Assembly (NCBI RefSeq): GCF_000003815.2
Contig: NC_049996.1
Location: forward strand, 11,448,856 to 11,512,855
Direction: 5' to 3'
Length of the DNA stretch: 64,000 nt
From: Branchiostoma floridae
Lineage: Eukaryota > Chordata > Leptocardii > Amphioxiformes > Branchiostomatidae
Made by a program: the position numbers and the translations under genes. The notes below the pieces were generated by a model. That model saw only the letters and a list, made by a program, of their open reading frames with translations, ran no database searches and was not told where the DNA came from. Each line of letters opens with the position of its first letter. Positions within the stretch are counted from its first letter, which is position 1. Below, piece after piece: positions 1 to 64,000 of the stretch.

Positions 1-1658
1 ACAACTACAGATGTATCTGTAGGCCGGGCTATCGGTTGATGTCGGACGGCCGAAGTTGTACTCCAGATGCCCGTATGTTTCCTTTCCACTGCTGTCTGTG
101 CTACATCCAATGATATGTTTTCATCATATCATTCGACTACCTGGATGAAGCAGTATCTTTCTCACTCCCCACTATATCCAACTGTTCTCCATTCTTTTTA
201 CCGGTATACCTTTGCTTGGTTCAGAATTGCTGTTGCCCGAAAACATGGTCCTTCGTATATCTACTTCTACATTTTTTTCAGATACTAATTGCTACGACAA
301 AAGTTGTAGAATTCATTAGATGATTTTAAATATATACGTGTACATCCCTTAACGTTTAAGGCTTTGTCTGTCTGACAAAAACTGTCACTGTTAAGGACAA
401 TAGAGCCCCTCCATGCAGAGACCTTATTAAGTACTGAGAAGCTCTTAGAAGCGTGAGTTAGTTAGATATACTTAGGCTTAGCCATGTAACACAGAGTGAC
501 GTTGTTACAAAATACTTTGAATTAATTCTATCTTGAACCACACGGCAGTATTCTGTACAGTACTCAGTTCCTTGTCCTTCCATGCACAGCTGTCTACAGC
601 AGCCCGTGTTCCCCCAACCCCTGCGATCCACATTATGGCCGGTGTATCGAAGAGGGAGGGAACTACAGATGCGTCTGTAACCGAGGGTTCGAGCTGATGC
701 CAGACGGACGGAGATGCACCGGTCTTGCTTGTATGTCCTTCCGTTTTCTTACCACTAGCTTCCCTTGTGCACTTTTGACACTGTCTCTTGGTTGCAGTGA
801 CTGAATGTTGTTCTCACAGTGTCATCAGTTCAATGCATATTAACTTGCAGTGCACTGCACATTACGTACTGAATTGATGGAAGCACAGCACCCGAGTATG
901 TCAGTATTGCACTGACCACCACCACTCTTTTAGCACACTGTCTCTTGGTTGCAGTGACTGAATGTTGTTCTCACAAAGTGTCATCAGTTCAACGCATAAT
1001 AACTTGCACTACGCCACACTGTACTGCACTTTACGCACTGGGTTAATGGAAGCACAGCACCCGAGTATGTCGGTATTGTACTGACCACCACTACCCTTTT
1101 GGCAATGATATTGCGTTACTGTATTATGTGCCCTGCTTATTTCTAATTTCCCATGTTTACAGCTGTCAGTGACGACCATGACCATGACCATGGCCGTGAC
1201 CCCTGTTCCCCAAACCCCTGCGACCCAGCTAATGGACAATGTGTGGCAGAAGGACACAACTACAGATGTATCTGTAGACCGGGGTATCGGTTGATGTCGG
1301 ACGGCCGAAGTTGTAATCCAGACGTCGACGCTCGTATGTGTTCTCATTTTTCCTGCTTATGCATATTTCTGATATACTCTTCTTTCACGTCCCTGTAGCT
1401 CGAAAGGTAGCTTCCTCACAGTTGCGAGACCCTGGGAGACCCTGGTTCAATCCTGGGTAGGGCATCTCGGTTAGGGCTGCACACGTCTTTCGAAAGGGGA
1501 ATAAAATTGGGGTGTCGTGTGCGAGGAGGTGCCTGAATCACGTTAAAGGGGCCGAGCTAGCAACTCCTCTCTGTAAAAACATACCCAGCTACAGAAACAG
1601 CAAGGAAACCTGCTCAGCTATGTTTCAGTATGCACTACAAGTGTCTGAAAGAACTCTT

Positions 1659-1739
<81 letters not shown>

Positions 1740-4390
1740 ATCTAGTGTTGCATATGCAGTCCCCCTGTGTGAATAAAAACTAAGTCTGTGACATTCGTCA
1801 GTCACCGAGCATTGTCATAACTTTGCAGCTATTGCGGACGACCCCTGCACTCCAAACCCCTGCGACCCATCCAACGGTCAGTGCGTCCGAGATGGGCGCA
1901 ACTTCAGATGCGTGTGTAGACCGGGGTTCCAGCTGGTGTCTGACGGCAGGACGTGTGCTCCCATCCCCCGTATGTGACATCAGTTCCTTTCACGGCGCTT
2001 AGAATCTATCCTTGTGAACATTCCAATTTTCTTGTTGGAAGAATCTATTTTAACCACCACCTTGTATGAGCTGCGGCACTTAGGCTTCGGGTCCCAACTG
2101 GAATACGGGGCCCTGCCGGGCAGTTAACGGGCTGTTGTTTTTTTTTTTTTTGCACTTTCGGGCGTGATTTTTTTGGTCGGACTTAAAATGAACCCGGGAT
2201 CCGGTAACAAATAGTCGCCGTGACCTACCCGTGGGGAACACCGATGGGTGCCCCCGGTATCCGGCAGTCTACCGGGACAAATTTGTGGCTTCGAAGCCCG
2301 GTCGGGTCTACATCCCTGACGGGCACCGGTGCCATTGGGACCTAAGCCTTACCTTGCGTTCATAAAGCTCAGGTCCTAGTTACCAAGTGTGTTGTACGTC
2401 TGCAGCTCCTGCTACCAACCCCTGTTCTCCAAACCCATGCGACCCAATTAACGGCCAGTGTATCGAAGAAGGGAACAACTACAGGTGTGCCTGTAGAGCA
2501 GGGTACCAGTTGATGTCAGACGGTCGGACTTGTACCACCTTTATTCGTACGTACCTCCGTTGTCTTCTCACAGCACCTGTTTGAAAATACTTTGTGTGCA
2601 CTTGGCACAAGTCTTTTGCGGCAATCCTCTGTGTGTGTTTTGAGTGTTTGTCCGTCTTTTCTGCACCGTCACCCACTTGCTCTAGTCAATGGTACTTCCA
2701 AGAAAAATGAAAGATTAACATGCGGTACGTTCCCTCGTGTGTTTTCAGCTATTCCTGTTTCCTTGAGCCCTTGTGCCCAAAACCCTTGCGACCCAACCAA
2801 CGGCCAATGTCTGGAGGAGGGAAGCAACTTCAGATGCATCTGTAGACCGGGGTATGACCTGATGTCAGACGGTCGAAGATGCACTCCTACCCTCCGCCCG
2901 GCCCGTATGTCATCTCGTTCGTTCGTAAATACTATCCTGCTAAGTCATTATCTGCGTGAAATGCAGAACTGGTATAGTTTTGGTGCTATATATCTCCAGT
3001 TCGCAGCGTGCTATTGCGATGGTATTTTTTGGGTTATGGGTTATGTATTTCGGGAAAGTAGTGTTCACATCTCACATGATATTTTCACAAAACATTGTAC
3101 GTTCAAAAGCTGCTTAAGACATTCTAAACTTCAAACGTACAAAGCAGAGTTTTCTCCTGTCTAAATAAGGGTGGATTGTATCACTCTCATGGTTTCCAAC
3201 TCAGCACTGCTTGGTGACTCACCTGTGAAGACCAGTGTGTGCACATCTCATAGGGTATTGTCACTACACTACACGTTCAAATATACAGTGTCTGTACATG
3301 TACCTTCAGACATGTACATACAGGAACAACAGTTCCACCTGTCTAGATGTAGATGTAGATGTAAATGTAGATGTAGATGTAGATGTAGATGTAGATGTAG
3401 ATGTAGATGTAGATGTAGATGTAGATGTAGATGTAGATGTAGATGTAGATGTAGATGTGTGTTTTCCATTACTTGCTATCGTTCCCTACTGTATCTACCT
3501 TTTATAGCTCTTCCGGACGACGATCTCTGTTCCCCCTATCCCTGTGACCCAGAGCACGGTATATGTAATCAACAAGGAGACAGCTACACGTGCGAATGTA
3601 GACCGGGATTCCAGCTGGAGTCAGACAACCGAACATGTAGCCCTGTCAGCGCTGTCACTCATACGTGGTTCCCGCCACTCGTTTCTGCATCCTCCGAGCA
3701 CTCATTCATTCGTTCGTTCTTTCATTCATTCCTTCATTGAATCATTCATTCATACAATCACTCACTACACTACAGGGAATGGATACACAGCTCCCTCACC
3801 GATGAACACGTTGAAAAGACATTATAACTTTATACGCCACTCCTAACTACCTTGCACAGGATTCACTTTAGTCTCCTCAGGGTGTATATTCATACACCAC
3901 TCCCTTTACCTTTCACAGCACTCCAGTACATTTATTACTCATGCAAGCACGTCTCACAATGCACCATTACCAACTTACACGTTCAAAAGTACCTAAAGAC
4001 ATTCTAAACTTCACATAGATACAACAGTAAAGTTGTGCAAATAAGGAATAAAGTGTATATGATATAGAGTTAATGACGCACCCTGCAGTGTACCAGTGTA
4101 CTATGCCATAAGGCTTGGTCTGTTCCTATAGCCACCGAATAAAGAACTGAGTGAGCAAAATGGAGCATTCTCATTGGTCAACGTCGTTTGACCATATAAG
4201 GATATACAGTGCTTTTCCTGTTACAAAGATTGTTCATCCTTTACAGCTGTTCTCATCAATGAGCCCTGCAATCCTGATCCCTGCGATCCAGTTAACGGTC
4301 TCTGTGTGGAAGATGGGAGTAACTACAGGTGTATCTGTAGGCCGGGGTATCAGTTGTTATCGGACGGCCGGACATGTATTCCAGTCCCCC
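1..4390 (+). CDS. EGF-like repeat exons of the collagen gene (eight visible)
   Basis: Eight exons (1-72 partial, 590-730, 1163-1333, 1829-1969, 2406-2546, 2749-2904, 3508-3660, 4247-4390) each encode one six-cysteine EGF-like module. The pattern is PCSPNPCDP, then GQC, then [10 protein letters not shown], then SDGRxC. Every complete exon is a multiple of three and is bounded by phase-1 introns. They start with CT after the acceptor and end with one base before gtatgt or gtacgt, so any module can be skipped or duplicated without shifting frame. The modules are close copies, which indicates tandem exon duplication. I see no calcium-binding DxDE-type signature at the module starts. The first full module (590-730) is the most diverged, with [16 protein letters not shown]. 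Confidence 0.85.
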
Positions 4391-7300
4391 GTACGTGATT
4401 CATTTCTTTTCTTTCCAAAGCATTTTCTTCTTTGGCGCGCACTTTGAATAACACAACGTGGTCAATCTACAATTACCTACTGCGCTGCGCGTTTGCTGTT
4501 TCTGCCAACTTCTCGCCAAACCATCGTGACCCAGGTAAAGGTCAATATGTGGTAGAGGGCGACAACTACAAATCTATCCACTATGTTCCAACACCGCCTA
4601 ACCCTATAAGGGGTCGAAACATATATAGTGGTGTCAGAACATACCTGTTTGGGCGTCGAATCACAAGGCTGTCAAAACAGGCCACCCTCTCTTTTGAGTG
4701 TCCCATTGGTTTCTTTCAAATAACTCCGCATTGCCCTGTTGATCAATTATAAAGTTGCCTGTCCATGGGCGTCGCCAAAAACAAGATATCTATATACATC
4801 TGATTTGGAATTGATCAACTGAATCTTTATCTTCAGTATGTCTGAAGTGTCGTTTTGTGACTGTGACGTACAAAAATATGATGCCCATATTTACCCATAA
4901 TTTGCCCATATAATGTTTATAGCAAGCTTTTTGTTGTTAACATTGTATGTCTTCTAACTGGTACTGAATTCATTAAGGCCTCACAATGATACACAGATAA
5001 AACTGCTCAAGAGGACCATGGTCTTTGTGAACAGGTGGTCACTACATACAGTATTCTTAAAACTGCCTGTAGTAATGGGAAAATAGTCTAAGCGACTACC
5101 AAAAAGTTGCCACTTAATCCAAGTGGTCCGTATGTAGAGGTTTTAACTTGTGTATGGTTTGTATCACACGTATTCACTAAATCATTTCATTTGATCCATT
5201 AGTCCTTATTTACCAGGCTATCAGATTTTGTGAATGCCTACCGGGAACTCCCTATTCATCGACCGTTAGTTATCTACAATGTTTATAGGCCAATGTACTG
5301 CACACAATGCAGCTTCTATGATACTTCAACAGCAATAATAACATCACGTTTTGTGGTTAGTCTGTGTAACACAAACTCCGCTGTCCAGGGCTGTAACTGG
5401 CCCCTTCTAGGGGGCGGCGGATGTTGGGAGGGCTGCCCTAAGCGAGATTTAATCAGGCTAGTTTGGTGGTTAATGCGCTCATAACACATGGTTGTGTTGA
5501 CAGGATTACAGCCTGTCCCGGAACCGCCTGGTGATGACCGGAGAGGTGACCAGGGAGAACTCGTCACTGGTGCCAACAATGTAAGTAGACTTGTTATCTC
5601 TACTTGATGGAACGTTTTACCTGTGTGTGGTGAAATGTGTTATACTCCTCATCTTAGTACAGACAATTTCACACTTTCTACACAGATTGCCCAATATCTA
5701 TTCATTTCTCATTTTGTTTCATTTCATTTCGCCCTCGCCCTGTCTCTTCCTATTTCTATATTTCTCCCTCTAACTGCCCTCAAATGAGACTTAATGCAGA
5801 CACTCAGTTCTTTTCCCATTATGTTTATTTGTGGGCATTAAAGATAATGATGATGTTGATGATGACGTGGTTGTGGTGATTATGATGCTGATGAGATGAT
5901 GTTGAAGATAATGATGAATGATGCTGATAATGATGATAATGATAATGATAATGATGATGATAATGGTGATGATAATGGCGATGATAACGATAATGATGAT
6001 AATGGTGATGATGATAATGATGATGATAATGGTGATGATAATGGCGATGACGATGATGATGATAATGGTGATAATGATGATAATAATGATGATAATGGTG
6101 ATGATGATGATGATCGTGGTGGTGATGATAATGATGACGATGATGATAAAAACATAACTTTTGACAAACCTGTTCACTAGGCAAACTGCGGTGACAACAA
6201 CTGTTGTGCATCCACCTGTGTGGGACAGCCAGGGCCACGAGTAAGTAAAGTTTTTTGTCGTTTATTGGTATTGGTGACCTCTTTAAAATTCTCTGTCCTA
6301 TTACAGTACTTCAATCTCCACTCGCAATTCAATATGCGATATATACGTTCTTATTGTGTTGAACAAAGTTGTTAGAGGTTGTAAAATAGTACTAAAATGG
6401 TAATAGTATTGAGACTAGTGTTCACAAGTATGCATGCCCTTGGTTAGACCACGAGGTAGCTCAGACTCAAGTAGAAGTGTCAACACTGTCACAAATGCAC
6501 AAGGTCAGGCATTGTTTACAGTGGCAGGCACTTCTCTCTGGGATCAAAGGACCATTGTCCGTATATCATTCAATAATTGTTTGCTGACTGTATTTACAAC
6601 TTTGCCAATCCCTAGACGGGAATTCCTTACATTCATGGTTATCAGTAAAGTAACTTGACTTAAAATACTTTTCCTCCTAAGAACCTTAAGGGGAATTAAG
6701 AAGTAGTCTACTGTCTGGCTTGTCATCGCTTAAAATGAGCACAAGAACTAAAGTATATATAACTTTCTAGAGACAGTAGAGATTAAAATTGACAGCGAGG
6801 AGGGGTAAATATGTAACAATGAGGGAGTCAACTAAAGAAAATCTTCAACGATATAAAAATTATCAATAGACCCCTGGTACAATATCAACTTTTTTTAGTT
6901 ACATTAAGGTAGCAGTAGTAGTAGTAGTAGTAACCTTTATTTGCCGTTCTTTCCAGAGGACCAGTTGAGGGGAGGGGTCACGGAAAAAAAATAAATAGAA
7001 AATTAATACAGAATAGCTAGTTACACTAAATACAATCATATCGAACTCATAAAGGTATGCCATTGCAACGTTGTGTCATGTTATGTGTTTACATTGCTGT
7101 GTGTCATCTATCACAAAATTATAGATAAATTATTACCTACGTATATGATTAAAAAATAACGCACATTTGTTTAATCCGCCTGACAAGTGACAAATTGTAG
7201 TATTTACAGTTCTCATGCCCCTTGCCCCTGTGTAAGTCTATTTGACAACTGATAACTCGTGTCAATCTGTACATGCTTTATTACACGCACCAGGGGCATC

Positions 7301-9382
7301 CAGGGTCAAGGGGTGCTCCGGGGTTCCCTGGACCTGAGGGTGTGCAAGGGGAAACTGGAGCTCCAGGTTTACGAGGCTCTCCGGGGGACCAAGGGGCAAA
7401 GGGGACACCTGTAAGTATATTTTGTGCTCACTCTGTGAGCGAACTTGATGTTTCTGATTTGATATTATTAATCTGGGAGAAGAAATGCTGCTACAGTCAT
7501 ATTTCTATAGCCCGAAACATCAAGTGGCCTTCAGGCTTGGTTACACTGTGGCCTTGTGGTACCTCATCTTACAACTAGAGGAGATACTCCCTTGCACAAT
7601 AACTTTCTGATATTGACAGTAGAGGAAAACAATGAATTGACTCGCTGACTATTAAAGGTAAATTCAGGAATTTTTCAAAGGAATGGATGCCTCACGCCTG
7701 CCTCCATCGGGCTAGATATCGTAATTATGTAGTAAATGTCTAACTGCAATGAAGTTTTAACTGTCATTTCAGGGTGATGCTGGACCCAGGGGACCGCAGG
7801 TCAGCAAAACTTTTTTTTTTACTCTTTAACCAGCTGTTTTGATACTCGAATTGTTCGCTGTGCATATGTATGATTTCATTTGCTGACTCCCTGCTTTGTG
7901 CCCAAGACCCTGACTTTCTTCAATATATGTTAAGAGCGATGTGTGCATGTTACAACTGCTGAAAAAAATTGTCTATAATTAATTGGCAGTTCAATTCGTT
8001 ATACATCTGACGTGACCTAATAATCTGACATTATAACCTAGGAATCTATGCTACGTTCTCTACTTACATTACCTGATAATCTGTGCTACGTTCTCTACTT
8101 GTTGTGTTTCCAGGGTGTTATAGGCCCTGCCGGCCCGGTGGGGCCCCGGGGTATCCAGGGAGACAAGGGGAGTAAAGGCACGGCAGGGACACGTGGACTG
8201 CAGGGGGAGAAGGGTCTGAGGGTGGGTACAACCTGCTCGCGCTTGTATCAACATTATTATTTGTTGATTTGCTTTCATTGATACATGTTGTTGCGTTGTT
8301 ATGAAACAAGTAAGATTTACCTAAACAACACTAAGGGTAGTTGAAACTTGAAACTTACACAAATTTTCGGCCGACCGAAAATTATGAAGTCCCAACTGTC
8401 CATAGTGTTGGTAAGGTATCGTTTAGTAGCCTGGAATCCAGCCATGTTAGTTTAGGTCCGCTTCCAGAGGTCGCTACTCTGCCAACGGGGTAGCGATCTC
8501 TGGAGCGAACTAATGCTAACAAGGCTGGATTCCAGGTTAAAAGTTTCGTTGTTTCATAATGTCATTTACCCAACACAGTCGAACTTTTATGCTTACACTT
8601 ATAGTGTTGTATTCATTGTCAGCAGAATAATTCATTTTTTTCTCAGTGTTTGCTTTCTTCTCTTATGTAGGGTTCACAAGGCCTACCAGGACAGACTGGC
8701 GAACCCGTATGTCATGATCTTTGAATCTGAATTTGAAACGTCGATGTGACAGTTTCTATTGCCATTTTTATCTAACCTCAACATTGTTCACCAACGAACG
8801 ATTTTGACACCCATCAACACTGTAGCCATGTCCCATGGTTTTTTACGGGAACACTGATTCAAATTTTAGATTTAGTCCTTTAGTTTGTCGCATTTTGCTC
8901 TCTAACTTCGTACATTCCAGGGTTTGCCAGGAAACGCAGGCCCTATGGGAATGCCAGGATTATGTGTAAGTACATGTCATTTCAGAAGTTATTACTGCAC
9001 ACAAAGGAAGTGAGACATTGCTTTGACTAGTCCGTTTATCAAATTTTATGGCTAAATCATTAACTAATTTCAGAATAAAAAATAAATTAATGCGCAGTAA
9101 GACTTTACAATATTTCTTTTGGTAATTTCTTCATTGTTTTCTTTACTCACCACAGGGTCCAAAAGGAGATCCCGGTACGTCTTTTCCCTCTGATTTGTTT
9201 TACGAACCAGCACGTTGTCACGCTGTTAGCAGTGTTACATTTCGTTAAAATCTTGGTAATCTTCGACATCTGAATATTCAATAAAGTTTTAAAATTTTCT
9301 CTATATATATTTTTAATGTACAGGGTTGCCAGGACCTCCTGGAACCGGAATCGCAAGTGAGTATTGAATATATAAATTATAA

Positions 9383-9449
<67 letters not shown>

Positions 9450-12400
9450 TGACCCTGTCAAATTCATGCTTTGACATTCGACTTGTACGTACTCTACTCC
9501 GTATGTATGCTTTTTGCTTTCGTTACATTTTAGAAATAAAACAAAGACATTGTCATTCATTGAATTCACCCTGCTCTCTCATTATTACATCACTTTTGCA
9601 TGCCATTTCATAAACATGATTCAAGATCAAGCAATACTTGATAGTTTACCTGCCCCAACTTAAAATTATTTTTCATCTTACTAGTAGCGTTTAAAAGCCA
9701 TTACAAATTGTGCCATCTTGCTAACAATAACACCTCTTGATAAGGTTTTTCTTAGTGTATCGGGGTAAAATACAATATAATACAATACAGTCATAGTTTC
9801 CCAATCTTGACCAAGGATTCCTTATTTAACCTCCTTGTCTTGACCAACGGTGAATGCTTACCAACACATCAATCACTAGTAATTAATCTAGACGACCTGA
9901 GTCTTCGAGAAAGGACGTATCGGCTTTCTCCAATATTAGTCTTTGTTACTTTCGTGGGTCTGGTCTGGGCGTGACATGGCTAAAGACTCCACACAAAGGT
10001 TAATGTGTGGCCTTACCATGGCGCTAACCTGTACAGTGCACCTTTTCACCGTTCTCTTCTTCGGGTCATGGCTAATATTGACGTAACAAGCATGTTTTTG
10101 TGTGTTTGTCTGATTAGCTGAAGGCCCACAAGGCCCACCTGGTCCGCCCGGGGGTTCGGGGCGTCCTGGCCCGCCTGGTGCTCCCGGCATCCCCGGCTCA
10201 ACTGGCCCCGGCACCAAGGGAGAACCGGGCTTTCCGGGGTCTCCTGGCCTCAGAGGTAAAACACATCAACAACGCGCAAAATAGCAATAACTCAAGCATC
10301 TGGATATGGTTATTGAAACGGTCAGTCGTTTCAGATAATATCCCTTATCTTTCGTCAGTGGCACGATAAGATAACGGATGTTATCTGAAAGGTCTGACCG
10401 TTTCCAATATCCAGTAGCATGCACTTGAGCAATTGCTGTTTGGCTTATCTTATTACCTGGATGTCTAACCTTCATCGACGCAACTCAACAATGCCTGTCT
10501 ATTGTTAACGGACGGTGCCAGAATGTATTCCTTTATTGCATTATAGATAGACAATGAATGATGTTGTCAAGACATGACCATCAAACCGTCACGTCAATTC
10601 TATACGTCATCTCTACGAGTTTTTATTATGTTCTCATTTCAGGATCCCCTGGAAATCCAGGTGGACCGGGCCGACCAGGTATGTGAGTTTATGCTTTCTG
10701 ATTAAATGAGTGTGTGTCACCTATCAATCATGAATTAAGTATCAAGTTAAATTTTACAGCGAACTGGAGATTTTGCTGCATGTTTTTATCTTACAGCGCC
10801 TCTATCATGATTTAATTTGTTGTCGTTTTTTGAAGCATATTTTCCACTCACCTACAAAGCTTATTCGTCCCAACCACAGGCTTTTCGCTTTGGCTTGTTA
10901 GCAGCATCATAACATACTTAAGAAAAGTGTCATCCGCTAACATATACATTTAACCTTTCATTGTATCTAGCAAATGAGCAATTGCCATGCTTGAAACCTG
11001 TACCTGTACGAACGTAATTTGTATATCACGCAGTTTTCTAGAATTGATGTAATTGACTTTCTGTACTTGTAGGAAGCGATGGCATCCCAGGTTCCCCTGG
11101 ACCTAAAGGTGACGTATTGTAATTATTTCAACCAAATGATGAAAAACACAAAATCCAAAATGAACAATAATGTCTGAAATGGTGGATAAACCTTAGGAAC
11201 ACCATGGGCTAGTTTGATCGATCAGACGATGTGTATACCATTGAACAAAAACTGAACTGATGTAATGCAGATATCATTCATTCTTTCTACTCAAAATTAG
11301 ACTAATAATAGTTTCGTTTTATACAACTTTGATGTACTTTGATATCTTTGAGGAACTCCACTATTACTATCTTTTATAACGGTTTACCTAATTTGAACTT
11401 TCAAATTAGAGCAGTTACTAACTGTTGAATCGTTATTTCAGGTGAACTCGGAGTCCCTGGATTCCCGGGCCCACCAGGTAGAATGGTTCAATTATTCTTT
11501 CAGTACTATTTACAGTGATCAATATTTTCTTCAATAATTTAACAAATCAATGCAAATGTCTGAAATCTTTCAGGTCCTCCAGGAGGCAGGGGTGACATGG
11601 GATTTCCGGGACCAAAAGGTGAGTCTTAGATAAACTTCCGAATGAAAGGGAAAGTAGGTTCAAACATTCCTCCACATTTTGAATGAAAATAAATACCTCT
11701 ATATTTCACAATTTTTTTCCTATGACAGGGTTCTCCCCAGAATTTTTTAGTATAGTGGAGGGGCTGGCAAAAATAACCCGCACCAACGCGCTGCACTTTC
11801 ATGAAAATGGGTTCATTTTGCAATGACAGAGGGTGTCAAATACTACAAGTATAATATACTGTTGTTATTCCTTTGTTGTGAAGTGGCAAAACTACTATTG
11901 TTTTGATCATTGCTCATTCACAAGTTTTTGCAGACAATGCTGACTGGAAAAGTGATGCCACTTGGTACAAAAATCTGTGAATTGTCATTAATCTTAGCAA
12001 AACTAACAAAGAAAATAGGGAAGAAACACACTAAATTTGAAAAATAGTATAGTGGAGCTGGCTGAGAGTATAGTGGAGGGCCTCCCTTATTCCACTCTCT
12101 GGGGAGAACCCTGTATGATTTCAACCTAAGAGTTTTCTATAAAATATCAGGTATCATGTATTGAATAACATTACATACAGCTCCGGTAATCATCTGCAGT
12201 CTCTTATGGGCAAAACTACGAAAGCTTCGCGATCAACAAATTTCTCTGACGCTGAAGATGGCTTCAGCACTGGATTTTCAGTACCGAGTGTTCGTCAGCA
12301 CTGCATGGGTTTCCAGTGCTGATGCGCTCTCACTGGAATGCTGTAAACTCTGATGTCTGAATCTTTGTGATGTTTTTGCTGAAGGGGATTCCGGCACTGC

Positions 12401-15400
12401 AGTCGGCGTACAAGGTCCACCTGGCCGACCCGGGCCTCAGGGACCGTCTGGACCACCAGGTGCGAAACGTGTCTTACCTTTCATCTTTCTACTGATCCTT
12501 GGGGATGTCCTTGTGTTGTCAGGTTCTAATGCTGTATGAGACCCTTAGGGTTTCTTTGTACGATGTGAGATAGGTCATCAATTTTAACAGGTTGCTATTG
12601 TCTTATTTGCTATGCATCCCTAGTTACACTAACATTGTTACATGGTTGCTGAGCCAATATGTATGTGTATGATATATCATCTATGTCCCGTGATCTTTGT
12701 ATAACAGGTTTCCCTGGACCGAAAGGGGAATTCGGCCCGTCGGGACCAGCCGGTAAGTCTGTGTTCTCGATCTTTTGCAGTTTTTGTTGTATCCTGTTGC
12801 TTGTTTTCTTATAAATATTCTTTTTTTTTCCGCCAGCATATATCTGCCATCGACGTAAGATTATACTTAAAATATCTGCGATTTTTCAGGTCCTCCTGGC
12901 CCATCGGGGCTCGGATTCCCTGGCCCTCCTGGGCCCCCTGGTCCTGCGGGTAAGTAGTACTATGAGATATACTCCATTTTTGGCGACGCCTCAGGGATGG
13001 AGGCATTTTTACAGTATTACGATCGCTGCACGCCCCAGGGAATTGCTTCTAAAATTGCCTTTCCTGTGGACGAATTTTGAAGGAGCTGGGATGTCTATTC
13101 TTTCATTGTGATTCGTTTTGTTGTAATAGCTATCTGGCGATATCTTGTAACCAAGCTCTTCTTAGCTCGAAACTTTCATAGATTATATTCATTTCAATTC
13201 TGGAAAGCATGTAGTCTCAATAGTATGGATCTAGTCTCTACCAGACTCCGGATCGCTGGAAAAATCGTAGAAATGGAATGAATAGAGGAGTAAGCCGGCC
13301 AGAGAAATATAGCTGGGTAGGGAACAGCACGCGATCCACGGATCCTAGGATCGCGAGCTGTTCCCTGGCCGGTTATATTCCTCTCTATTTGTTCCATTTC
13401 TACGATTTTTCCAGCGATCCGGAGTCTGGTAGAGACTAGTATGGATCATAGACTGACGATTTTGGTATTGATGCCCTTGCTTTCATACCAGGTTCTCGAG
13501 GACCTCCTGGAGGTGCAGGGTTTCCAGGTAAGAAACGGCGTTGAGCATTATTTGTCATTCGTTATCTTGGATTATCTTTCTAGTTACCAAAGCTTAAGTG
13601 TAACTAGCAATCAATCGTTTCAATGCAATACACGTCTTAAAACGTATAATGCTAATACAATGCAATAGTATGCTATGAGGTTACCAGTACATTTTGTATG
13701 AGTGTCGATGTCTCTAATAAATCCAGTTACCTCCATACATATGAACATTCAATAATCGCCACTCTATCAAATCAATTCATCAGACGTTTGATGTTCCATA
13801 ATGTTCTTGTCGTGTTGTGCTGTTTTTTTTATAGTTTACATACGTATAACAATTCTATTATTATTCTATCAAAATATGAAGTATTCCTCCTAACATGTGA
13901 TGATTGGTGATACAGGCACAAAAGGAGAACCTGGTTTAGGATTCCCCGGACCATCCGGTTTCCCAGGTACATACTTATGTTTAGGATTTATCCATATGCG
14001 TTACTTTCTTTACAAAGAAATGGTTACAATGTTTTTAATGTTATATAGAATTGTGTCATATTGAATTTCATGAAATATTGCCTAAGTTCATAGTAGGAGA
14101 GAGTAGTTTATCTGACAAAACTGCGTGAATGCTATTCAGCACCAATTGCAAAACAATTCCCTAGTGTGATTGTTGTGCAGCACCGAGGACAAAGCTTATT
14201 TCATAGTGTGAATTCTCTTCAGCACCGAGGACAAACCTGTTCGGTTGTTACCATTACGCTTTAAATGTGCAGCAAGTACATTATCAAAATACATCAATAC
14301 ATTTGTGATTTTTATCTTCTAGGTCCCCAGGGAGATCGAGGGCCGCCAGGACCATCAGGATCGGACGGTAATGTATCATACATCAATTAATATCGTGATA
14401 GTTATTGACTTCTCGTAAGTTATCCGGGCCAAGTATGCTGATCTGCATGGATTTGCATTATGCCTATTGTGGTATATGGAGAATTCCAGATAATAGTTTC
14501 AACACATTACATTTGGCAGAAGTCGAATCACAACAAATATTCTAGATATACCAAAGGGTTACCATGGCAAGAAAAGTTAGATTTACATAAAGCAATACTT
14601 GCCTGGGCACGCAAATGGCTACTTTAGGCATTTATAGCGACAGATACATCCAGGAATTCTATACTGTTTCCATGTATTGCTCAAAGTTACCCTTACCAGA
14701 TTTACCCGGTGTATAAAAAAATCATATTTGATAAATCCCGATTTACGTGCAGTGTATGTCTCGCCATTTTCTCCCTGAACACATTACTGTGTGCACCACA
14801 GGCGAGGGAGGGTACAGGACATTCAACCTGATGACGCGGCACAGTCAGACCACCATGGTGCCGCAGTGCCTGCCGGGGATGACCAAGATGTGGGAGGGGT
14901 ACAGTCTGCTGCATGGGGAAGGGAACGAGAGAGCTCATGGACAGGACCTCGGTAGAAAAGCAATCATCACAAACATTTGAAAAAGATCACAATAGTTTTA
15001 TCGCGTTTGAACTAGTATCTTTTGTCATCATGTTTCCTAATTGCAACACAGTTGCTCGCAACGTCCTGAGTCGCCAGTATCTATAAGAAGTCGTTGACAT
15101 TCTTCCTCTTTGCTATCAGGGTTTCTGTAAGCGTTATTGTGACTTCTCGCTGCTAGATGGCGCAGCGGCAAGGAGAATGCGGTCCCAATCGTGTCTATCT
15201 AAGTTTGTATCATTGACATCGAAATTCAAGTTTTCTTAAAACACACAGCCAAATTCTTCCTCTTTGCTATCAAGTTTTCTGTAAGCGTTATAGTGACTTC
15301 TTGCCGCTAGGTGGCGCAACGGCAAGGAGAATGCGGTCCCAAACGTGGCTGAGTCTGTATTGTTGACATCGATATTCTTAACAGGTACTGCCGGCTCCTG

Positions 15401-16902
15401 TGTGAAGACATTCGCCCCCATGCCGTTCATGTTCTGTGACATCAACTTCCAATGTCACTACGCCACCCGTGACGACAAGACCTACTGGCTATCCACCATC
15501 TCCACTCGGGCTGAAATCCCTCCTAGCCCGGTCCAAGGCACCGACGTCCTGCGGTTCATCTCCCGGTGCGTGGTGTGCGAGGTCCCGTCTACCGTCATGG
15601 CGTTCCACAGCCAGGGTCCCGACATTCCCGACTGCCCCCTCCCCACACGGGACCATAGGTGGGAGTCTATCTGGGAAGGATTCAGCTTCTTCATGGTACG
15701 CCCTTCTTTTATTACTTCCGTTGCCAAGGCTTAGCAGCAAAGGTGTTAGATCTCTTGATAGAATCAGAGTTGAATCACATGCACTGAAAAGCATTGGGAC
15801 GTCATGATGGCAAATTGCAATGAGCAATGCTTTAATCAATTTCCCTTGTACCTGCTATCCTCAAATTATACCCAAATGTTTATAAAACCATGACTGCCTT
15901 CACAAATCATATCTATTGACACAAGATCGACACATAACTTAAATCTTTGAAGTACATTGATAGTTACTTTTTTTAAAGAGTGAAAGCTGAAGGCTATGCT
16001 ACGATGAGTAAAACAACTCAATTGTTCGTACTTAATTATTCGTTAATCGGGAAGAAATAAGACGTTAATGGAAAATGAAATTAGTGGCGAGGAGATTACC
16101 GTACATTCTGTGAAATTGTTGATTTTGTACATTATTTCTTGCCATATCAACTTCCATATTCAGAATCGGAATGTAAATATTGCAACTGGTTAACGTTGTC
16201 TTCTTCCCCAGCACACGGCTGCCGGAGAGGGCAGCGGTCAGATCTTCTCCAGCCCCGGCAGCTGTCTGGAGAGGTTCCGCCCCGCCCCCTTCATCGAGTG
16301 TCACGGAGCGCGGGGCACCTGCGGCTTCTTCGCCAACAAGTTCAGCTTCTGGCTGGCGTCTGTTCCAAGGTATCTGATTTTACTTCATTCAGTGTATTCG
16401 AGGCTAATGTCATCAACATCATATACTAGTATTAGACGAACTGCATGCAAAAAAGGAATGGATCAAATACATGGTCTATGGAGAGATTACTCGAGAAGGC
16501 GGTAACCCGAGAAACCTCGATGGCTTCCAGAGTCACTCCTGGAACGTCAAGAGAAGAAGAAGGGAGAAGAAGAAGATAACTGTCACATGGTTTCAGTGTT
16601 TTAGCCTTATAAACTTGATTCCATACATCACGTACATGTATCTCCTGCCTGTTTCTCTGTGGTAACGAAATTGTTTTTCGTGTTCTAGAAATTACAACCC
16701 TGACCAGAACAGGGACCCGTACGAGCCTCAGGACGGGCCGTGCGAGGAGATGATCCGCACACAGCAGGCCCGTACGGAGATGGAGAGGATGGTCGGCCGG
16801 TGCCGCGTCTGTATGCTGATAAACGACGAGATCGAGGCGTCTATAAGAGAGACCGGGCCTCTGTTGCCGGGAGTGTATGACCCTAGGCAGCCGCTAGGCT
16901 GA
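1..16902 (+). CDS. EGF-collagen-NC1 protein (short-chain collagen IV-like), 5' end outside window
   Basis: Secreted extracellular-matrix protein read across about 32 exons. Exon spans: 1-72, 590-730, 1163-1333, 1829-1969, 2406-2546, 2749-2904, 3508-about 3660, 4247-4390, 5504-5580, 6181-6240, 7294-7410, 7773-7799, 8114-8221, 8671-8706, 8921-8965, 9156-9174, 9324-9356, 10118-10255, 10643-10678, 11073-11108, 11442-11477, 11574-11618, 12385-12459, 12708-12752, 12890-12949, 13492-13527, 13916-13966, 14323-14367, 14802-14951, 15385-15695, 16212-16369, 16689-16902. All junctions are AG/GT and in phase except the donor near 3660. Order: repeated EGF-like modules, Cys-rich linker, about 330 residues of Gly-X-Y, then a two-lobed collagen IV NC1 domain ending in TGA. 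The helix is far shorter than the roughly 1400 residues of collagen IV, which fits the invertebrate spongin short-chain collagen-related family. EGF modules in front of such a chain are not something I know from that family. No signal peptide is visible because the start lies upstream. Confidence 0.88.
1392..1741 (+). mobile_element. tRNA-derived SINE with TATC/TTTC tail
   Basis: A box A-like block (GTAGCTCGAAAGGTAG) is followed about 45 bp later by a box B-like GGTTCAATCC. An unrelated body follows, ending in a (TATC)n then (TTTC)n microsatellite. This is the layout of a tRNA-derived SINE. A related copy with the same GGTTCAATCCTGGGTAGGG block lies in inverted orientation near 41.6 kb. It sits in the intron between two EGF exons. 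It does not fold as a functional tRNA. Confidence 0.55.
2046..2370. other. GC-rich intronic block, probable dispersed repeat
   Basis: A 300-bp GC-rich stretch with a T-run and repeated CCGG-containing words interrupts the otherwise AT-rich EGF introns. I see no coding sequence or clear terminal repeats in it, so assignment to a repeat family is only a suggestion from its composition. Confidence 0.2.
3343..3458. repeat. Hexanucleotide microsatellite (TAGATG)n
   Basis: About 19 near-perfect copies of the 6-bp unit, with one early AAATG variant. It ends 50 bp before the acceptor of the EGF exon at 3508. Open frames in it on both strands are artefacts of the repeat. Confidence 0.95.
4497..4585 (+). 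pseudogene. Decayed EGF-like exon with the cysteines lost
   Basis: In the same frame and spacing as the functional EGF exons this stretch reads [18 protein letters not shown] and then [12 protein letters not shown]. Aligned to the family, five successive cysteines read Phe, Arg, Tyr, Ser and His. The first four are single-base changes from TGY (TTC, CGT, TAT, TCT). The expected acceptor (ttacag or tttcag before CTGTT) now reads gtttg, and no donor like those of the other modules follows. It is therefore a relic copy of the module, probably not spliced in. Confidence 0.7.
5504..6240 (+). CDS. Linker exons between EGF repeats and triple helix
   Basis: Exon 5504-5580 enters in phase 1 from the last EGF exon and leaves in phase 0. 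It encodes a polar Gly/Pro-rich linker ([20 protein letters not shown]). Exon 6181-6240 (phase 0 on both sides) encodes [20 protein letters not shown], with four cysteines just before the first Gly-X-Y exon. Such a knot may register or cross-link the chains at the N-terminal end of the helix; that role is inferred. A long GAT/AAT trinucleotide repeat ends about 30 bp before the acceptor at 6181. Confidence 0.75.
5846..6150. repeat. GAT/AAT trinucleotide repeat tract
   Basis: About 300 bp of interspersed GAT, AAT and GGT triplets, imperfect throughout, ending 30 bp before the Cys-rich linker exon. It gives long artefactual open frames on both strands. Confidence 0.9.
7294..14367 (+). CDS. Collagen triple-helix exons (18 exons, about 330 residues Gly-X-Y)
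   Basis: Eighteen short exons carry continuous Gly-X-Y. Sizes are 117, 27, 108, 36, 45, 19, 33, 138, 36, 36, 36, 45, 75, 45, 60, 36, 51 and 45 bp. The first five begin with a whole Gly codon (phase 0). From the exon at 9156 onwards the Gly codon is split G|GN (phase 1). Small imperfections occur, such as [30 protein letters not shown] and a Cys in MPGLC. These resemble the interruptions typical of collagen IV-type chains and give flexibility. The repeat runs directly into the NC1 domain. Confidence 0.88.
8430..8536. mobile_element. Foldback MITE (107 bp hairpin)
   Basis: The two halves are near-perfect reverse complements. CCTGGAATCCAGCC at the left pairs with GGCTGGATTCCAGG at the right. 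The match continues inward through the TTAG/CTAA and CAGAGGTCGCTAC/GTAGCGATCTCTG blocks to a short loop. It is non-coding and lies in a collagen intron. Confidence 0.75.
9384..9447. repeat. (TA)n microsatellite
   Basis: About 60 bp of alternating TA with a single G interruption, in the intron after the exon at 9324-9356. Confidence 0.9.
10278..10480. mobile_element. Dispersed foldback element, copy 1
   Basis: Contains ACTCAAGCATCTGGATATGG, then a GAAACGGTCAG block, its reverse complement (CTGACCGTTTC...ATATCCAG), and a tail ending TTACCTGGATGTCTAACC. Two further, partly degenerate copies of the family occur at about 22144-22262 and 22412-22495. Because the first half and its complement pair, the copy forms a long hairpin. 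It is non-coding. Confidence 0.6.
11726..12113. mobile_element. TIR element (388 bp) with 5-bp target duplication
   Basis: Left end CAGGGTTCTCCCCAGA and right end TCTGGGGAGAACCCTG are perfect inverted repeats. They are flanked by TATGA on both sides (11721-11725 and 12114-12118). It has no transposase frame, so it is a non-autonomous DNA transposon. It sits in the collagen intron between 11618 and 12385. Confidence 0.8.
13231..13439. mobile_element. MITE (209 bp) with perfect 7-bp target duplication
   Basis: Terminal inverted repeats begin CTAGTCTCTACCAGACTCCG and continue through the ATCGTAGAAATGG block on both sides. TATGGAT flanks both ends (13224-13230 and 13440-13446). It inserted only 45 bp upstream of the exon at 13492. 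A diverged relative lies at about 57186-57471. Confidence 0.85.
14802..16902 (+). CDS. Collagen IV-type NC1 (C4) domain exons
   Basis: Four exons (14802-14951, 15385-15695, 16212-16369, 16689-16902) encode two tandem C4 lobes. Diagnostic pieces are [36 protein letters not shown] and FISRCVVCE in lobe 1, and [25 protein letters not shown] and GRCRVCM in lobe 2. In collagen IV this domain trimerises the chains and joins protomers into hexamers. Lobe 1 has the six expected cysteines. Lobe 2 has a seventh (DGPCEEM). The Met-rich loop after TYWLST and the Lys-containing loop after FSFWLAS, which form the sulfilimine bond in collagen IV, are replaced by sequences without Met and without Lys. Stop codon TGA at 16900-16902. 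Confidence 0.9.
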
Positions 16903-18450
16903 AATAACGTGTAACTCTCTCGTACACCTTTGTAATCATAATTAGGATGACGAGGGATTGGTAAGCCAGTTTTAGCATGAAAGTAAATCTGTTTTTGGTA
17001 AATGACGGTATAGATAAAAACTGAACTTTGAAGACCAACGCTTTGAAGGATAGGGACTTACTCAAAGTTTCAACAGAGACGGGGGGCGACACATGTTATC
17101 TGGCACTTGCGACCCGTTGCTGCAGTCACCAGTTTCTAACGCCAGGTCCCAGATTTAGCAGTAGATGGATTCGTTTCGTTAAAAGTGCATGTTGCCTTGT
17201 TGCCGTATCAATTCTTCTAAGTGTTGCTTTTTGAAAGTTCAGTGTTTATTCATAATACAGGTTTGTTCACTGGATTGCAGTGATTTTTCTCTCATATAGT
17301 GTTCCTTCACACATTACCTATCATAGTGATACCATTAACGTTCAAGTTAGTGTATAAAAATAGTATGATAAGTTCCTTAGGACAAGTGGTGCTATTAACC
17401 ATCATGTTATTAACTTTCAAGCTATACTAGTACTCTGAAAAAAGTGTGACTGAAGACACAAGAACACAATATATACAACTAACACACAAGAAAACACAAG
17501 AACAGAATAAACACAACTAACACACAAGAAAATAGTCTTTCACAAGTACAATATTACCTCCTAGTACAACCTAGTATGGTCTTAATCGCATTTACACCTA
17601 GCATCCTAAATATGTAAGTCAGCGTTCTTAGGTCTAAAAGAAAGAGTGCTATTGAACTTCTGCCTGGTGACTAACCTACCAAGATTAGCATAAATACTAT
17701 CGCTTATTCTTACACAAAACCGTAATTTCACAATAATGCGGGATCAGACATGTCCAAAAATATGTCCCACTACTGTATTCCAATACATTATGTGCCACGA
17801 GCCACTGCACTGGGTATTACAATGGTCTCTGAACGAATAAGTGAATGAACACGAAAACATGTTTGATTATCTTTCTGAGCATTTCTAATGAATTCCCCCG
17901 TTTTATAAAAACGCGACATGGTGCTCATAGTAGCTTCTTGGTACATAAACATACGACCAAGCTGGTTTTATAGTTTTCATCGTAAACATACTCGTAGTCA
18001 GCTAGTGAACGTTTTTTTCAAGCTTGTGTTGTACCTTGTCTATTCGTATGATTTTCTTTGCAAAAGTAATAAAGTGATGTTTGCTGTATTTGATGACACA
18101 CGGATTAAACATATATACTTTGCAAGTGTGTTTATTTTAGTTTGTTGCATGTAAGTGTGTAACTCGTAATGCTTCTTTCTTCATTTTATTGCGGATTCTT
18201 GTAAATTTCCATGATTATAATTTAATTTCATGACCAGTCTGTACAACAGTCAGTTATACGTAACCGCAATGTTCCATAAGCAAAATTAAATCGAAGCCAT
18301 CCATGACAGAAAGCAAATAAAGACAAAAAAATCAACGAAAAGTTGATAGTAATTTGAACTGAACAATAATATGCTTGAAGAAGGCAGATAACAGTAATTT
18401 TGGAGGAAAGACGGGAGTCTCAATCCGCTAAAAGGTTAATAACAGGTCTT
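16903..18450. other. 3' flank of the collagen gene, no gene seen
   Basis: AT-rich sequence holding the presumed 3' UTR. An AATAAA near 17505 and another near 18068 are possible polyadenylation signals. I see no convincing coding exon here. Confidence 0.5.
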
Positions 18451-18798
18451 GGTGCTGATCCAAATTCACATACAGGGAATAGGCCTGTCCTTGGTGCTGA
18501 TCCAAATTCACATACAGGGAACAGGCCTGTCCTTGGTGCTGATCCAAATTCACATACAGGGAACAGGCCTGTCCTTGGTGCTGATCCACATTCACATACA
18601 GGGAACAGACCTGTCCTTGGTGCTGATCCACATTCACATACAGGGAACATGCCTGTCATTGGTGCTGATCCCCATTCACATACAGGGAACATGCCTGTCC
18701 TTGGTGCTGATCCACATTCACATACATGGAACAGGCCTGTCCTTGGTGCTGATCCACATTCACACACAGGGAAAAGGCCTGTCCTTGGTGCTTAACCC
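18451..18798. repeat. 42-bp minisatellite, eight full units
   Basis: Unit starts at 18451, 18493, 18535, 18577, 18619, 18661, 18703 and 18745, with a partial ninth from 18787. The unit contains GGTGCTGATCC, TTCACATACAGGGAA and AGGCCTGTCCTT. Because 42 is a multiple of three, several frames on both strands stay open (for example GADPNSHTGNRPVL per unit). I do not regard these frames as genes. One isolated unit-like block recurs at about 37008-37036 in inverted orientation. Confidence 0.93.
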
Positions 18799-19205
18799 CT
18801 ATTCAACCATTCAAACACACACACACACATGAATGCACACAGAGACTATTGGGTCAGAGGACGAGGAGACTCAGCTATAGTAGGTTTGGATAGCAGGTTA
18901 CACACACGTAAAGTTTTTAGGCGGCCATGCTTTTCTAGGGGCCGAGTGCTGTCTTAGAATTCCAAGGAAATGGGTCAGTCAGGATTAGTTTGTTGATAGT
19001 TTTTACGTAGTCTTAAGAAAGCACACACCACTAGAGGTGGACAAAGAAACTCTGTTAAGACCAACAAAATCCCAACCGCTGAGCCGATGATTTCACAATC
19101 AGTCCATCGAAAAATCTGTTGAGTGAGTCTGATTGGTCCTCGCATATAAACTGATTAATTAGCAACAGGTGGCGCGCATTGCGCAATGCGGCATGGCAAG
19201 CCAAG

Positions 19206-19286
19206 ATGGCGACAGTCTTGGACACCGAAGTGAGAAAGCCGTCAAACTTCCGCAGTTTTCAGGCGTTCTCTCCTCCGTTTTGGGCG
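19206..19286 (+). CDS. Possible first coding exon, orphan
   Basis: ATG in a good context (ccaagATGGCG) opens a 27-codon frame starting MATVLDTEVRKPSNF and ending at a consensus donor (GCG|gtaagc, phase 0). I could not identify a partner exon downstream on the plus strand, and I do not recognise the peptide. It might be the first exon of a gene continuing elsewhere, or part of a repeat. Confidence 0.25.
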
Positions 19287-20428
19287 GTAAGCAGTGCGTA
19301 ACCTTGTTTGTCATATTCCCGTGGTCATTTTGAGTTTCATTTGATGGAGAATGTGAGGTAAAATTGTGAGAAAATGAACGAATTTTCTTTAGCACTATAT
19401 GGTATACGAATTTACATGTGCTCGGTTGCCTATAAAACCCGGACTGGACCGAACGAAACGGGACGCGTGAAAATCGCATCACTCAGAGACTGAAGAAAAC
19501 ATGCCGTACATTATTATTTATCATACATTGTTTATTTCCATTTTCTGTCCGGCCATTTTTCCACTGTACATAACGTTAAAACAGCTATATGAGTCATGTC
19601 AATAATACAAAAAGTAATAAGTTTATTGCAAGTCCTTGCCCCAAGGTAAACGTCTAATGCATTGCAGGACCGAAGTAGTTAATGAAGAGAAGTATAACAT
19701 AGACTATTCTAATTCAATTAGTTACCCTGAAATTTAACTAGTAAGGTTTAATTTCTTTCTTCAATAACAACTAAGATACTAGTACATATTACACCATGGG
19801 GAGCCACCACCTCAAATTTTATAACATAAACACCAAAACAGACAAAACATTACAAATATTCATTTTTCCCCTGTACCGTTCCCCAGTAAAATGCACTGCC
19901 TGGCATGGTTGGACTGGTGGGTACCAGTACAAAATTGTTTTTTGTTTGTTTGACTGGTCCAGAAAAAAGGGACTTTAAAACCCAGTGGACCAGATTTTGG
20001 AACAATTTGAAAATGAACTAATTATACCACCAAGCGTTCATGTGTTTTGAGGCTTTTCGGCCCAAGAAAATAACAAGTGCAAAGTTGAGGAGAGTTGACA
20101 GTTTCTACAGTCAAACTTGGTCAAAATAAACAGAGGCAGTAGTATTGTTTACATGAAGATAGGATTACTAATATGCCAATAGGAGTCAATACTCCATGAA
20201 ATAGATTCCTTTGTAGGGAAATGGACCTTTGTTTTGAATATTGCCTATTCAAAAGTTTTTGCAGACAATTACTGATTTGGACTAGGTTTAGCTCCGAACC
20301 AGTAAACCAGTAAAAGGCCTGTAGGTATTACCTACCAGTTTTTTAGAATAGGTATAGTATAAGCTACACACACACACACACTGTTATGATAGAATGTTAT
20401 CACCTATTCCTTTGGCATCATACAAAAA
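19287..20428. other. Intergenic AT-rich stretch
   Basis: No exon was recognised on either strand. It contains a short (CA)n run near 20365-20382 and the presumed 3' UTR of the minus-strand gene that ends at 20429. Confidence 0.4.
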
Positions 20429-23400
20429 CTAGCTAACAGTAAGCTTCAATATGTGATGTTTGACGAAGCCTGCACTCACTCCTTTCTTCACGTGTCTCCT
20501 CCTGATCACCTCTACAACCTTGTCTAGTTCCTCAGGGTTATCGAAATACCGCTGCAAGTTGTTCTCTACTAGATGTTCCTTGTCAGGGTCCAGCTGAGCC
20601 CTGAGGCCAGGCAGCTGGTCTAACAGTGGGGTGGTAGTGACAGTTGTGACAGTAGTGGTCACAGTAACAGTAGTGGTACTGGTGGGGGTACTTGTGGTAT
20701 GGGTTACAACAGTGGTACTGGTCATGGTGGTAGGGGTAGGGGTAGGGTCGGCAGCTTGGGCCTTGATTGTTCGCCAGCGTTCGTTGACCTCCTCCTGCAT
20801 TTGCACCTTGGTCATGCTCTGCACTGCCTCCTCCTCCCCAATGCTGTTCCACAGCTGTTTGTACTGTTTTTCCTTGTCTGTGGTGGAGTCTGTAATGCAT
20901 TGGAAATTAATACTAATCAATATTTTTCTGAAGTCTGATGGATTTCAGTACATCTCTGATATTCTAGTTAGTCTCTGTCTTCAGTAAGGCTTTAATAATG
21001 AGGTCAAAATTTAGAATGATATAGAAGATGTCAAATAATGCTTCTAGTCAAAGAGACACTACTGCTTTGCAGCCGCAAGGATCAGGAGTGAGCACTCAAC
21101 TGAACAAAGGCTTTGATAACAACCAGCAGAGAGAAAGGTATGTGCCAGTATGTGTACGAACATGTTGTGTCTCCTTGTTTTCATGGCAACCTTTGCAGAA
21201 TGTGCTTTGTAAACATATCCCAACCAATAAGGGAATTTTGTCTGTGCTCTTTCAAGGGTATCTTGTTATTAGCAATGTATTCTCCAAGCAGAGGTAAGGC
21301 CCCGGATTGTTTTGGACATCTTTTAGGCATTTTTTTATCGGGCTTTCCATTTAATCATGTTTTCTTACTATCCTCCAGCCAAAAGAAAACCTGATAAAAT
21401 GCCAAAAGATGACTAACAAACAAGAGCCTAACCTCTGCTAGGAGAGTTAGCATACATTACTGTAGCTTGGTCACAGAGTGATATGTACAGATGAGTAATG
21501 ATGATAAGAAGAAGTGTAAATCTACTCACTTGCAATGTCATCCTGGCTGTATACATGGAATTTTGGCATTGAAGAAGTACATGTCCACTTCCTTTTCTTG
21601 GTGAATATAGGGTATAACTCTGGGGGTGGATCACTGCTGCTTGGCAATGGGGGTTTACCGACCATACTGGGCGGGGGAGATTCACTGCAGTTGTTGGCCA
21701 TGGGTGGGACTCGCTGGGATTTAGCCTCTAAGTGATGCACATTGGGGTGTTTGGGATTAAAATACTGAGATTGAACAGGGGTACTAGGTAGGAAGGATTC
21801 ACAAGAAGTTGTATCCATGGCCAGGGGAGAATCACTAGGGATACTGGCTATAGGTGGGGGAGATTCACTGGTGGTGCTGGATAGGGTGGGGGTGTCCTTG
21901 GGGTGTGCCCATTCCATCTGTATGGGATCAATATAAAATGTACCTTAAATCTTAACTTCAATCAACGCATCAGCTTTATCAAGACTAACCACTAGTACTA
22001 GTAGCCAGAATGATGTTAGTTATTCTTTGTTTCTTCGATTTCTCCTTAAGTTACATTTCTGGAAAACATTGTAATGTCTTTGTACTTAGTGGTATACATT
22101 GTGGTGTAAGCAAAAACTACTTTACAACTTACGCCAAAAATAGTTACTCAAGCAACTGGATATGGTTTTGAAACGGTCAGACGTTTCGGAAAGAATCCAC
22201 TTTCCTTCGTCAGTGACACTGAAAGTATCTTATTACCTGGATGTCTAACCTACATCGACGTACTTTACAACTTGGCTGTCTCTTATTTCATAGGTCATAT
22301 TTTAAATTCTTGAATAGCAAAATTAGAAACTCACCCTCAGAAAGCATAAGCCTGAAGCATGCAAGATCTCCTGAAATTAAGAAATCAAAGATGACATTTT
22401 TACATAAATAGCAGTTACTCGAGCAATTGGATATATTCTGAAAACAGTCAGACGTGTCAGGCATCATCCACTACCCTTTGTAAATGATACTGAGCAAGAT
22501 CTGTTGAAGGCTGGTTTGTTTTGTTAAACACAAGCTAGCTATCTTGTATGACACTTCAAATTTAATTGAAACAAGTGCTTTCGAAAAAAGCTGGCCTTCG
22601 CTAATTCAAATTTGTTGATAAAATCGTACTGAATACATTTAAACTAAATATGAGTTTAAAACAAACAGTTTAATCAAATACATTTGTATTACTGCTACTG
22701 CTACAGCACTGTACTAGTAGCTGTTCCCTTATTTCTGTATAGTCAAAATGTATGTCAATCATGACATTAACGATAAACAGAGAAGACATTGACATTAAGT
22801 TAACACTTATTGAATCTGAGTCCGACCGACACCTGCTCCGAAATCAGCCGCTAGTTGACGGGGGGACTTGCCGTTCGCGGAATGCCGAATGACCAACGTC
22901 GATGCTTGTCCCTCGGGAGTCGAAGCTTTCGACATCGTACGTCTGAGTCAAAACTGACAGACATTTGCTTGGTTCTCTTGTCTTTCATACAGTTAGAATT
23001 GTCTGAACACGAAGTCAGCGCCGCCATTTTTCTTTGTTCCTCGATCTGACTTTTCTGTGCTTGGGTCACAGCGCGAGTCTCCGGCAACTTTACCAATCGA
23101 ATAGACAAATCGTGTAAATGCCGCTAGTTGCCGGCAAAGTTAGACGTTCAATTACTACTGATCAGAAGTTCATAATCATTTCTAAGCATCAAAACGCTAC
23201 AAAAACTTTCATTTATTCACGAAGGCTAAAGATCCTAAAGTGGTTTGATTTGTCTGCATGCGCCATTTTTTTATGCCGAGATGGTCACGTCGAAATAAAA
23301 TTTTCTCAACGTTTTCTCAACAAAAATCCAACTTAGTCTAGTTCTCACATAAATAATGTTCATTTAATTGATTTTAATCGTTTTTATACCAAATCACCGT

Positions 23401-23897
23401 ATTTTATGCTATACATCAGAATTCTTGTTGCAACATTTTACCTTGGTAAAAATGGAGTCGTCAACTGGCCCCTATTGACCTTGTCTATGTTGGAAAAGAA
23501 GCAAATACGATTCCGATATTTTTGGCCCGCGGAATACGAAAATTTGACCAGCGTACATGGATTTCAAGAACCTATAACATCAGATACATGAACGGACTGG
23601 CATTGTAACGTTGTTATGCTATTTTCAAGAACTAAGACACACATTGTAATGTTTTGTACATGTCAACTTGTTTTGATGCAATGACAGTACCTCATATTGT
23701 AAGAGATATTCCATGCTCCTCCTGATGACCTCCCCATCTGGTGTTGTAAACAAACAGTTAGTGATGTTCTTGCCTCGCTTTGTAGCTGCCTGTCGTATGT
23801 CCTGGAGGGTTGCAGTTGCGGTGTCCATTCGAACGATGAAAGTACCTATTGGGGCATCCACGAAGACAGGGATGCTTTCCAGTTGGGACAGCTTGAT
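20429..23897 (-). CDS. Unrecognised minus-strand gene, last four exons
   Basis: Four exons connect in phase on the minus strand. 23897-23691 (69 codons, phase 0 both ends) contains VDAPIGTFIVRMDT and LFTTPDGEVIRRSMEYLLQ. 22370-22335 is a 12-codon exon, EILHASGLCFLR. 21917-21530 is rich in Ser/Pro with SESPPP repeats and leaves in phase 1. 20889-20429 ends in TAA. The last exon has a charged segment (YKQLWNSIGEEEAVQSM, NERWRTIKAQAAD), a Thr/Val-rich low-complexity linker of about 40 residues, and a basic helical tail (YFDNPEELDKVVEVIRRRHV). All splice sites are AG/GT. I do not recognise the family. The first exon could be a small ubiquitin-like fold, and the disorder plus basic tail would suit a nuclear or scaffold protein, but no function is claimed. 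Upstream exons must lie beyond 23897, possibly in the group at 34.4-38.1 kb. Confidence 0.6.
22144..22495. repeat. Two degenerate copies of the 10.3-kb foldback family
   Basis: At 22144 the sequence ACTCAAGCAACTGGATATGG is followed by GAAACGGTCAGACGTTTC and TTCGTCAGTG, ending TTACCTGGATGTCTAACC near 22255. At 22412 a second copy (ACTCGAGCAATTGGATAT, CAGTCAGACGTGTCAGG) is more diverged. The 36-bp exon at 22335-22370 lies between them. Confidence 0.6.
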
Positions 23898-25038
23898 CTA
23901 AGACAAAGTAAAAACAGTTACTGCAGATGTTCACTGTGTTTTCTCTGTTTTAACAGTGACCTCTCCATTTTAGGAATATGACTTTGCCATATTGTCAGAT
24001 CTTTTGATCTTCAAATAGACTTTAAAATGTTATGTTGTAATCATTCTCAATATTTTTTTTAGATTCATCAAAGAAAGATTACTTCTTGGATTAATTATGT
24101 CTTATGATTCCCCAGAGGGGGAAAGGCTTTCTGTTTTTATAGCTGTTTCCGTTAGTTAATTTTTCTTCCGCCTTGGCTTAAGCCATTCAAAACTCAGGTG
24201 AAAGCTGGGCAATGACGTCACCAACAGCATGTTAAAATGTGTGGTATATAGAATGTTTGCCATCCTCATTCTGATTGTGGTTCACTCAGTGACTATACGC
24301 TTTTTATTCATTTTGCCATGCTGGCCTTCATGTTCTACATAGCTTATGGTTACGTCATAATAATATATAATTAACTGTAAATACTCAAGGTTGAAAATGT
24401 GTGATCCGCGGTACAATCGGCACCGTAAAAGACTTTTGAGTGTGATTAGATTGACAAAAGGCCACGGGAAAGACTGACTGCATTTTCACGAAAATGTTGC
24501 CTTTCTAGTTGGAAATGGAAATTATTTTTAGATTAGGCTGACAGAAGATTACAAGACACTTTTTAAGCACCTTCCTGTATTGTACATTGTATAGCTTCTA
24601 CTACAAGGCAATTTAGTCTTTGGACAACCTTCTTGTACTTTACATTCGCATAATATGCGTATTGTGTGTGTTGTTATTCAATAAACCAGTTCTCTCTCTC
24701 TAAATTCATTGGAACCAAGGGAGTTATTTGAACCTTCTTGATAACAAAAGAAATAATAGGGTTTCAAATAGTGACAGAATCACTTAACGTTTTAACTAAA
24801 AATGTAGAACATAGCAGAAACCTCCTTTCCCCTTTTGAGGGTCTGCATGAGGGATGCTGGCAACGCTTACGGTAAATTCAGAAAGACAAACAACTCCTAA
24901 TGGTAAATTCGGAAGCATCCTGATGCATAATGCAAGACTCAATCACCCACATGTAGCAGCAGAGGTTTTGCTTCAAAACTGCTGATTTATGAGGTGTGGG
25001 GTCAGAGACTTGAACTCTGAGGCCCACTTAATCTCTGA
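23898..25038. other. Gene-free stretch
   Basis: AT-rich intronic or intergenic sequence. I found no convincing exon and no terminal repeats. It presumably belongs to an intron of the minus-strand gene. Confidence 0.35.
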
Positions 25039-25945
25039 GGCCCACTTTACCTTACGCTTTTCGCCTTAGCGGGACTGGCGGGAGCGGGACTGCGAGAGCG
25101 GGAGCCCTGTGTAAAGAGAGTTCCCACTATCATAGTCCCGCTGTCTTCAAATTTTCTCCCGTCCAATCCAAAGTGTACGCCTGTAGGCTCAGCAGGAGGG
25201 GAAAACAGTCTAACGATAGTTATTTTTTTATATACTAGTAGAATGAATGTCAACTTAAAAATCAACCCGAACTACGCAGAAAAAAATAATTTTCACGGCC
25301 TGCCTTTTCCGTAATGGCAACCTATGCAGGCTCTCACGTCAATCGGGTCGGCAGTCAACCTTCAAAGCAAGCGGGCTGTCAGCGAAAAATTGTCTCATTC
25401 TCACATTATGGGGCATTTTTGGGAGACCTACTTTCGCATAATTTTCATGGAAGACCTGTAAAAAAATATACAAGTTTGATTCCAAATATTTTCCCCTGCA
25501 ATACATTGTTACATTGCACCTAAACCAGAAGCCGCTTTCTCTGCAAATTTTGTATGCAGTAATTCCATTACGCGTCTCCAATTGGCCGTTGCTATGACAG
25601 TGGTGGCTGTTGCTATGACATTGGTGGGGAAATTCCCGCCACATGAACTGCTGGCAGCTTGAGTTTCTACGCACGAGGTAATTATTATACCTTCTTATGC
25701 AAAATCACATATTTGAATTTTCAATCACTTGGAAGCGATACGCAAACAAAAAATGAAAGTTTGTTCAATATAACACCGTGCAGCTAAAAAACTGCGATCT
25801 TTACGGGTAGACTTTCACCAAGATTTTACATTCCACCGCGCGCCGCGGGTGTCCTGCTAGATTTCCGGGTGGTGTGTCTAAATAACGGCGCCCCGATAGC
25901 GTGAAATTTCACCGCTGACGCGAATAGCGTAATGTAAAGTGGGCC
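25039..25945. mobile_element. Non-autonomous TIR DNA transposon (907 bp)
   Basis: Ends are GGCCCACTTTACCTTACGC and GCGTAATGTAAAGTGGGCC, inverted repeats with one mismatch. TGA flanks both sides (25036-25038 and 25946-25948). The 3-bp target duplication is compatible with PIF/Harbinger-type transposons. Small open frames inside show no transposase motif that I can identify. Confidence 0.7.
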
Positions 25946-25981
25946 TGAGTCTGAGGGTTATCTGACATTACTTCCTGACTG

Positions 25982-26170
25982 CTCAGATCTAATCTCCAAG
26001 CAGATCTTGCGTGGCACAAGACAGTATCATAAGCTGGGGAAGGAGTTTAGCTGGCAGAGGAGTAAATTGGCCATGCGTGGCCAATTTAGACGCCATTCAC
26101 ACTCAGAAAAACGATTCGAATGAAACGTTATCCGAATAAAACGACCTGCTTGGAGATTACCTCAGATCTA
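25982..26170. mobile_element. Foldback MITE interrupted by a transposon end
   Basis: The left arm CAGATCTAATCTCCAAGCAG pairs with the right arm CTGCTTGGAGATTACCTCAG. The centre is a palindrome (AATTGGCC...GGCCAATT at about 26067-26089). The right arm is broken by about 50 bp (about 26092-26145) that matches the terminal repeat of the element at 28102-28862, so one element has inserted into or recombined with the other. Confidence 0.6.
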
Positions 26171-27662
26171 CTTGTCGTCACAAAGAATGTCTCAATAACA
26201 GTTAGCAATGAATTCAGGAAAACAAATAACACATTACAAGAATGAAAACGTCCAATAACACTTCATGAACAATATAAGGCCTAACGATTAACAGTGAATA
26301 GCTCAAAATGCTAGATGGAAAAGGGCATGCAGACCGAGGCTGCAGTGAAAAATGTTCTGAACAAAAATATTTTAAGGAAATTAGTCTAGAATTCTTAAAA
26401 GTTGTACAGTAGATCTAGAAATTTTAGGGAAGGTTCTCTGTGAGCTCTCAATCAGAGGCCTGCAAAAGCCTCCTTTCTGATCCTATCCTATTTTTTAGTC
26501 AATTGTCTCTCTTGGTAGAAATGTATTTAACTCTTTTCCACTGAAAAGAGTGTGATTCTCCCTTGCACCAAGGAGGTTGAAAAAGGCCCCTCTTTCAACC
26601 TCCTTGCTTGCACTTTTACCAAGGAGATTTTAAAAGTCTACTGTCTATTTGAATTTTCCTTGAAGCAAAGCCACCCCCCAACCCCTCTCACCAGTCTGTC
26701 TTGTCTGCAACTGCAATCTGTTCTCCTGCACTGTAGTCTTTGGTCTCTAGCTTTACTAACCCAGCCAGGTTGATTTTGACTCATGATTCCACTGATATAT
26801 TTTGGGGCATCCTTTGCTTTAGAGCATAGTACCAAAGTGCTGGCCTGTGTGGGTCTGGAAATTACTGGTTACTCCTCCACAGAATACTGTAGCAGTCTCC
26901 CCCAGCAATACACACCAGAGGTCTTCTTCCCGCCAAAATCAAACTCAGACTGATTTATTCCATATGGTGATAGACCTCCCAAAGAGAGGGGGTGGACTAT
27001 TCCATAGAACTATAGGGGTAATACTTGTCACATATTACCATTTTACTCCCCTACTAATTTGCTTAGGTTGATGATGGGTCCATCTTTCTCCATCTAATGG
27101 AAGCAAATAAAAGCAAAGTAACAATTTTTACCAAATAAAAACTCAAACAAGGACAAAAAACCTCAAAAAGTATGTTGAATGTAAACAAAGGTTAGCTGGG
27201 GGCAGATTTTTGGGATATTCCTAATGAGTTCTCTTTCCTGTGATGTGTAAGATGTTGTCTCTGTCTGTGCAAGGACGTTACATGAACGTTGATGTAACGT
27301 CCTTGGTCTGTGCAAGGACAAGGACATTCTATCAGATAGAATGTCCTTGATCTGTGCTCTGAAACTTGCACTGTTATGTTACCTCAATCAATCTATGTGA
27401 ACAATCTCCCATTTCTACAACTATGGTAAGGGTTAAGCTGTTTGTATGACTTTATATATAGTTTGTTCTGGCAGTAGATTGTTATTCCACAGTATTCCAC
27501 ATAACGTTAGTCATATTCTACTGTACTCTAGTCTGACCTTCTACGTATGGGAAAGGTTTGATACTCCCTTCTTGTTTCAATAATCAGATTTTCCAAGTGA
27601 GTGCCAGGATTCCAGGGTGAGATTTCTAGCTTTCAAACAAAAAAAAAAAACATAATGCTTAC

Positions 27663-27822
27663 CTTCCTCTTCATGTTGACTGCAAACTTGAATTTGAAGA
27701 ACAATTCCAGCCCCTTTTATATTTGGCAAAGTTATGAGCCTGAGTGTTTGTCTTGAGGGGCTTACAGAAGTTGTATTGTTATGCATTATGAACAATAGAA
27801 CCAGAGGGAGTGCCAGCATCAC
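27663..27822 (-). CDS. Possible first exon of a secreted or membrane protein
   Basis: On the minus strand MMLALPLVLLFIMHNNTTSV opens a frame with a hydrophobic N-terminus like a signal peptide. It ends at a donor (GAGGAAG|gtaagc, phase 1). No partner exon was identified: the next minus-strand exon known here (23897) needs phase 0. It could be chance. Confidence 0.25.
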
Positions 27823-28101
27823 ACACCTCCATGTGAGATTGTAGTGTTTATGTTTGGTTATCGTAGAAGAATAGGTAATTTACATATTGTTTATTTAATT
27901 ATTTATATATTGTGGTAATGCAAATTGCTGCATCATCAGTGCATGTCAGCATATGTTGTTTGTGCTAATTAATTACATGGACTTTTTGTCCTATTGGAGA
28001 ACATGCAATATCAGATCACTCAATGTATGATTCAAGTGGGAATTATTTTAATGGATAACATTAACTGCCTTTGGATCTTTTTTCAGAGGAAAAAAAGTCT
28101 A

Positions 28102-28862
28102 GACCCCATTCACACTCAGAAAAACGATTCGGATAAAACATTTATCCGAATAATAAAAATTCTATCCGATCCAAAATTGCGTTCACACTCGTCTTCGGCA
28201 ATCCGATTAGTGCGCCCTCAGTCTTATCTGAATGAAACATTATGTTGCGGTCAAAGGGTAGCGTCATTTCTTACAGCTCAAAATGGCGGGAATCCACCAA
28301 CTTTTGATGCTGTTGTTCCTCTGGAGAATGTTCTGTAGTCGTAGAAGGGAACGCAATCGACGATCTTTGATCGCGAGAAGATTTCACCGAAGTCTTCTGC
28401 ATATTGGGATAGCTGTAGTCAAGGACGTTGATATAACGTCCTTGCTGTAGTACAGCTCAGATGTACGCCACCTGAGCTGCAGACAGAACGATCTGGGAGC
28501 GGGAGCGAAGCCATGATTGGTGGAACAACATTGTGCTTTGAACATTTTCAGACTCGGACTGGCAGAAAAACTTCTAATTGAGAAAACTCACCTTTGATAA
28601 GTTGCATCCTATCCACTTAAAGTGAATCCTATCCACTTGCGCGTTCACACTGCCGAGTCGTACGAATCGAGACTCCCCGCGGCGCAGTTTTATCCACTTC
28701 CCGGAGTTCTATCTACCTCCCCGAGGTGGATCGCGAGGGATTCGAATCGATGAAATCCAAGTGATTTGGGAGCGTTCATACTGCTAAGTTTTATTCGGAT
28801 CGGGTAGTTTTATTCGGATAACATGTTTTATTCGAATCGTTTTTCTGAGTGTGAATGGGGTC
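28102..28862. mobile_element. Non-autonomous Harbinger-like transposon (761 bp)
   Basis: Long inverted ends (GACCCCATTCACACTCAGAA and its complement) are flanked by CTA on both sides (28099-28101 and 28863-28865). A 3-bp target duplication fits PIF/Harbinger. Inside, a short frame beginning MAGIHQLLMLLFLW and followed by an Arg-rich stretch may be the remnant of a transposase N-terminus. One CAAGGA foldback (28420-28444) is nested in it. Confidence 0.75.
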
Positions 28863-28968
28863 CTAATCTTTTATGTTGTAACATTGCTGAGCTTATAGTA
28901 ATACTAGTAGTAAAAGAGAGGTCATAGTCCTCCCTAATTCCTTGCCATATTACCTTTCATTCCGGGTG

Positions 28969-29514
28969 TGCCTAAACACCACAAACGACTTAGAAACACC
29001 ACAAACGACCGCAAACGACTCTAATATGCAGTGTATATGGGTCAAAAACCTTGTGTGGTGCTCTGGAGACATTGTTTATACATTTATGAATTTAAAAAAT
29101 GCAGCGAGTCCTATGTATTCACCAGTAATTTCGAGTTAGTCCGGTTTCAAGATCAAAGCAATTCTTGGCCACCATGTTGGATCGTGCGTGTTTGCCTTTG
29201 AGACTGAAAAACACTTAATATACAAGTTTTATAAGTTGACAATGATAGAATTGCGGTATGAACCAACAGCTTCCACAGTTTTATCGTCCTGTCGTCTATG
29301 GAGCCGAGGAAGGTATCGAGAACTTCCCCATACAGACTCCTAGCACGGGCGATCCAATATGGCGGCAAAGAATCGCTTCGATCTTGAAACCGGCAGACTG
29401 ACTCGAAATTACTGGTGAATACATAGGACTTGCTGCATTTTTTAAATTCATAAATGTATAAACAATGTCTCCAGAGCGCCACACAAGGTTTGTGGTTGTT
29501 TGTGGTGTTTAGGC
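28969..29514. mobile_element. Large foldback element (546 bp)
   Basis: Arms of more than 200 bp pair almost completely. TGCCTAAACACCACAAAC at the left matches GTTTGTGGTGTTTAGGCA at the right. The match continues through the AATTTCGAGTTAG/CTGACTCGAAATT blocks to a central unique segment. No target duplication could be defined. The open frames on either arm are mirror images of each other and not genes. Confidence 0.7.
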
Positions 29515-29622
29515 AGACCGTTTCATTCCTTCCCAGCTGAGGCCAAGTTGCTTCTCCAACCAAGGACTTAACCTCGTTGGTTCCTCCAAGGAGCTTTTAA
29601 AATCTTGATAAAAGCTCCTTGG

Positions 29623-32600
29623 CTTTGTATATCAATTACAAATAACCCTTTACAAATACATTACATATTTGGGATGTCTATACAAGACATATAACAGGAA
29701 AAACTAGTTTTTGACTCACATTATTTCATATTTTATTGCTAGATGTATCATAAGATTTAAGATCACACCTGTATTTTTAATTCAAGCTTTGAATTATCCT
29801 TAAGATGTCACCTATAACCTGTTGTAATACTGTTGATCTACTCCAGCCCACCTGTCACTCACTTGGAAAGTGCATGGATGTCTGGATGCTGCATCATGGT
29901 ACCTACATCAATGTACTAAATAAGCTACTACTGACAAGAAGTCAGTGCAGAAACAGTGAGTAGGTGTGACTCAGTCGTGTAAAGTATATACATTGATGAA
30001 CCAGACTATGTTGACTTCCAGGTTCTGAACTGATGATATGTATTGACATTGTATTCTTATTACATGTGTGTATGCTGTTGATGATAGACGTATGAAATCT
30101 AAAATGCACTTCACTTCACTTTACTTAAAAGGAAAAGTGATTACTAAGTAACTATATTTCAGGTGTGATGGGGTATTGATGGTAAGTTTATTAAAAACCA
30201 TTAAAAATCATTATAGCATTTAATAGTCAATAGCTATACATGTGTCACATTATGTCAATATCTAGTGTTTGACAATTTTGGCTGAAGTTCGTTGGCATCG
30301 TGACACTGGCTACAAATGCACATGAGGAAGAAAATAGCGAGAGGGGGGGTCTTTACATTTCTCTAGACTCGATGATTCATAGAATAAGAATTAGAACTAT
30401 CATTGACGTGACATGACTGTACATTATTTGTATGTGCTCTTTTACTCTTCATGTCATATGACCCTGTCATTTTCATGTCATATGACCCTGTCATTTTCAT
30501 GTCATATGACCCTGTCATTTTCATGTCATAAATGTCATGTGACTTTCATTAGTTATGATCCAAGTGCTTTTTAAGATGGATTTCTAACTTGGTCTTCTTT
30601 CAAATATTATTATGTTATCATGACATTTAATTTAGCTGTACTTCTTGATTACCTTGGATATGCTGTTGACTGTGATGGTTCATTGCCAAAAGTGTCTGAC
30701 TCCTTTCATGTTCATGTGAACTGTGTTTGACTTTATTGAACTGATTGGAAAATTGGATTTCTATGTGTTGTTGGTAACTGTTCAGAACTGACTTTGTTAT
30801 TTCATGGCAGCTTCAGATGTTTTTTTGTTTGGTTCATTGTTTTGATGAATGTTCTGTTCACAGGAAATGTATATGCACTTGTTATATGGATTGTTTTGAT
30901 GTGAATTATTTTATTTGAGATGTATTTTTATGTGATGGTTGTTTTGCCATGATTTTGTCATGATGCTCACTATTGTCTGCGCTCTTCTTTTGCCCCCATC
31001 CTATACCAGGTTTTAGAACGTAAACAAATGTTATGAGTAACAAATGATTTTTTCTACATGATAACATGATGCATGTTTTGTGAATGTTGTTGAAGGGGTA
31101 TTTCTTTTACTCCTAGGTTATGGGAAGCTGATACTGTATACCTGACCATGTGATGTTCCTGTGGGACCTGTCAGCTATCCTGTGTACCTGTCCATATTCC
31201 AGGAGGACCTGTCTGTGTACCTGTCCATATTCCGGGAGGACCCTTCTGTGTTCCTGTGGGACCGTCCATATTCCAGGAGGATCTGTCTGTGTTCCTGTGA
31301 GTGTACCTCAAGAGAACATCGGACTTTGACTGTGAGTTGGCTTTTACTTTTAGAACTCTTTCAAAGAGTGGGGGTCTTAGCGTGCTTCAAGATGTAATCT
31401 GCTGTTGAATTTTCCGCTGTTTGAATTCATGTTAAATGTAATCCTACGGGGATGGGGACCTACCATGCAGACCCCTATAGAAATGACAATGAAAGTGCTG
31501 GGAATAGGGCATGTATGTGATTTTCTGAATTTCTTGTTCTTAACAATTCCATTGTTAAACTTAAGCCCTCCCAGCTATTTGTTGTCATTTCTGAAAGAGT
31601 TCTCATTTCTTATACTAATATCTAGATTAAGGTTGTGACTAATATTTTATTGCAGATATGATGGAGAACACAGTACATTTTCCTATTGAAAAGAGCACTT
31701 GTACGATTGTCTGTTGTTTCATTCTGTAATGCAATGGGGCATAGTTTCAAACTCATTTGCAATCAAACTGTTTTCCCTGATATACTATATATTCATCTTT
31801 CACATGTACCCTTTTTGAAGCTGTTTCTAAAATGAAAAAAAAATTAAACTTGTGACAGAAAGAAAAATATGGGGAAGAAGTCATTAAGGCAACAAAATGT
31901 TTTGAGACAAACAAGGCAATTGTTTTATTGAAACCAGAAAGGAAGACTAAGATGGAACCAACAGATCCTGAATTAAGCTGTAGTATGCTGGTGGAGAGAT
32001 GCGCCGGCCGCTGGCCGCCGTGGAAAAGCAAATTTTACCAAATGATACTGTGACTTGTCATACATAGCAATAGAAAGGCACAAAATTACTATGAATTGAG
32101 ATGGTACGTACTATAATGTTGCAGAACACAAGTTGCGGTGATTCAGTAACAACAGACACAAAATTGTCCATATCCAAGTAGAACATTTTATTTGGTTTCA
32201 AAAGAACATAAAGTTGTTACCAGTGATACTGATTAACTGGAAACAATATTGAATAATGACAAAAGATTATTGAACAAATTCCCATTTGCCTTCAGTAATA
32301 AATTGAAATCTTCTTTGCTGTATGTTTTTCCTTCAACATGTTTCCGGCACAATGTAATTATATAATTAGAAATTCTTTTAATGATTTGATCAAATTCATT
32401 GTATGATTTATTATTGACATGATAAATTAGGAACCTAACAACTAATCCAAGTCTATATCTTTCTCTTGTTCATGTCTGGTAGGTTGAAAATGGCTGGATG
32501 GTAGCTGAAACACAATCAACATTATTCAAACAAAATGTATGAAAAATTAGTTTTTTTCTTCACAATTTGAACATTATGCATGAGTCAGGCACATGCTATT

Positions 32601-34441
32601 TCTGTCTACAACTATTTCAGTGATGAAGTGGATTTCAGGGAAAATACTTTGGTCAGATAATGTTTGTTGGAAATATGTCCCATTGCTTTACTGAAAATGG
32701 AAAAGACAATGTTGTGCTTTCTTTCTGTAGAGTGAAATGTACTACAGGTAAGCTGTGTGTGTTGTTGGGAAGAGAGGAATTGGGTGCAAGAAATCAGCCA
32801 AACAAAAATATATCTGTAATTTTCTTAAGGATTATGATACTCTTAACTTTCTTCCTACTAATGTAGTCAGAGATAGATTAATAAATGAATAAAAGGTTCT
32901 TAAGACAAACAGCTGCAGGGAGATTGTTGTTTTCAAGGCAGTTGTAACAAATAGTTTAATAGGTAGATAGTTGAATTCCTAAGTTACTTTAGAGGGACCC
33001 TGATAGTTGCAGTTTGAGTTTGACCTGTTTCAATTTAACAAGTAGTTTAGGTAGATAGGTTAACTATAAAGACTGTATAGACCAACTATTGTGGTGACAC
33101 AAACTTTAAGGCAGTTAAAAATTGAACAGATAATAAATTGTAAATCTAGGGAAAGAACTTATGGGTGAATAATCTCTAAGGAAATGACAGGTTTAGTTTG
33201 GCTGATTTTCTGAAAGTCATATTAATATCAGACTTTGTTATCAGTGTTTATGTAGCTGTGACAATACCAACTTCCTGTTGCAAGATTTAGGGCTTGTCTC
33301 ATGTTGATCTAGTAGAGTTTGACAGTGATGTTTTATGCTGGCAGACTTTATTTGATGAGCTTGAGACTAGGCCTGGATTTTGGTGCAGGGGGTTTGAATT
33401 GTTACAAGTATGTAAACAGTGATAACAAAGTTTGAAGAGATTTTCCATCACTGCATGACAAACACAATTCCTCTCTTTCTCTATGTCTGATTTCTTCCTG
33501 GGCTTAGCCTGGAGGAGGAACTTGTGTCCCAGGGTTGTAACTTACACATGCCTTGACTCTGCATAGTAGACCTGTTGACGAACAGCTCTGTCCGTCATCA
33601 GGCCTATTCCGCTAAAGGAGAGGGGCTTTGTGGATTTTTTTTACCCTGGCCCAGAGGTTTTCTTCTCCAGGCTTCGACGCTAGGTTTGGTTGCTTGATGT
33701 CAGTATTCCTGGGAGATAGTGCGCATAATATACACGTTCTTAAAATAGTAAGGAGGTGGTTGGTCTGTGTGTATATATTTATATAATGTTTTTTTCTATC
33801 TATTTATTAAGTATATATATATAAGCAAAGTTAATATTACTAAGTATTTTTTTTTTGTATTTTAAATTCTAACTTATTTACCTGATCAGTCAATGTGCTT
33901 GTATGCTGGTGTTTCGAAGCACCGGGTCTTCAGCTTAGCAAAGACCTCCCCTGGGGAGCACACTGTATGCATTGCTGACAGGAGTGAAAAATTTATTCTA
34001 AGTGTTTGGAGAACTAATTACAATGTAGTGGTCTGGTTTATAAGTCAATGTGAAAATTTAAGGGTAGAGGTTCTAAGTATGATAAAGTGACTGCATGAAG
34101 GTGTGATGTACTGTGGAAGTTAGGTGACTGTGTGCGCGGTGTTGTCTTCTGTTAACAAAGAGACCAGGTGTTTTGTGAAGCTCCTCCAATGTAGTGAACA
34201 TTTAAGTGTGGGAAAGTGACTGTATGTAGGAGTGTCGTACTGTGTAAAATTTTGATTTCAAGTGTCTGAGGAAGGTGCTCCAATGTGAGTGAATATCTAT
34301 GTGGAGGGATGATATTTATAAAGGCCCGTGACATGTGGTGGTCCTAACTGTTGGGAAAACAACTGCATGTGTCTCATGCCTGCTGACTGAAGAGGGTTGC
34401 GGTGAGGTGTTGTCTTGTGTTAACAAAGAGACCATACTCAC
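29623..34441. other. Gene-poor stretch with minor tandem repeats
   Basis: AT-rich sequence without a recognisable exon. It contains a 24-bp tandem repeat (TCATGTCATATGACCCTG...) of just over three units at about 30448-30530. An imperfect repeat of roughly 35-40 bp (CCTGTCCATATTCC) lies at 31175-31300, and (TA)-rich runs lie near 33775-33830. Confidence 0.4.
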
Positions 34442-37400
34442 AACTCCCCCAATCTTCTTTTGCTGCCCACCAGGCTGCAGTCCAGTCTCCGGGGTCACAT
34501 CTTGAACACAGAGAAACAAAAGTCAGTGAATGGACAGCAGCTAAGAACTAATGCCTACAACAACATACTGTATCTATCTCCTCTTTTCAGCAGAATTTAC
34601 ACAAAGCTTACCAAACTGTACAACCAATACATAATACATTTTAGTGTTGACAAACATTGAAGCCAGGCCTGTCTATAGGACGAGGAAAAAAAATCCAAAA
34701 ATGTTTGCTTTCCAAAATTAATGCGACGCTCCAGCCATTCATCTTACTTAATAGCTTCCATGGCCTGAGATAGATGAACTGAGTAGACCTCCAACAGACA
34801 GACCTAACATGAATCTAAAGTTCTAAACAGAATTCACCTGGCATTCTGTGAGTCACAAATTTCAAATCAGTATAGTAAAATGTTACTCCATCCATTGATC
34901 ATATCGATGACACCGTTCGCACATTAATTTTTGTCCATTTCAAAAAAAAGTTTTCAACCTTACTGTTAATCAAACAAAGCATCTGCGAAATGAGCAGATA
35001 TACTGTAAATGCAGAAATGTTCGCGGTTTTCGCGGTGACCACTTCACCGCGAACTTAAATCCACCGCGAACATTTTTCTATTATGGTATTAGACTGCAGT
35101 CTATGGTGTTACCGCGAACTTAAATGCATTTACAGTATATTCCCTGCATTTGAAAAAAAAATTGACAATGGACACTAATGTAGAACCAAAGAATTAAAAT
35201 TCATTTTGATATACTACACTCCAAATCAACATGGACACAGAAGTGAGGGTATTTGATGACCAGACAAGCTTACCTTAGTTTGTATTCCACTCCCTCGGTG
35301 TCTCTAAGCCACACGGCATTCCTCATCTGATATGGACAGGAGTCACAGCTCAGGCCTTCCAGACAGACGTCTGTCTATACCAGAAAGCAACAAACAGTTT
35401 AGGCATTGACAAATTTAGAAATAACTTCTTTTTACATTACTTGCATATTATTTATGTGCTTTATATATATCTTTAGGAAAGTTGTTACCAGATTCATATT
35501 TCAGAATAGATTAATGCACAGTTCTCAGCATTAGAAGAGTAGAGTCAGTTCCGAGTCACCGAGAGGGTTTTAAAATAATATTTGTAATAAGTTTGAACTA
35601 TTTAAAAAGATGAGTTTTTCAGTCACTATAGTTCTAAATTCTTCAAACAATTAAAATGACAGTTTGAATATGTTTGAACCTTTTGATATTTGTTGGAAAC
35701 ATTGGGAAAGTAGCAATACCAATATCTCTTCATTTAGAACAATTTTCAAACATCTATGTGCTTTTGTTATTGTTCCAACATGTTCCAACAATTTGTGTCA
35801 TTTTTTCCCTCCGTAAAAACTTTTATTGCCCCAATAAACAAAGGTGCTAAGCTGGGTCCTTTGTTTGGCCTTGTATTTTTAGATTTTCTTCAGAAGACAC
35901 TGGTGAGTCTTTTGTGAGAAGGTGGCAGACAGACATAATTTCCTGTACTTGGCAGGGATGTGTGAATTGCCCTCTTCCCAGCCCACTGACCCAGATACAC
36001 AATATTGTTTCAATGTTCGAACATGTGATCACAAATGATGAATCTATGTTGGAACAGTTTAGAAACTAACAGAAATAATGTATTTGATGTTAGAAATGTT
36101 TCTAACATGTATGAACACTATAGAAAATATTTCGAACATCACACAGATGTTATAAATACATGTAGTTCTAAACAGTTACTTATCACAGTTAAATTGTTAC
36201 AAAGATTTCCAAAATGTTGGAACAAAAGGCAAGAAACACCCTCTCGGTAATGTGGAATCGACTCTAATTATGTTTTTCTGTGTTTCATAAATTTATAGTG
36301 GCTTAGTAACTAAAGATTAACACATTCGAATTTTACACCATTATCTGCCTTTGATATTTGTGGAGGACAGAAGAGTCAAGCTTACCAGTGGAAACTAAAC
36401 CCTCCCTCGGTGTCGCTAAGCAACACTGCACTCCAAGGTAACAGCTTTCTGGATCGGAATCACTGCTGGCCTCCAGGACATACCTAAGACTGAAAAGAAG
36501 AGTCAGATGGATACATAAACATTGATATAATAGGCTCAAGGTGTGCATTTTATTAGCAACTTTATTCAGTCTGTGAATTTTACTTGCATCTGTAGGCTTC
36601 ATAAATTTCAATGTTGAGATGTGGGTTACATGTCTCCACATTTCATATTTCACATTGGTGATTACAAAAGCGATGACAGAATAAAAGACATTCCACATAA
36701 ACTGTGAAGCTTACCCGGTGAAACTGCTCAGCTTCATCCCATCCGTCTCCATGGTAACTGCATCCCAAGTCTTGAGACAGGATCCATCAGTCAGGTCATC
36801 TGAGTCAGCAGTCTCCTAACTACAAAGATAACTAGTTACACACTTGTCGGAAAAAGGACTGAAGAATGAAAATAAAATTGATGAACAATGCAGATGTTTC
36901 TCACCTGAGACTCTTCCATCCAGTCACCTGGTACGTCTCATTGCATCATGTACCTCCAATTTAGCAGAACTTTGCAGTTTCCCAGTACTCTCCAAGCAGA
37001 TGTTGATGGATCAGCACCAAGGACAGGCCTGTTCACTTGTGAGCGGATGGAGACTCCTTCTTCAAACATGTTGTCCAGTTCAAATGTTAAACAACTTCTC
37101 ATTGATTTTATGCCATTATTTGGTTCTCTGTCATGGATGGCTTGGATTTTATTTGCTAAACTAAATTTTAGAATAAACAATTTTGCAAAGAAAATCATAA
37201 GAACAGAAATGGTACAGGTACAACACAAGAGTGAAAAAAAAACATGTTTACTACCTGACTACGACTATGAATTGTGAACTATAAAACCAGCTTAGAAAGC
37301 ACAGATAGTGAATGAAAATACTCTCTTAGTCTTATTTCTATCTTCTCCTTTGGTTTTACGTTTCCACTAGATGCCAATGTTTATTTGGGTTTGAACTAGC

Positions 37401-38088
37401 ATACTTCAGAGTGGCATTCTAAATCCTGTTGTGTAATAGACTTGATTTGATTTATTAAGATTGATTTGTCTGATTAACATGGTTCCACAAACACCTTAAA
37501 CACATTGCTGTTGGTGGGCTTAACTGAAAGGTTAAGAAAGGGAGTGTTGCAAGTACGTGACGTAAGGGGTGAAACAACAACATTCTCATTGGTCGACCCG
37601 ATGATTGCCCTCCTATCATTGGTTGAAATGCTAATTGTGATGGGCAGTCAGAATCGGCATGTTACGTTCAGGTGCCGCACATTCCAACAGGTGGTCGCCC
37701 AATCAGGCTTTCGTTGGCGGAGATTTCAAACAAAACAACATTTTACTCACAATTTTTCTGTACCGAAATTAGCGCATATTTTCCTCAAGCGCCGAAGACA
37801 CTCAACACGGCGGAAATAGATACATTCAGTGCTTTCCAAGAACAACTCAATACAAGAACGCTATGTAATGTCCTTGCTCAAAGAGATGACATTCAAGAAA
37901 ACATTGTATAAATGATAAAGGGCTTAAAACTAAGAGGCAAGTCCGTAGAAACACACGATATTATTCAGAATATCCACAACTTGTACTTACAAGTTTGTTG
38001 GAAATACACTCCAAGAGATGGTTGATTGCCTTACCTTAAAGAACGAGTCTTCCCAACACCACAATTCGTCCGACATGACAGTCGCCAT
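34442..38088 (-). CDS. Unrecognised minus-strand gene with related exons (5' part)
   Basis: The start exon 38088-38035 has ATG in a good context, encodes MATVMSDELWCWEDSFFK and ends at a phase-0 donor. Downstream exons on the minus strand are 36815-36716 (TADSDDLTDGSC...WDAVTMETDG), 36483-36386, 35374-35274 (LSCDSCPYQMRNAVWLRDTE) and 34500-34442 (RCDPGDWTAAWWAAKEDWGS). The last two join in phase 2. Three exons share a pattern W/R-x-AV-x-L/M-x-(D/E)T(D/E)G, and at DNA level a CTTAGMGACACCGAGGGAG block. The middle one (36483-36386) is frameshifted relative to its relatives, and I could not establish the phase of the 36815/36483 junction. I do not recognise the family. It could be the 5' half of the gene ending at 20429. 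Confidence 0.45.
35001..35137. mobile_element. Short MITE with TA target site
   Basis: TACTGTAAATGC at the left and GCATTTACAGTA at the right are inverted repeats flanked by TA. The inside has GTTCGCGG/CCGCGAAC palindromes. It is non-coding, sits in an intron of the minus-strand gene, and is consistent with a Tc1/mariner-type non-autonomous element. Confidence 0.65.
37008..37036. repeat. Single unit of the 18.45-kb minisatellite, inverted
   Basis: The block GGATCAGCACCAAGGACAGG and its continuation is the reverse complement of the core of the 42-bp unit repeated at 18451-18786. Only one copy is present here. Confidence 0.6.
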
Positions 38089-39666
38089 TTTCGTTTCTTC
38101 TCCAAATTCACAAGGTCAGGAAATGTGAAGTTTCTCCCTCAAAAATCCAAAGGTTGGCGCAAATCCACCGCAGAAACATCCCGGAGAATCGTTTCACACG
38201 TTACGAGAGATTTTAGTCACCCAAAACGGTAAAAGTCGACAATTTACTCCAAAATTTGTCAAAAAAAAATTCCACACAACAGTATACGCCGCACGAGGTT
38301 GACACGTGTGATTTCTACACAGGTGTGCAAAATAGCCCTAATTTAATTAACTTCTCATCCAATCAAGATTGAGCATAACTAACCATTCACCATTAACCAA
38401 ATGCCTGGCTAAATTAAGTTGGCAAATCATCATATACTTCTAACCAAATTAGTACTAAACTCCTCCCCCCAGAAAAGGTCAGAAACTTGATTTCGGTCGA
38501 TCACATCTTCATGAAAACTTTCTCAATTCTTCTGCATTATACCTCACTGGAAAGCTTCTTTATTACTAGCCTCCTTCGCGGTCATTTTGTGGGCGTTTGC
38601 GCAATTGTTGGGGGAGGGGACATATTTGCGAGTTCCAACATATCGCGGCCAGATTTTACAACGGTAAGGTTGTAATGTCGGGTAGGGAATCTGCCGGAAG
38701 GTCTTGTGGCCGCCCGCAGAATGACTTGCGGTGGCACTGTGCGAGATGGCAAACAAGCTGATTTTCAGCTATAAATATCATGACCATTCAAGTGGTAAAC
38801 TGCAAAAATGGAGAAACGAGTGATAAACTTTACAAACTTAGTGTTTTGTTGCTGAGACAGTGTATTTTTTCTAGCACACAGAATCTAGTCGGACTGGTGT
38901 CTCTCTGCTTGTTTGTTTGAACTTGCATATTCATTAAGGCTCAAATCGGCCTGCAGGCCGCTTGTATAACTTGTTTCAAACCACTGTTGTTTATGAATAC
39001 GCGAACACGTGTGTTGCCACGCGTAATCATCCCTGTTCGATTCTCCTATGACGAGGAGAGGATAGCCTCGGGGTTTGTTGTCATGGTAACGGCGTTATGC
39101 TCGAATCGTCATTGTGGGCTAAGGAAGGCGACAAAACGACAACAAAAACAACAAACACTGGCCACCACTTATAAAAAATGCAGACAATCTACTCTTGTTA
39201 CCTTTATTGCATTCCTTAAGTTCTTGTTAAAGAAGAATTGGATTGATTCTCAACTTGCCGGGCGATGAAACGAGTTAGAAAATCGCGCCGGATACGACGT
39301 TGTTTTGTCGCCCTCTTCCCGCACGGAAACACCTGTTATTGGTGTCACGCACTTGTTGGATGATCCCAGGAACACAGGTTCACTTCAAGTAAGGCATTGT
39401 GCTACGTAAACATCGCTGCAGGGCTGGATTTTATTGAAGGTTAGTGACAATGTTATTCGGGCCCACCTGAGCGCGGATAGCCGTTGCTATGTGATACAGG
39501 GATAGATTCTATCAACAATACGAAACTATTTCTTTCCGTGTCTATGGGAGTCAGTGGGAGTGGATCTGATACATGACAAGGTAGCGCTACCGCCGTTTAT
39601 TTGCTTAGCGTTGTAACATCAAGAAAACATACTACAGACGTGAGGGATCTACGGTAAAGGACGCCC
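38089..39666. other. Divergent intergenic region between minus-strand gene and EML gene
   Basis: About 1.6 kb separates the two opposite starts, so the promoters of both genes probably lie here. I see no TATA box that I would defend. The part near 38570-38760 is GC-richer and repeat-like. Confidence 0.4.
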
Positions 39667-42600
39667 ATGGAACAGAGACGGGGTCGGCGGCGGAGATCCA
39701 CCTCCCCGTCGAAACGTCTCGGGGCCAGTCGCACCAGGTCGCCGGCCAGAGACGGCTCACGATCCGCTCCACCCGACTACGGACACACGGGGTCGTCCTC
39801 CGAGTCGGGCTCTTCTACGGGACGATCTAAGAGCCCGGACCGCCCATGGAAGGGCCCAGGGAGTAAGTGCTGATGTTTCTTCTAGATCTTACCTTCGTAA
39901 CATAGATGTATCATGTATAGAAAGTGTACGTATTTCACAAAGTGTACGTGTGTCTTTTTATACATCTAAATACATAGAACTGACATAACACGAATACAAC
40001 ATACAGATTTGACAAACACTTAACTACGTGAACTTGACAGCAGCTATACTGCACTTGTTATAAGACCGTCAATATTTGCCGTGTGTCTACCGCAAGACAA
40101 AGCTGAACAAACTTCGGGTTGTTACCAGACTACTAATGGCATGTCGAGTCGTAGCACGGGCGGTTGCTACCTGTGTTCGGGTTTCGTTGTTGTCGTCCAG
40201 GTGGCACAATAACACCATAATTTACACAACAACACCACTATCATATGAAATGGGAAGTATAATTCTAACACAGGCACAGCGATTCTTCGTTCCCCGTTCT
40301 TATAGACTATTTACAACGCCTATAAACCAGACGAATAATATACCCGTGACGCATACCTTTACATCGGTGTAAAACGGATGTCATACCCGAAAGAGGTTCA
40401 GTCGAAATACCAAACCAGCATCATCAAAAATCCAAAATTGTTAGAAGTATCTTTTCAAAATTCTTGGACGAACTGTGAATGTTTTGTCCCATATACAACA
40501 ACAAAAAAAGAACACGCGAGGTAACCCTAAGAATAATCGCTCATGCTTACGCTCTAGCGACCAAGGCTATGGTCTAAAATCCAACCGAGGAGAAGACATT
40601 TATGTCGTTAACTACAAGGACGTGCGACCTGTTCTTGGTACAGCATATCATATTTCAAGGCCGTGAGAATGAAATAACAAAAGATTTTCCGGAGAGCTAG
40701 AGATGACGCCAGCCCGACGCCCATTGCTACAACCATTGTTAAGATATAATCTACACACAATGTGCAAGGAGGTTATAAGCTTAGTGAGTACTAAGCACAG
40801 CAAAACTATTTTAGGCAACACGGTTTTATCGAAACAAAACAGACTGTAGAATCTGACCACTTCTTTCAAAATCAGATTGAAAGTGATCATTAAACGAAGA
40901 CTATTATGGAAATATCCTTTTTTATTCTCTAGATTTCAAATTGGAATTTCATTCCTTGCCATGCGACGAAGGGAATTCACTATCTTGGTTCAATATCTCG
41001 GTATTTTAAAATGCGTCTCTGAAAAATGAGCCATCAAACAAACCTTCAACCTTGCCACTTATATCTCAACACATTAACGCGAAATTCCCAGACTACTGTA
41101 CAATGTGATATCTGGGTACAAAGGTGTTTATAGCTGGCGACCTTCGTTCACTTGAAATTTTATACGAATCAGACCTTTTGTCGAAACATAATTTCGTTTT
41201 TACAAACTTGTCAACAACAATGTAATGAGAAACTGATACAAAATAATCAGAAGAAAATTTTCTTCGCTATCTTGATTCAACATTTGAACGAGTTCACACA
41301 TCAAGTTGCCTATTTTTATGCAATTTTTGATATCAATATATTTCTCCGTACACGTCTCAGGAGTAGGACAACTACCCCTTTGTTCACCTTTACCTGCCGT
41401 TCGCCCTTTGTTTACATATGACTTATTCATAGTTTTAATGGCTTCATCACTATTTAATGTCACAGTGGTATTCCCTATGCGCCAGCAGCCAGAGGGACAC
41501 TGTAGCTCAACTGGTAGCAGTCTCACAGTGGGAGTCCTCGAACACGGGACCCCCACTTCATGTCCCTACCTAGAGACAGGGTCAGCCCCAACCGAGATGC
41601 CCTACCCAGGATTGAACCAGGGTCTCCCAGTTATGCTAAGGTCCCATTTCCAAAACGGGACCTGGTCGGGCTGTTTGCCGAAACGAAAATAACGTTCAAT
41701 GTTCAACCATATTTTCTAGTTGAAAAAATCTTCTAATTGCATTTGAAGAAAACTAAAACTGTATGTCAAGGAATATGCGCCTAAAATGCACCCATCTTTA
41801 TAAAACGTATTTTTATGCTTACAGTAAAAGTAACAATCAAAAGATATCACAATTAACCTTTTTCGGAAGAATGTCGTCACGGTGACGTCAAGGAAACCGA
41901 CCGGACGTAAAACAAGTGCCTTTCTTCCCTCCTTTGATCATCGGCTAAATGGATAATCACGCTAATGAACAAAATGACCAGGCTCCAAGCAACCCGGAAC
42001 AACGTGTATACGTGTGGTATAACCCAACCCATGGTTTTACCCTAGTTTTACAAAACAACAAAGCCGCTAAGATGATTTCCATCTCCCTATTGTTAACATC
42101 AAAAGAGAGCTTAGAGTTGAGTACATAAAAATATTTTTAAACGATATTTGTATATACATGACTGAACGAAAAATGACAGGTTAATTCACATGTTGACCCC
42201 ATTATGTCGGAAGATGAATTGTCCAGTTCGTAACAAATGATACAAGACATGTTACAAAACACATGTCTGTGTCACGCGCGATAGTGAACTCTCATGCCAC
42301 TTTATTCGTTTCCACTGTCTTACCGGGTTAATGGTATCGGTATCTATTCTATGGCACTGTAGAAATCACAACAAGAAATCAAAGATGCCATACCTTCGTG
42401 ATATATGTTTAGTGTTTGTGAATTTTTGTTTTATTCATTGTTGTGAATATCTCGCTGATTATATATATTGCATTTTCCCACCGGATCTCATATAGACAAC
42501 AGATATTGAAAGACCGGAAAGGATATAATCTTCGATGACCTATTCTGAACCATTCTGAGACCTTTGACCTAACTTCCTGTCAGTGTCCCCGACGTGCCTA

Positions 42601-45600
42601 TCTTATGAAAACCGGGAAATTTACAGTAGACGGACACGTGCACACTGACAGACAGATAGACAGACATTCAAGTCTAAAACAGAAGCATCACACACGGAGG
42701 TAAAAAAAGGAAAGAGTCGGGTTTGATATAGGGCGGTCCTATAGTTCTATAGAAAATCTATCAACACCTTAACAAATCTTAAATCCGTTTTCCAGTGGGA
42801 CCTGGCATGGTGCGCATGTATCTAAAGGGCAGGCCCATCGCCATGATCGCCCCCCAAGAAGCGGGACAAGTGGACCTGTCCAGGGAGTCCAAGCCGCCCA
42901 GAGAGCAGCTACAACTGGAGTGGGTGTATCCTTTGCACCAATGATGAATATATAGTATACAACACAGTGTATAGATAATTGTATAATTGATGACTATGTG
43001 CCCCCAATACTCACTTTTAAGGACACTATGTCTCAAACTTCAGACACGAACAATGTTGATTTATAGCTGTCTAGGCGGTAAATGACACGTCTACACATCA
43101 AAGAAACACACCTCAGGGTTAGAGACCAAAGAAAAATATTCATGGACGGACCAAATTTTTCAATGATACTGTACTATGAATGTGTACTATGAATACTGAC
43201 AGACATGATTACCATTTCTCATATTGATGCTACCACCGCCACAACTAGGACAGCCTTATTACCCGCAAGGGTATCGACTGGTGGTTCAAGGTAAAGATTC
43301 AAGGTAAAGATAGCTAATAGGAAATTTGAAAGAATAATGGAAAAATGATGACACAAGTACGTAAAGCAACGAGCGACCCAGACAAATAAAACACCAAAAC
43401 ATTACGAGATGTAGCTAGCCATGGCAGAGTGTGTAGTATTTCTGTGCATAACTGGATACATAGTACAGCTTATTCAGTACCTTATTCTGTTCCTGTCCCA
43501 TGGAAAACCCCTTGACAGCCCCACAGTTACGGGTACCGAGGGCGAGACTGCCGTGCGAACCTGTACCAGCTGGCCTCAGGAGAGGTGGTGTACTTTATCG
43601 CGGCTATTGTCGTCATCTACGATCCGAAGAGACACACACAGAGACACTACCTGGGTCATAATGACGACATCAAATGGTAAGTGTGTTTGACACCATTTCA
43701 AAGTTGTGTGGCCGAGGGGCTTTGAAATGGAGATAGGCCCCGCCATACATACCAAAATGACGATATCCAATTAAGAAAGTCTATGAATACCATCACAATC
43801 AACTATCTTAATGATGCTATGGTAAGATGTATATACTTGAAGTTTAAAAGTTTCGTAACATATCACATTCAAAATTAATCACAACCATCCTTCGCCATGG
43901 GAACGTCTTTTACATAACTAGTCTTGTTTACAAAATGAAAATGTTCTGATTTAATAATACATTTTTCCGCAGCATTTCCGTCCATCCAGACAGAGTTTTG
44001 GTAGCCAGTGGGCAAGTTGGAGGTCATGATAGAAGCGAGGAGGTAAACCAGTTTCTTTCATTTATCAAAATGGCAAAAATCTTTCAACTTTTTTTTGCGC
44101 GTCAGCTGTTGCATTTTTATGACTCGCATAAGTTTCGTCGGTGGTGAGGTTTGTGAGTAATATCTTTAAACCTATATAATTGTGACAATACGTTTGGAAC
44201 CGCAATTGTAACATTGCAGCAGCGACACCTAGTTGCAGTCACGGTGGAGTAGAACCGGTCATCTTAGCCCCGAGGAAGGTGACAGGCCGTCATCGATCAT
44301 GAAACGTCGGTTCTTATGAATATGCGGTTGTGAATTAAAAACTTTGTTATTTAAGGTCGTTACTTTTGTTTCTGGCGGTGCTCAATTTTGTATGATGTTT
44401 TTCCAGCTTCCTTGCTACGAGAGATTCGACCCATATTACAAAAACGCCGACGAAAGTAACTGGTACAAGGTACGTAAAATTTGGTTCATTTTCTAGCCCT
44501 TATTCTTTAACTAATAGTAGTGGTATATCTAGTACTATTGACACTTTTTTAATTTGAGACCATTGACAAATCAGGGAATCAAGACTTACAAAATCTGATC
44601 GTTGCTTCGTTGCGTTTTTTTTTACCTAGCCTCACATTCGCATCTGGGACTCCAGAACGCTTCACACCTTACAAGTCATCGGCGCCGGCAAGCTGAGATT
44701 AGGAGTCTGCGCGGTTTCGTTTTCCGTCGCTGTAAGACATTGTCTTCTTCTTAAATAGAATATATAACTGCCTTTTGTCTATTTCTACATGCGGTAACTT
44801 TGATAGCAACTGCTATTTCATCTACTAAGTCCAGATGTATATTGGTAGTTTATTTCTTTGTTAGCTTGTTGCATATAATAAATTGATATGGGCAGTTAGA
44901 AACTATGACTTCTTTTCAGGACGGAGGTACAAAGGTAGCGGTAGTGGATGAATCTGGCAGTGGGCACATGTTGAGGATGTGGGACTGGAAAAGCAACACG
45001 ATGTTGGGAGAGGCAAAGGTACATATCAGAGGCCTACAGTAATATCATTCATGAAGAACTTTATGACTCTATGGACCAATTCCAAAATGAAAACAATGTG
45101 CGAATATTTGACGGACAGACACCGCTCTCTCATTGGTCATACCGATAATTCCTATGCAATCATTGGTTTATCAACCAGTTGTGATAGACAGTCATCAGGT
45201 TCGGTCTACATTTTGACGGTGGTGGATCTGTAATGTATGTTTTCTATCGTTCATCTCACGTTCATCTCACGAAAAACGTCTTGTCATCGTTTTGTGACTG
45301 TGATAGAATTTTGAGGCAAGTCTGTCTATTCTGTTACGTAGATCTTTGCTGGTGCTTACTGAATTTGCGTTCTAGTCTGAAAATACTAATAGCTACGTGC
45401 CTGAGGCATTGCCAAAAATACAAGCATAGTTTTCTTTGATGCTCTAATTTTCCCCGTAACTTGTTAAGATAACTACTGGTTGTAAATGTTGCCGAGATAC
45501 GATCTCTACCCTAAGGCTATGTGACATTTAGATCAGCGACCCTTTTGTCTTTTATCTGTTATCCCAAATGTCAATAAGCCTATTTGCATTTACCAGTACG

Positions 45601-48600
45601 CATGCGCGGAATTTCCTTAGCAACGAAAAAAGTGAGATAAACAAGTCGCGTTCGACAGGGCAGCGTGTGTCCAGGTTCAATGTTCAAGTGTCGAGATTTT
45701 TAGCCTCTACACGGCGTTAACGGCAGCTACCCGCCTGGATCTGATGTTCCAACGATGTCCTAAACCTTGTGTACCTGAAACACCGTGTTCAGTTTCGCTT
45801 CAGAGGAATTTACGGTACGTTTTTTGACGGTATCCAAGCAAGTGTTCCCACAGTTAGTGATAACGCATGCATCCCTCCCCCATGCACGATGCCATCTATC
45901 TTTGCCGCTTACTTCTAGAATTTTTGTCCATTCTCACTACAGCCAGGTTTTTGTCTGTAAAGGTTACCAGTGTGACATAATTAGGAAATTTTAACCTACG
46001 TATGTTATAAACCGTAAAAATGTTAGCTAAAATGCACGACCTTGTGTCTTCACAATAATGAAAGCCGATATGGTCACTGTCTCGTGATCTCTCGTGTCTG
46101 GACATGACCCCGCTTGCACTGACTGAGGAGCTTTCGTACTGTGACCAACACTTCGATTAGAAAGATAAAAAAATGTTAAGAACCAACAGCGAGTACACTA
46201 ATAATCGCAGTAAATGGCTTGGATGTCCGTATTAGTATTAAACTGGTGCTTTAGGTTGAAAAATTATGCTAATAAATGTGCAAGCAAGGTCGCTGCAAGT
46301 TATGCAAACGTGACGGTGGGGAGGGGTGCATGTAGAATGTGCATTGAAGTGTATTACGCTTTAAAGCTGTATTTTTTGTTTAAGTGTTGATATTTGCTTT
46401 AATGTTTCTTCCTTTTTTTTAAGGTGCCGGAGTTCAACATGAGGCTGTGTGCAGTGGTCGGCTGCGGTAATGGAACATATCAACCAAGGCGGTTTCAACC
46501 TTCTTGTATCAACTTTAAAAAAAGGAAGTCAGGGACATGTCCAAATAAAAACATGGAACAAAAAAAGGATTTTGATGATGCAACTGTCCCCAACCTTTCC
46601 AGCTATGCATTTCCCACTGACAAGAAAGACCCATGGTCGGACAAAACTGTTCTTGCTCACAGATTGCCAACACTTGGGTTCGCTTCCTGTCTGTGACACT
46701 ACAACCACTGATAGTATGGCCAAGTAGAGCTGCAATTTCCAAGACCTTGCCACCACAGTTCAAGAAACAATGTAGTAGAATAAGATGCATAATTGATTGT
46801 ACAGAAATATTTATTGAGAGACCTAGATCTTTAGACTTACAAGCCTCCACATGGTATGACTATAAATACACAATACTTTAAAGCCGTTTGTAGGGATCAC
46901 ACCAAATGGGCACATCTCCTTTCTTTCAAAGACCTATGGCGGAAGAGCCTCTGATGTGTTCATTACCTGGGACTGTGGCTTTTTAGATTTGGTTGATCCA
47001 AATGACGTTATAAAAATAATGGCAGATAGGGGATTTCCAAACCAGGAGGACCTGATGCTGCTGAATGCAACACTAGAAATACCACCAGCAGCATAGGGGA
47101 GGCGACACATGACAAGAGACAAAGTAAAGAAAACAAAAACTGTTGCAAACTTGAGGATCCGCGTAGAGCGTGCTAACAATCGACTGAAGGACTTCAAAAT
47201 CCTGGAGGGTACATTTCCCATAACACTCATGTCAGCATTAGATGACATTATCAAGGTCTGTGCTGCATTGGTTCGGAACCTGCAGCCAGACTTGGTCAAA
47301 TAAACAGTTGGCATACAAGCCATTCAAGTTGGCAGAGATAAACTGTATTGAATTGCTGGCAGCTGAGTGCCAGTGACTTTTTTAATGATCCTTTACTGAT
47401 TATGTTGTGATAGCAGGAAACTGTGACCGATGATAATAATGACAATGTAATGAAGATGTAATAGATAAAAGTGGATCCTTTCTGTAACATGTCCTCAAAT
47501 GTATTCTCAAACATTTTTCATACATTAAGTTGTGAGTTCTTTACATTTATGCTGCCATACTGGTGGTGATGTAGGAACATATTTTTTGGAATAAAATCAA
47601 CGGGATCTTACTTTTGCCTTTGTTCATGAAGTGGCTTGTGTAATGGGAAATGATTTATCGAACAGACAAACTAACAAACTAGCTGTAGGAGCTCACAATA
47701 ATTATGTTTTCCCGATATGGATAAAATTGCTCTTGCTGGTGTCTTCTTTTCATTTCTTTTTCTACTGTCAGGAACCAATCAGAGCTTGTAACTGCCATGA
47801 ACCAATCAATTTTAGAACTGCATTAGCAAATTAGCAGTATAACTATGAAGAACCGTCCTGTGTCTTAGCTCTTCATGTGTATAAACTTCCGCCTCCTCAT
47901 CCATTACGGCCGGAACGAAAATGAAGAAAAAAAACTCCACTTACTTCATATACTGTCAGTAAAACACAAGGTCAAGGGACTAGGTAGGTAGGTAGGTAAA
48001 ACACAAACACACGTCTTACACCAGACTTCAAAAACTTAAAATTATCTTTATTCTTAACTGACAGTTCTAGAATCTTCTTTAGAACAGGTGTACGTTCGTA
48101 CCTGTCAGGTGGGAACACCTGCGGCGCCGCACGGCGCGGCGCGGAGCGCCATCTCCTTAAACAAACGCTGACACTACACACGCGTGACGCAACACTGGGT
48201 TGGCAAGTTATCTCCCAAAATGGCGGATTTTACCCGTCATGCATTTCGCGCCGGTAATTGCGAATAGGCTTATAAGTATGTCACCAATGGCCGAAGGAAA
48301 ATAATCGATAAAACTTCCATGGGACGCGTCTTGACAAAAAAATTCCCTCAGTAAATAAGATGAGAAAGGTCTGTGCGATGTCCATTGCTTGCGGGTTGTA
48401 TATACTCATACCTTTATGACATATTTAGGGTTTTTCGTATGTCTTGTTGTTATAGTTCATTTAGTATGCAAAGACAGTTGTGATTGACATCACATGTGTC
48501 AGGTGTACAGTGACCACTTCCCGCCTATCTATGGTGAGCATGACAAGGATATAGAAAATACAGACATAGCAAAAAATACCTCCCCGTCAGTCAGTAGACT

Positions 48601-51600
48601 TTTCAGTTGACACCGTGACGTGGAATGTCTATCATGTCTGATAAACGACAAGTAACCACAAATAACCACAAACACACAAAGAACATAAGAAAAACTCCAT
48701 ACATAGAGGGAAAACGTTGTCTTTTTTTTTAATACCAGGCAACAACGGAGCCTTTACATTTGGCTGCGTTCAACCCGGTGGACAGCAGACAGCTGGTTAC
48801 AGCTGGGAAATTCCACCTGGCTTTCTGGCACCTGAGGAAAGATGGCGTCTTAACCAAGAAGAACGGCATCTTCGACGTACGTATGATGCTATTTCTGTTA
48901 TGTTAATTTTGTGTTTAATTTGTTATAATTGCAAAATAATAAGACATTGTCTCAATCGGCAAAGATCCTTTTTGTCAACGACAGATACTAGTTACTAAGT
49001 CCACAAATAGTCAAAAGACAAGTTTGTGAACAAATGACCTCGTCTTTGATATCTGCGAAAACCCATATTAAAGAGAATTCCAAGTAGCTTTTTGTGCCTT
49101 TATCGACCATGTTTATCTGTTTCTTTTCTTTTATTTCGTTGTCATCTAACAAACTACGGTTTTGTCTCACAGGATCTCAAGGCCAAGTTCGTACATTGTA
49201 TCGCTTTTACACACACTGGTGACGTCATCACAGGCGACTCGAAAGGCAACATCCTTGTATGGAAGAAAGGTAACTTACAGGAAATTTTGGCGACGCCTCA
49301 GGCGCGATCCTAATTATATAGTATCACATGTATTATGTTTTCGACCACGGTGTCCTTTGTTTTGTGGCTTGAGCAGCATGGCATTTCCTCAAAATTTGAT
49401 TATGTACCTCTTATTTAGAAGGAGAACTAACGCATGTTCTTAAATGCCACTTTAAGTTTAATCAAAGAAATTTTGGGAACTTACCTTTTAGATACCAACC
49501 GTATCAGTCACTCTATAATCGGCGCTCACAAGGGCGGGGTTTTGGCGCTGCACACCCTGAGGGGAGGCCTGGTGATGGTGTCTGGCGGGAGCGACAAGAA
49601 GGTGGTGTTGTGGGACGGCGCGCTGCAGGCACCGCTCAAAGTCAGCCAGGTACGGTCCATTAATGAAACCTAACGTCGTATTTGTTTACGCATCTTTGAT
49701 AAAAACCTCAACAACATTAGATAACGTTATATACAGGTGACATAACAACAAATTACAGGTGCATATCAAGAAATATACATGCACAACAGTTATGATCATG
49801 GCGCCCTGTTCTGTACGTTTTGTGATGTTTTGTTGTCTTTCATGTAACACTTTCCGTTCCCGCCATATGTCCGATCGGTCCGTTTTGAATATGTGAGGGC
49901 CTATGAATTTTGAGGAAGGCTGGGAAAATTTTTTACATTCCCTAGTTGAACAATCACATCAGTATTCGAGATTTATAAAACTTGCACAAAATTGAGAGCA
50001 ATCATTGTGACAGTGGTCTTGAAAAATCACAGATTCCCGCGGGATTGGGAGGTGTGCGGTCCATATGCGCGTGGGATCAAGGGAAGCACGCGGCCGAGAA
50101 CGTGGTATTCGTCGGGACGCTCGGGAACGGGATCTGCCGAGGGGAGATCGGGAGGGAGTTCAAGTCCGTCCTGGAGGTACGTCAATCAATTTAGAATATT
50201 GGAGATATAATTGCAGCACAAATGGGGCCTCAAGTTCTGTTGCAATACGCCATGACCGTAAAATCATCATGATGGTTTTTATCTTCCTGAGAAGGGGGCA
50301 TTCTGTGCAAGTTGGGGGTGTTTCTTGTTTGCCTTTTTGTTTGCAATTATGATAATATTACAGGGTCGCAAGATCATAGGGTGTAAGACATAAGTGGTGT
50401 AATAGGGTACTTGAAGAATTAAAGAATTTGGTTGATTGCCTAAATCAACGTTGAAAGGGAACTGCAGTTGTTAATTTTCAGTGTTTTTATTTTTGTTTTC
50501 CAGGGGCATATGGAGGAGCTATGGGGCCTTGCCGCCCACCCGTTCGCGCCCATGTTTGTGACGTGTGACTACTCCAAACAGGTGGTTCTGTGGAACGCCA
50601 TGAAGAGAGAACCCATGTGGCGGAAATCCATCAAGGTAAACACGTATATAGATATTATGATAGACGACAAATTTGTTTAAATAGTTTAACATATGGTAAC
50701 GCATCACAATTATAGAACATACCAAAAATCATGACGATCTGCCAGCCGTTTACTAGTATTTGAGTTATTTTTCTTCCTTCAAAGTCTCAAACAAAATCGG
50801 CCCACAGTTTAAAAAACAACTTCAAGCCCAAAGCTGCACTACAACCTGCTTCAAATTCTATCTATCGCCCAAAACTCACGACCATAGAATGTCCAGTACA
50901 CGAGATATCAAACCCTACATTTCCGCTGTGGTACCACAGAAAGTCGCTAGAAGGCCCATTGTCAATCTTGACCTTCGTTTTTTGCGGTAGCTACCCAACT
51001 GTCAAATATCATAAAGATTCATTTTCAACTTCTCAAGCTATGTTGTCCACAAACAAAGACTCACAAATGGCACTGAAAACACACCTTCTTGGTAAAGCGC
51101 ATAGCTATGGTGAAGTCAATATCAGTAATGTTTTAAAACTTTAAATTTTTTGTGATGATGTGCTTTTGTCCTGTTTTCATAGTACGCAGCACAGTCTGCT
51201 GACATCTACCCAACTGGAAGAATCATTGCAGTTGGAACTACTTCTGGAAGGTAAGGTTTCTGTCTTGGACTCCGCACTGTATTCTGCACTTTCCTAGTAG
51301 ATTTGACTACTTCTCACGTTCATGTAAGGAGGTTGCCGAAATGGTTTGCAATTTCTGGTAAACGTAAGTAGGACATATCCGTGCGCAGAACAACTCAAGA
51401 GAACAGTAACAGATTTCATCCAACAGTGACAAAGTTTTCGAATAAATGCTGTCACTGCGACAGTTTTCGTCCAAAACGCCCACGTCACAATGTCGCATAA
51501 GACCATTGGGACGAGCTTGGTAAGAAAAAAAAAAAACAACAAAAAACATTGACCAATGACGTATCGTCTAACGTTACACTTACAGGTGGTGTGTGCTGGA

Positions 51601-54600
51601 CGCAATGACCTCTGACGTCATCTACGAGCGTAGAGACGGGGTCGAACAACTGGATTGTCTCGTGTACTCCCCCAACGGAAGACTCTTGGCCGTCGGGTCT
51701 CACGACAACTTTATCTATATCTACGCCGTATACGACGATGGTAGAGACTACAAGGTATAGTATTTTTTAACTCCCAAATATTTGCTCCAACACAAAGTTT
51801 CCTTTTATACATAAGGAAAGAGAAGTGCGTTACATTTGTGGGGCGTGGTGACTTTGAAGAAGACGTCTGAGCGGATTTTGCTCACCCCAGCCCTAACCTA
51901 ACCCTAAACCTATCCTCAACCCCAACCCCAATCCCACGCCTCACCGTTTTCCAACGATAGAATCCTTCCAACAGGTACCCCTTGAATTTAAAAAGTCACC
52001 CTTACAGCTATCAAATTTTTTTCAAATTCTGCAGAAAATAGGTCGCCTGGAAGGACACTCCAGTTTCGTCACCCACCTTGATTGGTCGTCAGACAGTAGA
52101 TTTCTCCAGAGCACTTCCGGGGACTACGAGCTGCTGTACTGGGACGTCATCACATTACGTCACGTCGGTCACGTGTCCGCCATGACTGACGTCAACTGGC
52201 ACACATACACATGCGTGTTCGGTTACAACGTGTTCGGTAAGTTGACGACTTATCATACGCTGTCACACATTGTAGATGTTATGATTTGACATACCATAAC
52301 ATCAACTTGTATTTTGTATATTGTATTTTTCGGTTGATTAGTCATCATTAGAGAAAAGCTAAGCTAGGCTCACAAGGTCAACCTTGGAGTTTGAAGGTTA
52401 CGGACTATGGCGTGTGCTCGACCGGACTCAGTGACCACTCGTTTATCTACGTCACAAGGAAGGTCAGACAACCAAGAGGTACTCCCAGAACAGCCACAGT
52501 CCGTTCGTACAGAAACTTCGATGAATCGTCTTTCCAAGAGGAACTGTTTAATGCGCCCTGGAGCAAGGTGGAGGAACACGCTGATGTTAACGGCGCACTG
52601 GACTGTTTTCATTCTATACTGCACAACATTTGTGATAAACATGCTCCGTGGGTGACCGTACGTATTCGAGGACACGAGCCACCCTGGATGACGCAGGAAT
52701 ATCTGTCGATGGCCCGTGACCGAGATTACTACTTTCACCGAGCTAAAAAGACAAAACAACCAGGGACTTGGGAGACAGCAAAACGATTGCGCAACAAATG
52801 TAACAATATGGCACAATACCTGAAGAAAACGTACTACCGAAGTGAAATTGAGTCTAAGCAAAACGATAGTAAAGGCCTTTGGTCAACCTTAAGAACACTC
52901 TTGCCAGGTCAAACTAAACACGCTGATAAAGTTCCTAAACAAAGTGAAAACAACATTGCGAATGAATTCAATTCATATTTCACTTCCATTGGAGCCAAAC
53001 TAGCCGCAGCCTTCTCTAGTGTTTATATGGCAACTATAGGGCCTCCTAAGTCTATGTTTAGTTTTGCCGACATACCAACAGAGTTCACACACCAACAATT
53101 GCTGAACATCCCTCTTGGCAAGAGCACAGGGGTGGATGGAGTAAGTAGCAGGCTGATCCGCCATGCTGCTCCAGCAATTGCAGCACCACTGACGTACATA
53201 TACAACCTGTCACTCTCCACAGGAACAGTACCCACTGGCTGGAAGAAAGCCAAGGTCACACCGCTATACAAAGATGGGGACAAAACTGACTGCAGTAACT
53301 ACAGACCTATATCAGTAATTCCATCTTTTATGAAAATATTGGAGAAAGCAATACATACACAAGTCTACAACTTCCTTACCGAGCATAAGATTCTGAATCC
53401 TTCACAGTCAGGTTTCAGACCAAAACACTCAACAACAACAACATTAATCAATGTGACAGACACGATCCTAGATAACATGGACAAGGGGCTTTTGACAGGT
53501 GCTGTCTTTTTGGACCTGAAAAAGGCCTTTGACACGGTGTCTCATGAAATTCTTCTTGACAAACTACGGATAAATGGCATACAAGACAACGCATTGCTGT
53601 GGTTTGAGTCATACCTGTCAAATAGGTGTCAGATAACAGTTGTAGACGGCACCATAAGTGATTGTCTTGGTATAGCTGAAGGCGTACCACAAGGGTCTGT
53701 TCTCGGACCGCTATTGTTTATATTGTACATAAATGATATGCCAAACTACATAAGCCATGGTCAAATAGTACTCTATGCTGATGACACAGCACTGTTTTAC
53801 GCATCAAAGTCTGTCGCTGATATAAACAGAGCGTTGAATGCTGATCTCTGCAATATTGAGAAGTGGTTGGATGCAAACAGGCTAACTCTCAATGTCCGTA
53901 AATGCAAGTCTATGCTTTTTGGCACTATAAGAAGGCTGCGTCTAGAAACAGAAGAACTAAATCTTACCCTTTCTGGTACTTATTTGGAAGTTGTTGCATG
54001 TTTTAAATATCTAGGTGTTTGGTTTGATTCCTGTCTTACATGGAGTATACACATTAACAAACTATGCAGTACGGTGTCCTCTAGGTTGGGAGTGTTAAGA
54101 CGTTTAGTACCCATTTTACCACCTAAGACACTTTCCATGTTGTTTAACTGTATGATTCTTCCTAAGATTGAGTATTGTGATATTGTATGGGGCAACTGCG
54201 GAAAATCTCTCTCTGACAATCTCCAGAAACTCCAAAACCGTGCAGCACGGCTTGTTCTCGGCCTGTCACATAGATCACATGTAGATAATGACCATCTGTC
54301 TGCATTAGGTTGGAATTCTTTGGCATCTCGTCGGAAAATGCACCTCCTGCAAACCGTCTTCAAGTCAATCCATCGGCAGTTACCAGAGTACTTACAAATA
54401 TTTAACAGAACATCTCACACATACGCAACAAGGCTTAATTCTAACTTATCACTACAACTACCAAAAGTCAGACTTGAATCTGGCCGTAGGAAATTTGAGT
54501 ACAGAGGTGCGTTTTCATGGAACGAGTTGCCGCCCACGGTTAAAGTGGCCAGTTCTGCACTATCATTCAAGAAACTGCTAAGAAACGGTAATCACTGCTG

Positions 54601-56075
54601 ACCCCTGACCTCCTGACCCGGCACGAATTTTGATCAATGAGTTACGATTTTGATTTATGTTCATTTATATATTGTTTCCTTGGTTTGTTTATCGTTTAGT
54701 TTATCTTATTTCTTTGTTATGCTATTGTGTGTATGTTGTTTGTACAGGGCACACCTGAAAAGCAGTACGCAAAGTACTGAGTGTGTCCACCCTGTATAAA
54801 GAAAACAGAAATAAATAAATAGAAGGTTAACTGATCATCCCCGCTTTGTGCGCATGACAGGGATGTGGCCAGAGGGAGCAGACGGTACTGACGTTAACGC
54901 ATGCGCAGCTTCACGCGACCGCACCTTGCTTGCGTCATCAGACGACTTCGGCAAGGTCAACCTGTTCAAGTTCCCCTGCTGTACACATAAGGTACTGACG
55001 TCACCAGTGAAATTTGTGTGGTACTATATGATGCTACACTTTTTATTATGCCGTGTACACAGTATACATGTGTACTCTCTATATGAATCGTCTTCAAGTT
55101 GTGCTTATGCCTCAATTTCGATACCAAAGAGTGAAAAAGTCAATATCATTGAAAGAGATGGAAAAAGAAAGTAAATAAGAAACATCTTTTCTTTCTTTTT
55201 TCCATATAGAGCGCTGGTCACATCTACCCAGGACACAGTAGTCACGTGACGTGTGTCCGGTTCCTGTATGACGACAGCTACCTGTTATCAACAGGCGGGG
55301 CGGACTCTGCGGTCTTCCAGTGGAGAGTGGTCGGCAAAAACGGGCGGCCCAGACCTACCAAAACTGTCACAGAAACTACAAGGGTAAGAGCCACAGAAAA
55401 CAGTCGATGTGACATGTTCATATATATTTGTAAAGCTCTTTTCTTGCATTCTAATTAATCATGTCGATCTTTTAACTTTTTTATGACATCCGTAAAAACG
55501 AAGGTATTGTTTTCAGTCGGTGTGTTCACTGTCCTGATGTGTGTTCGCAGTTATCAATATCGCAAAGTGGCAGGATGTGAGGTGGAAAATGGTGTAACTG
55601 AAAACTTGCAGGATGGGAAAACTGGTCTGACCCGAGTCCAAAGTTTTTGGCAGGAAACCCCATAGAGACAATTGCAATAAGCGACAATGGAAAAAAAAAT
55701 TCACAGATATACGAGGTCTTTGTTATATCATTCTCTGATTGATTTTCTTTGTTTTCACCAACTGTTTTGTAGGAAGAGACTGCTTTTGCGTCACCCCGAG
55801 CAGATCGTCCGTTGAAGAAAAACAGAATATCCAAACTGAGAGACGCGGAAACACAGACAAGCCGGCCGACCACGCCCACTACCGTTATGCGACCAATCAG
55901 GGACGAAAACAGAAAAGTCAACAGCCAACCAAAAGCGACACCCACAGAATGTTCCCCGCCAATCAAGGACAAGAACAGAAATGTCATTACAGAACTGGAA
56001 AATACGGAAAAGAAAGACTCTGAGGAACAGAAATTGATACAGCAATTAGTCGATGACATTTTTGCCTCAAGCTAA
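39667..56075 (+). CDS. EML: Echinoderm microtubule-associated protein-like (EML1-4 type)
   Basis: Eighteen exons, all junctions in phase, 841 codons: 39667-39862, 42796-42925, 43527-43676, 43973-44042, 44407-44469, 44630-44731, 44920-45018, 48739-48876, 49173-49269, 49492-49649, 50033-50176, 50504-50635, 51183-51250, 51586-51754, 52035-52236, 54861-54991, 55210-55383, 55773-56075 (TAA). Residues 1-65 are basic and Ser/Arg-rich. A HELP motif follows (MVRMYLKGRP, LEWVYGYRGRDCRANLYQL). The rest is the two-propeller TAPE domain built of WD repeats (HIRIWDS, LRMWDWK, VVLWDG, GDYELLYWD, VFQWRV). The last exon is a charged, probably disordered tail. The family binds microtubules. The N-terminal trimerisation coiled coil of vertebrate EML1-4 is absent, so this is either a short isoform or further 5' exons lie outside my model. 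Introns hold an ISL2EU-like transposon and a LINE. Confidence 0.93.
41500..41695. mobile_element. SINE fragments in head-to-tail inversion
   Basis: TAGCTCAACTGGTAG at 41502 resembles a plus-strand box A head. About 80 bp further the reverse complement of the 1.4-kb SINE box B region appears (CCCTACCCAGGATTGAACC). The locus is thus a compound of SINE pieces in opposite orientations inside the first EML intron. Confidence 0.45.
45577..48270 (+). mobile_element. ISL2EU-like DNA transposon, degenerate
   Basis: The left end AGCCTATTTGCATTTACC and the right end (complement of AGCCTATTCGCAATTACC) are inverted repeats. TA flanks both sides (45575-45576 and 48271-48272), giving an element of 2694 bp in the EML intron after the exon at 45018. 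It contains a broken transposase on the plus strand. Confidence 0.75.
46424..47303 (+). pseudogene. Broken transposase with THAP-like start and DDE_Tnp_4-type core
   Basis: The first frame starts with a THAP-like MRLCAVVGCGNGTYQ and contains FPTDKKDP. After frame changes, a DDE-superfamily core follows: CIIDCTEIFIERPRSL at about 46788, then GITPNGH, GGRASDVF, IMADRGFPNQEDLMLL, and RIRVERANNRLKDFKIL with ILEGTFPITL near the end. At least two stop codons (after DYKYTIL and after TLEIPPAA) and frame shifts break it, so it cannot make a full transposase. The frame order and motifs match ISL2EU/IS4EU-like transposases rather than hAT or mariner. Confidence 0.8.
52383..54822 (+). mobile_element. 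5'-truncated LINE (CR1/L2-like non-LTR retrotransposon)
   Basis: The insertion is bounded by a near-perfect 9-bp direct repeat: AAGGTCAAC at 52374-52382 and AAGGTTAAC at 54823-54831. Its 3' end is a short AAAT-type tandem tail. It lies in the intron between EML exons 52035-52236 and 54861-54991, in the same orientation. Only the last part of the endonuclease domain remains at the 5' end. Confidence 0.88.
52391..54601 (+). CDS. LINE ORF2 fragment: endonuclease end plus reverse transcriptase
   Basis: An open frame of 736 codons without internal stop. It starts inside the element (first codon TTG; no native start is preserved). GLSDHSFIYV is the C-terminal end of an apurinic-type endonuclease. 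The reverse transcriptase follows with GKSTGVDGVS, NYRPISVIPSFMKILEK, SGFRPKHST, AVFLDLKKAFDTVSH, GVPQGSVLGPLLFILYIND and the catalytic YADDTALFY. A C-terminal region with RAARLVLG and KFEYRGAFSWNELP follows, as in CR1/L2/Jockey-group elements. The intact frame points to a recent insertion. The truncation makes autonomous mobility impossible. Confidence 0.92.
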   Translation: MKVTDYGVCSTGLSDHSFIYVTRKVRQPRGTPRTATVRSYRNFDESSFQEELFNAPWSKVEEHADVNGALDCFHSILHNICDKHAPWVTVRIRGHEPPWMTQEYLSMARDRDYYFHRAKKTKQPGTWETAKRLRNKCNNMAQYLKKTYYRSEIESKQNDSKGLWSTLRTLLPGQTKHADKVPKQSENNIANEFNSYFTSIGAKLAAAFSSVYMATIGPPKSMFSFADIPTEFTHQQLLNIPLGKSTGVDGVSSRLIRHAAPAIAAPLTYIYNLSLSTGTVPTGWKKAKVTPLYKDGDKTDCSNYRPISVIPSFMKILEKAIHTQVYNFLTEHKILNPSQSGFRPKHSTTTTLINVTDTILDNMDKGLLTGAVFLDLKKAFDTVSHEILLDKLRINGIQDNALLWFESYLSNRCQITVVDGTISDCLGIAEGVPQGSVLGPLLFILYINDMPNYISHGQIVLYADDTALFYASKSVADINRALNADLCNIEKWLDANRLTLNVRKCKSMLFGTIRRLRLETEELNLTLSGTYLEVVACFKYLGVWFDSCLTWSIHINKLCSTVSSRLGVLRRLVPILPPKTLSMLFNCMILPKIEYCDIVWGNCGKSLSDNLQKLQNRAARLVLGLSHRSHVDNDHLSALGWNSLASRRKMHLLQTVFKSIHRQLPEYLQIFNRTSHTYATRLNSNLSLQLPKVRLESGRRKFEYRGAFSWNELPPTVKVASSALSFKKLLRNGNHC

Positions 56076-56178
56076 GATCAGAGTAACCTGTAGACGCCAC
56101 ATAGGAACTAAGCAACTACAATGACTTTAAAGTGCTTCCATAGTTTTCCCATAGTCACTAGGACACAAGGTGCATAAG

Positions 56179-56574
56179 ATGGGAAACTTTTGTAAATATG
56201 AACAAAATATAACGCTCGATCCAAGTGTTATACAAATGGGCTTATACAGATTTTCTGAGACGATGACATCATATAGATATAATGATACGGATGGGAAAGA
56301 AAATATGGTGCCATGTGAAAGAAAATATCATGCGGAAAAAATTCCTGTAGAATATTTGAAATACTTAAAGATAGAACACAATAGTATACCTATTGGCTTG
56401 CTTCCTGAGACCGTTGCCAAAAACGTTTGCAACAACGGGAAGCTAGAAAACAGTACGATGTTGCCTTTCAAGAACTTCTTGGATATTAGTCAAGCAGCAC
56501 AAAAACTTCTTCCCAAGACTAGAAATAGACCTGTTTCCAAAGTCACATATAGAGAATGCCGTTGTGGACATTAA
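56179..56574 (+). CDS. Hypothetical 131-residue ORF downstream of EML
   Basis: An uninterrupted frame begins MGNFCKYEQNITLDPSVIQM about 100 bp after the EML stop codon and ends in TAA, well before an AATAAA at 56717-56722. No signal peptide or known domain is seen, and the C-terminus is basic (KVTYRECRCGH). It lies inside the likely EML 3' UTR, so it may be a chance frame, a relic exon or an alternative 3' exon. Confidence 0.25.
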   Translation: MGNFCKYEQNITLDPSVIQMGLYRFSETMTSYRYNDTDGKENMVPCERKYHAEKIPVEYLKYLKIEHNSIPIGLLPETVAKNVCNNGKLENSTMLPFKNFLDISQAAQKLLPKTRNRPVSKVTYRECRCGH

Positions 56575-56716
56575 ATTGGCTTGATATTGGCCAAATTTCC
56601 ATTCAATTTGGGAGAGGGGTGAAATGCTGCAAACAACCTTAGTAGCACTTCGCGTCGAGTTGGGTGAAGGCCAATACGCTCACGTGTTGCTTCATGCTCT
56701 TGTTTATGTGTTGCAC

Positions 56717-56722
56717 AATAAA
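56717..56722 (+). terminator. Probable polyadenylation signal of the EML gene
   Basis: AATAAA, about 640 bp after the EML stop codon, is the first canonical hexamer I noticed downstream. Confidence 0.5.
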
Positions 56723-57185
56723 TTTTACTTTATCGATGGATGGATTGATTGGTTGGTTAATTGATTGATTGGTTAATTGATTGGTTTGCTGATAGATTGA
56801 TCGACTGGTTAGGTGATCAATATGTTCATCAGTTTGATGAGAAAGCTCAGTTTGTGAATGACAATACCCTCTTAGTCTTATTTCTATCGGTTTTAGGTAG
56901 CCAACATTGACCTGTCAATGAATCTGCTGTATCTCAGAACCAACATTTTACAACATATTCAAAACACGGTTGTTCTCTAAGCAACTGTAGTTTAATTATG
57001 ACAATAATATATCAGAGTAACAATAAATCACATTGCCTAGGCTTAAAATCAAATTCGTCCAAGAGAAACTCTTTGCTATCCCAAAGATCTCGTAGGAATC
57101 GTAAACCAAGGATTTGTCTCCCCCTCTACGGAATGTCGATGGGAGACGAGCCTCTCTTATTTGCGGCAACGAATAGCCTGAGCAA

Positions 57186-57471
57186 GTGCGTATATAGTCA
57201 AGTCCGTATGAGGTCCGTATTGAAGTCTTGGCCTCTGCCAGGCTCCACAGGCCGCTGAAAAAATTATAGAAATTGGACAAATATAGCCAGATAACATACT
57301 AGCTAGCGGAGTTGGCTGAGTCATAAACCATACTCCTCGGACAGCTAACTCCTCCGGCATGTTCTGTGTCTATATTTCTCCGATTTCTATTATCTTTCCA
57401 GTAACCTGTGGAGCCTGATAGAGGCTAAGACTTCCATGCGGACCCCATACGTACTTAAATATATACGCACG
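57186..57471. mobile_element. Foldback MITE, relative of the 13.2-kb element
   Basis: The inner arms GGCCTCTGCCAGGCTCCACAGG and their complement match the 13231 element in order and spacing (CTCTACCAGACTCC, then TAGAAATTGG). Pairing extends outward through GTCCGTAT/ATACG blocks to GTGCGTATATA and TATATACGCAC. It is non-coding. No target duplication was found. Confidence 0.65.
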
Positions 57472-58048
57472 TGTGAAGCCGGCTGGCTGCCTGACCTATG
57501 ACGCACATTGCTGAGATCTGGCAACCTTGACTCGTCCTCCCTACACCGTGGGTTGAAAACAATGCATACGTCATTTCCTGTTTACGTATCACAGATCACA
57601 GGGCACTTCCGCTTGTGTGACCTCAACATTTGTCTTAAAACTTTACTTTCCCAAAATTATTATTGCGGACTTTGTACCATACTTAAAAAGCCAGATGCTA
57701 CAGTAAATTTCCATCGAGAAGATCAGATTACCAAAGACATGTCGGGGTATCTCCGGCAAGATTCGGTGCGGAAGCCAAAGATGACGCACACAAGTTCATA
57801 GTCACTTTATAGATTTCCTGTGAAGATCTGAGGAGTTCTCACCAACGATAGGATAAACAATACCCTGTCACTCAAACTCGAAGTAATTAGAAAGGAACAT
57901 GACATTTCAAAAAGAGGGTAGTATCTTATCCACTTTGTTGGTACTATATGACTTAAACTTCTTCATAACTCTCTTCGGAATAACACGTAAAGTTAGATCG
58001 AGGCATTAAGAGTCGTTACTTCTTGTTTAATTCATTTATCTCCATCAG
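57472..58048. other. Intergenic stretch upstream of selenoprotein P
   Basis: No exon recognised. A 97-codon open frame (57508-57801) has no recognisable motif and is probably chance. Confidence 0.35.
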
Positions 58049-58165
58049 CATAAAAGTGGTGTTAAGCCTTTGCTACCCAAACTACAATGGTTTCGTCCTG
58101 AAGGTGGCGTATAAAGTGCAGGAAACGCCGCGGATGGTATCAGTGAGGATCTAACCTTGCCACAG
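58049..58165 (+). promoter_or_regulatory. Candidate promoter and 5' UTR exon of selenoprotein P
   Basis: A TATA-like CATAAAAG at 58049-58056 is followed about 110 bp later by a strong donor (CACAG|gtaagt after 58165). The coding exon downstream is preceded by a pyrimidine tract and cag at 59451-59456, so an upstream non-coding exon is needed, and this is the best candidate. Confidence 0.35.
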
Positions 58166-59019
58166 GTAAGTCAATTCTTCATGTCCACACTACACAAGGT
58201 GGGAACCCCACAGCCAAAACACAAACGTTTTTTGTACAACGCGAAGAATCTCTGTATATGCTCTCGCTTGTACGATCACTTCTCGCTGTTTTAGGCATAG
58301 ATTGTAAAAACGCGAGATATGTTCTGTGTACGCGTTCATGTGTATTACTTCCAGATGTGCATTCAATGTCTGCAACGATGTCTTGTCAAAGTGCACTACT
58401 TAGTACACGCCTATATAGGCTCAGCCAGTATGTTGCGTTTTGTGGAAACTGTTAATAGGTACTCGTATTTTTCTCGTCCCAAAATATCATGCTGTGTTTT
58501 TGGTGTCATTTAGCACTTGCTTGTGCCTGTATTCAAGTAGCATGTATCATAAGTAAACGTTTTGCGTAATAAAACAAGATACCATGGCTAGGAGTAAAAG
58601 GTGTTAGCCAACCGAAAGATAAGAGAGTGACTAAATATAAACATTGTGGACTCCCTGCTCAAATCAAAGCAGTTTATACGTTACCGCAGTGTCAATATGT
58701 ACCAAGCACTATAACCCTTCATTGCAACGTCATAAAGAAGCTGATTGCACTTTGAAAGTACTTAAGAGCAGTCAATGGAATACCGTATATTCACTTAATT
58801 AATTGTAGTTATCCAGTTACGGTACGGGGGAAATGGGCGTTTTGACGTGTTTTGATTAAATTCGTGGCCGGGACCATTCATACAAGGGGGACAATTTCGT
58901 TCTGTCATGGATTCGTGGTGGACAGGTCAGCGCGAATACCGCGAAAATATTATACCATACGCCGTAACGGTATGTTTCACGATTTACAGTATTTATGGCA
59001 TTAAAACTATGGAAGCATC

Positions 59020-59519
59020 TTTGGCGACGCCACAAGGGCGGAGCCTCTGTTTTATTCCTGTGATCAGAAAATTCACGGTCGTGAAGTCACATTTCTAAAT
59101 CTTTCCTCTGTTTCTCAGTATGATACACAATAGACGGACCCTCCTAGCGGCGGCCCTATGCCTGGTGGTGTCCGGGCTAGGCGCCATCTTTTGCGACGCC
59201 ACAAGGGCGGAGCCTCTGTTGTAGTCCTGCTATCAGAAAATTCACGGTCGTGAAGTCACATTTCTAAATCTTTCCTCTGTTTCTCAGTATGATACACAAT
59301 AGACGGACCCTCCTAGCGGCGGCCCTATGCCTGGTGGTGTCCGGGCTAGGCGCCATCTTTTGCGACGCCACAAGGGCGGAGCCTCTGTTGTAGTCCTGCT
59401 ATCAGAAAATTCACGGCCGTGAAGTCACATTTCTAAATCTTTCCTCTGTTTCTCAGTATGATACACCATAGAGGGAACCTCCTAGCGGCGGCCCTGTGCC
59501 TGGTGGTGTCCGGGCTGGA
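59020..59519 (+). repeat. 169-bp tandem triplication of acceptor plus signal-peptide segment
   Basis: Three ATGs at 59120, 59289 and 59458 are exactly 169 bp apart. Each is preceded by the same intron end (TTTCCTCTGTTTCTCAGT). The first two copies are almost identical. Each encodes a 34-residue leader-like peptide (MIHNRRTLLAAALCLVVSGL...) that stops at TAG (59222-59224 and 59391-59393). Only the third copy runs on into selenoprotein P. Confidence 0.93.
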
Positions 59520-61592
59520 CGCCCTGGCGGCACCGAACAGGCTATGCACACAGCCGCCATCTTGGGAGCTGGACGGTATCGACTTTATGGAGGAAAGCCG
59601 CGGGAACGTCGTCGTCCTGCAGATGTCTATAGCTATCTGATCGTTTTGTCGGACGCAGGCGGAGAGGTGCGTTGTTATACTCCTCTCAATGTCTATAGTA
59701 CTAGTACATGTATAAGCGCTATACATACTCGATTAGCCAAAAATTACACCCTGTCGAATTTCTTCGCACACGCAGTTTGGTACACTTTGGGTAATATGGC
59801 AAAGTTTAAGGTACTTGAGACATGAAACAGTGCAGGTCTGGACATTATTTAGCACGGTCTAGACAAGAATTGTTCAAATTAGGACCTTCACCTTTGACAT
59901 GCATGCGCAGTTGAAGCCGTGAATCCTCTTCAAGCGATTTACGACTTCTGATGCAGTTATCTAGCAGCGGGGAAGGGGGTAGGCTATACCAGTCTTCGTG
60001 GCAAAGGTGTAACACCTTTTTTTTCGCATTTAATACTCGTGAAAAATGCTGAAAAACACCATAATCAAAGACAGTTCTTTCTGAATGAAGAATGATTTCT
60101 GTTTCAGACTGGAACGCCTGCGCTTGAAACTCCAGAGGGATGGTGTCACCGACATCTCTTTCGGGGTGATCAATGGGATGGGGTTCATGTCCCGGGTGTC
60201 CCTGCGGCAGCTGGAGGGGGTGGTTAACTTCGGCGTGTACCAGGACACGCCCCGGGCGGACGTGTGGGGGCTGCTGGACGGGCGGAAGGATGACTTCATC
60301 ATTTACGACAGGTGAGGCAAGACTGTTCTAATTCACGTAATAAAAAACGTGCATAGCCGGAGCCGCCATGTTGGCTAGGTCCAAGATGGCGCCAGGTCAT
60401 TTTGAACATAAAGTTCTTTGTTGATGTTGTTAGATTTGAAGCTTTTATAGGTTGTAGTTATATTGTTTTATGTTGTTTGTATTCTAACTAATTGAAGTAT
60501 TTTACGTACTGTAAAAATCAGTACAATTCAGTTCCAACAGGGACTGCAAAATTGATTAAGCAATAAAGTTTGAAGTTTGTTTCTAAGGCATAAGCAATTA
60601 TTCCAAGACGGGAATCACTCTGAAATCTGATGTAAGGACTATCGTGAACTTCTTTGTAAGGCGCTGGAAAACAAAGTGCCAACGGGACAAAGGTTAAAAA
60701 CTAACCTGTTCGTTGCATGTATCTACAGATGCGGGCGGTTAGCGAGACACATCCGGATGCCGGAGGCTTGGCTGGTGCGGCCTGACGTGGAGGACGCCAT
60801 CAGGGAGGTGTACGCGGAGAGTCCGTGCGGGAACTGTGCCTTCTATCCTGACACGACCCCAACACCTATTCTCACAACTACTCCTGGTTCCCCCACGGAT
60901 GGACCTGATGTCACTACTGCGTCGGACATCGGGTCAGGCGATCTGGTAAGAAACATTATATTCGCCAAAGTGGTACTTCTAATGTATAGAAGTGGGGAAT
61001 GTATGTTTTTACCTCCGTTAAAACGAATGCAATGTTTCTGTATGTTTGTTTGTCTTAGTGTGTGTCGTCCAAAGTTACTACTAGTTAAATTTGTAGAATG
61101 GCAGGACGTGAGGGGGGATATGTTTCACAAGATCCAAAGTTGTCTCGTAGAACTTGCATAGGCATTGAAATTCACAAGGGAGAGGAGCTGAATTATACAA
61201 AACTTTAAATCTTCGATTTCATCTTGTTATTCAATGATTTACTTGTGTGTTCTTTAGTGACATAATTCACCCAGATTATGTAAGCAAATACACAACTCTT
61301 TCCTTACCCTTTTCAGGATGAGGGGTTCATCAGAGACACAGGTACCAGCATGGATGACGTGGATGAGTCGAATGCCCCCCTCCACACCTCAACCTCCCAT
61401 CAGAACAGGACGTCTGTAAACAATAGGACAGAAAGAATCATGTTTACAGAACACAACACGGAGTCTCCACAGAGGAACAGCAAACGTCATCATCGACGTC
61501 ATCATCATCGTCGTCATGGTGACCACCGACAAGAAGCTCACAGTGAAAGTCATCATCACCAAAGGTCACAAGACGGCCATACAGATGAATAA
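59458..61592 (+). CDS. SELENOP: Selenoprotein P (one selenocysteine)
   Basis: Four coding exons join in phase: 59458-59666, 60108-60311, 60729-60945 and 61317-61592 (TAA), 301 residues. Residues 1-24 or so are a signal peptide (LLAAALCLVVSGLDALAA). The N-terminal domain follows the vertebrate protein closely: LCTQPPSWELDGIDFMEESR, then NVVVL, then an in-frame TGA as residue 61 in a U-S-F-C (UxxC) redox motif. After it come QAERLERLRLKLQRDGV, VWGLLDGRKDDFIIYDRCGR, DVEDAIREVY and SPCGNC. The third exon adds a Thr/Pro linker, and the last ends in a His/Arg-rich tail like the His-rich region of SELENOP. Vertebrate SELENOP carries up to many selenocysteines in its tail. Here no further in-frame UGA exists. 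The SECIS at 61926-61992 supports recoding. Expected role: secreted selenium carrier or thiol redox protein. Confidence 0.93.
59638..59640 (+). other. Selenocysteine codon (in-frame TGA)
   Basis: Reading through this TGA continues SFCRTQAE and joins the next exon in phase to give the conserved QAxxLExLRxKL block. It aligns with the known U-x-x-C of SELENOP. Confidence 0.92.
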
Positions 61593-61925
61593 TATAGGTT
61601 TTGCAGTCGCCAACCTGTAATGCGTTTCTCCATCGTAGTCTGGGCACAAATGACTAATGTCAGGACCCCTCTTTTCCTCTGGAAAGTTTTCAAAAGCTGG
61701 GTGTGTAAGTGATGTTCGCTTTGATGTGACTGAAATATTGTCCGCGAATTACGAAAAATTATTTACACATGTGTAGATAATTCCACTCTTCTTCCTTTCA
61801 CATATCTGTCAGTCTTTCATATACATGACATATAACATTCATTTTCCGTATGACATTTCCTAACTTTGGCCTTGTAATATATTATTTACCAGTATGTTGA
61901 ACACTTTTCTTTCATGCCGCTCTCA

Positions 61926-61992
61926 AATCTTGCGCATGAAAACGTCAGACTAAAACCTATGGGTTGTCTGAGGTTGGAGTTTCTACAAGATT
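61926..61992 (+). promoter_or_regulatory. SECIS element in the 3' UTR
   Basis: The lower stem AATCTTG (61926-61932) pairs with CAAGATT (61986-61992). After a small internal loop comes the quartet ATGA (61936-61939), opposed by GGAG (GA at 61977-61978). The upper stem AAC-TCAGAC (61941-61950) pairs with GTCTGA-GTT (61966-61975) with one mismatch. The apical loop has the unpaired AA (61952-61954), 12 bases after ATGA, and a mini-stem ACC/GGT (61955-61957/61962-61964). This matches the form-2 SECIS layout and lies 344 bases after the stop codon. Confidence 0.9.
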
Positions 61993-62537
61993 GCAAGCGT
62001 GCATAAGAGAAGAGATGTATTTCATGTCGAAGACGAAAAAGTACCAGGCTGGCTTCTCTTCTATCGAAGTAGGCTTCTGTCTTAAAATGTATTATGTTTG
62101 TGCGAGTTCAGAATGTTCGTTTCATCGGGTTGCTATGTTTCAACAGTTTGTCATGTTTCATAAGGTTTTTTTTTATGTTTTAACGATCAATATTGAGATT
62201 TTATAGTTTCAACAGATTTGATAACAATTAAGCGATTTGAAGAATAAGTTTAAAGATGCTGTTTCAAAGATTAACGATAACGGTGGACAAAGTTGCCACT
62301 TTCTAGGTGATAGGTAAAAATTCTAAGGAAGCTATTTTTCTGAAAAAAATTAGGTTTTGTGAGATTAATTCCACCCACCTGTCGCAATCTAGTCTACACC
62401 AGGTGAACCGTAGAACCATATTTATGACGATCCCCAACAAAACGGGAATTCCCGCCTTGAGGATCCGATGGCATCATGGGAAACGCGTACACCTGCTGTG
62501 TATGACGTCATTGTCTGGCGAGTGGAAGAAATCGTTC

Positions 62538-62543
62538 AATAAA
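62538..62543 (+). terminator. Probable polyadenylation signal of selenoprotein P
   Basis: AATAAA about 550 bp after the SECIS. Another AATAAA lies near 62623. Confidence 0.45.
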
Positions 62544-62980
62544 CCTAGTCAATATACACAGACTTTGTACCCGCCCTAGAAAGTGAGACAATGTTGTTTT
62601 TCTTTCTTTCTTTCTTTTTACAAATAAATATTTAAATGCCACAGACATGCCTGTTATTTCAAATAGCAAAAGCTGAAAGGTGGCGGACGACAAACTTGTA
62701 CAAATTTACAAGCAACGGCTGAAGAACGATTACCTTTGAAAATATGAACAATGACTTGTCAGTCAAAAGTTAAGTGTACAAGGATGGAACTATCATAGGA
62801 AGGGGGTTCATTCGTATTTGCTTTCATTTTAGACTTCTCAGGCCTTGCGTGGAATGCACACTTTCTAGCAACACAGAATTCAATTCAGCTACAGCATTTC
62901 AACGAATGTGTACTTGGGGCATATGCATTCTTTTATATCATAATCACAATGATAGATAAAAGTTTGAAACCCACGGTACA

Positions 62981-63059
62981 ATGGTTGTGTCCATCACCCG
63001 ACGCTCAAAGTACAAAGACCAGCCATTCCCTACTCACAAACAGCCCGAGCTAGCGACAG
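62981..63059 (+). CDS. Possible start exon of a following gene
   Basis: ATG opens a 26-codon frame (MVVSITRRSKYKDQPFPTHK, then QPELAT) ending at a consensus donor (ACAG|gtaagt, phase 1). The peptide is not recognised and no second exon is visible before the window ends. Confidence 0.3.
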
Positions 63060-64000
63060 GTAAGTCATTCCATGACGTTTTTATTACCTATGGCTACGGT
63101 TATAAAGAAAATACAGCAACAGAAGGCTTTTTAATGTTTTTGAAGAGGTTCTTGAGATTTCCAGATATATATTGGTGAACTTTGTAAATCATTCTTCGGG
63201 GAATAAGAAGATTCACACCGTGGACAAAACATTGCAATGAAATACAGCGGTTTAAGACATGTACGTAATATTGTTTTATACGTTAACTTTGATCCAATTG
63301 TATAATGCAGAGTTCACGATCATAAGGTAATGGGAAGTATTTTTTATTGAATTGAGTCGAAGCATGACCTGGGCCATTTGACATCAAGTGTTTTCTGACC
63401 AACCCTTTATTCTAGCCTCAAAGATTGTATCTAAGGTCTAGGCTTGTCGCCGCTTGACTTTAGGAACTTTTTTTTCGTTTCTTTCTCATTTTGATCTGGT
63501 CCTGCTTTAACCGGCAAGTATTTGATAACGATGACAACAACATTTAAGCTTGCGTCATCAAAAACCGACGACAGGACAAAGGGCAAGAATGATTGAATAA
63601 CCTGTTTATGTAAATGTAATCTGTGAACCCCTTGTGGCGCCTGTTAATACAAATACTGTTTGTACAACGTACGTACTCCTTGTCAATATGTACCCTGAAT
63701 TGCTAAACGCACGTATTACCCACTGTATTCAAATGTTCTGCCAACTACCATCACTACAAATCCTCGAGCTCTTTGATGCATTTTGATCATTGTACACTGT
63801 TTTTTAATTCCGTGGCAAAATTGTGATTTCCGATTAAACTTTTCTTGTGTCGAAACTAAGAATGTGACATTCCAGGCGCGGAAATTTTGTTTGACTAATC
63901 TCAAATTTGAACAGAAATGTGACCGCAAAGGGACATCGGCACCCAAATTCTCAAAATCGGCACATGTTGACGCAGCTCAGTGAGACACCAATGAAATCTC
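63060..64000. other. Window end without recognised gene
   Basis: AT-rich sequence; if the exon at 62981 is real this is its intron. Short open frames near 63716-63983 on both strands overlap each other and show no motif. Confidence 0.35.

Follow-up and report, generated by a model that had tools for sequence, protein, structure and literature searches.

A Predicted Short-Chain Collagen IV Relative with an N-Terminal EGF Array in Branchiostoma floridae

INTRODUCTION

The Gly-X-Y segment of a collagen IV alpha chain runs to about 1400 residues. In one known system, EGF modules accompany a short collagen; its modules are of the calcium-binding type, and it is not known to have an NC1 domain. The spongin short-chain collagens (Aouacheria et al. 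2006, as cited in PMC5395295) combine a short Gly-X-Y segment with an NC1 domain. According to the sections of PMC5395295 covered here, the spongin NC1 lacks the HSQ motifs and four collagen IV cysteines and has gained three other cysteines, and spongins are reported from Branchiostoma floridae. EGF modules and collagen occur in one chain in the Lingula shell collagens, a combination attributed to domain shuffling (PMC4595640); C4 is named in a figure key of the same paper. In the literature searched, no EGF and collagen protein with an NC1 domain was found described. The locus reported here was flagged in a first-pass annotation as having an unfamiliar architecture. Within that literature this description holds for the combination with NC1, but EGF plus collagen had already been published for Lingula, as the portions of PMC4595640 covered here describe.

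RESULTS AND DISCUSSION

The gene, which we call EGF-NC1 collagen, lies on the forward strand of contig NC_049996.1 in B. floridae assembly GCF_000003815.2. The window is the whole 64,000-nucleotide stretch analyzed, positions 11,448,856-11,512,855, and 30 kb of flanking sequence from this contig was included. Coordinates are window positions; negative values lie upstream, and 0 is the base preceding the window. The model comprises 36 exons that join in consistent phase into 1251 codons, and its introns have GT donors (35/35) and AG acceptors (35/35) throughout (Table 1). The 5' end of the gene is outside the window, with the signal-peptide exon 4.9 kb upstream. The predicted protein begins with a signal peptide and continues through the EGF array, a Pro/Asp-rich linker with an RGD, a four-cysteine cluster, the Gly-X-Y segment, and the NC1 domain to a 28-residue C-terminal tail. 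Pfam scores are far beyond chance (cEGF, 264.4 bits; Collagen, 144.5; C4, 222.7). The EGF modules, Cys-rich linker, Gly-X-Y segment, and full NC1 domain listed in the first-pass annotation are all present where it placed them, and its figure of about 330 Gly-X-Y residues compares with 335 in the model, which are encoded by 18 exons and the end of linker exon B and contain five short interruptions. Its single in-phase series is borne out by the 36-exon chain but does not extend to EGF-like module 11. We interpret the locus as a single gene for a secreted short-chain collagen IV relative with an N-terminal tandem array of 11 or 12 EGF modules, and we assign this reading a probability of roughly 0.8. 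It is a prediction from genomic sequence, and the evidence for one gene is mainly comparative, coming from paralogues.

Table 1. Predicted features of the EGF-NC1 collagen gene in window coordinates
Feature	Position	Strand	Remarks
Signal-peptide exon	-4867..-4804	+	phase-1 donor
EGF exon 1 (first of array)	starts -2602	+	upstream of window
EGF exon 5, 3' part	1..72	+	first 114 bases upstream of window; phase 1-1
EGF exon 6	590..730	+	
EGF exon 7	1163..1333	+	Asp-His run ahead of module
EGF exon 8	1829..1969	+	start picked by eye over 1802, likewise in phase
EGF exon 9	2406..2546	+	
EGF exon 10	2749..2904	+	
EGF-like module 11	3508..3638	+	acceptor 3508, core 3528-3638; excluded from model
EGF exon 12 (last)	4247..4390	+	phase-1 donor
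Linker exon A	5504..5580	+	phase 1 to 0; contains RGD
Linker exon B	6181..6240	+	four Cys; Gly-X-Y begins here
Collagen exons c1-c6	7294-7410, 7773-7799, 8114-8221, 8671-8706, 8921-8965, 9156-9174	+	
Collagen exons c7-c12	9324-9356, 10118-10255, 10643-10678, 11073-11108, 11442-11477, 11574-11618	+	
Collagen exons c13-c18	12385-12459, 12708-12752, 12890-12949, 13492-13527, 13916-13966, 14323-14367	+	
NC1 exon 1	14802..14951	+	
NC1 exon 2	15385..15695	+	
NC1 exon 3	16212..16369	+	
NC1 exon 4	16689..16902	+	28-residue C-terminal tail; stop TGA at 16900-16902

Positions 1-4390 hold eight EGF-like cores, the first of which is truncated at the window start, and the count is 12 when the flanking 30 kb is included. 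In 11 of the 12 modules, the acceptor and the GT donor are both phase 1. For module 11, no usable in-phase GT donor was found, the first being at 3712; the frame is kept when this module is skipped. A loose EGF pattern gives 13 matches between signal peptide and linker, the additional one being a CRCR repeat. The calcium-binding EGF motif, C-x-[DN]-x4-[FY]-x-C-x-C, fits none of the 12 modules, and the Pfam EGF_CA profile reaches 78.1 bits over the whole protein, yet no stretch passes individually. Comparison of all EGF exon pairs gives a dS of 1.06 and a dN of 0.20, and this excess of synonymous change suggests that the modules are in use.

The genome also contains two paralogues, C18b (C18:11.832-11.852 Mb) and C17 (C17:12.587-12.608 Mb). 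Their first exons (MGPRN.../MGPK..., phase-1 donor) are homologous to that of EGF-NC1 collagen, and both genes share with it the linker phases, a Cys exon before Gly-X-Y, the collagen exon series, and NC1, but they lack EGF exons between signal peptide and linker, differ in linker sequence, and have no Cys at the position of the extra NC1 cysteine. Their signal-peptide exons align to that of EGF-NC1 collagen with scores of 55 (C18b) and 40 (C17), versus 14 for the top-scoring of 110 signal-like openings taken as background. The paralogue linker exons were chosen by phase and place, without sequence similarity (C17 by eye, C18b as one of two candidates), and linker exon A has no convincing BLAST match in either gene. 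Over the whole signal-to-linker interval, a tight EGF pattern finds 12 modules in EGF-NC1 collagen and none in C17 (11.8 kb, no N) or C18b (6.1 kb, no N), and the loose pattern likewise finds none in the paralogues. A genome-wide EGF search, in which 150 of 394 candidates were scored, recovered 12/12 modules of EGF-NC1 collagen and none at the paralogues. Because these genes have a homologous first exon and the same linker phases but are EGF-less, the array appears to lie within an intron of phase 1 that belongs to a short-collagen gene. Relatives of the EGF modules cluster at C1:14.959-14.975 Mb, where 32 of 34 have a phase-1 donor. We infer that the array arose by exon shuffling and then exon duplication: a small number of symmetric 1-1 EGF exons, perhaps only one, akin to those of the large C1 array locus on another chromosome, would have been inserted into the phase-1 intron that separates signal peptide from linker and would then have multiplied through exon duplication. 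A candidate second EGF-NC1 gene, at C16a, was rejected: a single EGF exon of the calcium type is present some 9 kb ahead of its collagen, two assembly gaps intervene, and no further EGF-like frame was seen.

Codon differences are mostly synonymous both among EGF exon pairs and between the NC1 regions of EGF-NC1 collagen and C18b (dS 0.45, dN 0.12). For several short collagen exons the best match in this comparison was out of order, and the collagen result covers only c1, c3, c5, and c8; in these exons, synonymous sites are saturated relative to C18b. Because these sites are saturated while NC1 exon 3 is 96.6% identical to that of C18b in DNA, the data suggest gene conversion at this exon. The saturation and the suggested conversion together therefore provide no date for the EGF insertion.

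The NC1 domain is complete, with two C4 repeats (Pfam C4, two stretches, E 9.2e-67) and HSQ motifs at NC1 positions 11 and 122. Aligned with collagen IV rows only, it contains the 12 canonical collagen IV cysteines and one extra. The sulfilimine residues are absent: Pro occupies the Met-93 column, and no Lys occurs in the last 70 residues, where we presume the Lys-211 site to lie. Both collagen IV chains on C12 retain the Met and the Lys. The two C12 genes lie on opposite strands with their NC1 ends outwards; the nearest other NC1 match to EGF-NC1 collagen lies on the same strand at a distance of about 0.39 Mb, and thus it forms no head-to-head pair. In the NC1 tree, EGF-NC1 collagen falls on the side of collagen IV, and the divergent NC1s of C13/C16 stand apart; the tree supports broad grouping only, as its input consists of exon pieces found by tblastn, some rows with a few intron residues and others incomplete (C18a, C16a, C13, C12plus, C3_u2 to C3_u5, and C3b). 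In B. floridae, NC1 genes have spread far past the pair that encodes collagen IV. A plasmid tblastn with the NC1 tail gave no match, as expected of an animal gene.

Phase 1 is shared by the signal-peptide donor, all 11 usable EGF exons, and the acceptor of the linker, and therefore any subset of EGF exons could be skipped in frame. A plain short collagen might accordingly be made by splicing the signal exon to linker exon A, with the EGF-armed form restricted to certain tissues or stages. Such an optional array, which is compatible with our main reading, would fit the seemingly unusable module 11 and the plain form of C18b and C17. However, the excess synonymous change suggests that the EGF modules are used; we regard an optional array as possible but on the unlikely side.

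The first-pass annotation also cited the spongin-related family as the known source of short chains with NC1. A genuine spongin to which further domains had been added would share the published outline of short Gly-X-Y plus NC1, but the pair of HSQ motifs and the 12 cysteines of collagen IV type both differ from the spongins described in the covered sections of PMC5395295, and the tree, which contains no reference spongins, places this NC1 with collagen IV rather than with C13/C16. Membership of the spongin family is therefore improbable, and the label fits only in part: this is a short chain, but its NC1 appears to be of the collagen IV type. The proposal of one gene joining EGF modules, short collagen, and NC1 fares better, being supported by the paralogue signal peptides. 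A role in basement-membrane assembly or receptor binding, also suggested there, is conjectural.

Under the alternative named in the same annotation, two adjoining genes, exon 12 would be the last of a gene for a secreted EGF array, and the linker would open a short-collagen gene of its own. Translation continued beyond the exon 12 donor runs into a stop two codons later, which makes an early-ending transcript thinkable; the intron at 4390-5504 is about 1.1 kb, and linker exon A, as noted, lacks a convincing match in the paralogues. In contrast, a search of 4391-5504 yielded no signal-peptide exon that passed the filter, and linker exon A begins in phase 1. Because the signal peptide homologous to those of the EGF-less paralogues lies upstream of the array and none was found between exon 12 and the linker, we consider two genes very unlikely. 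No AATAAA or ATTAAA occurs in 4391-5503, but the 598 bases downstream of the true stop likewise contain none, so this signal is uninformative here. A decaying gene or an assembly artefact, which the missing donor of module 11 might suggest, is scarcely credible given zero internal stops in 1251 codons, mostly synonymous divergence, and no N bases in the window or the flanking 30 kb.

For the single gene, a working model can be outlined from the predicted domains. Three chains would be selected and brought into register by their NC1 domains, the Gly-X-Y segment would zip into a short triple helix, and the Cys cluster would tie the chains at the N-terminal end of the helix, such that each trimer would display three long EGF arms. 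NC1-NC1 docking could join trimers end to end without the usual sulfilimine lock, and the molecule would serve as a multivalent matrix linker or spacer rather than a sheet-forming collagen IV. Taken as a whole, the picture is tentative, and we hold it at somewhat less than even odds: a new matrix molecule, an NC1-driven trimer bearing three arms, each with some 11 EGF modules and with possibly metal-binding Asp-His runs as spacers in part of the array, lacking the sulfilimine lock, derived by exon insertion beside EGF-less sisters, and maybe produced in plain and armed forms by in-frame skipping.

CONCLUSIONS

The locus appears to be a clear instance of exon shuffling preserved beside its before-state, the EGF-less sister genes in the same genome. 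A short, EGF-armed chain with a collagen IV-type NC1 that lacks the sulfilimine residues also bears on how far collagen IV assembly rests on NC1 alone. Relative to the EGF and short-collagen system with calcium-binding modules, EGF-NC1 collagen has 0/12 modules of the calcium type and possesses an NC1 domain. It shares with collagen IV alpha chains a complete two-C4 NC1, 12 cysteines, two HSQ motifs, and an interrupted Gly-X-Y segment, but it differs in having 335 Gly-X-Y residues, an EGF array ahead of them, neither Met-93 nor Lys-211, and a position outside the head-to-head C12 pair. With the Lingula shell collagens it shares EGF and collagen in one predicted protein, whereas the NC1 combination is not seen there in the portions of PMC4595640 covered. 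Like the spongins, as described in the covered sections of PMC5395295, it has a short collagen followed by NC1; unlike them, it keeps the HSQ motifs and the four collagen IV cysteines and carries an EGF array.

Gene Model

The window (C18:11448856-11512855) was extended by 30 kb of upstream sequence on the same contig (upstream positions are numbered back from 0, the base before the window) to model the focal gene, which is predicted to join an EGF array, a short collagen, and a collagen IV-type NC1 domain. All of its features lie on the + strand, where Gly-X-Y runs of at least four triplets are confined to 7.3–14.4 kb in a motif scan of the window. With the upstream sequence added, 12 EGF-like cores are counted, five of which begin upstream of the window, the fifth straddling its edge; the at least eight tandem modules first proposed upstream of the collagen are thereby confirmed. 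Eleven of the 12 EGF exons have a phase-1 acceptor and a phase-1 donor. The model comprises 36 exons and 1251 codons with zero internal stops, and all donors are GT (35/35) and all acceptors AG (35/35); exon boundaries were picked by phase and by eye, such that individual small exons or ends may differ. The single in-phase series claimed by the first-pass annotation therefore holds for this chain but not for module 11, which has no in-phase donor close to its core and was omitted. Directly upstream of that module is a long run of hexamers that translates as CRCR or DVDV. Pfam assigns 11 stretches of the predicted protein to cEGF, five to Collagen, and two to C4.

Features of the focal gene and of related or neighboring loci (positions refer to the window unless a contig is named)
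Feature	Position	Strand	Remarks
Signal-peptide exon, focal gene	-4867..-4804	+	MGPRNCLGGGLLVAILAVTCA, phase-1 donor
EGF-like module 11	core 3528-3638	+	first in-phase GT donor at 3712
Hexamer repeat with module 11	3348-3638		
Linker A	5504-5580	+	phase 1 to 0
Linker B	6181-6240	+	phase 0-0
Collagen exons (18), then NC1 exons (4)	3' of linker B	+	
Stretch with NC1 exon 3, compared with C18b	16189-16366		
Tandem repeat	18379-18832		unit ~42 bases, several frames open
Reverse transcriptase-like frame	52352-54601	+	749 residues
WD40-like exons	51897-52289, 54815-55174		
EGF-array locus	C1:14959353-14974749		at least 34 EGF modules; phase-1 donor in 32/34
Multiple NC1 cassettes	C3:14084200-14099175		
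EGF exon and divergent NC1 collagen	C16:1759500-1779499		
Extra NC1-like stretches, C17 paralogue	C17:12605770-12607877		

Elsewhere in the window, WD40-like exons that look like an EML-type gene flank an open reading frame similar to a non-LTR reverse transcriptase (both named by eye).

Position of the EGF Array

A profile search of the genome (513 Mb, 431 contigs) gave 59 exon-level matches to PF01413. These include a head-to-head, collagen IV-like gene pair on C12 that retains the Met and Lys needed for a sulfilimine bond, and further NC1 genes on C3, C13, C16, C17, and C18. The nearest relatives of the focal gene are two short-chain paralogues, C18b (0.39 Mb away) and C17. All three share a collagen exon series (117, 108 ... 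bases) and a Cys exon ahead of Gly-X-Y. Both paralogues also have a phase 1 to 0 linker exon, assigned by phase rather than sequence similarity (by eye in C17, one of two candidates in C18b). Each opens with a signal exon resembling that of the focal gene, with a phase-1 donor; alignment scores are 55 (C18b) and 40 (C17), as compared to a maximum of 14 for a background of 110 signal-like openings from 418.5 kb.

Between signal exon and linker B, the focal gene gives 12 EGF matches with a tight pattern and 13 with a loose one (one being a repeat). Neither pattern finds an EGF exon in that interval of C17 or C18b, and neither interval contains N. A genome-wide EGF search recovered 12/12 focal modules and no match at C18b or C17 among the 150 of 394 candidates scored, a lower bound. 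Moreover, no signal-like exon between EGF exon 12 and linker A passed the signal-peptide filter. Because the paralogues share the signal exon but not the EGF exons, and the filter found no second signal exon ahead of linker A, the array appears to sit between exons 1 and 2 of a short-collagen gene. This position relative to the paralogues is the main argument, a comparative one, that array, collagen, and NC1 form one gene, as originally suggested.

Origin and Character of the EGF Modules

Outside the focal locus, EGF matches fall mostly at C1:14.959–14.973 Mb, with weaker, scattered single matches on other contigs (150 of 394 candidates scored). This C1 locus is likely the source family of the inserted exons. 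In a rough module tree (~37 residues per module, no support claimed for groupings), C1 modules 15–17 cluster with two focal modules (1 and 8), and C1 module 13 with focal module 11. Parsimony favors insertion in the focal gene over loss in both paralogues. Modules 3, 4, 5, and 7 are nearly identical (dS 0 to 0.14), and this likeness extends into their flanks, indicating that exon duplication continued late. The same four exons carry Asp-His runs ahead of the module.

None of the 12 focal modules contains a calcium-binding, O-fucose, or O-glucose motif, which gives no indication of a Notch-like role; the general Pfam EGF_CA profile nonetheless yields a summed score across the protein. Linker A contains RGD, and the collagen has a single copy; chance can produce such a motif. 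On C16, a divergent NC1 collagen is preceded by one calcium-type EGF exon, which is ~9 kb away across two assembly gaps and may belong to another gene.

NC1 Domain and Sequence Evolution

The focal NC1 keeps the 12 canonical cysteines and has one more at NC1 position 222. Because the Met-93 alignment column holds Pro and the final 70 residues contain no Lys, a standard sulfilimine bond is not expected. In the NC1 tree, the focal gene joins C18b, C17, and C18a, another NC1 gene on C18 (local support 0.988; focal plus C18b, 0.773); the C12 pair and the divergent C13/C16 genes fall outside this group.

Substitution patterns speak against decay of the gene, given dS 0.45 and dN 0.12 between the focal and C18b NC1 (262 codons), saturated synonymous sites with dN 0.22 for collagen exons c1, c3, c5, and c8 (132 codons), and dS 1.06 and dN 0.20 for all EGF module pairs pooled, which are non-independent. 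NC1 exon 3 matches its C18b counterpart at 96.6% DNA identity, against 77–90% for the other NC1 exons, so gene conversion is likely there.

Two other loci hold repeated NC1 exons. On C3, a collagen exon run is followed by two copies of NC1 exon 1 and five cassettes of exons 2 and 3. No convincing collagen exon intervenes, although the motif accepts one Gly-rich run of 45 bases; the locus may encode a single collagen with alternative NC1 ends, or a chain with several NC1 domains. In the C17 paralogue, a single exon 2 is surrounded by three exon-1-like and three exon-3-like stretches, some with stops.

Domain order, exon phases, paralogues, and the missing sulfilimine residues are established for the focal gene. 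In collagen IV, the NC1 domain picks and registers chains, and helix folding starts there. The focal chains may form a homotrimer, tied together by Cys at the linker and bearing three EGF arms, which could act as a matrix linker.

Comparison with Known Systems

The combination of EGF, collagen, and NC1 was not found described in open-access titles, abstracts, and passages, including those of PMC10381214, PMC12549020, and PMC4224354. Passages of PMC4595640 report EGF domains in Lingula shell collagens and tally the bilaterian proteins that have both EGF and collagen. Part of the architecture is therefore already known, and the tables of that paper may list complete models without comment. The first-pass view of the architecture as unfamiliar thus survives only for the combination with NC1. 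The proposed spongin relationship fares less well. According to passages of PMC5395295, spongins, noted also in B. floridae, pair a short collagen with an NC1 that lacks HSQ. The focal chain is similarly short, but its NC1 carries two HSQ motifs; by this test, the predicted protein combines a short chain with an NC1 of the collagen IV type and is not a spongin proper.
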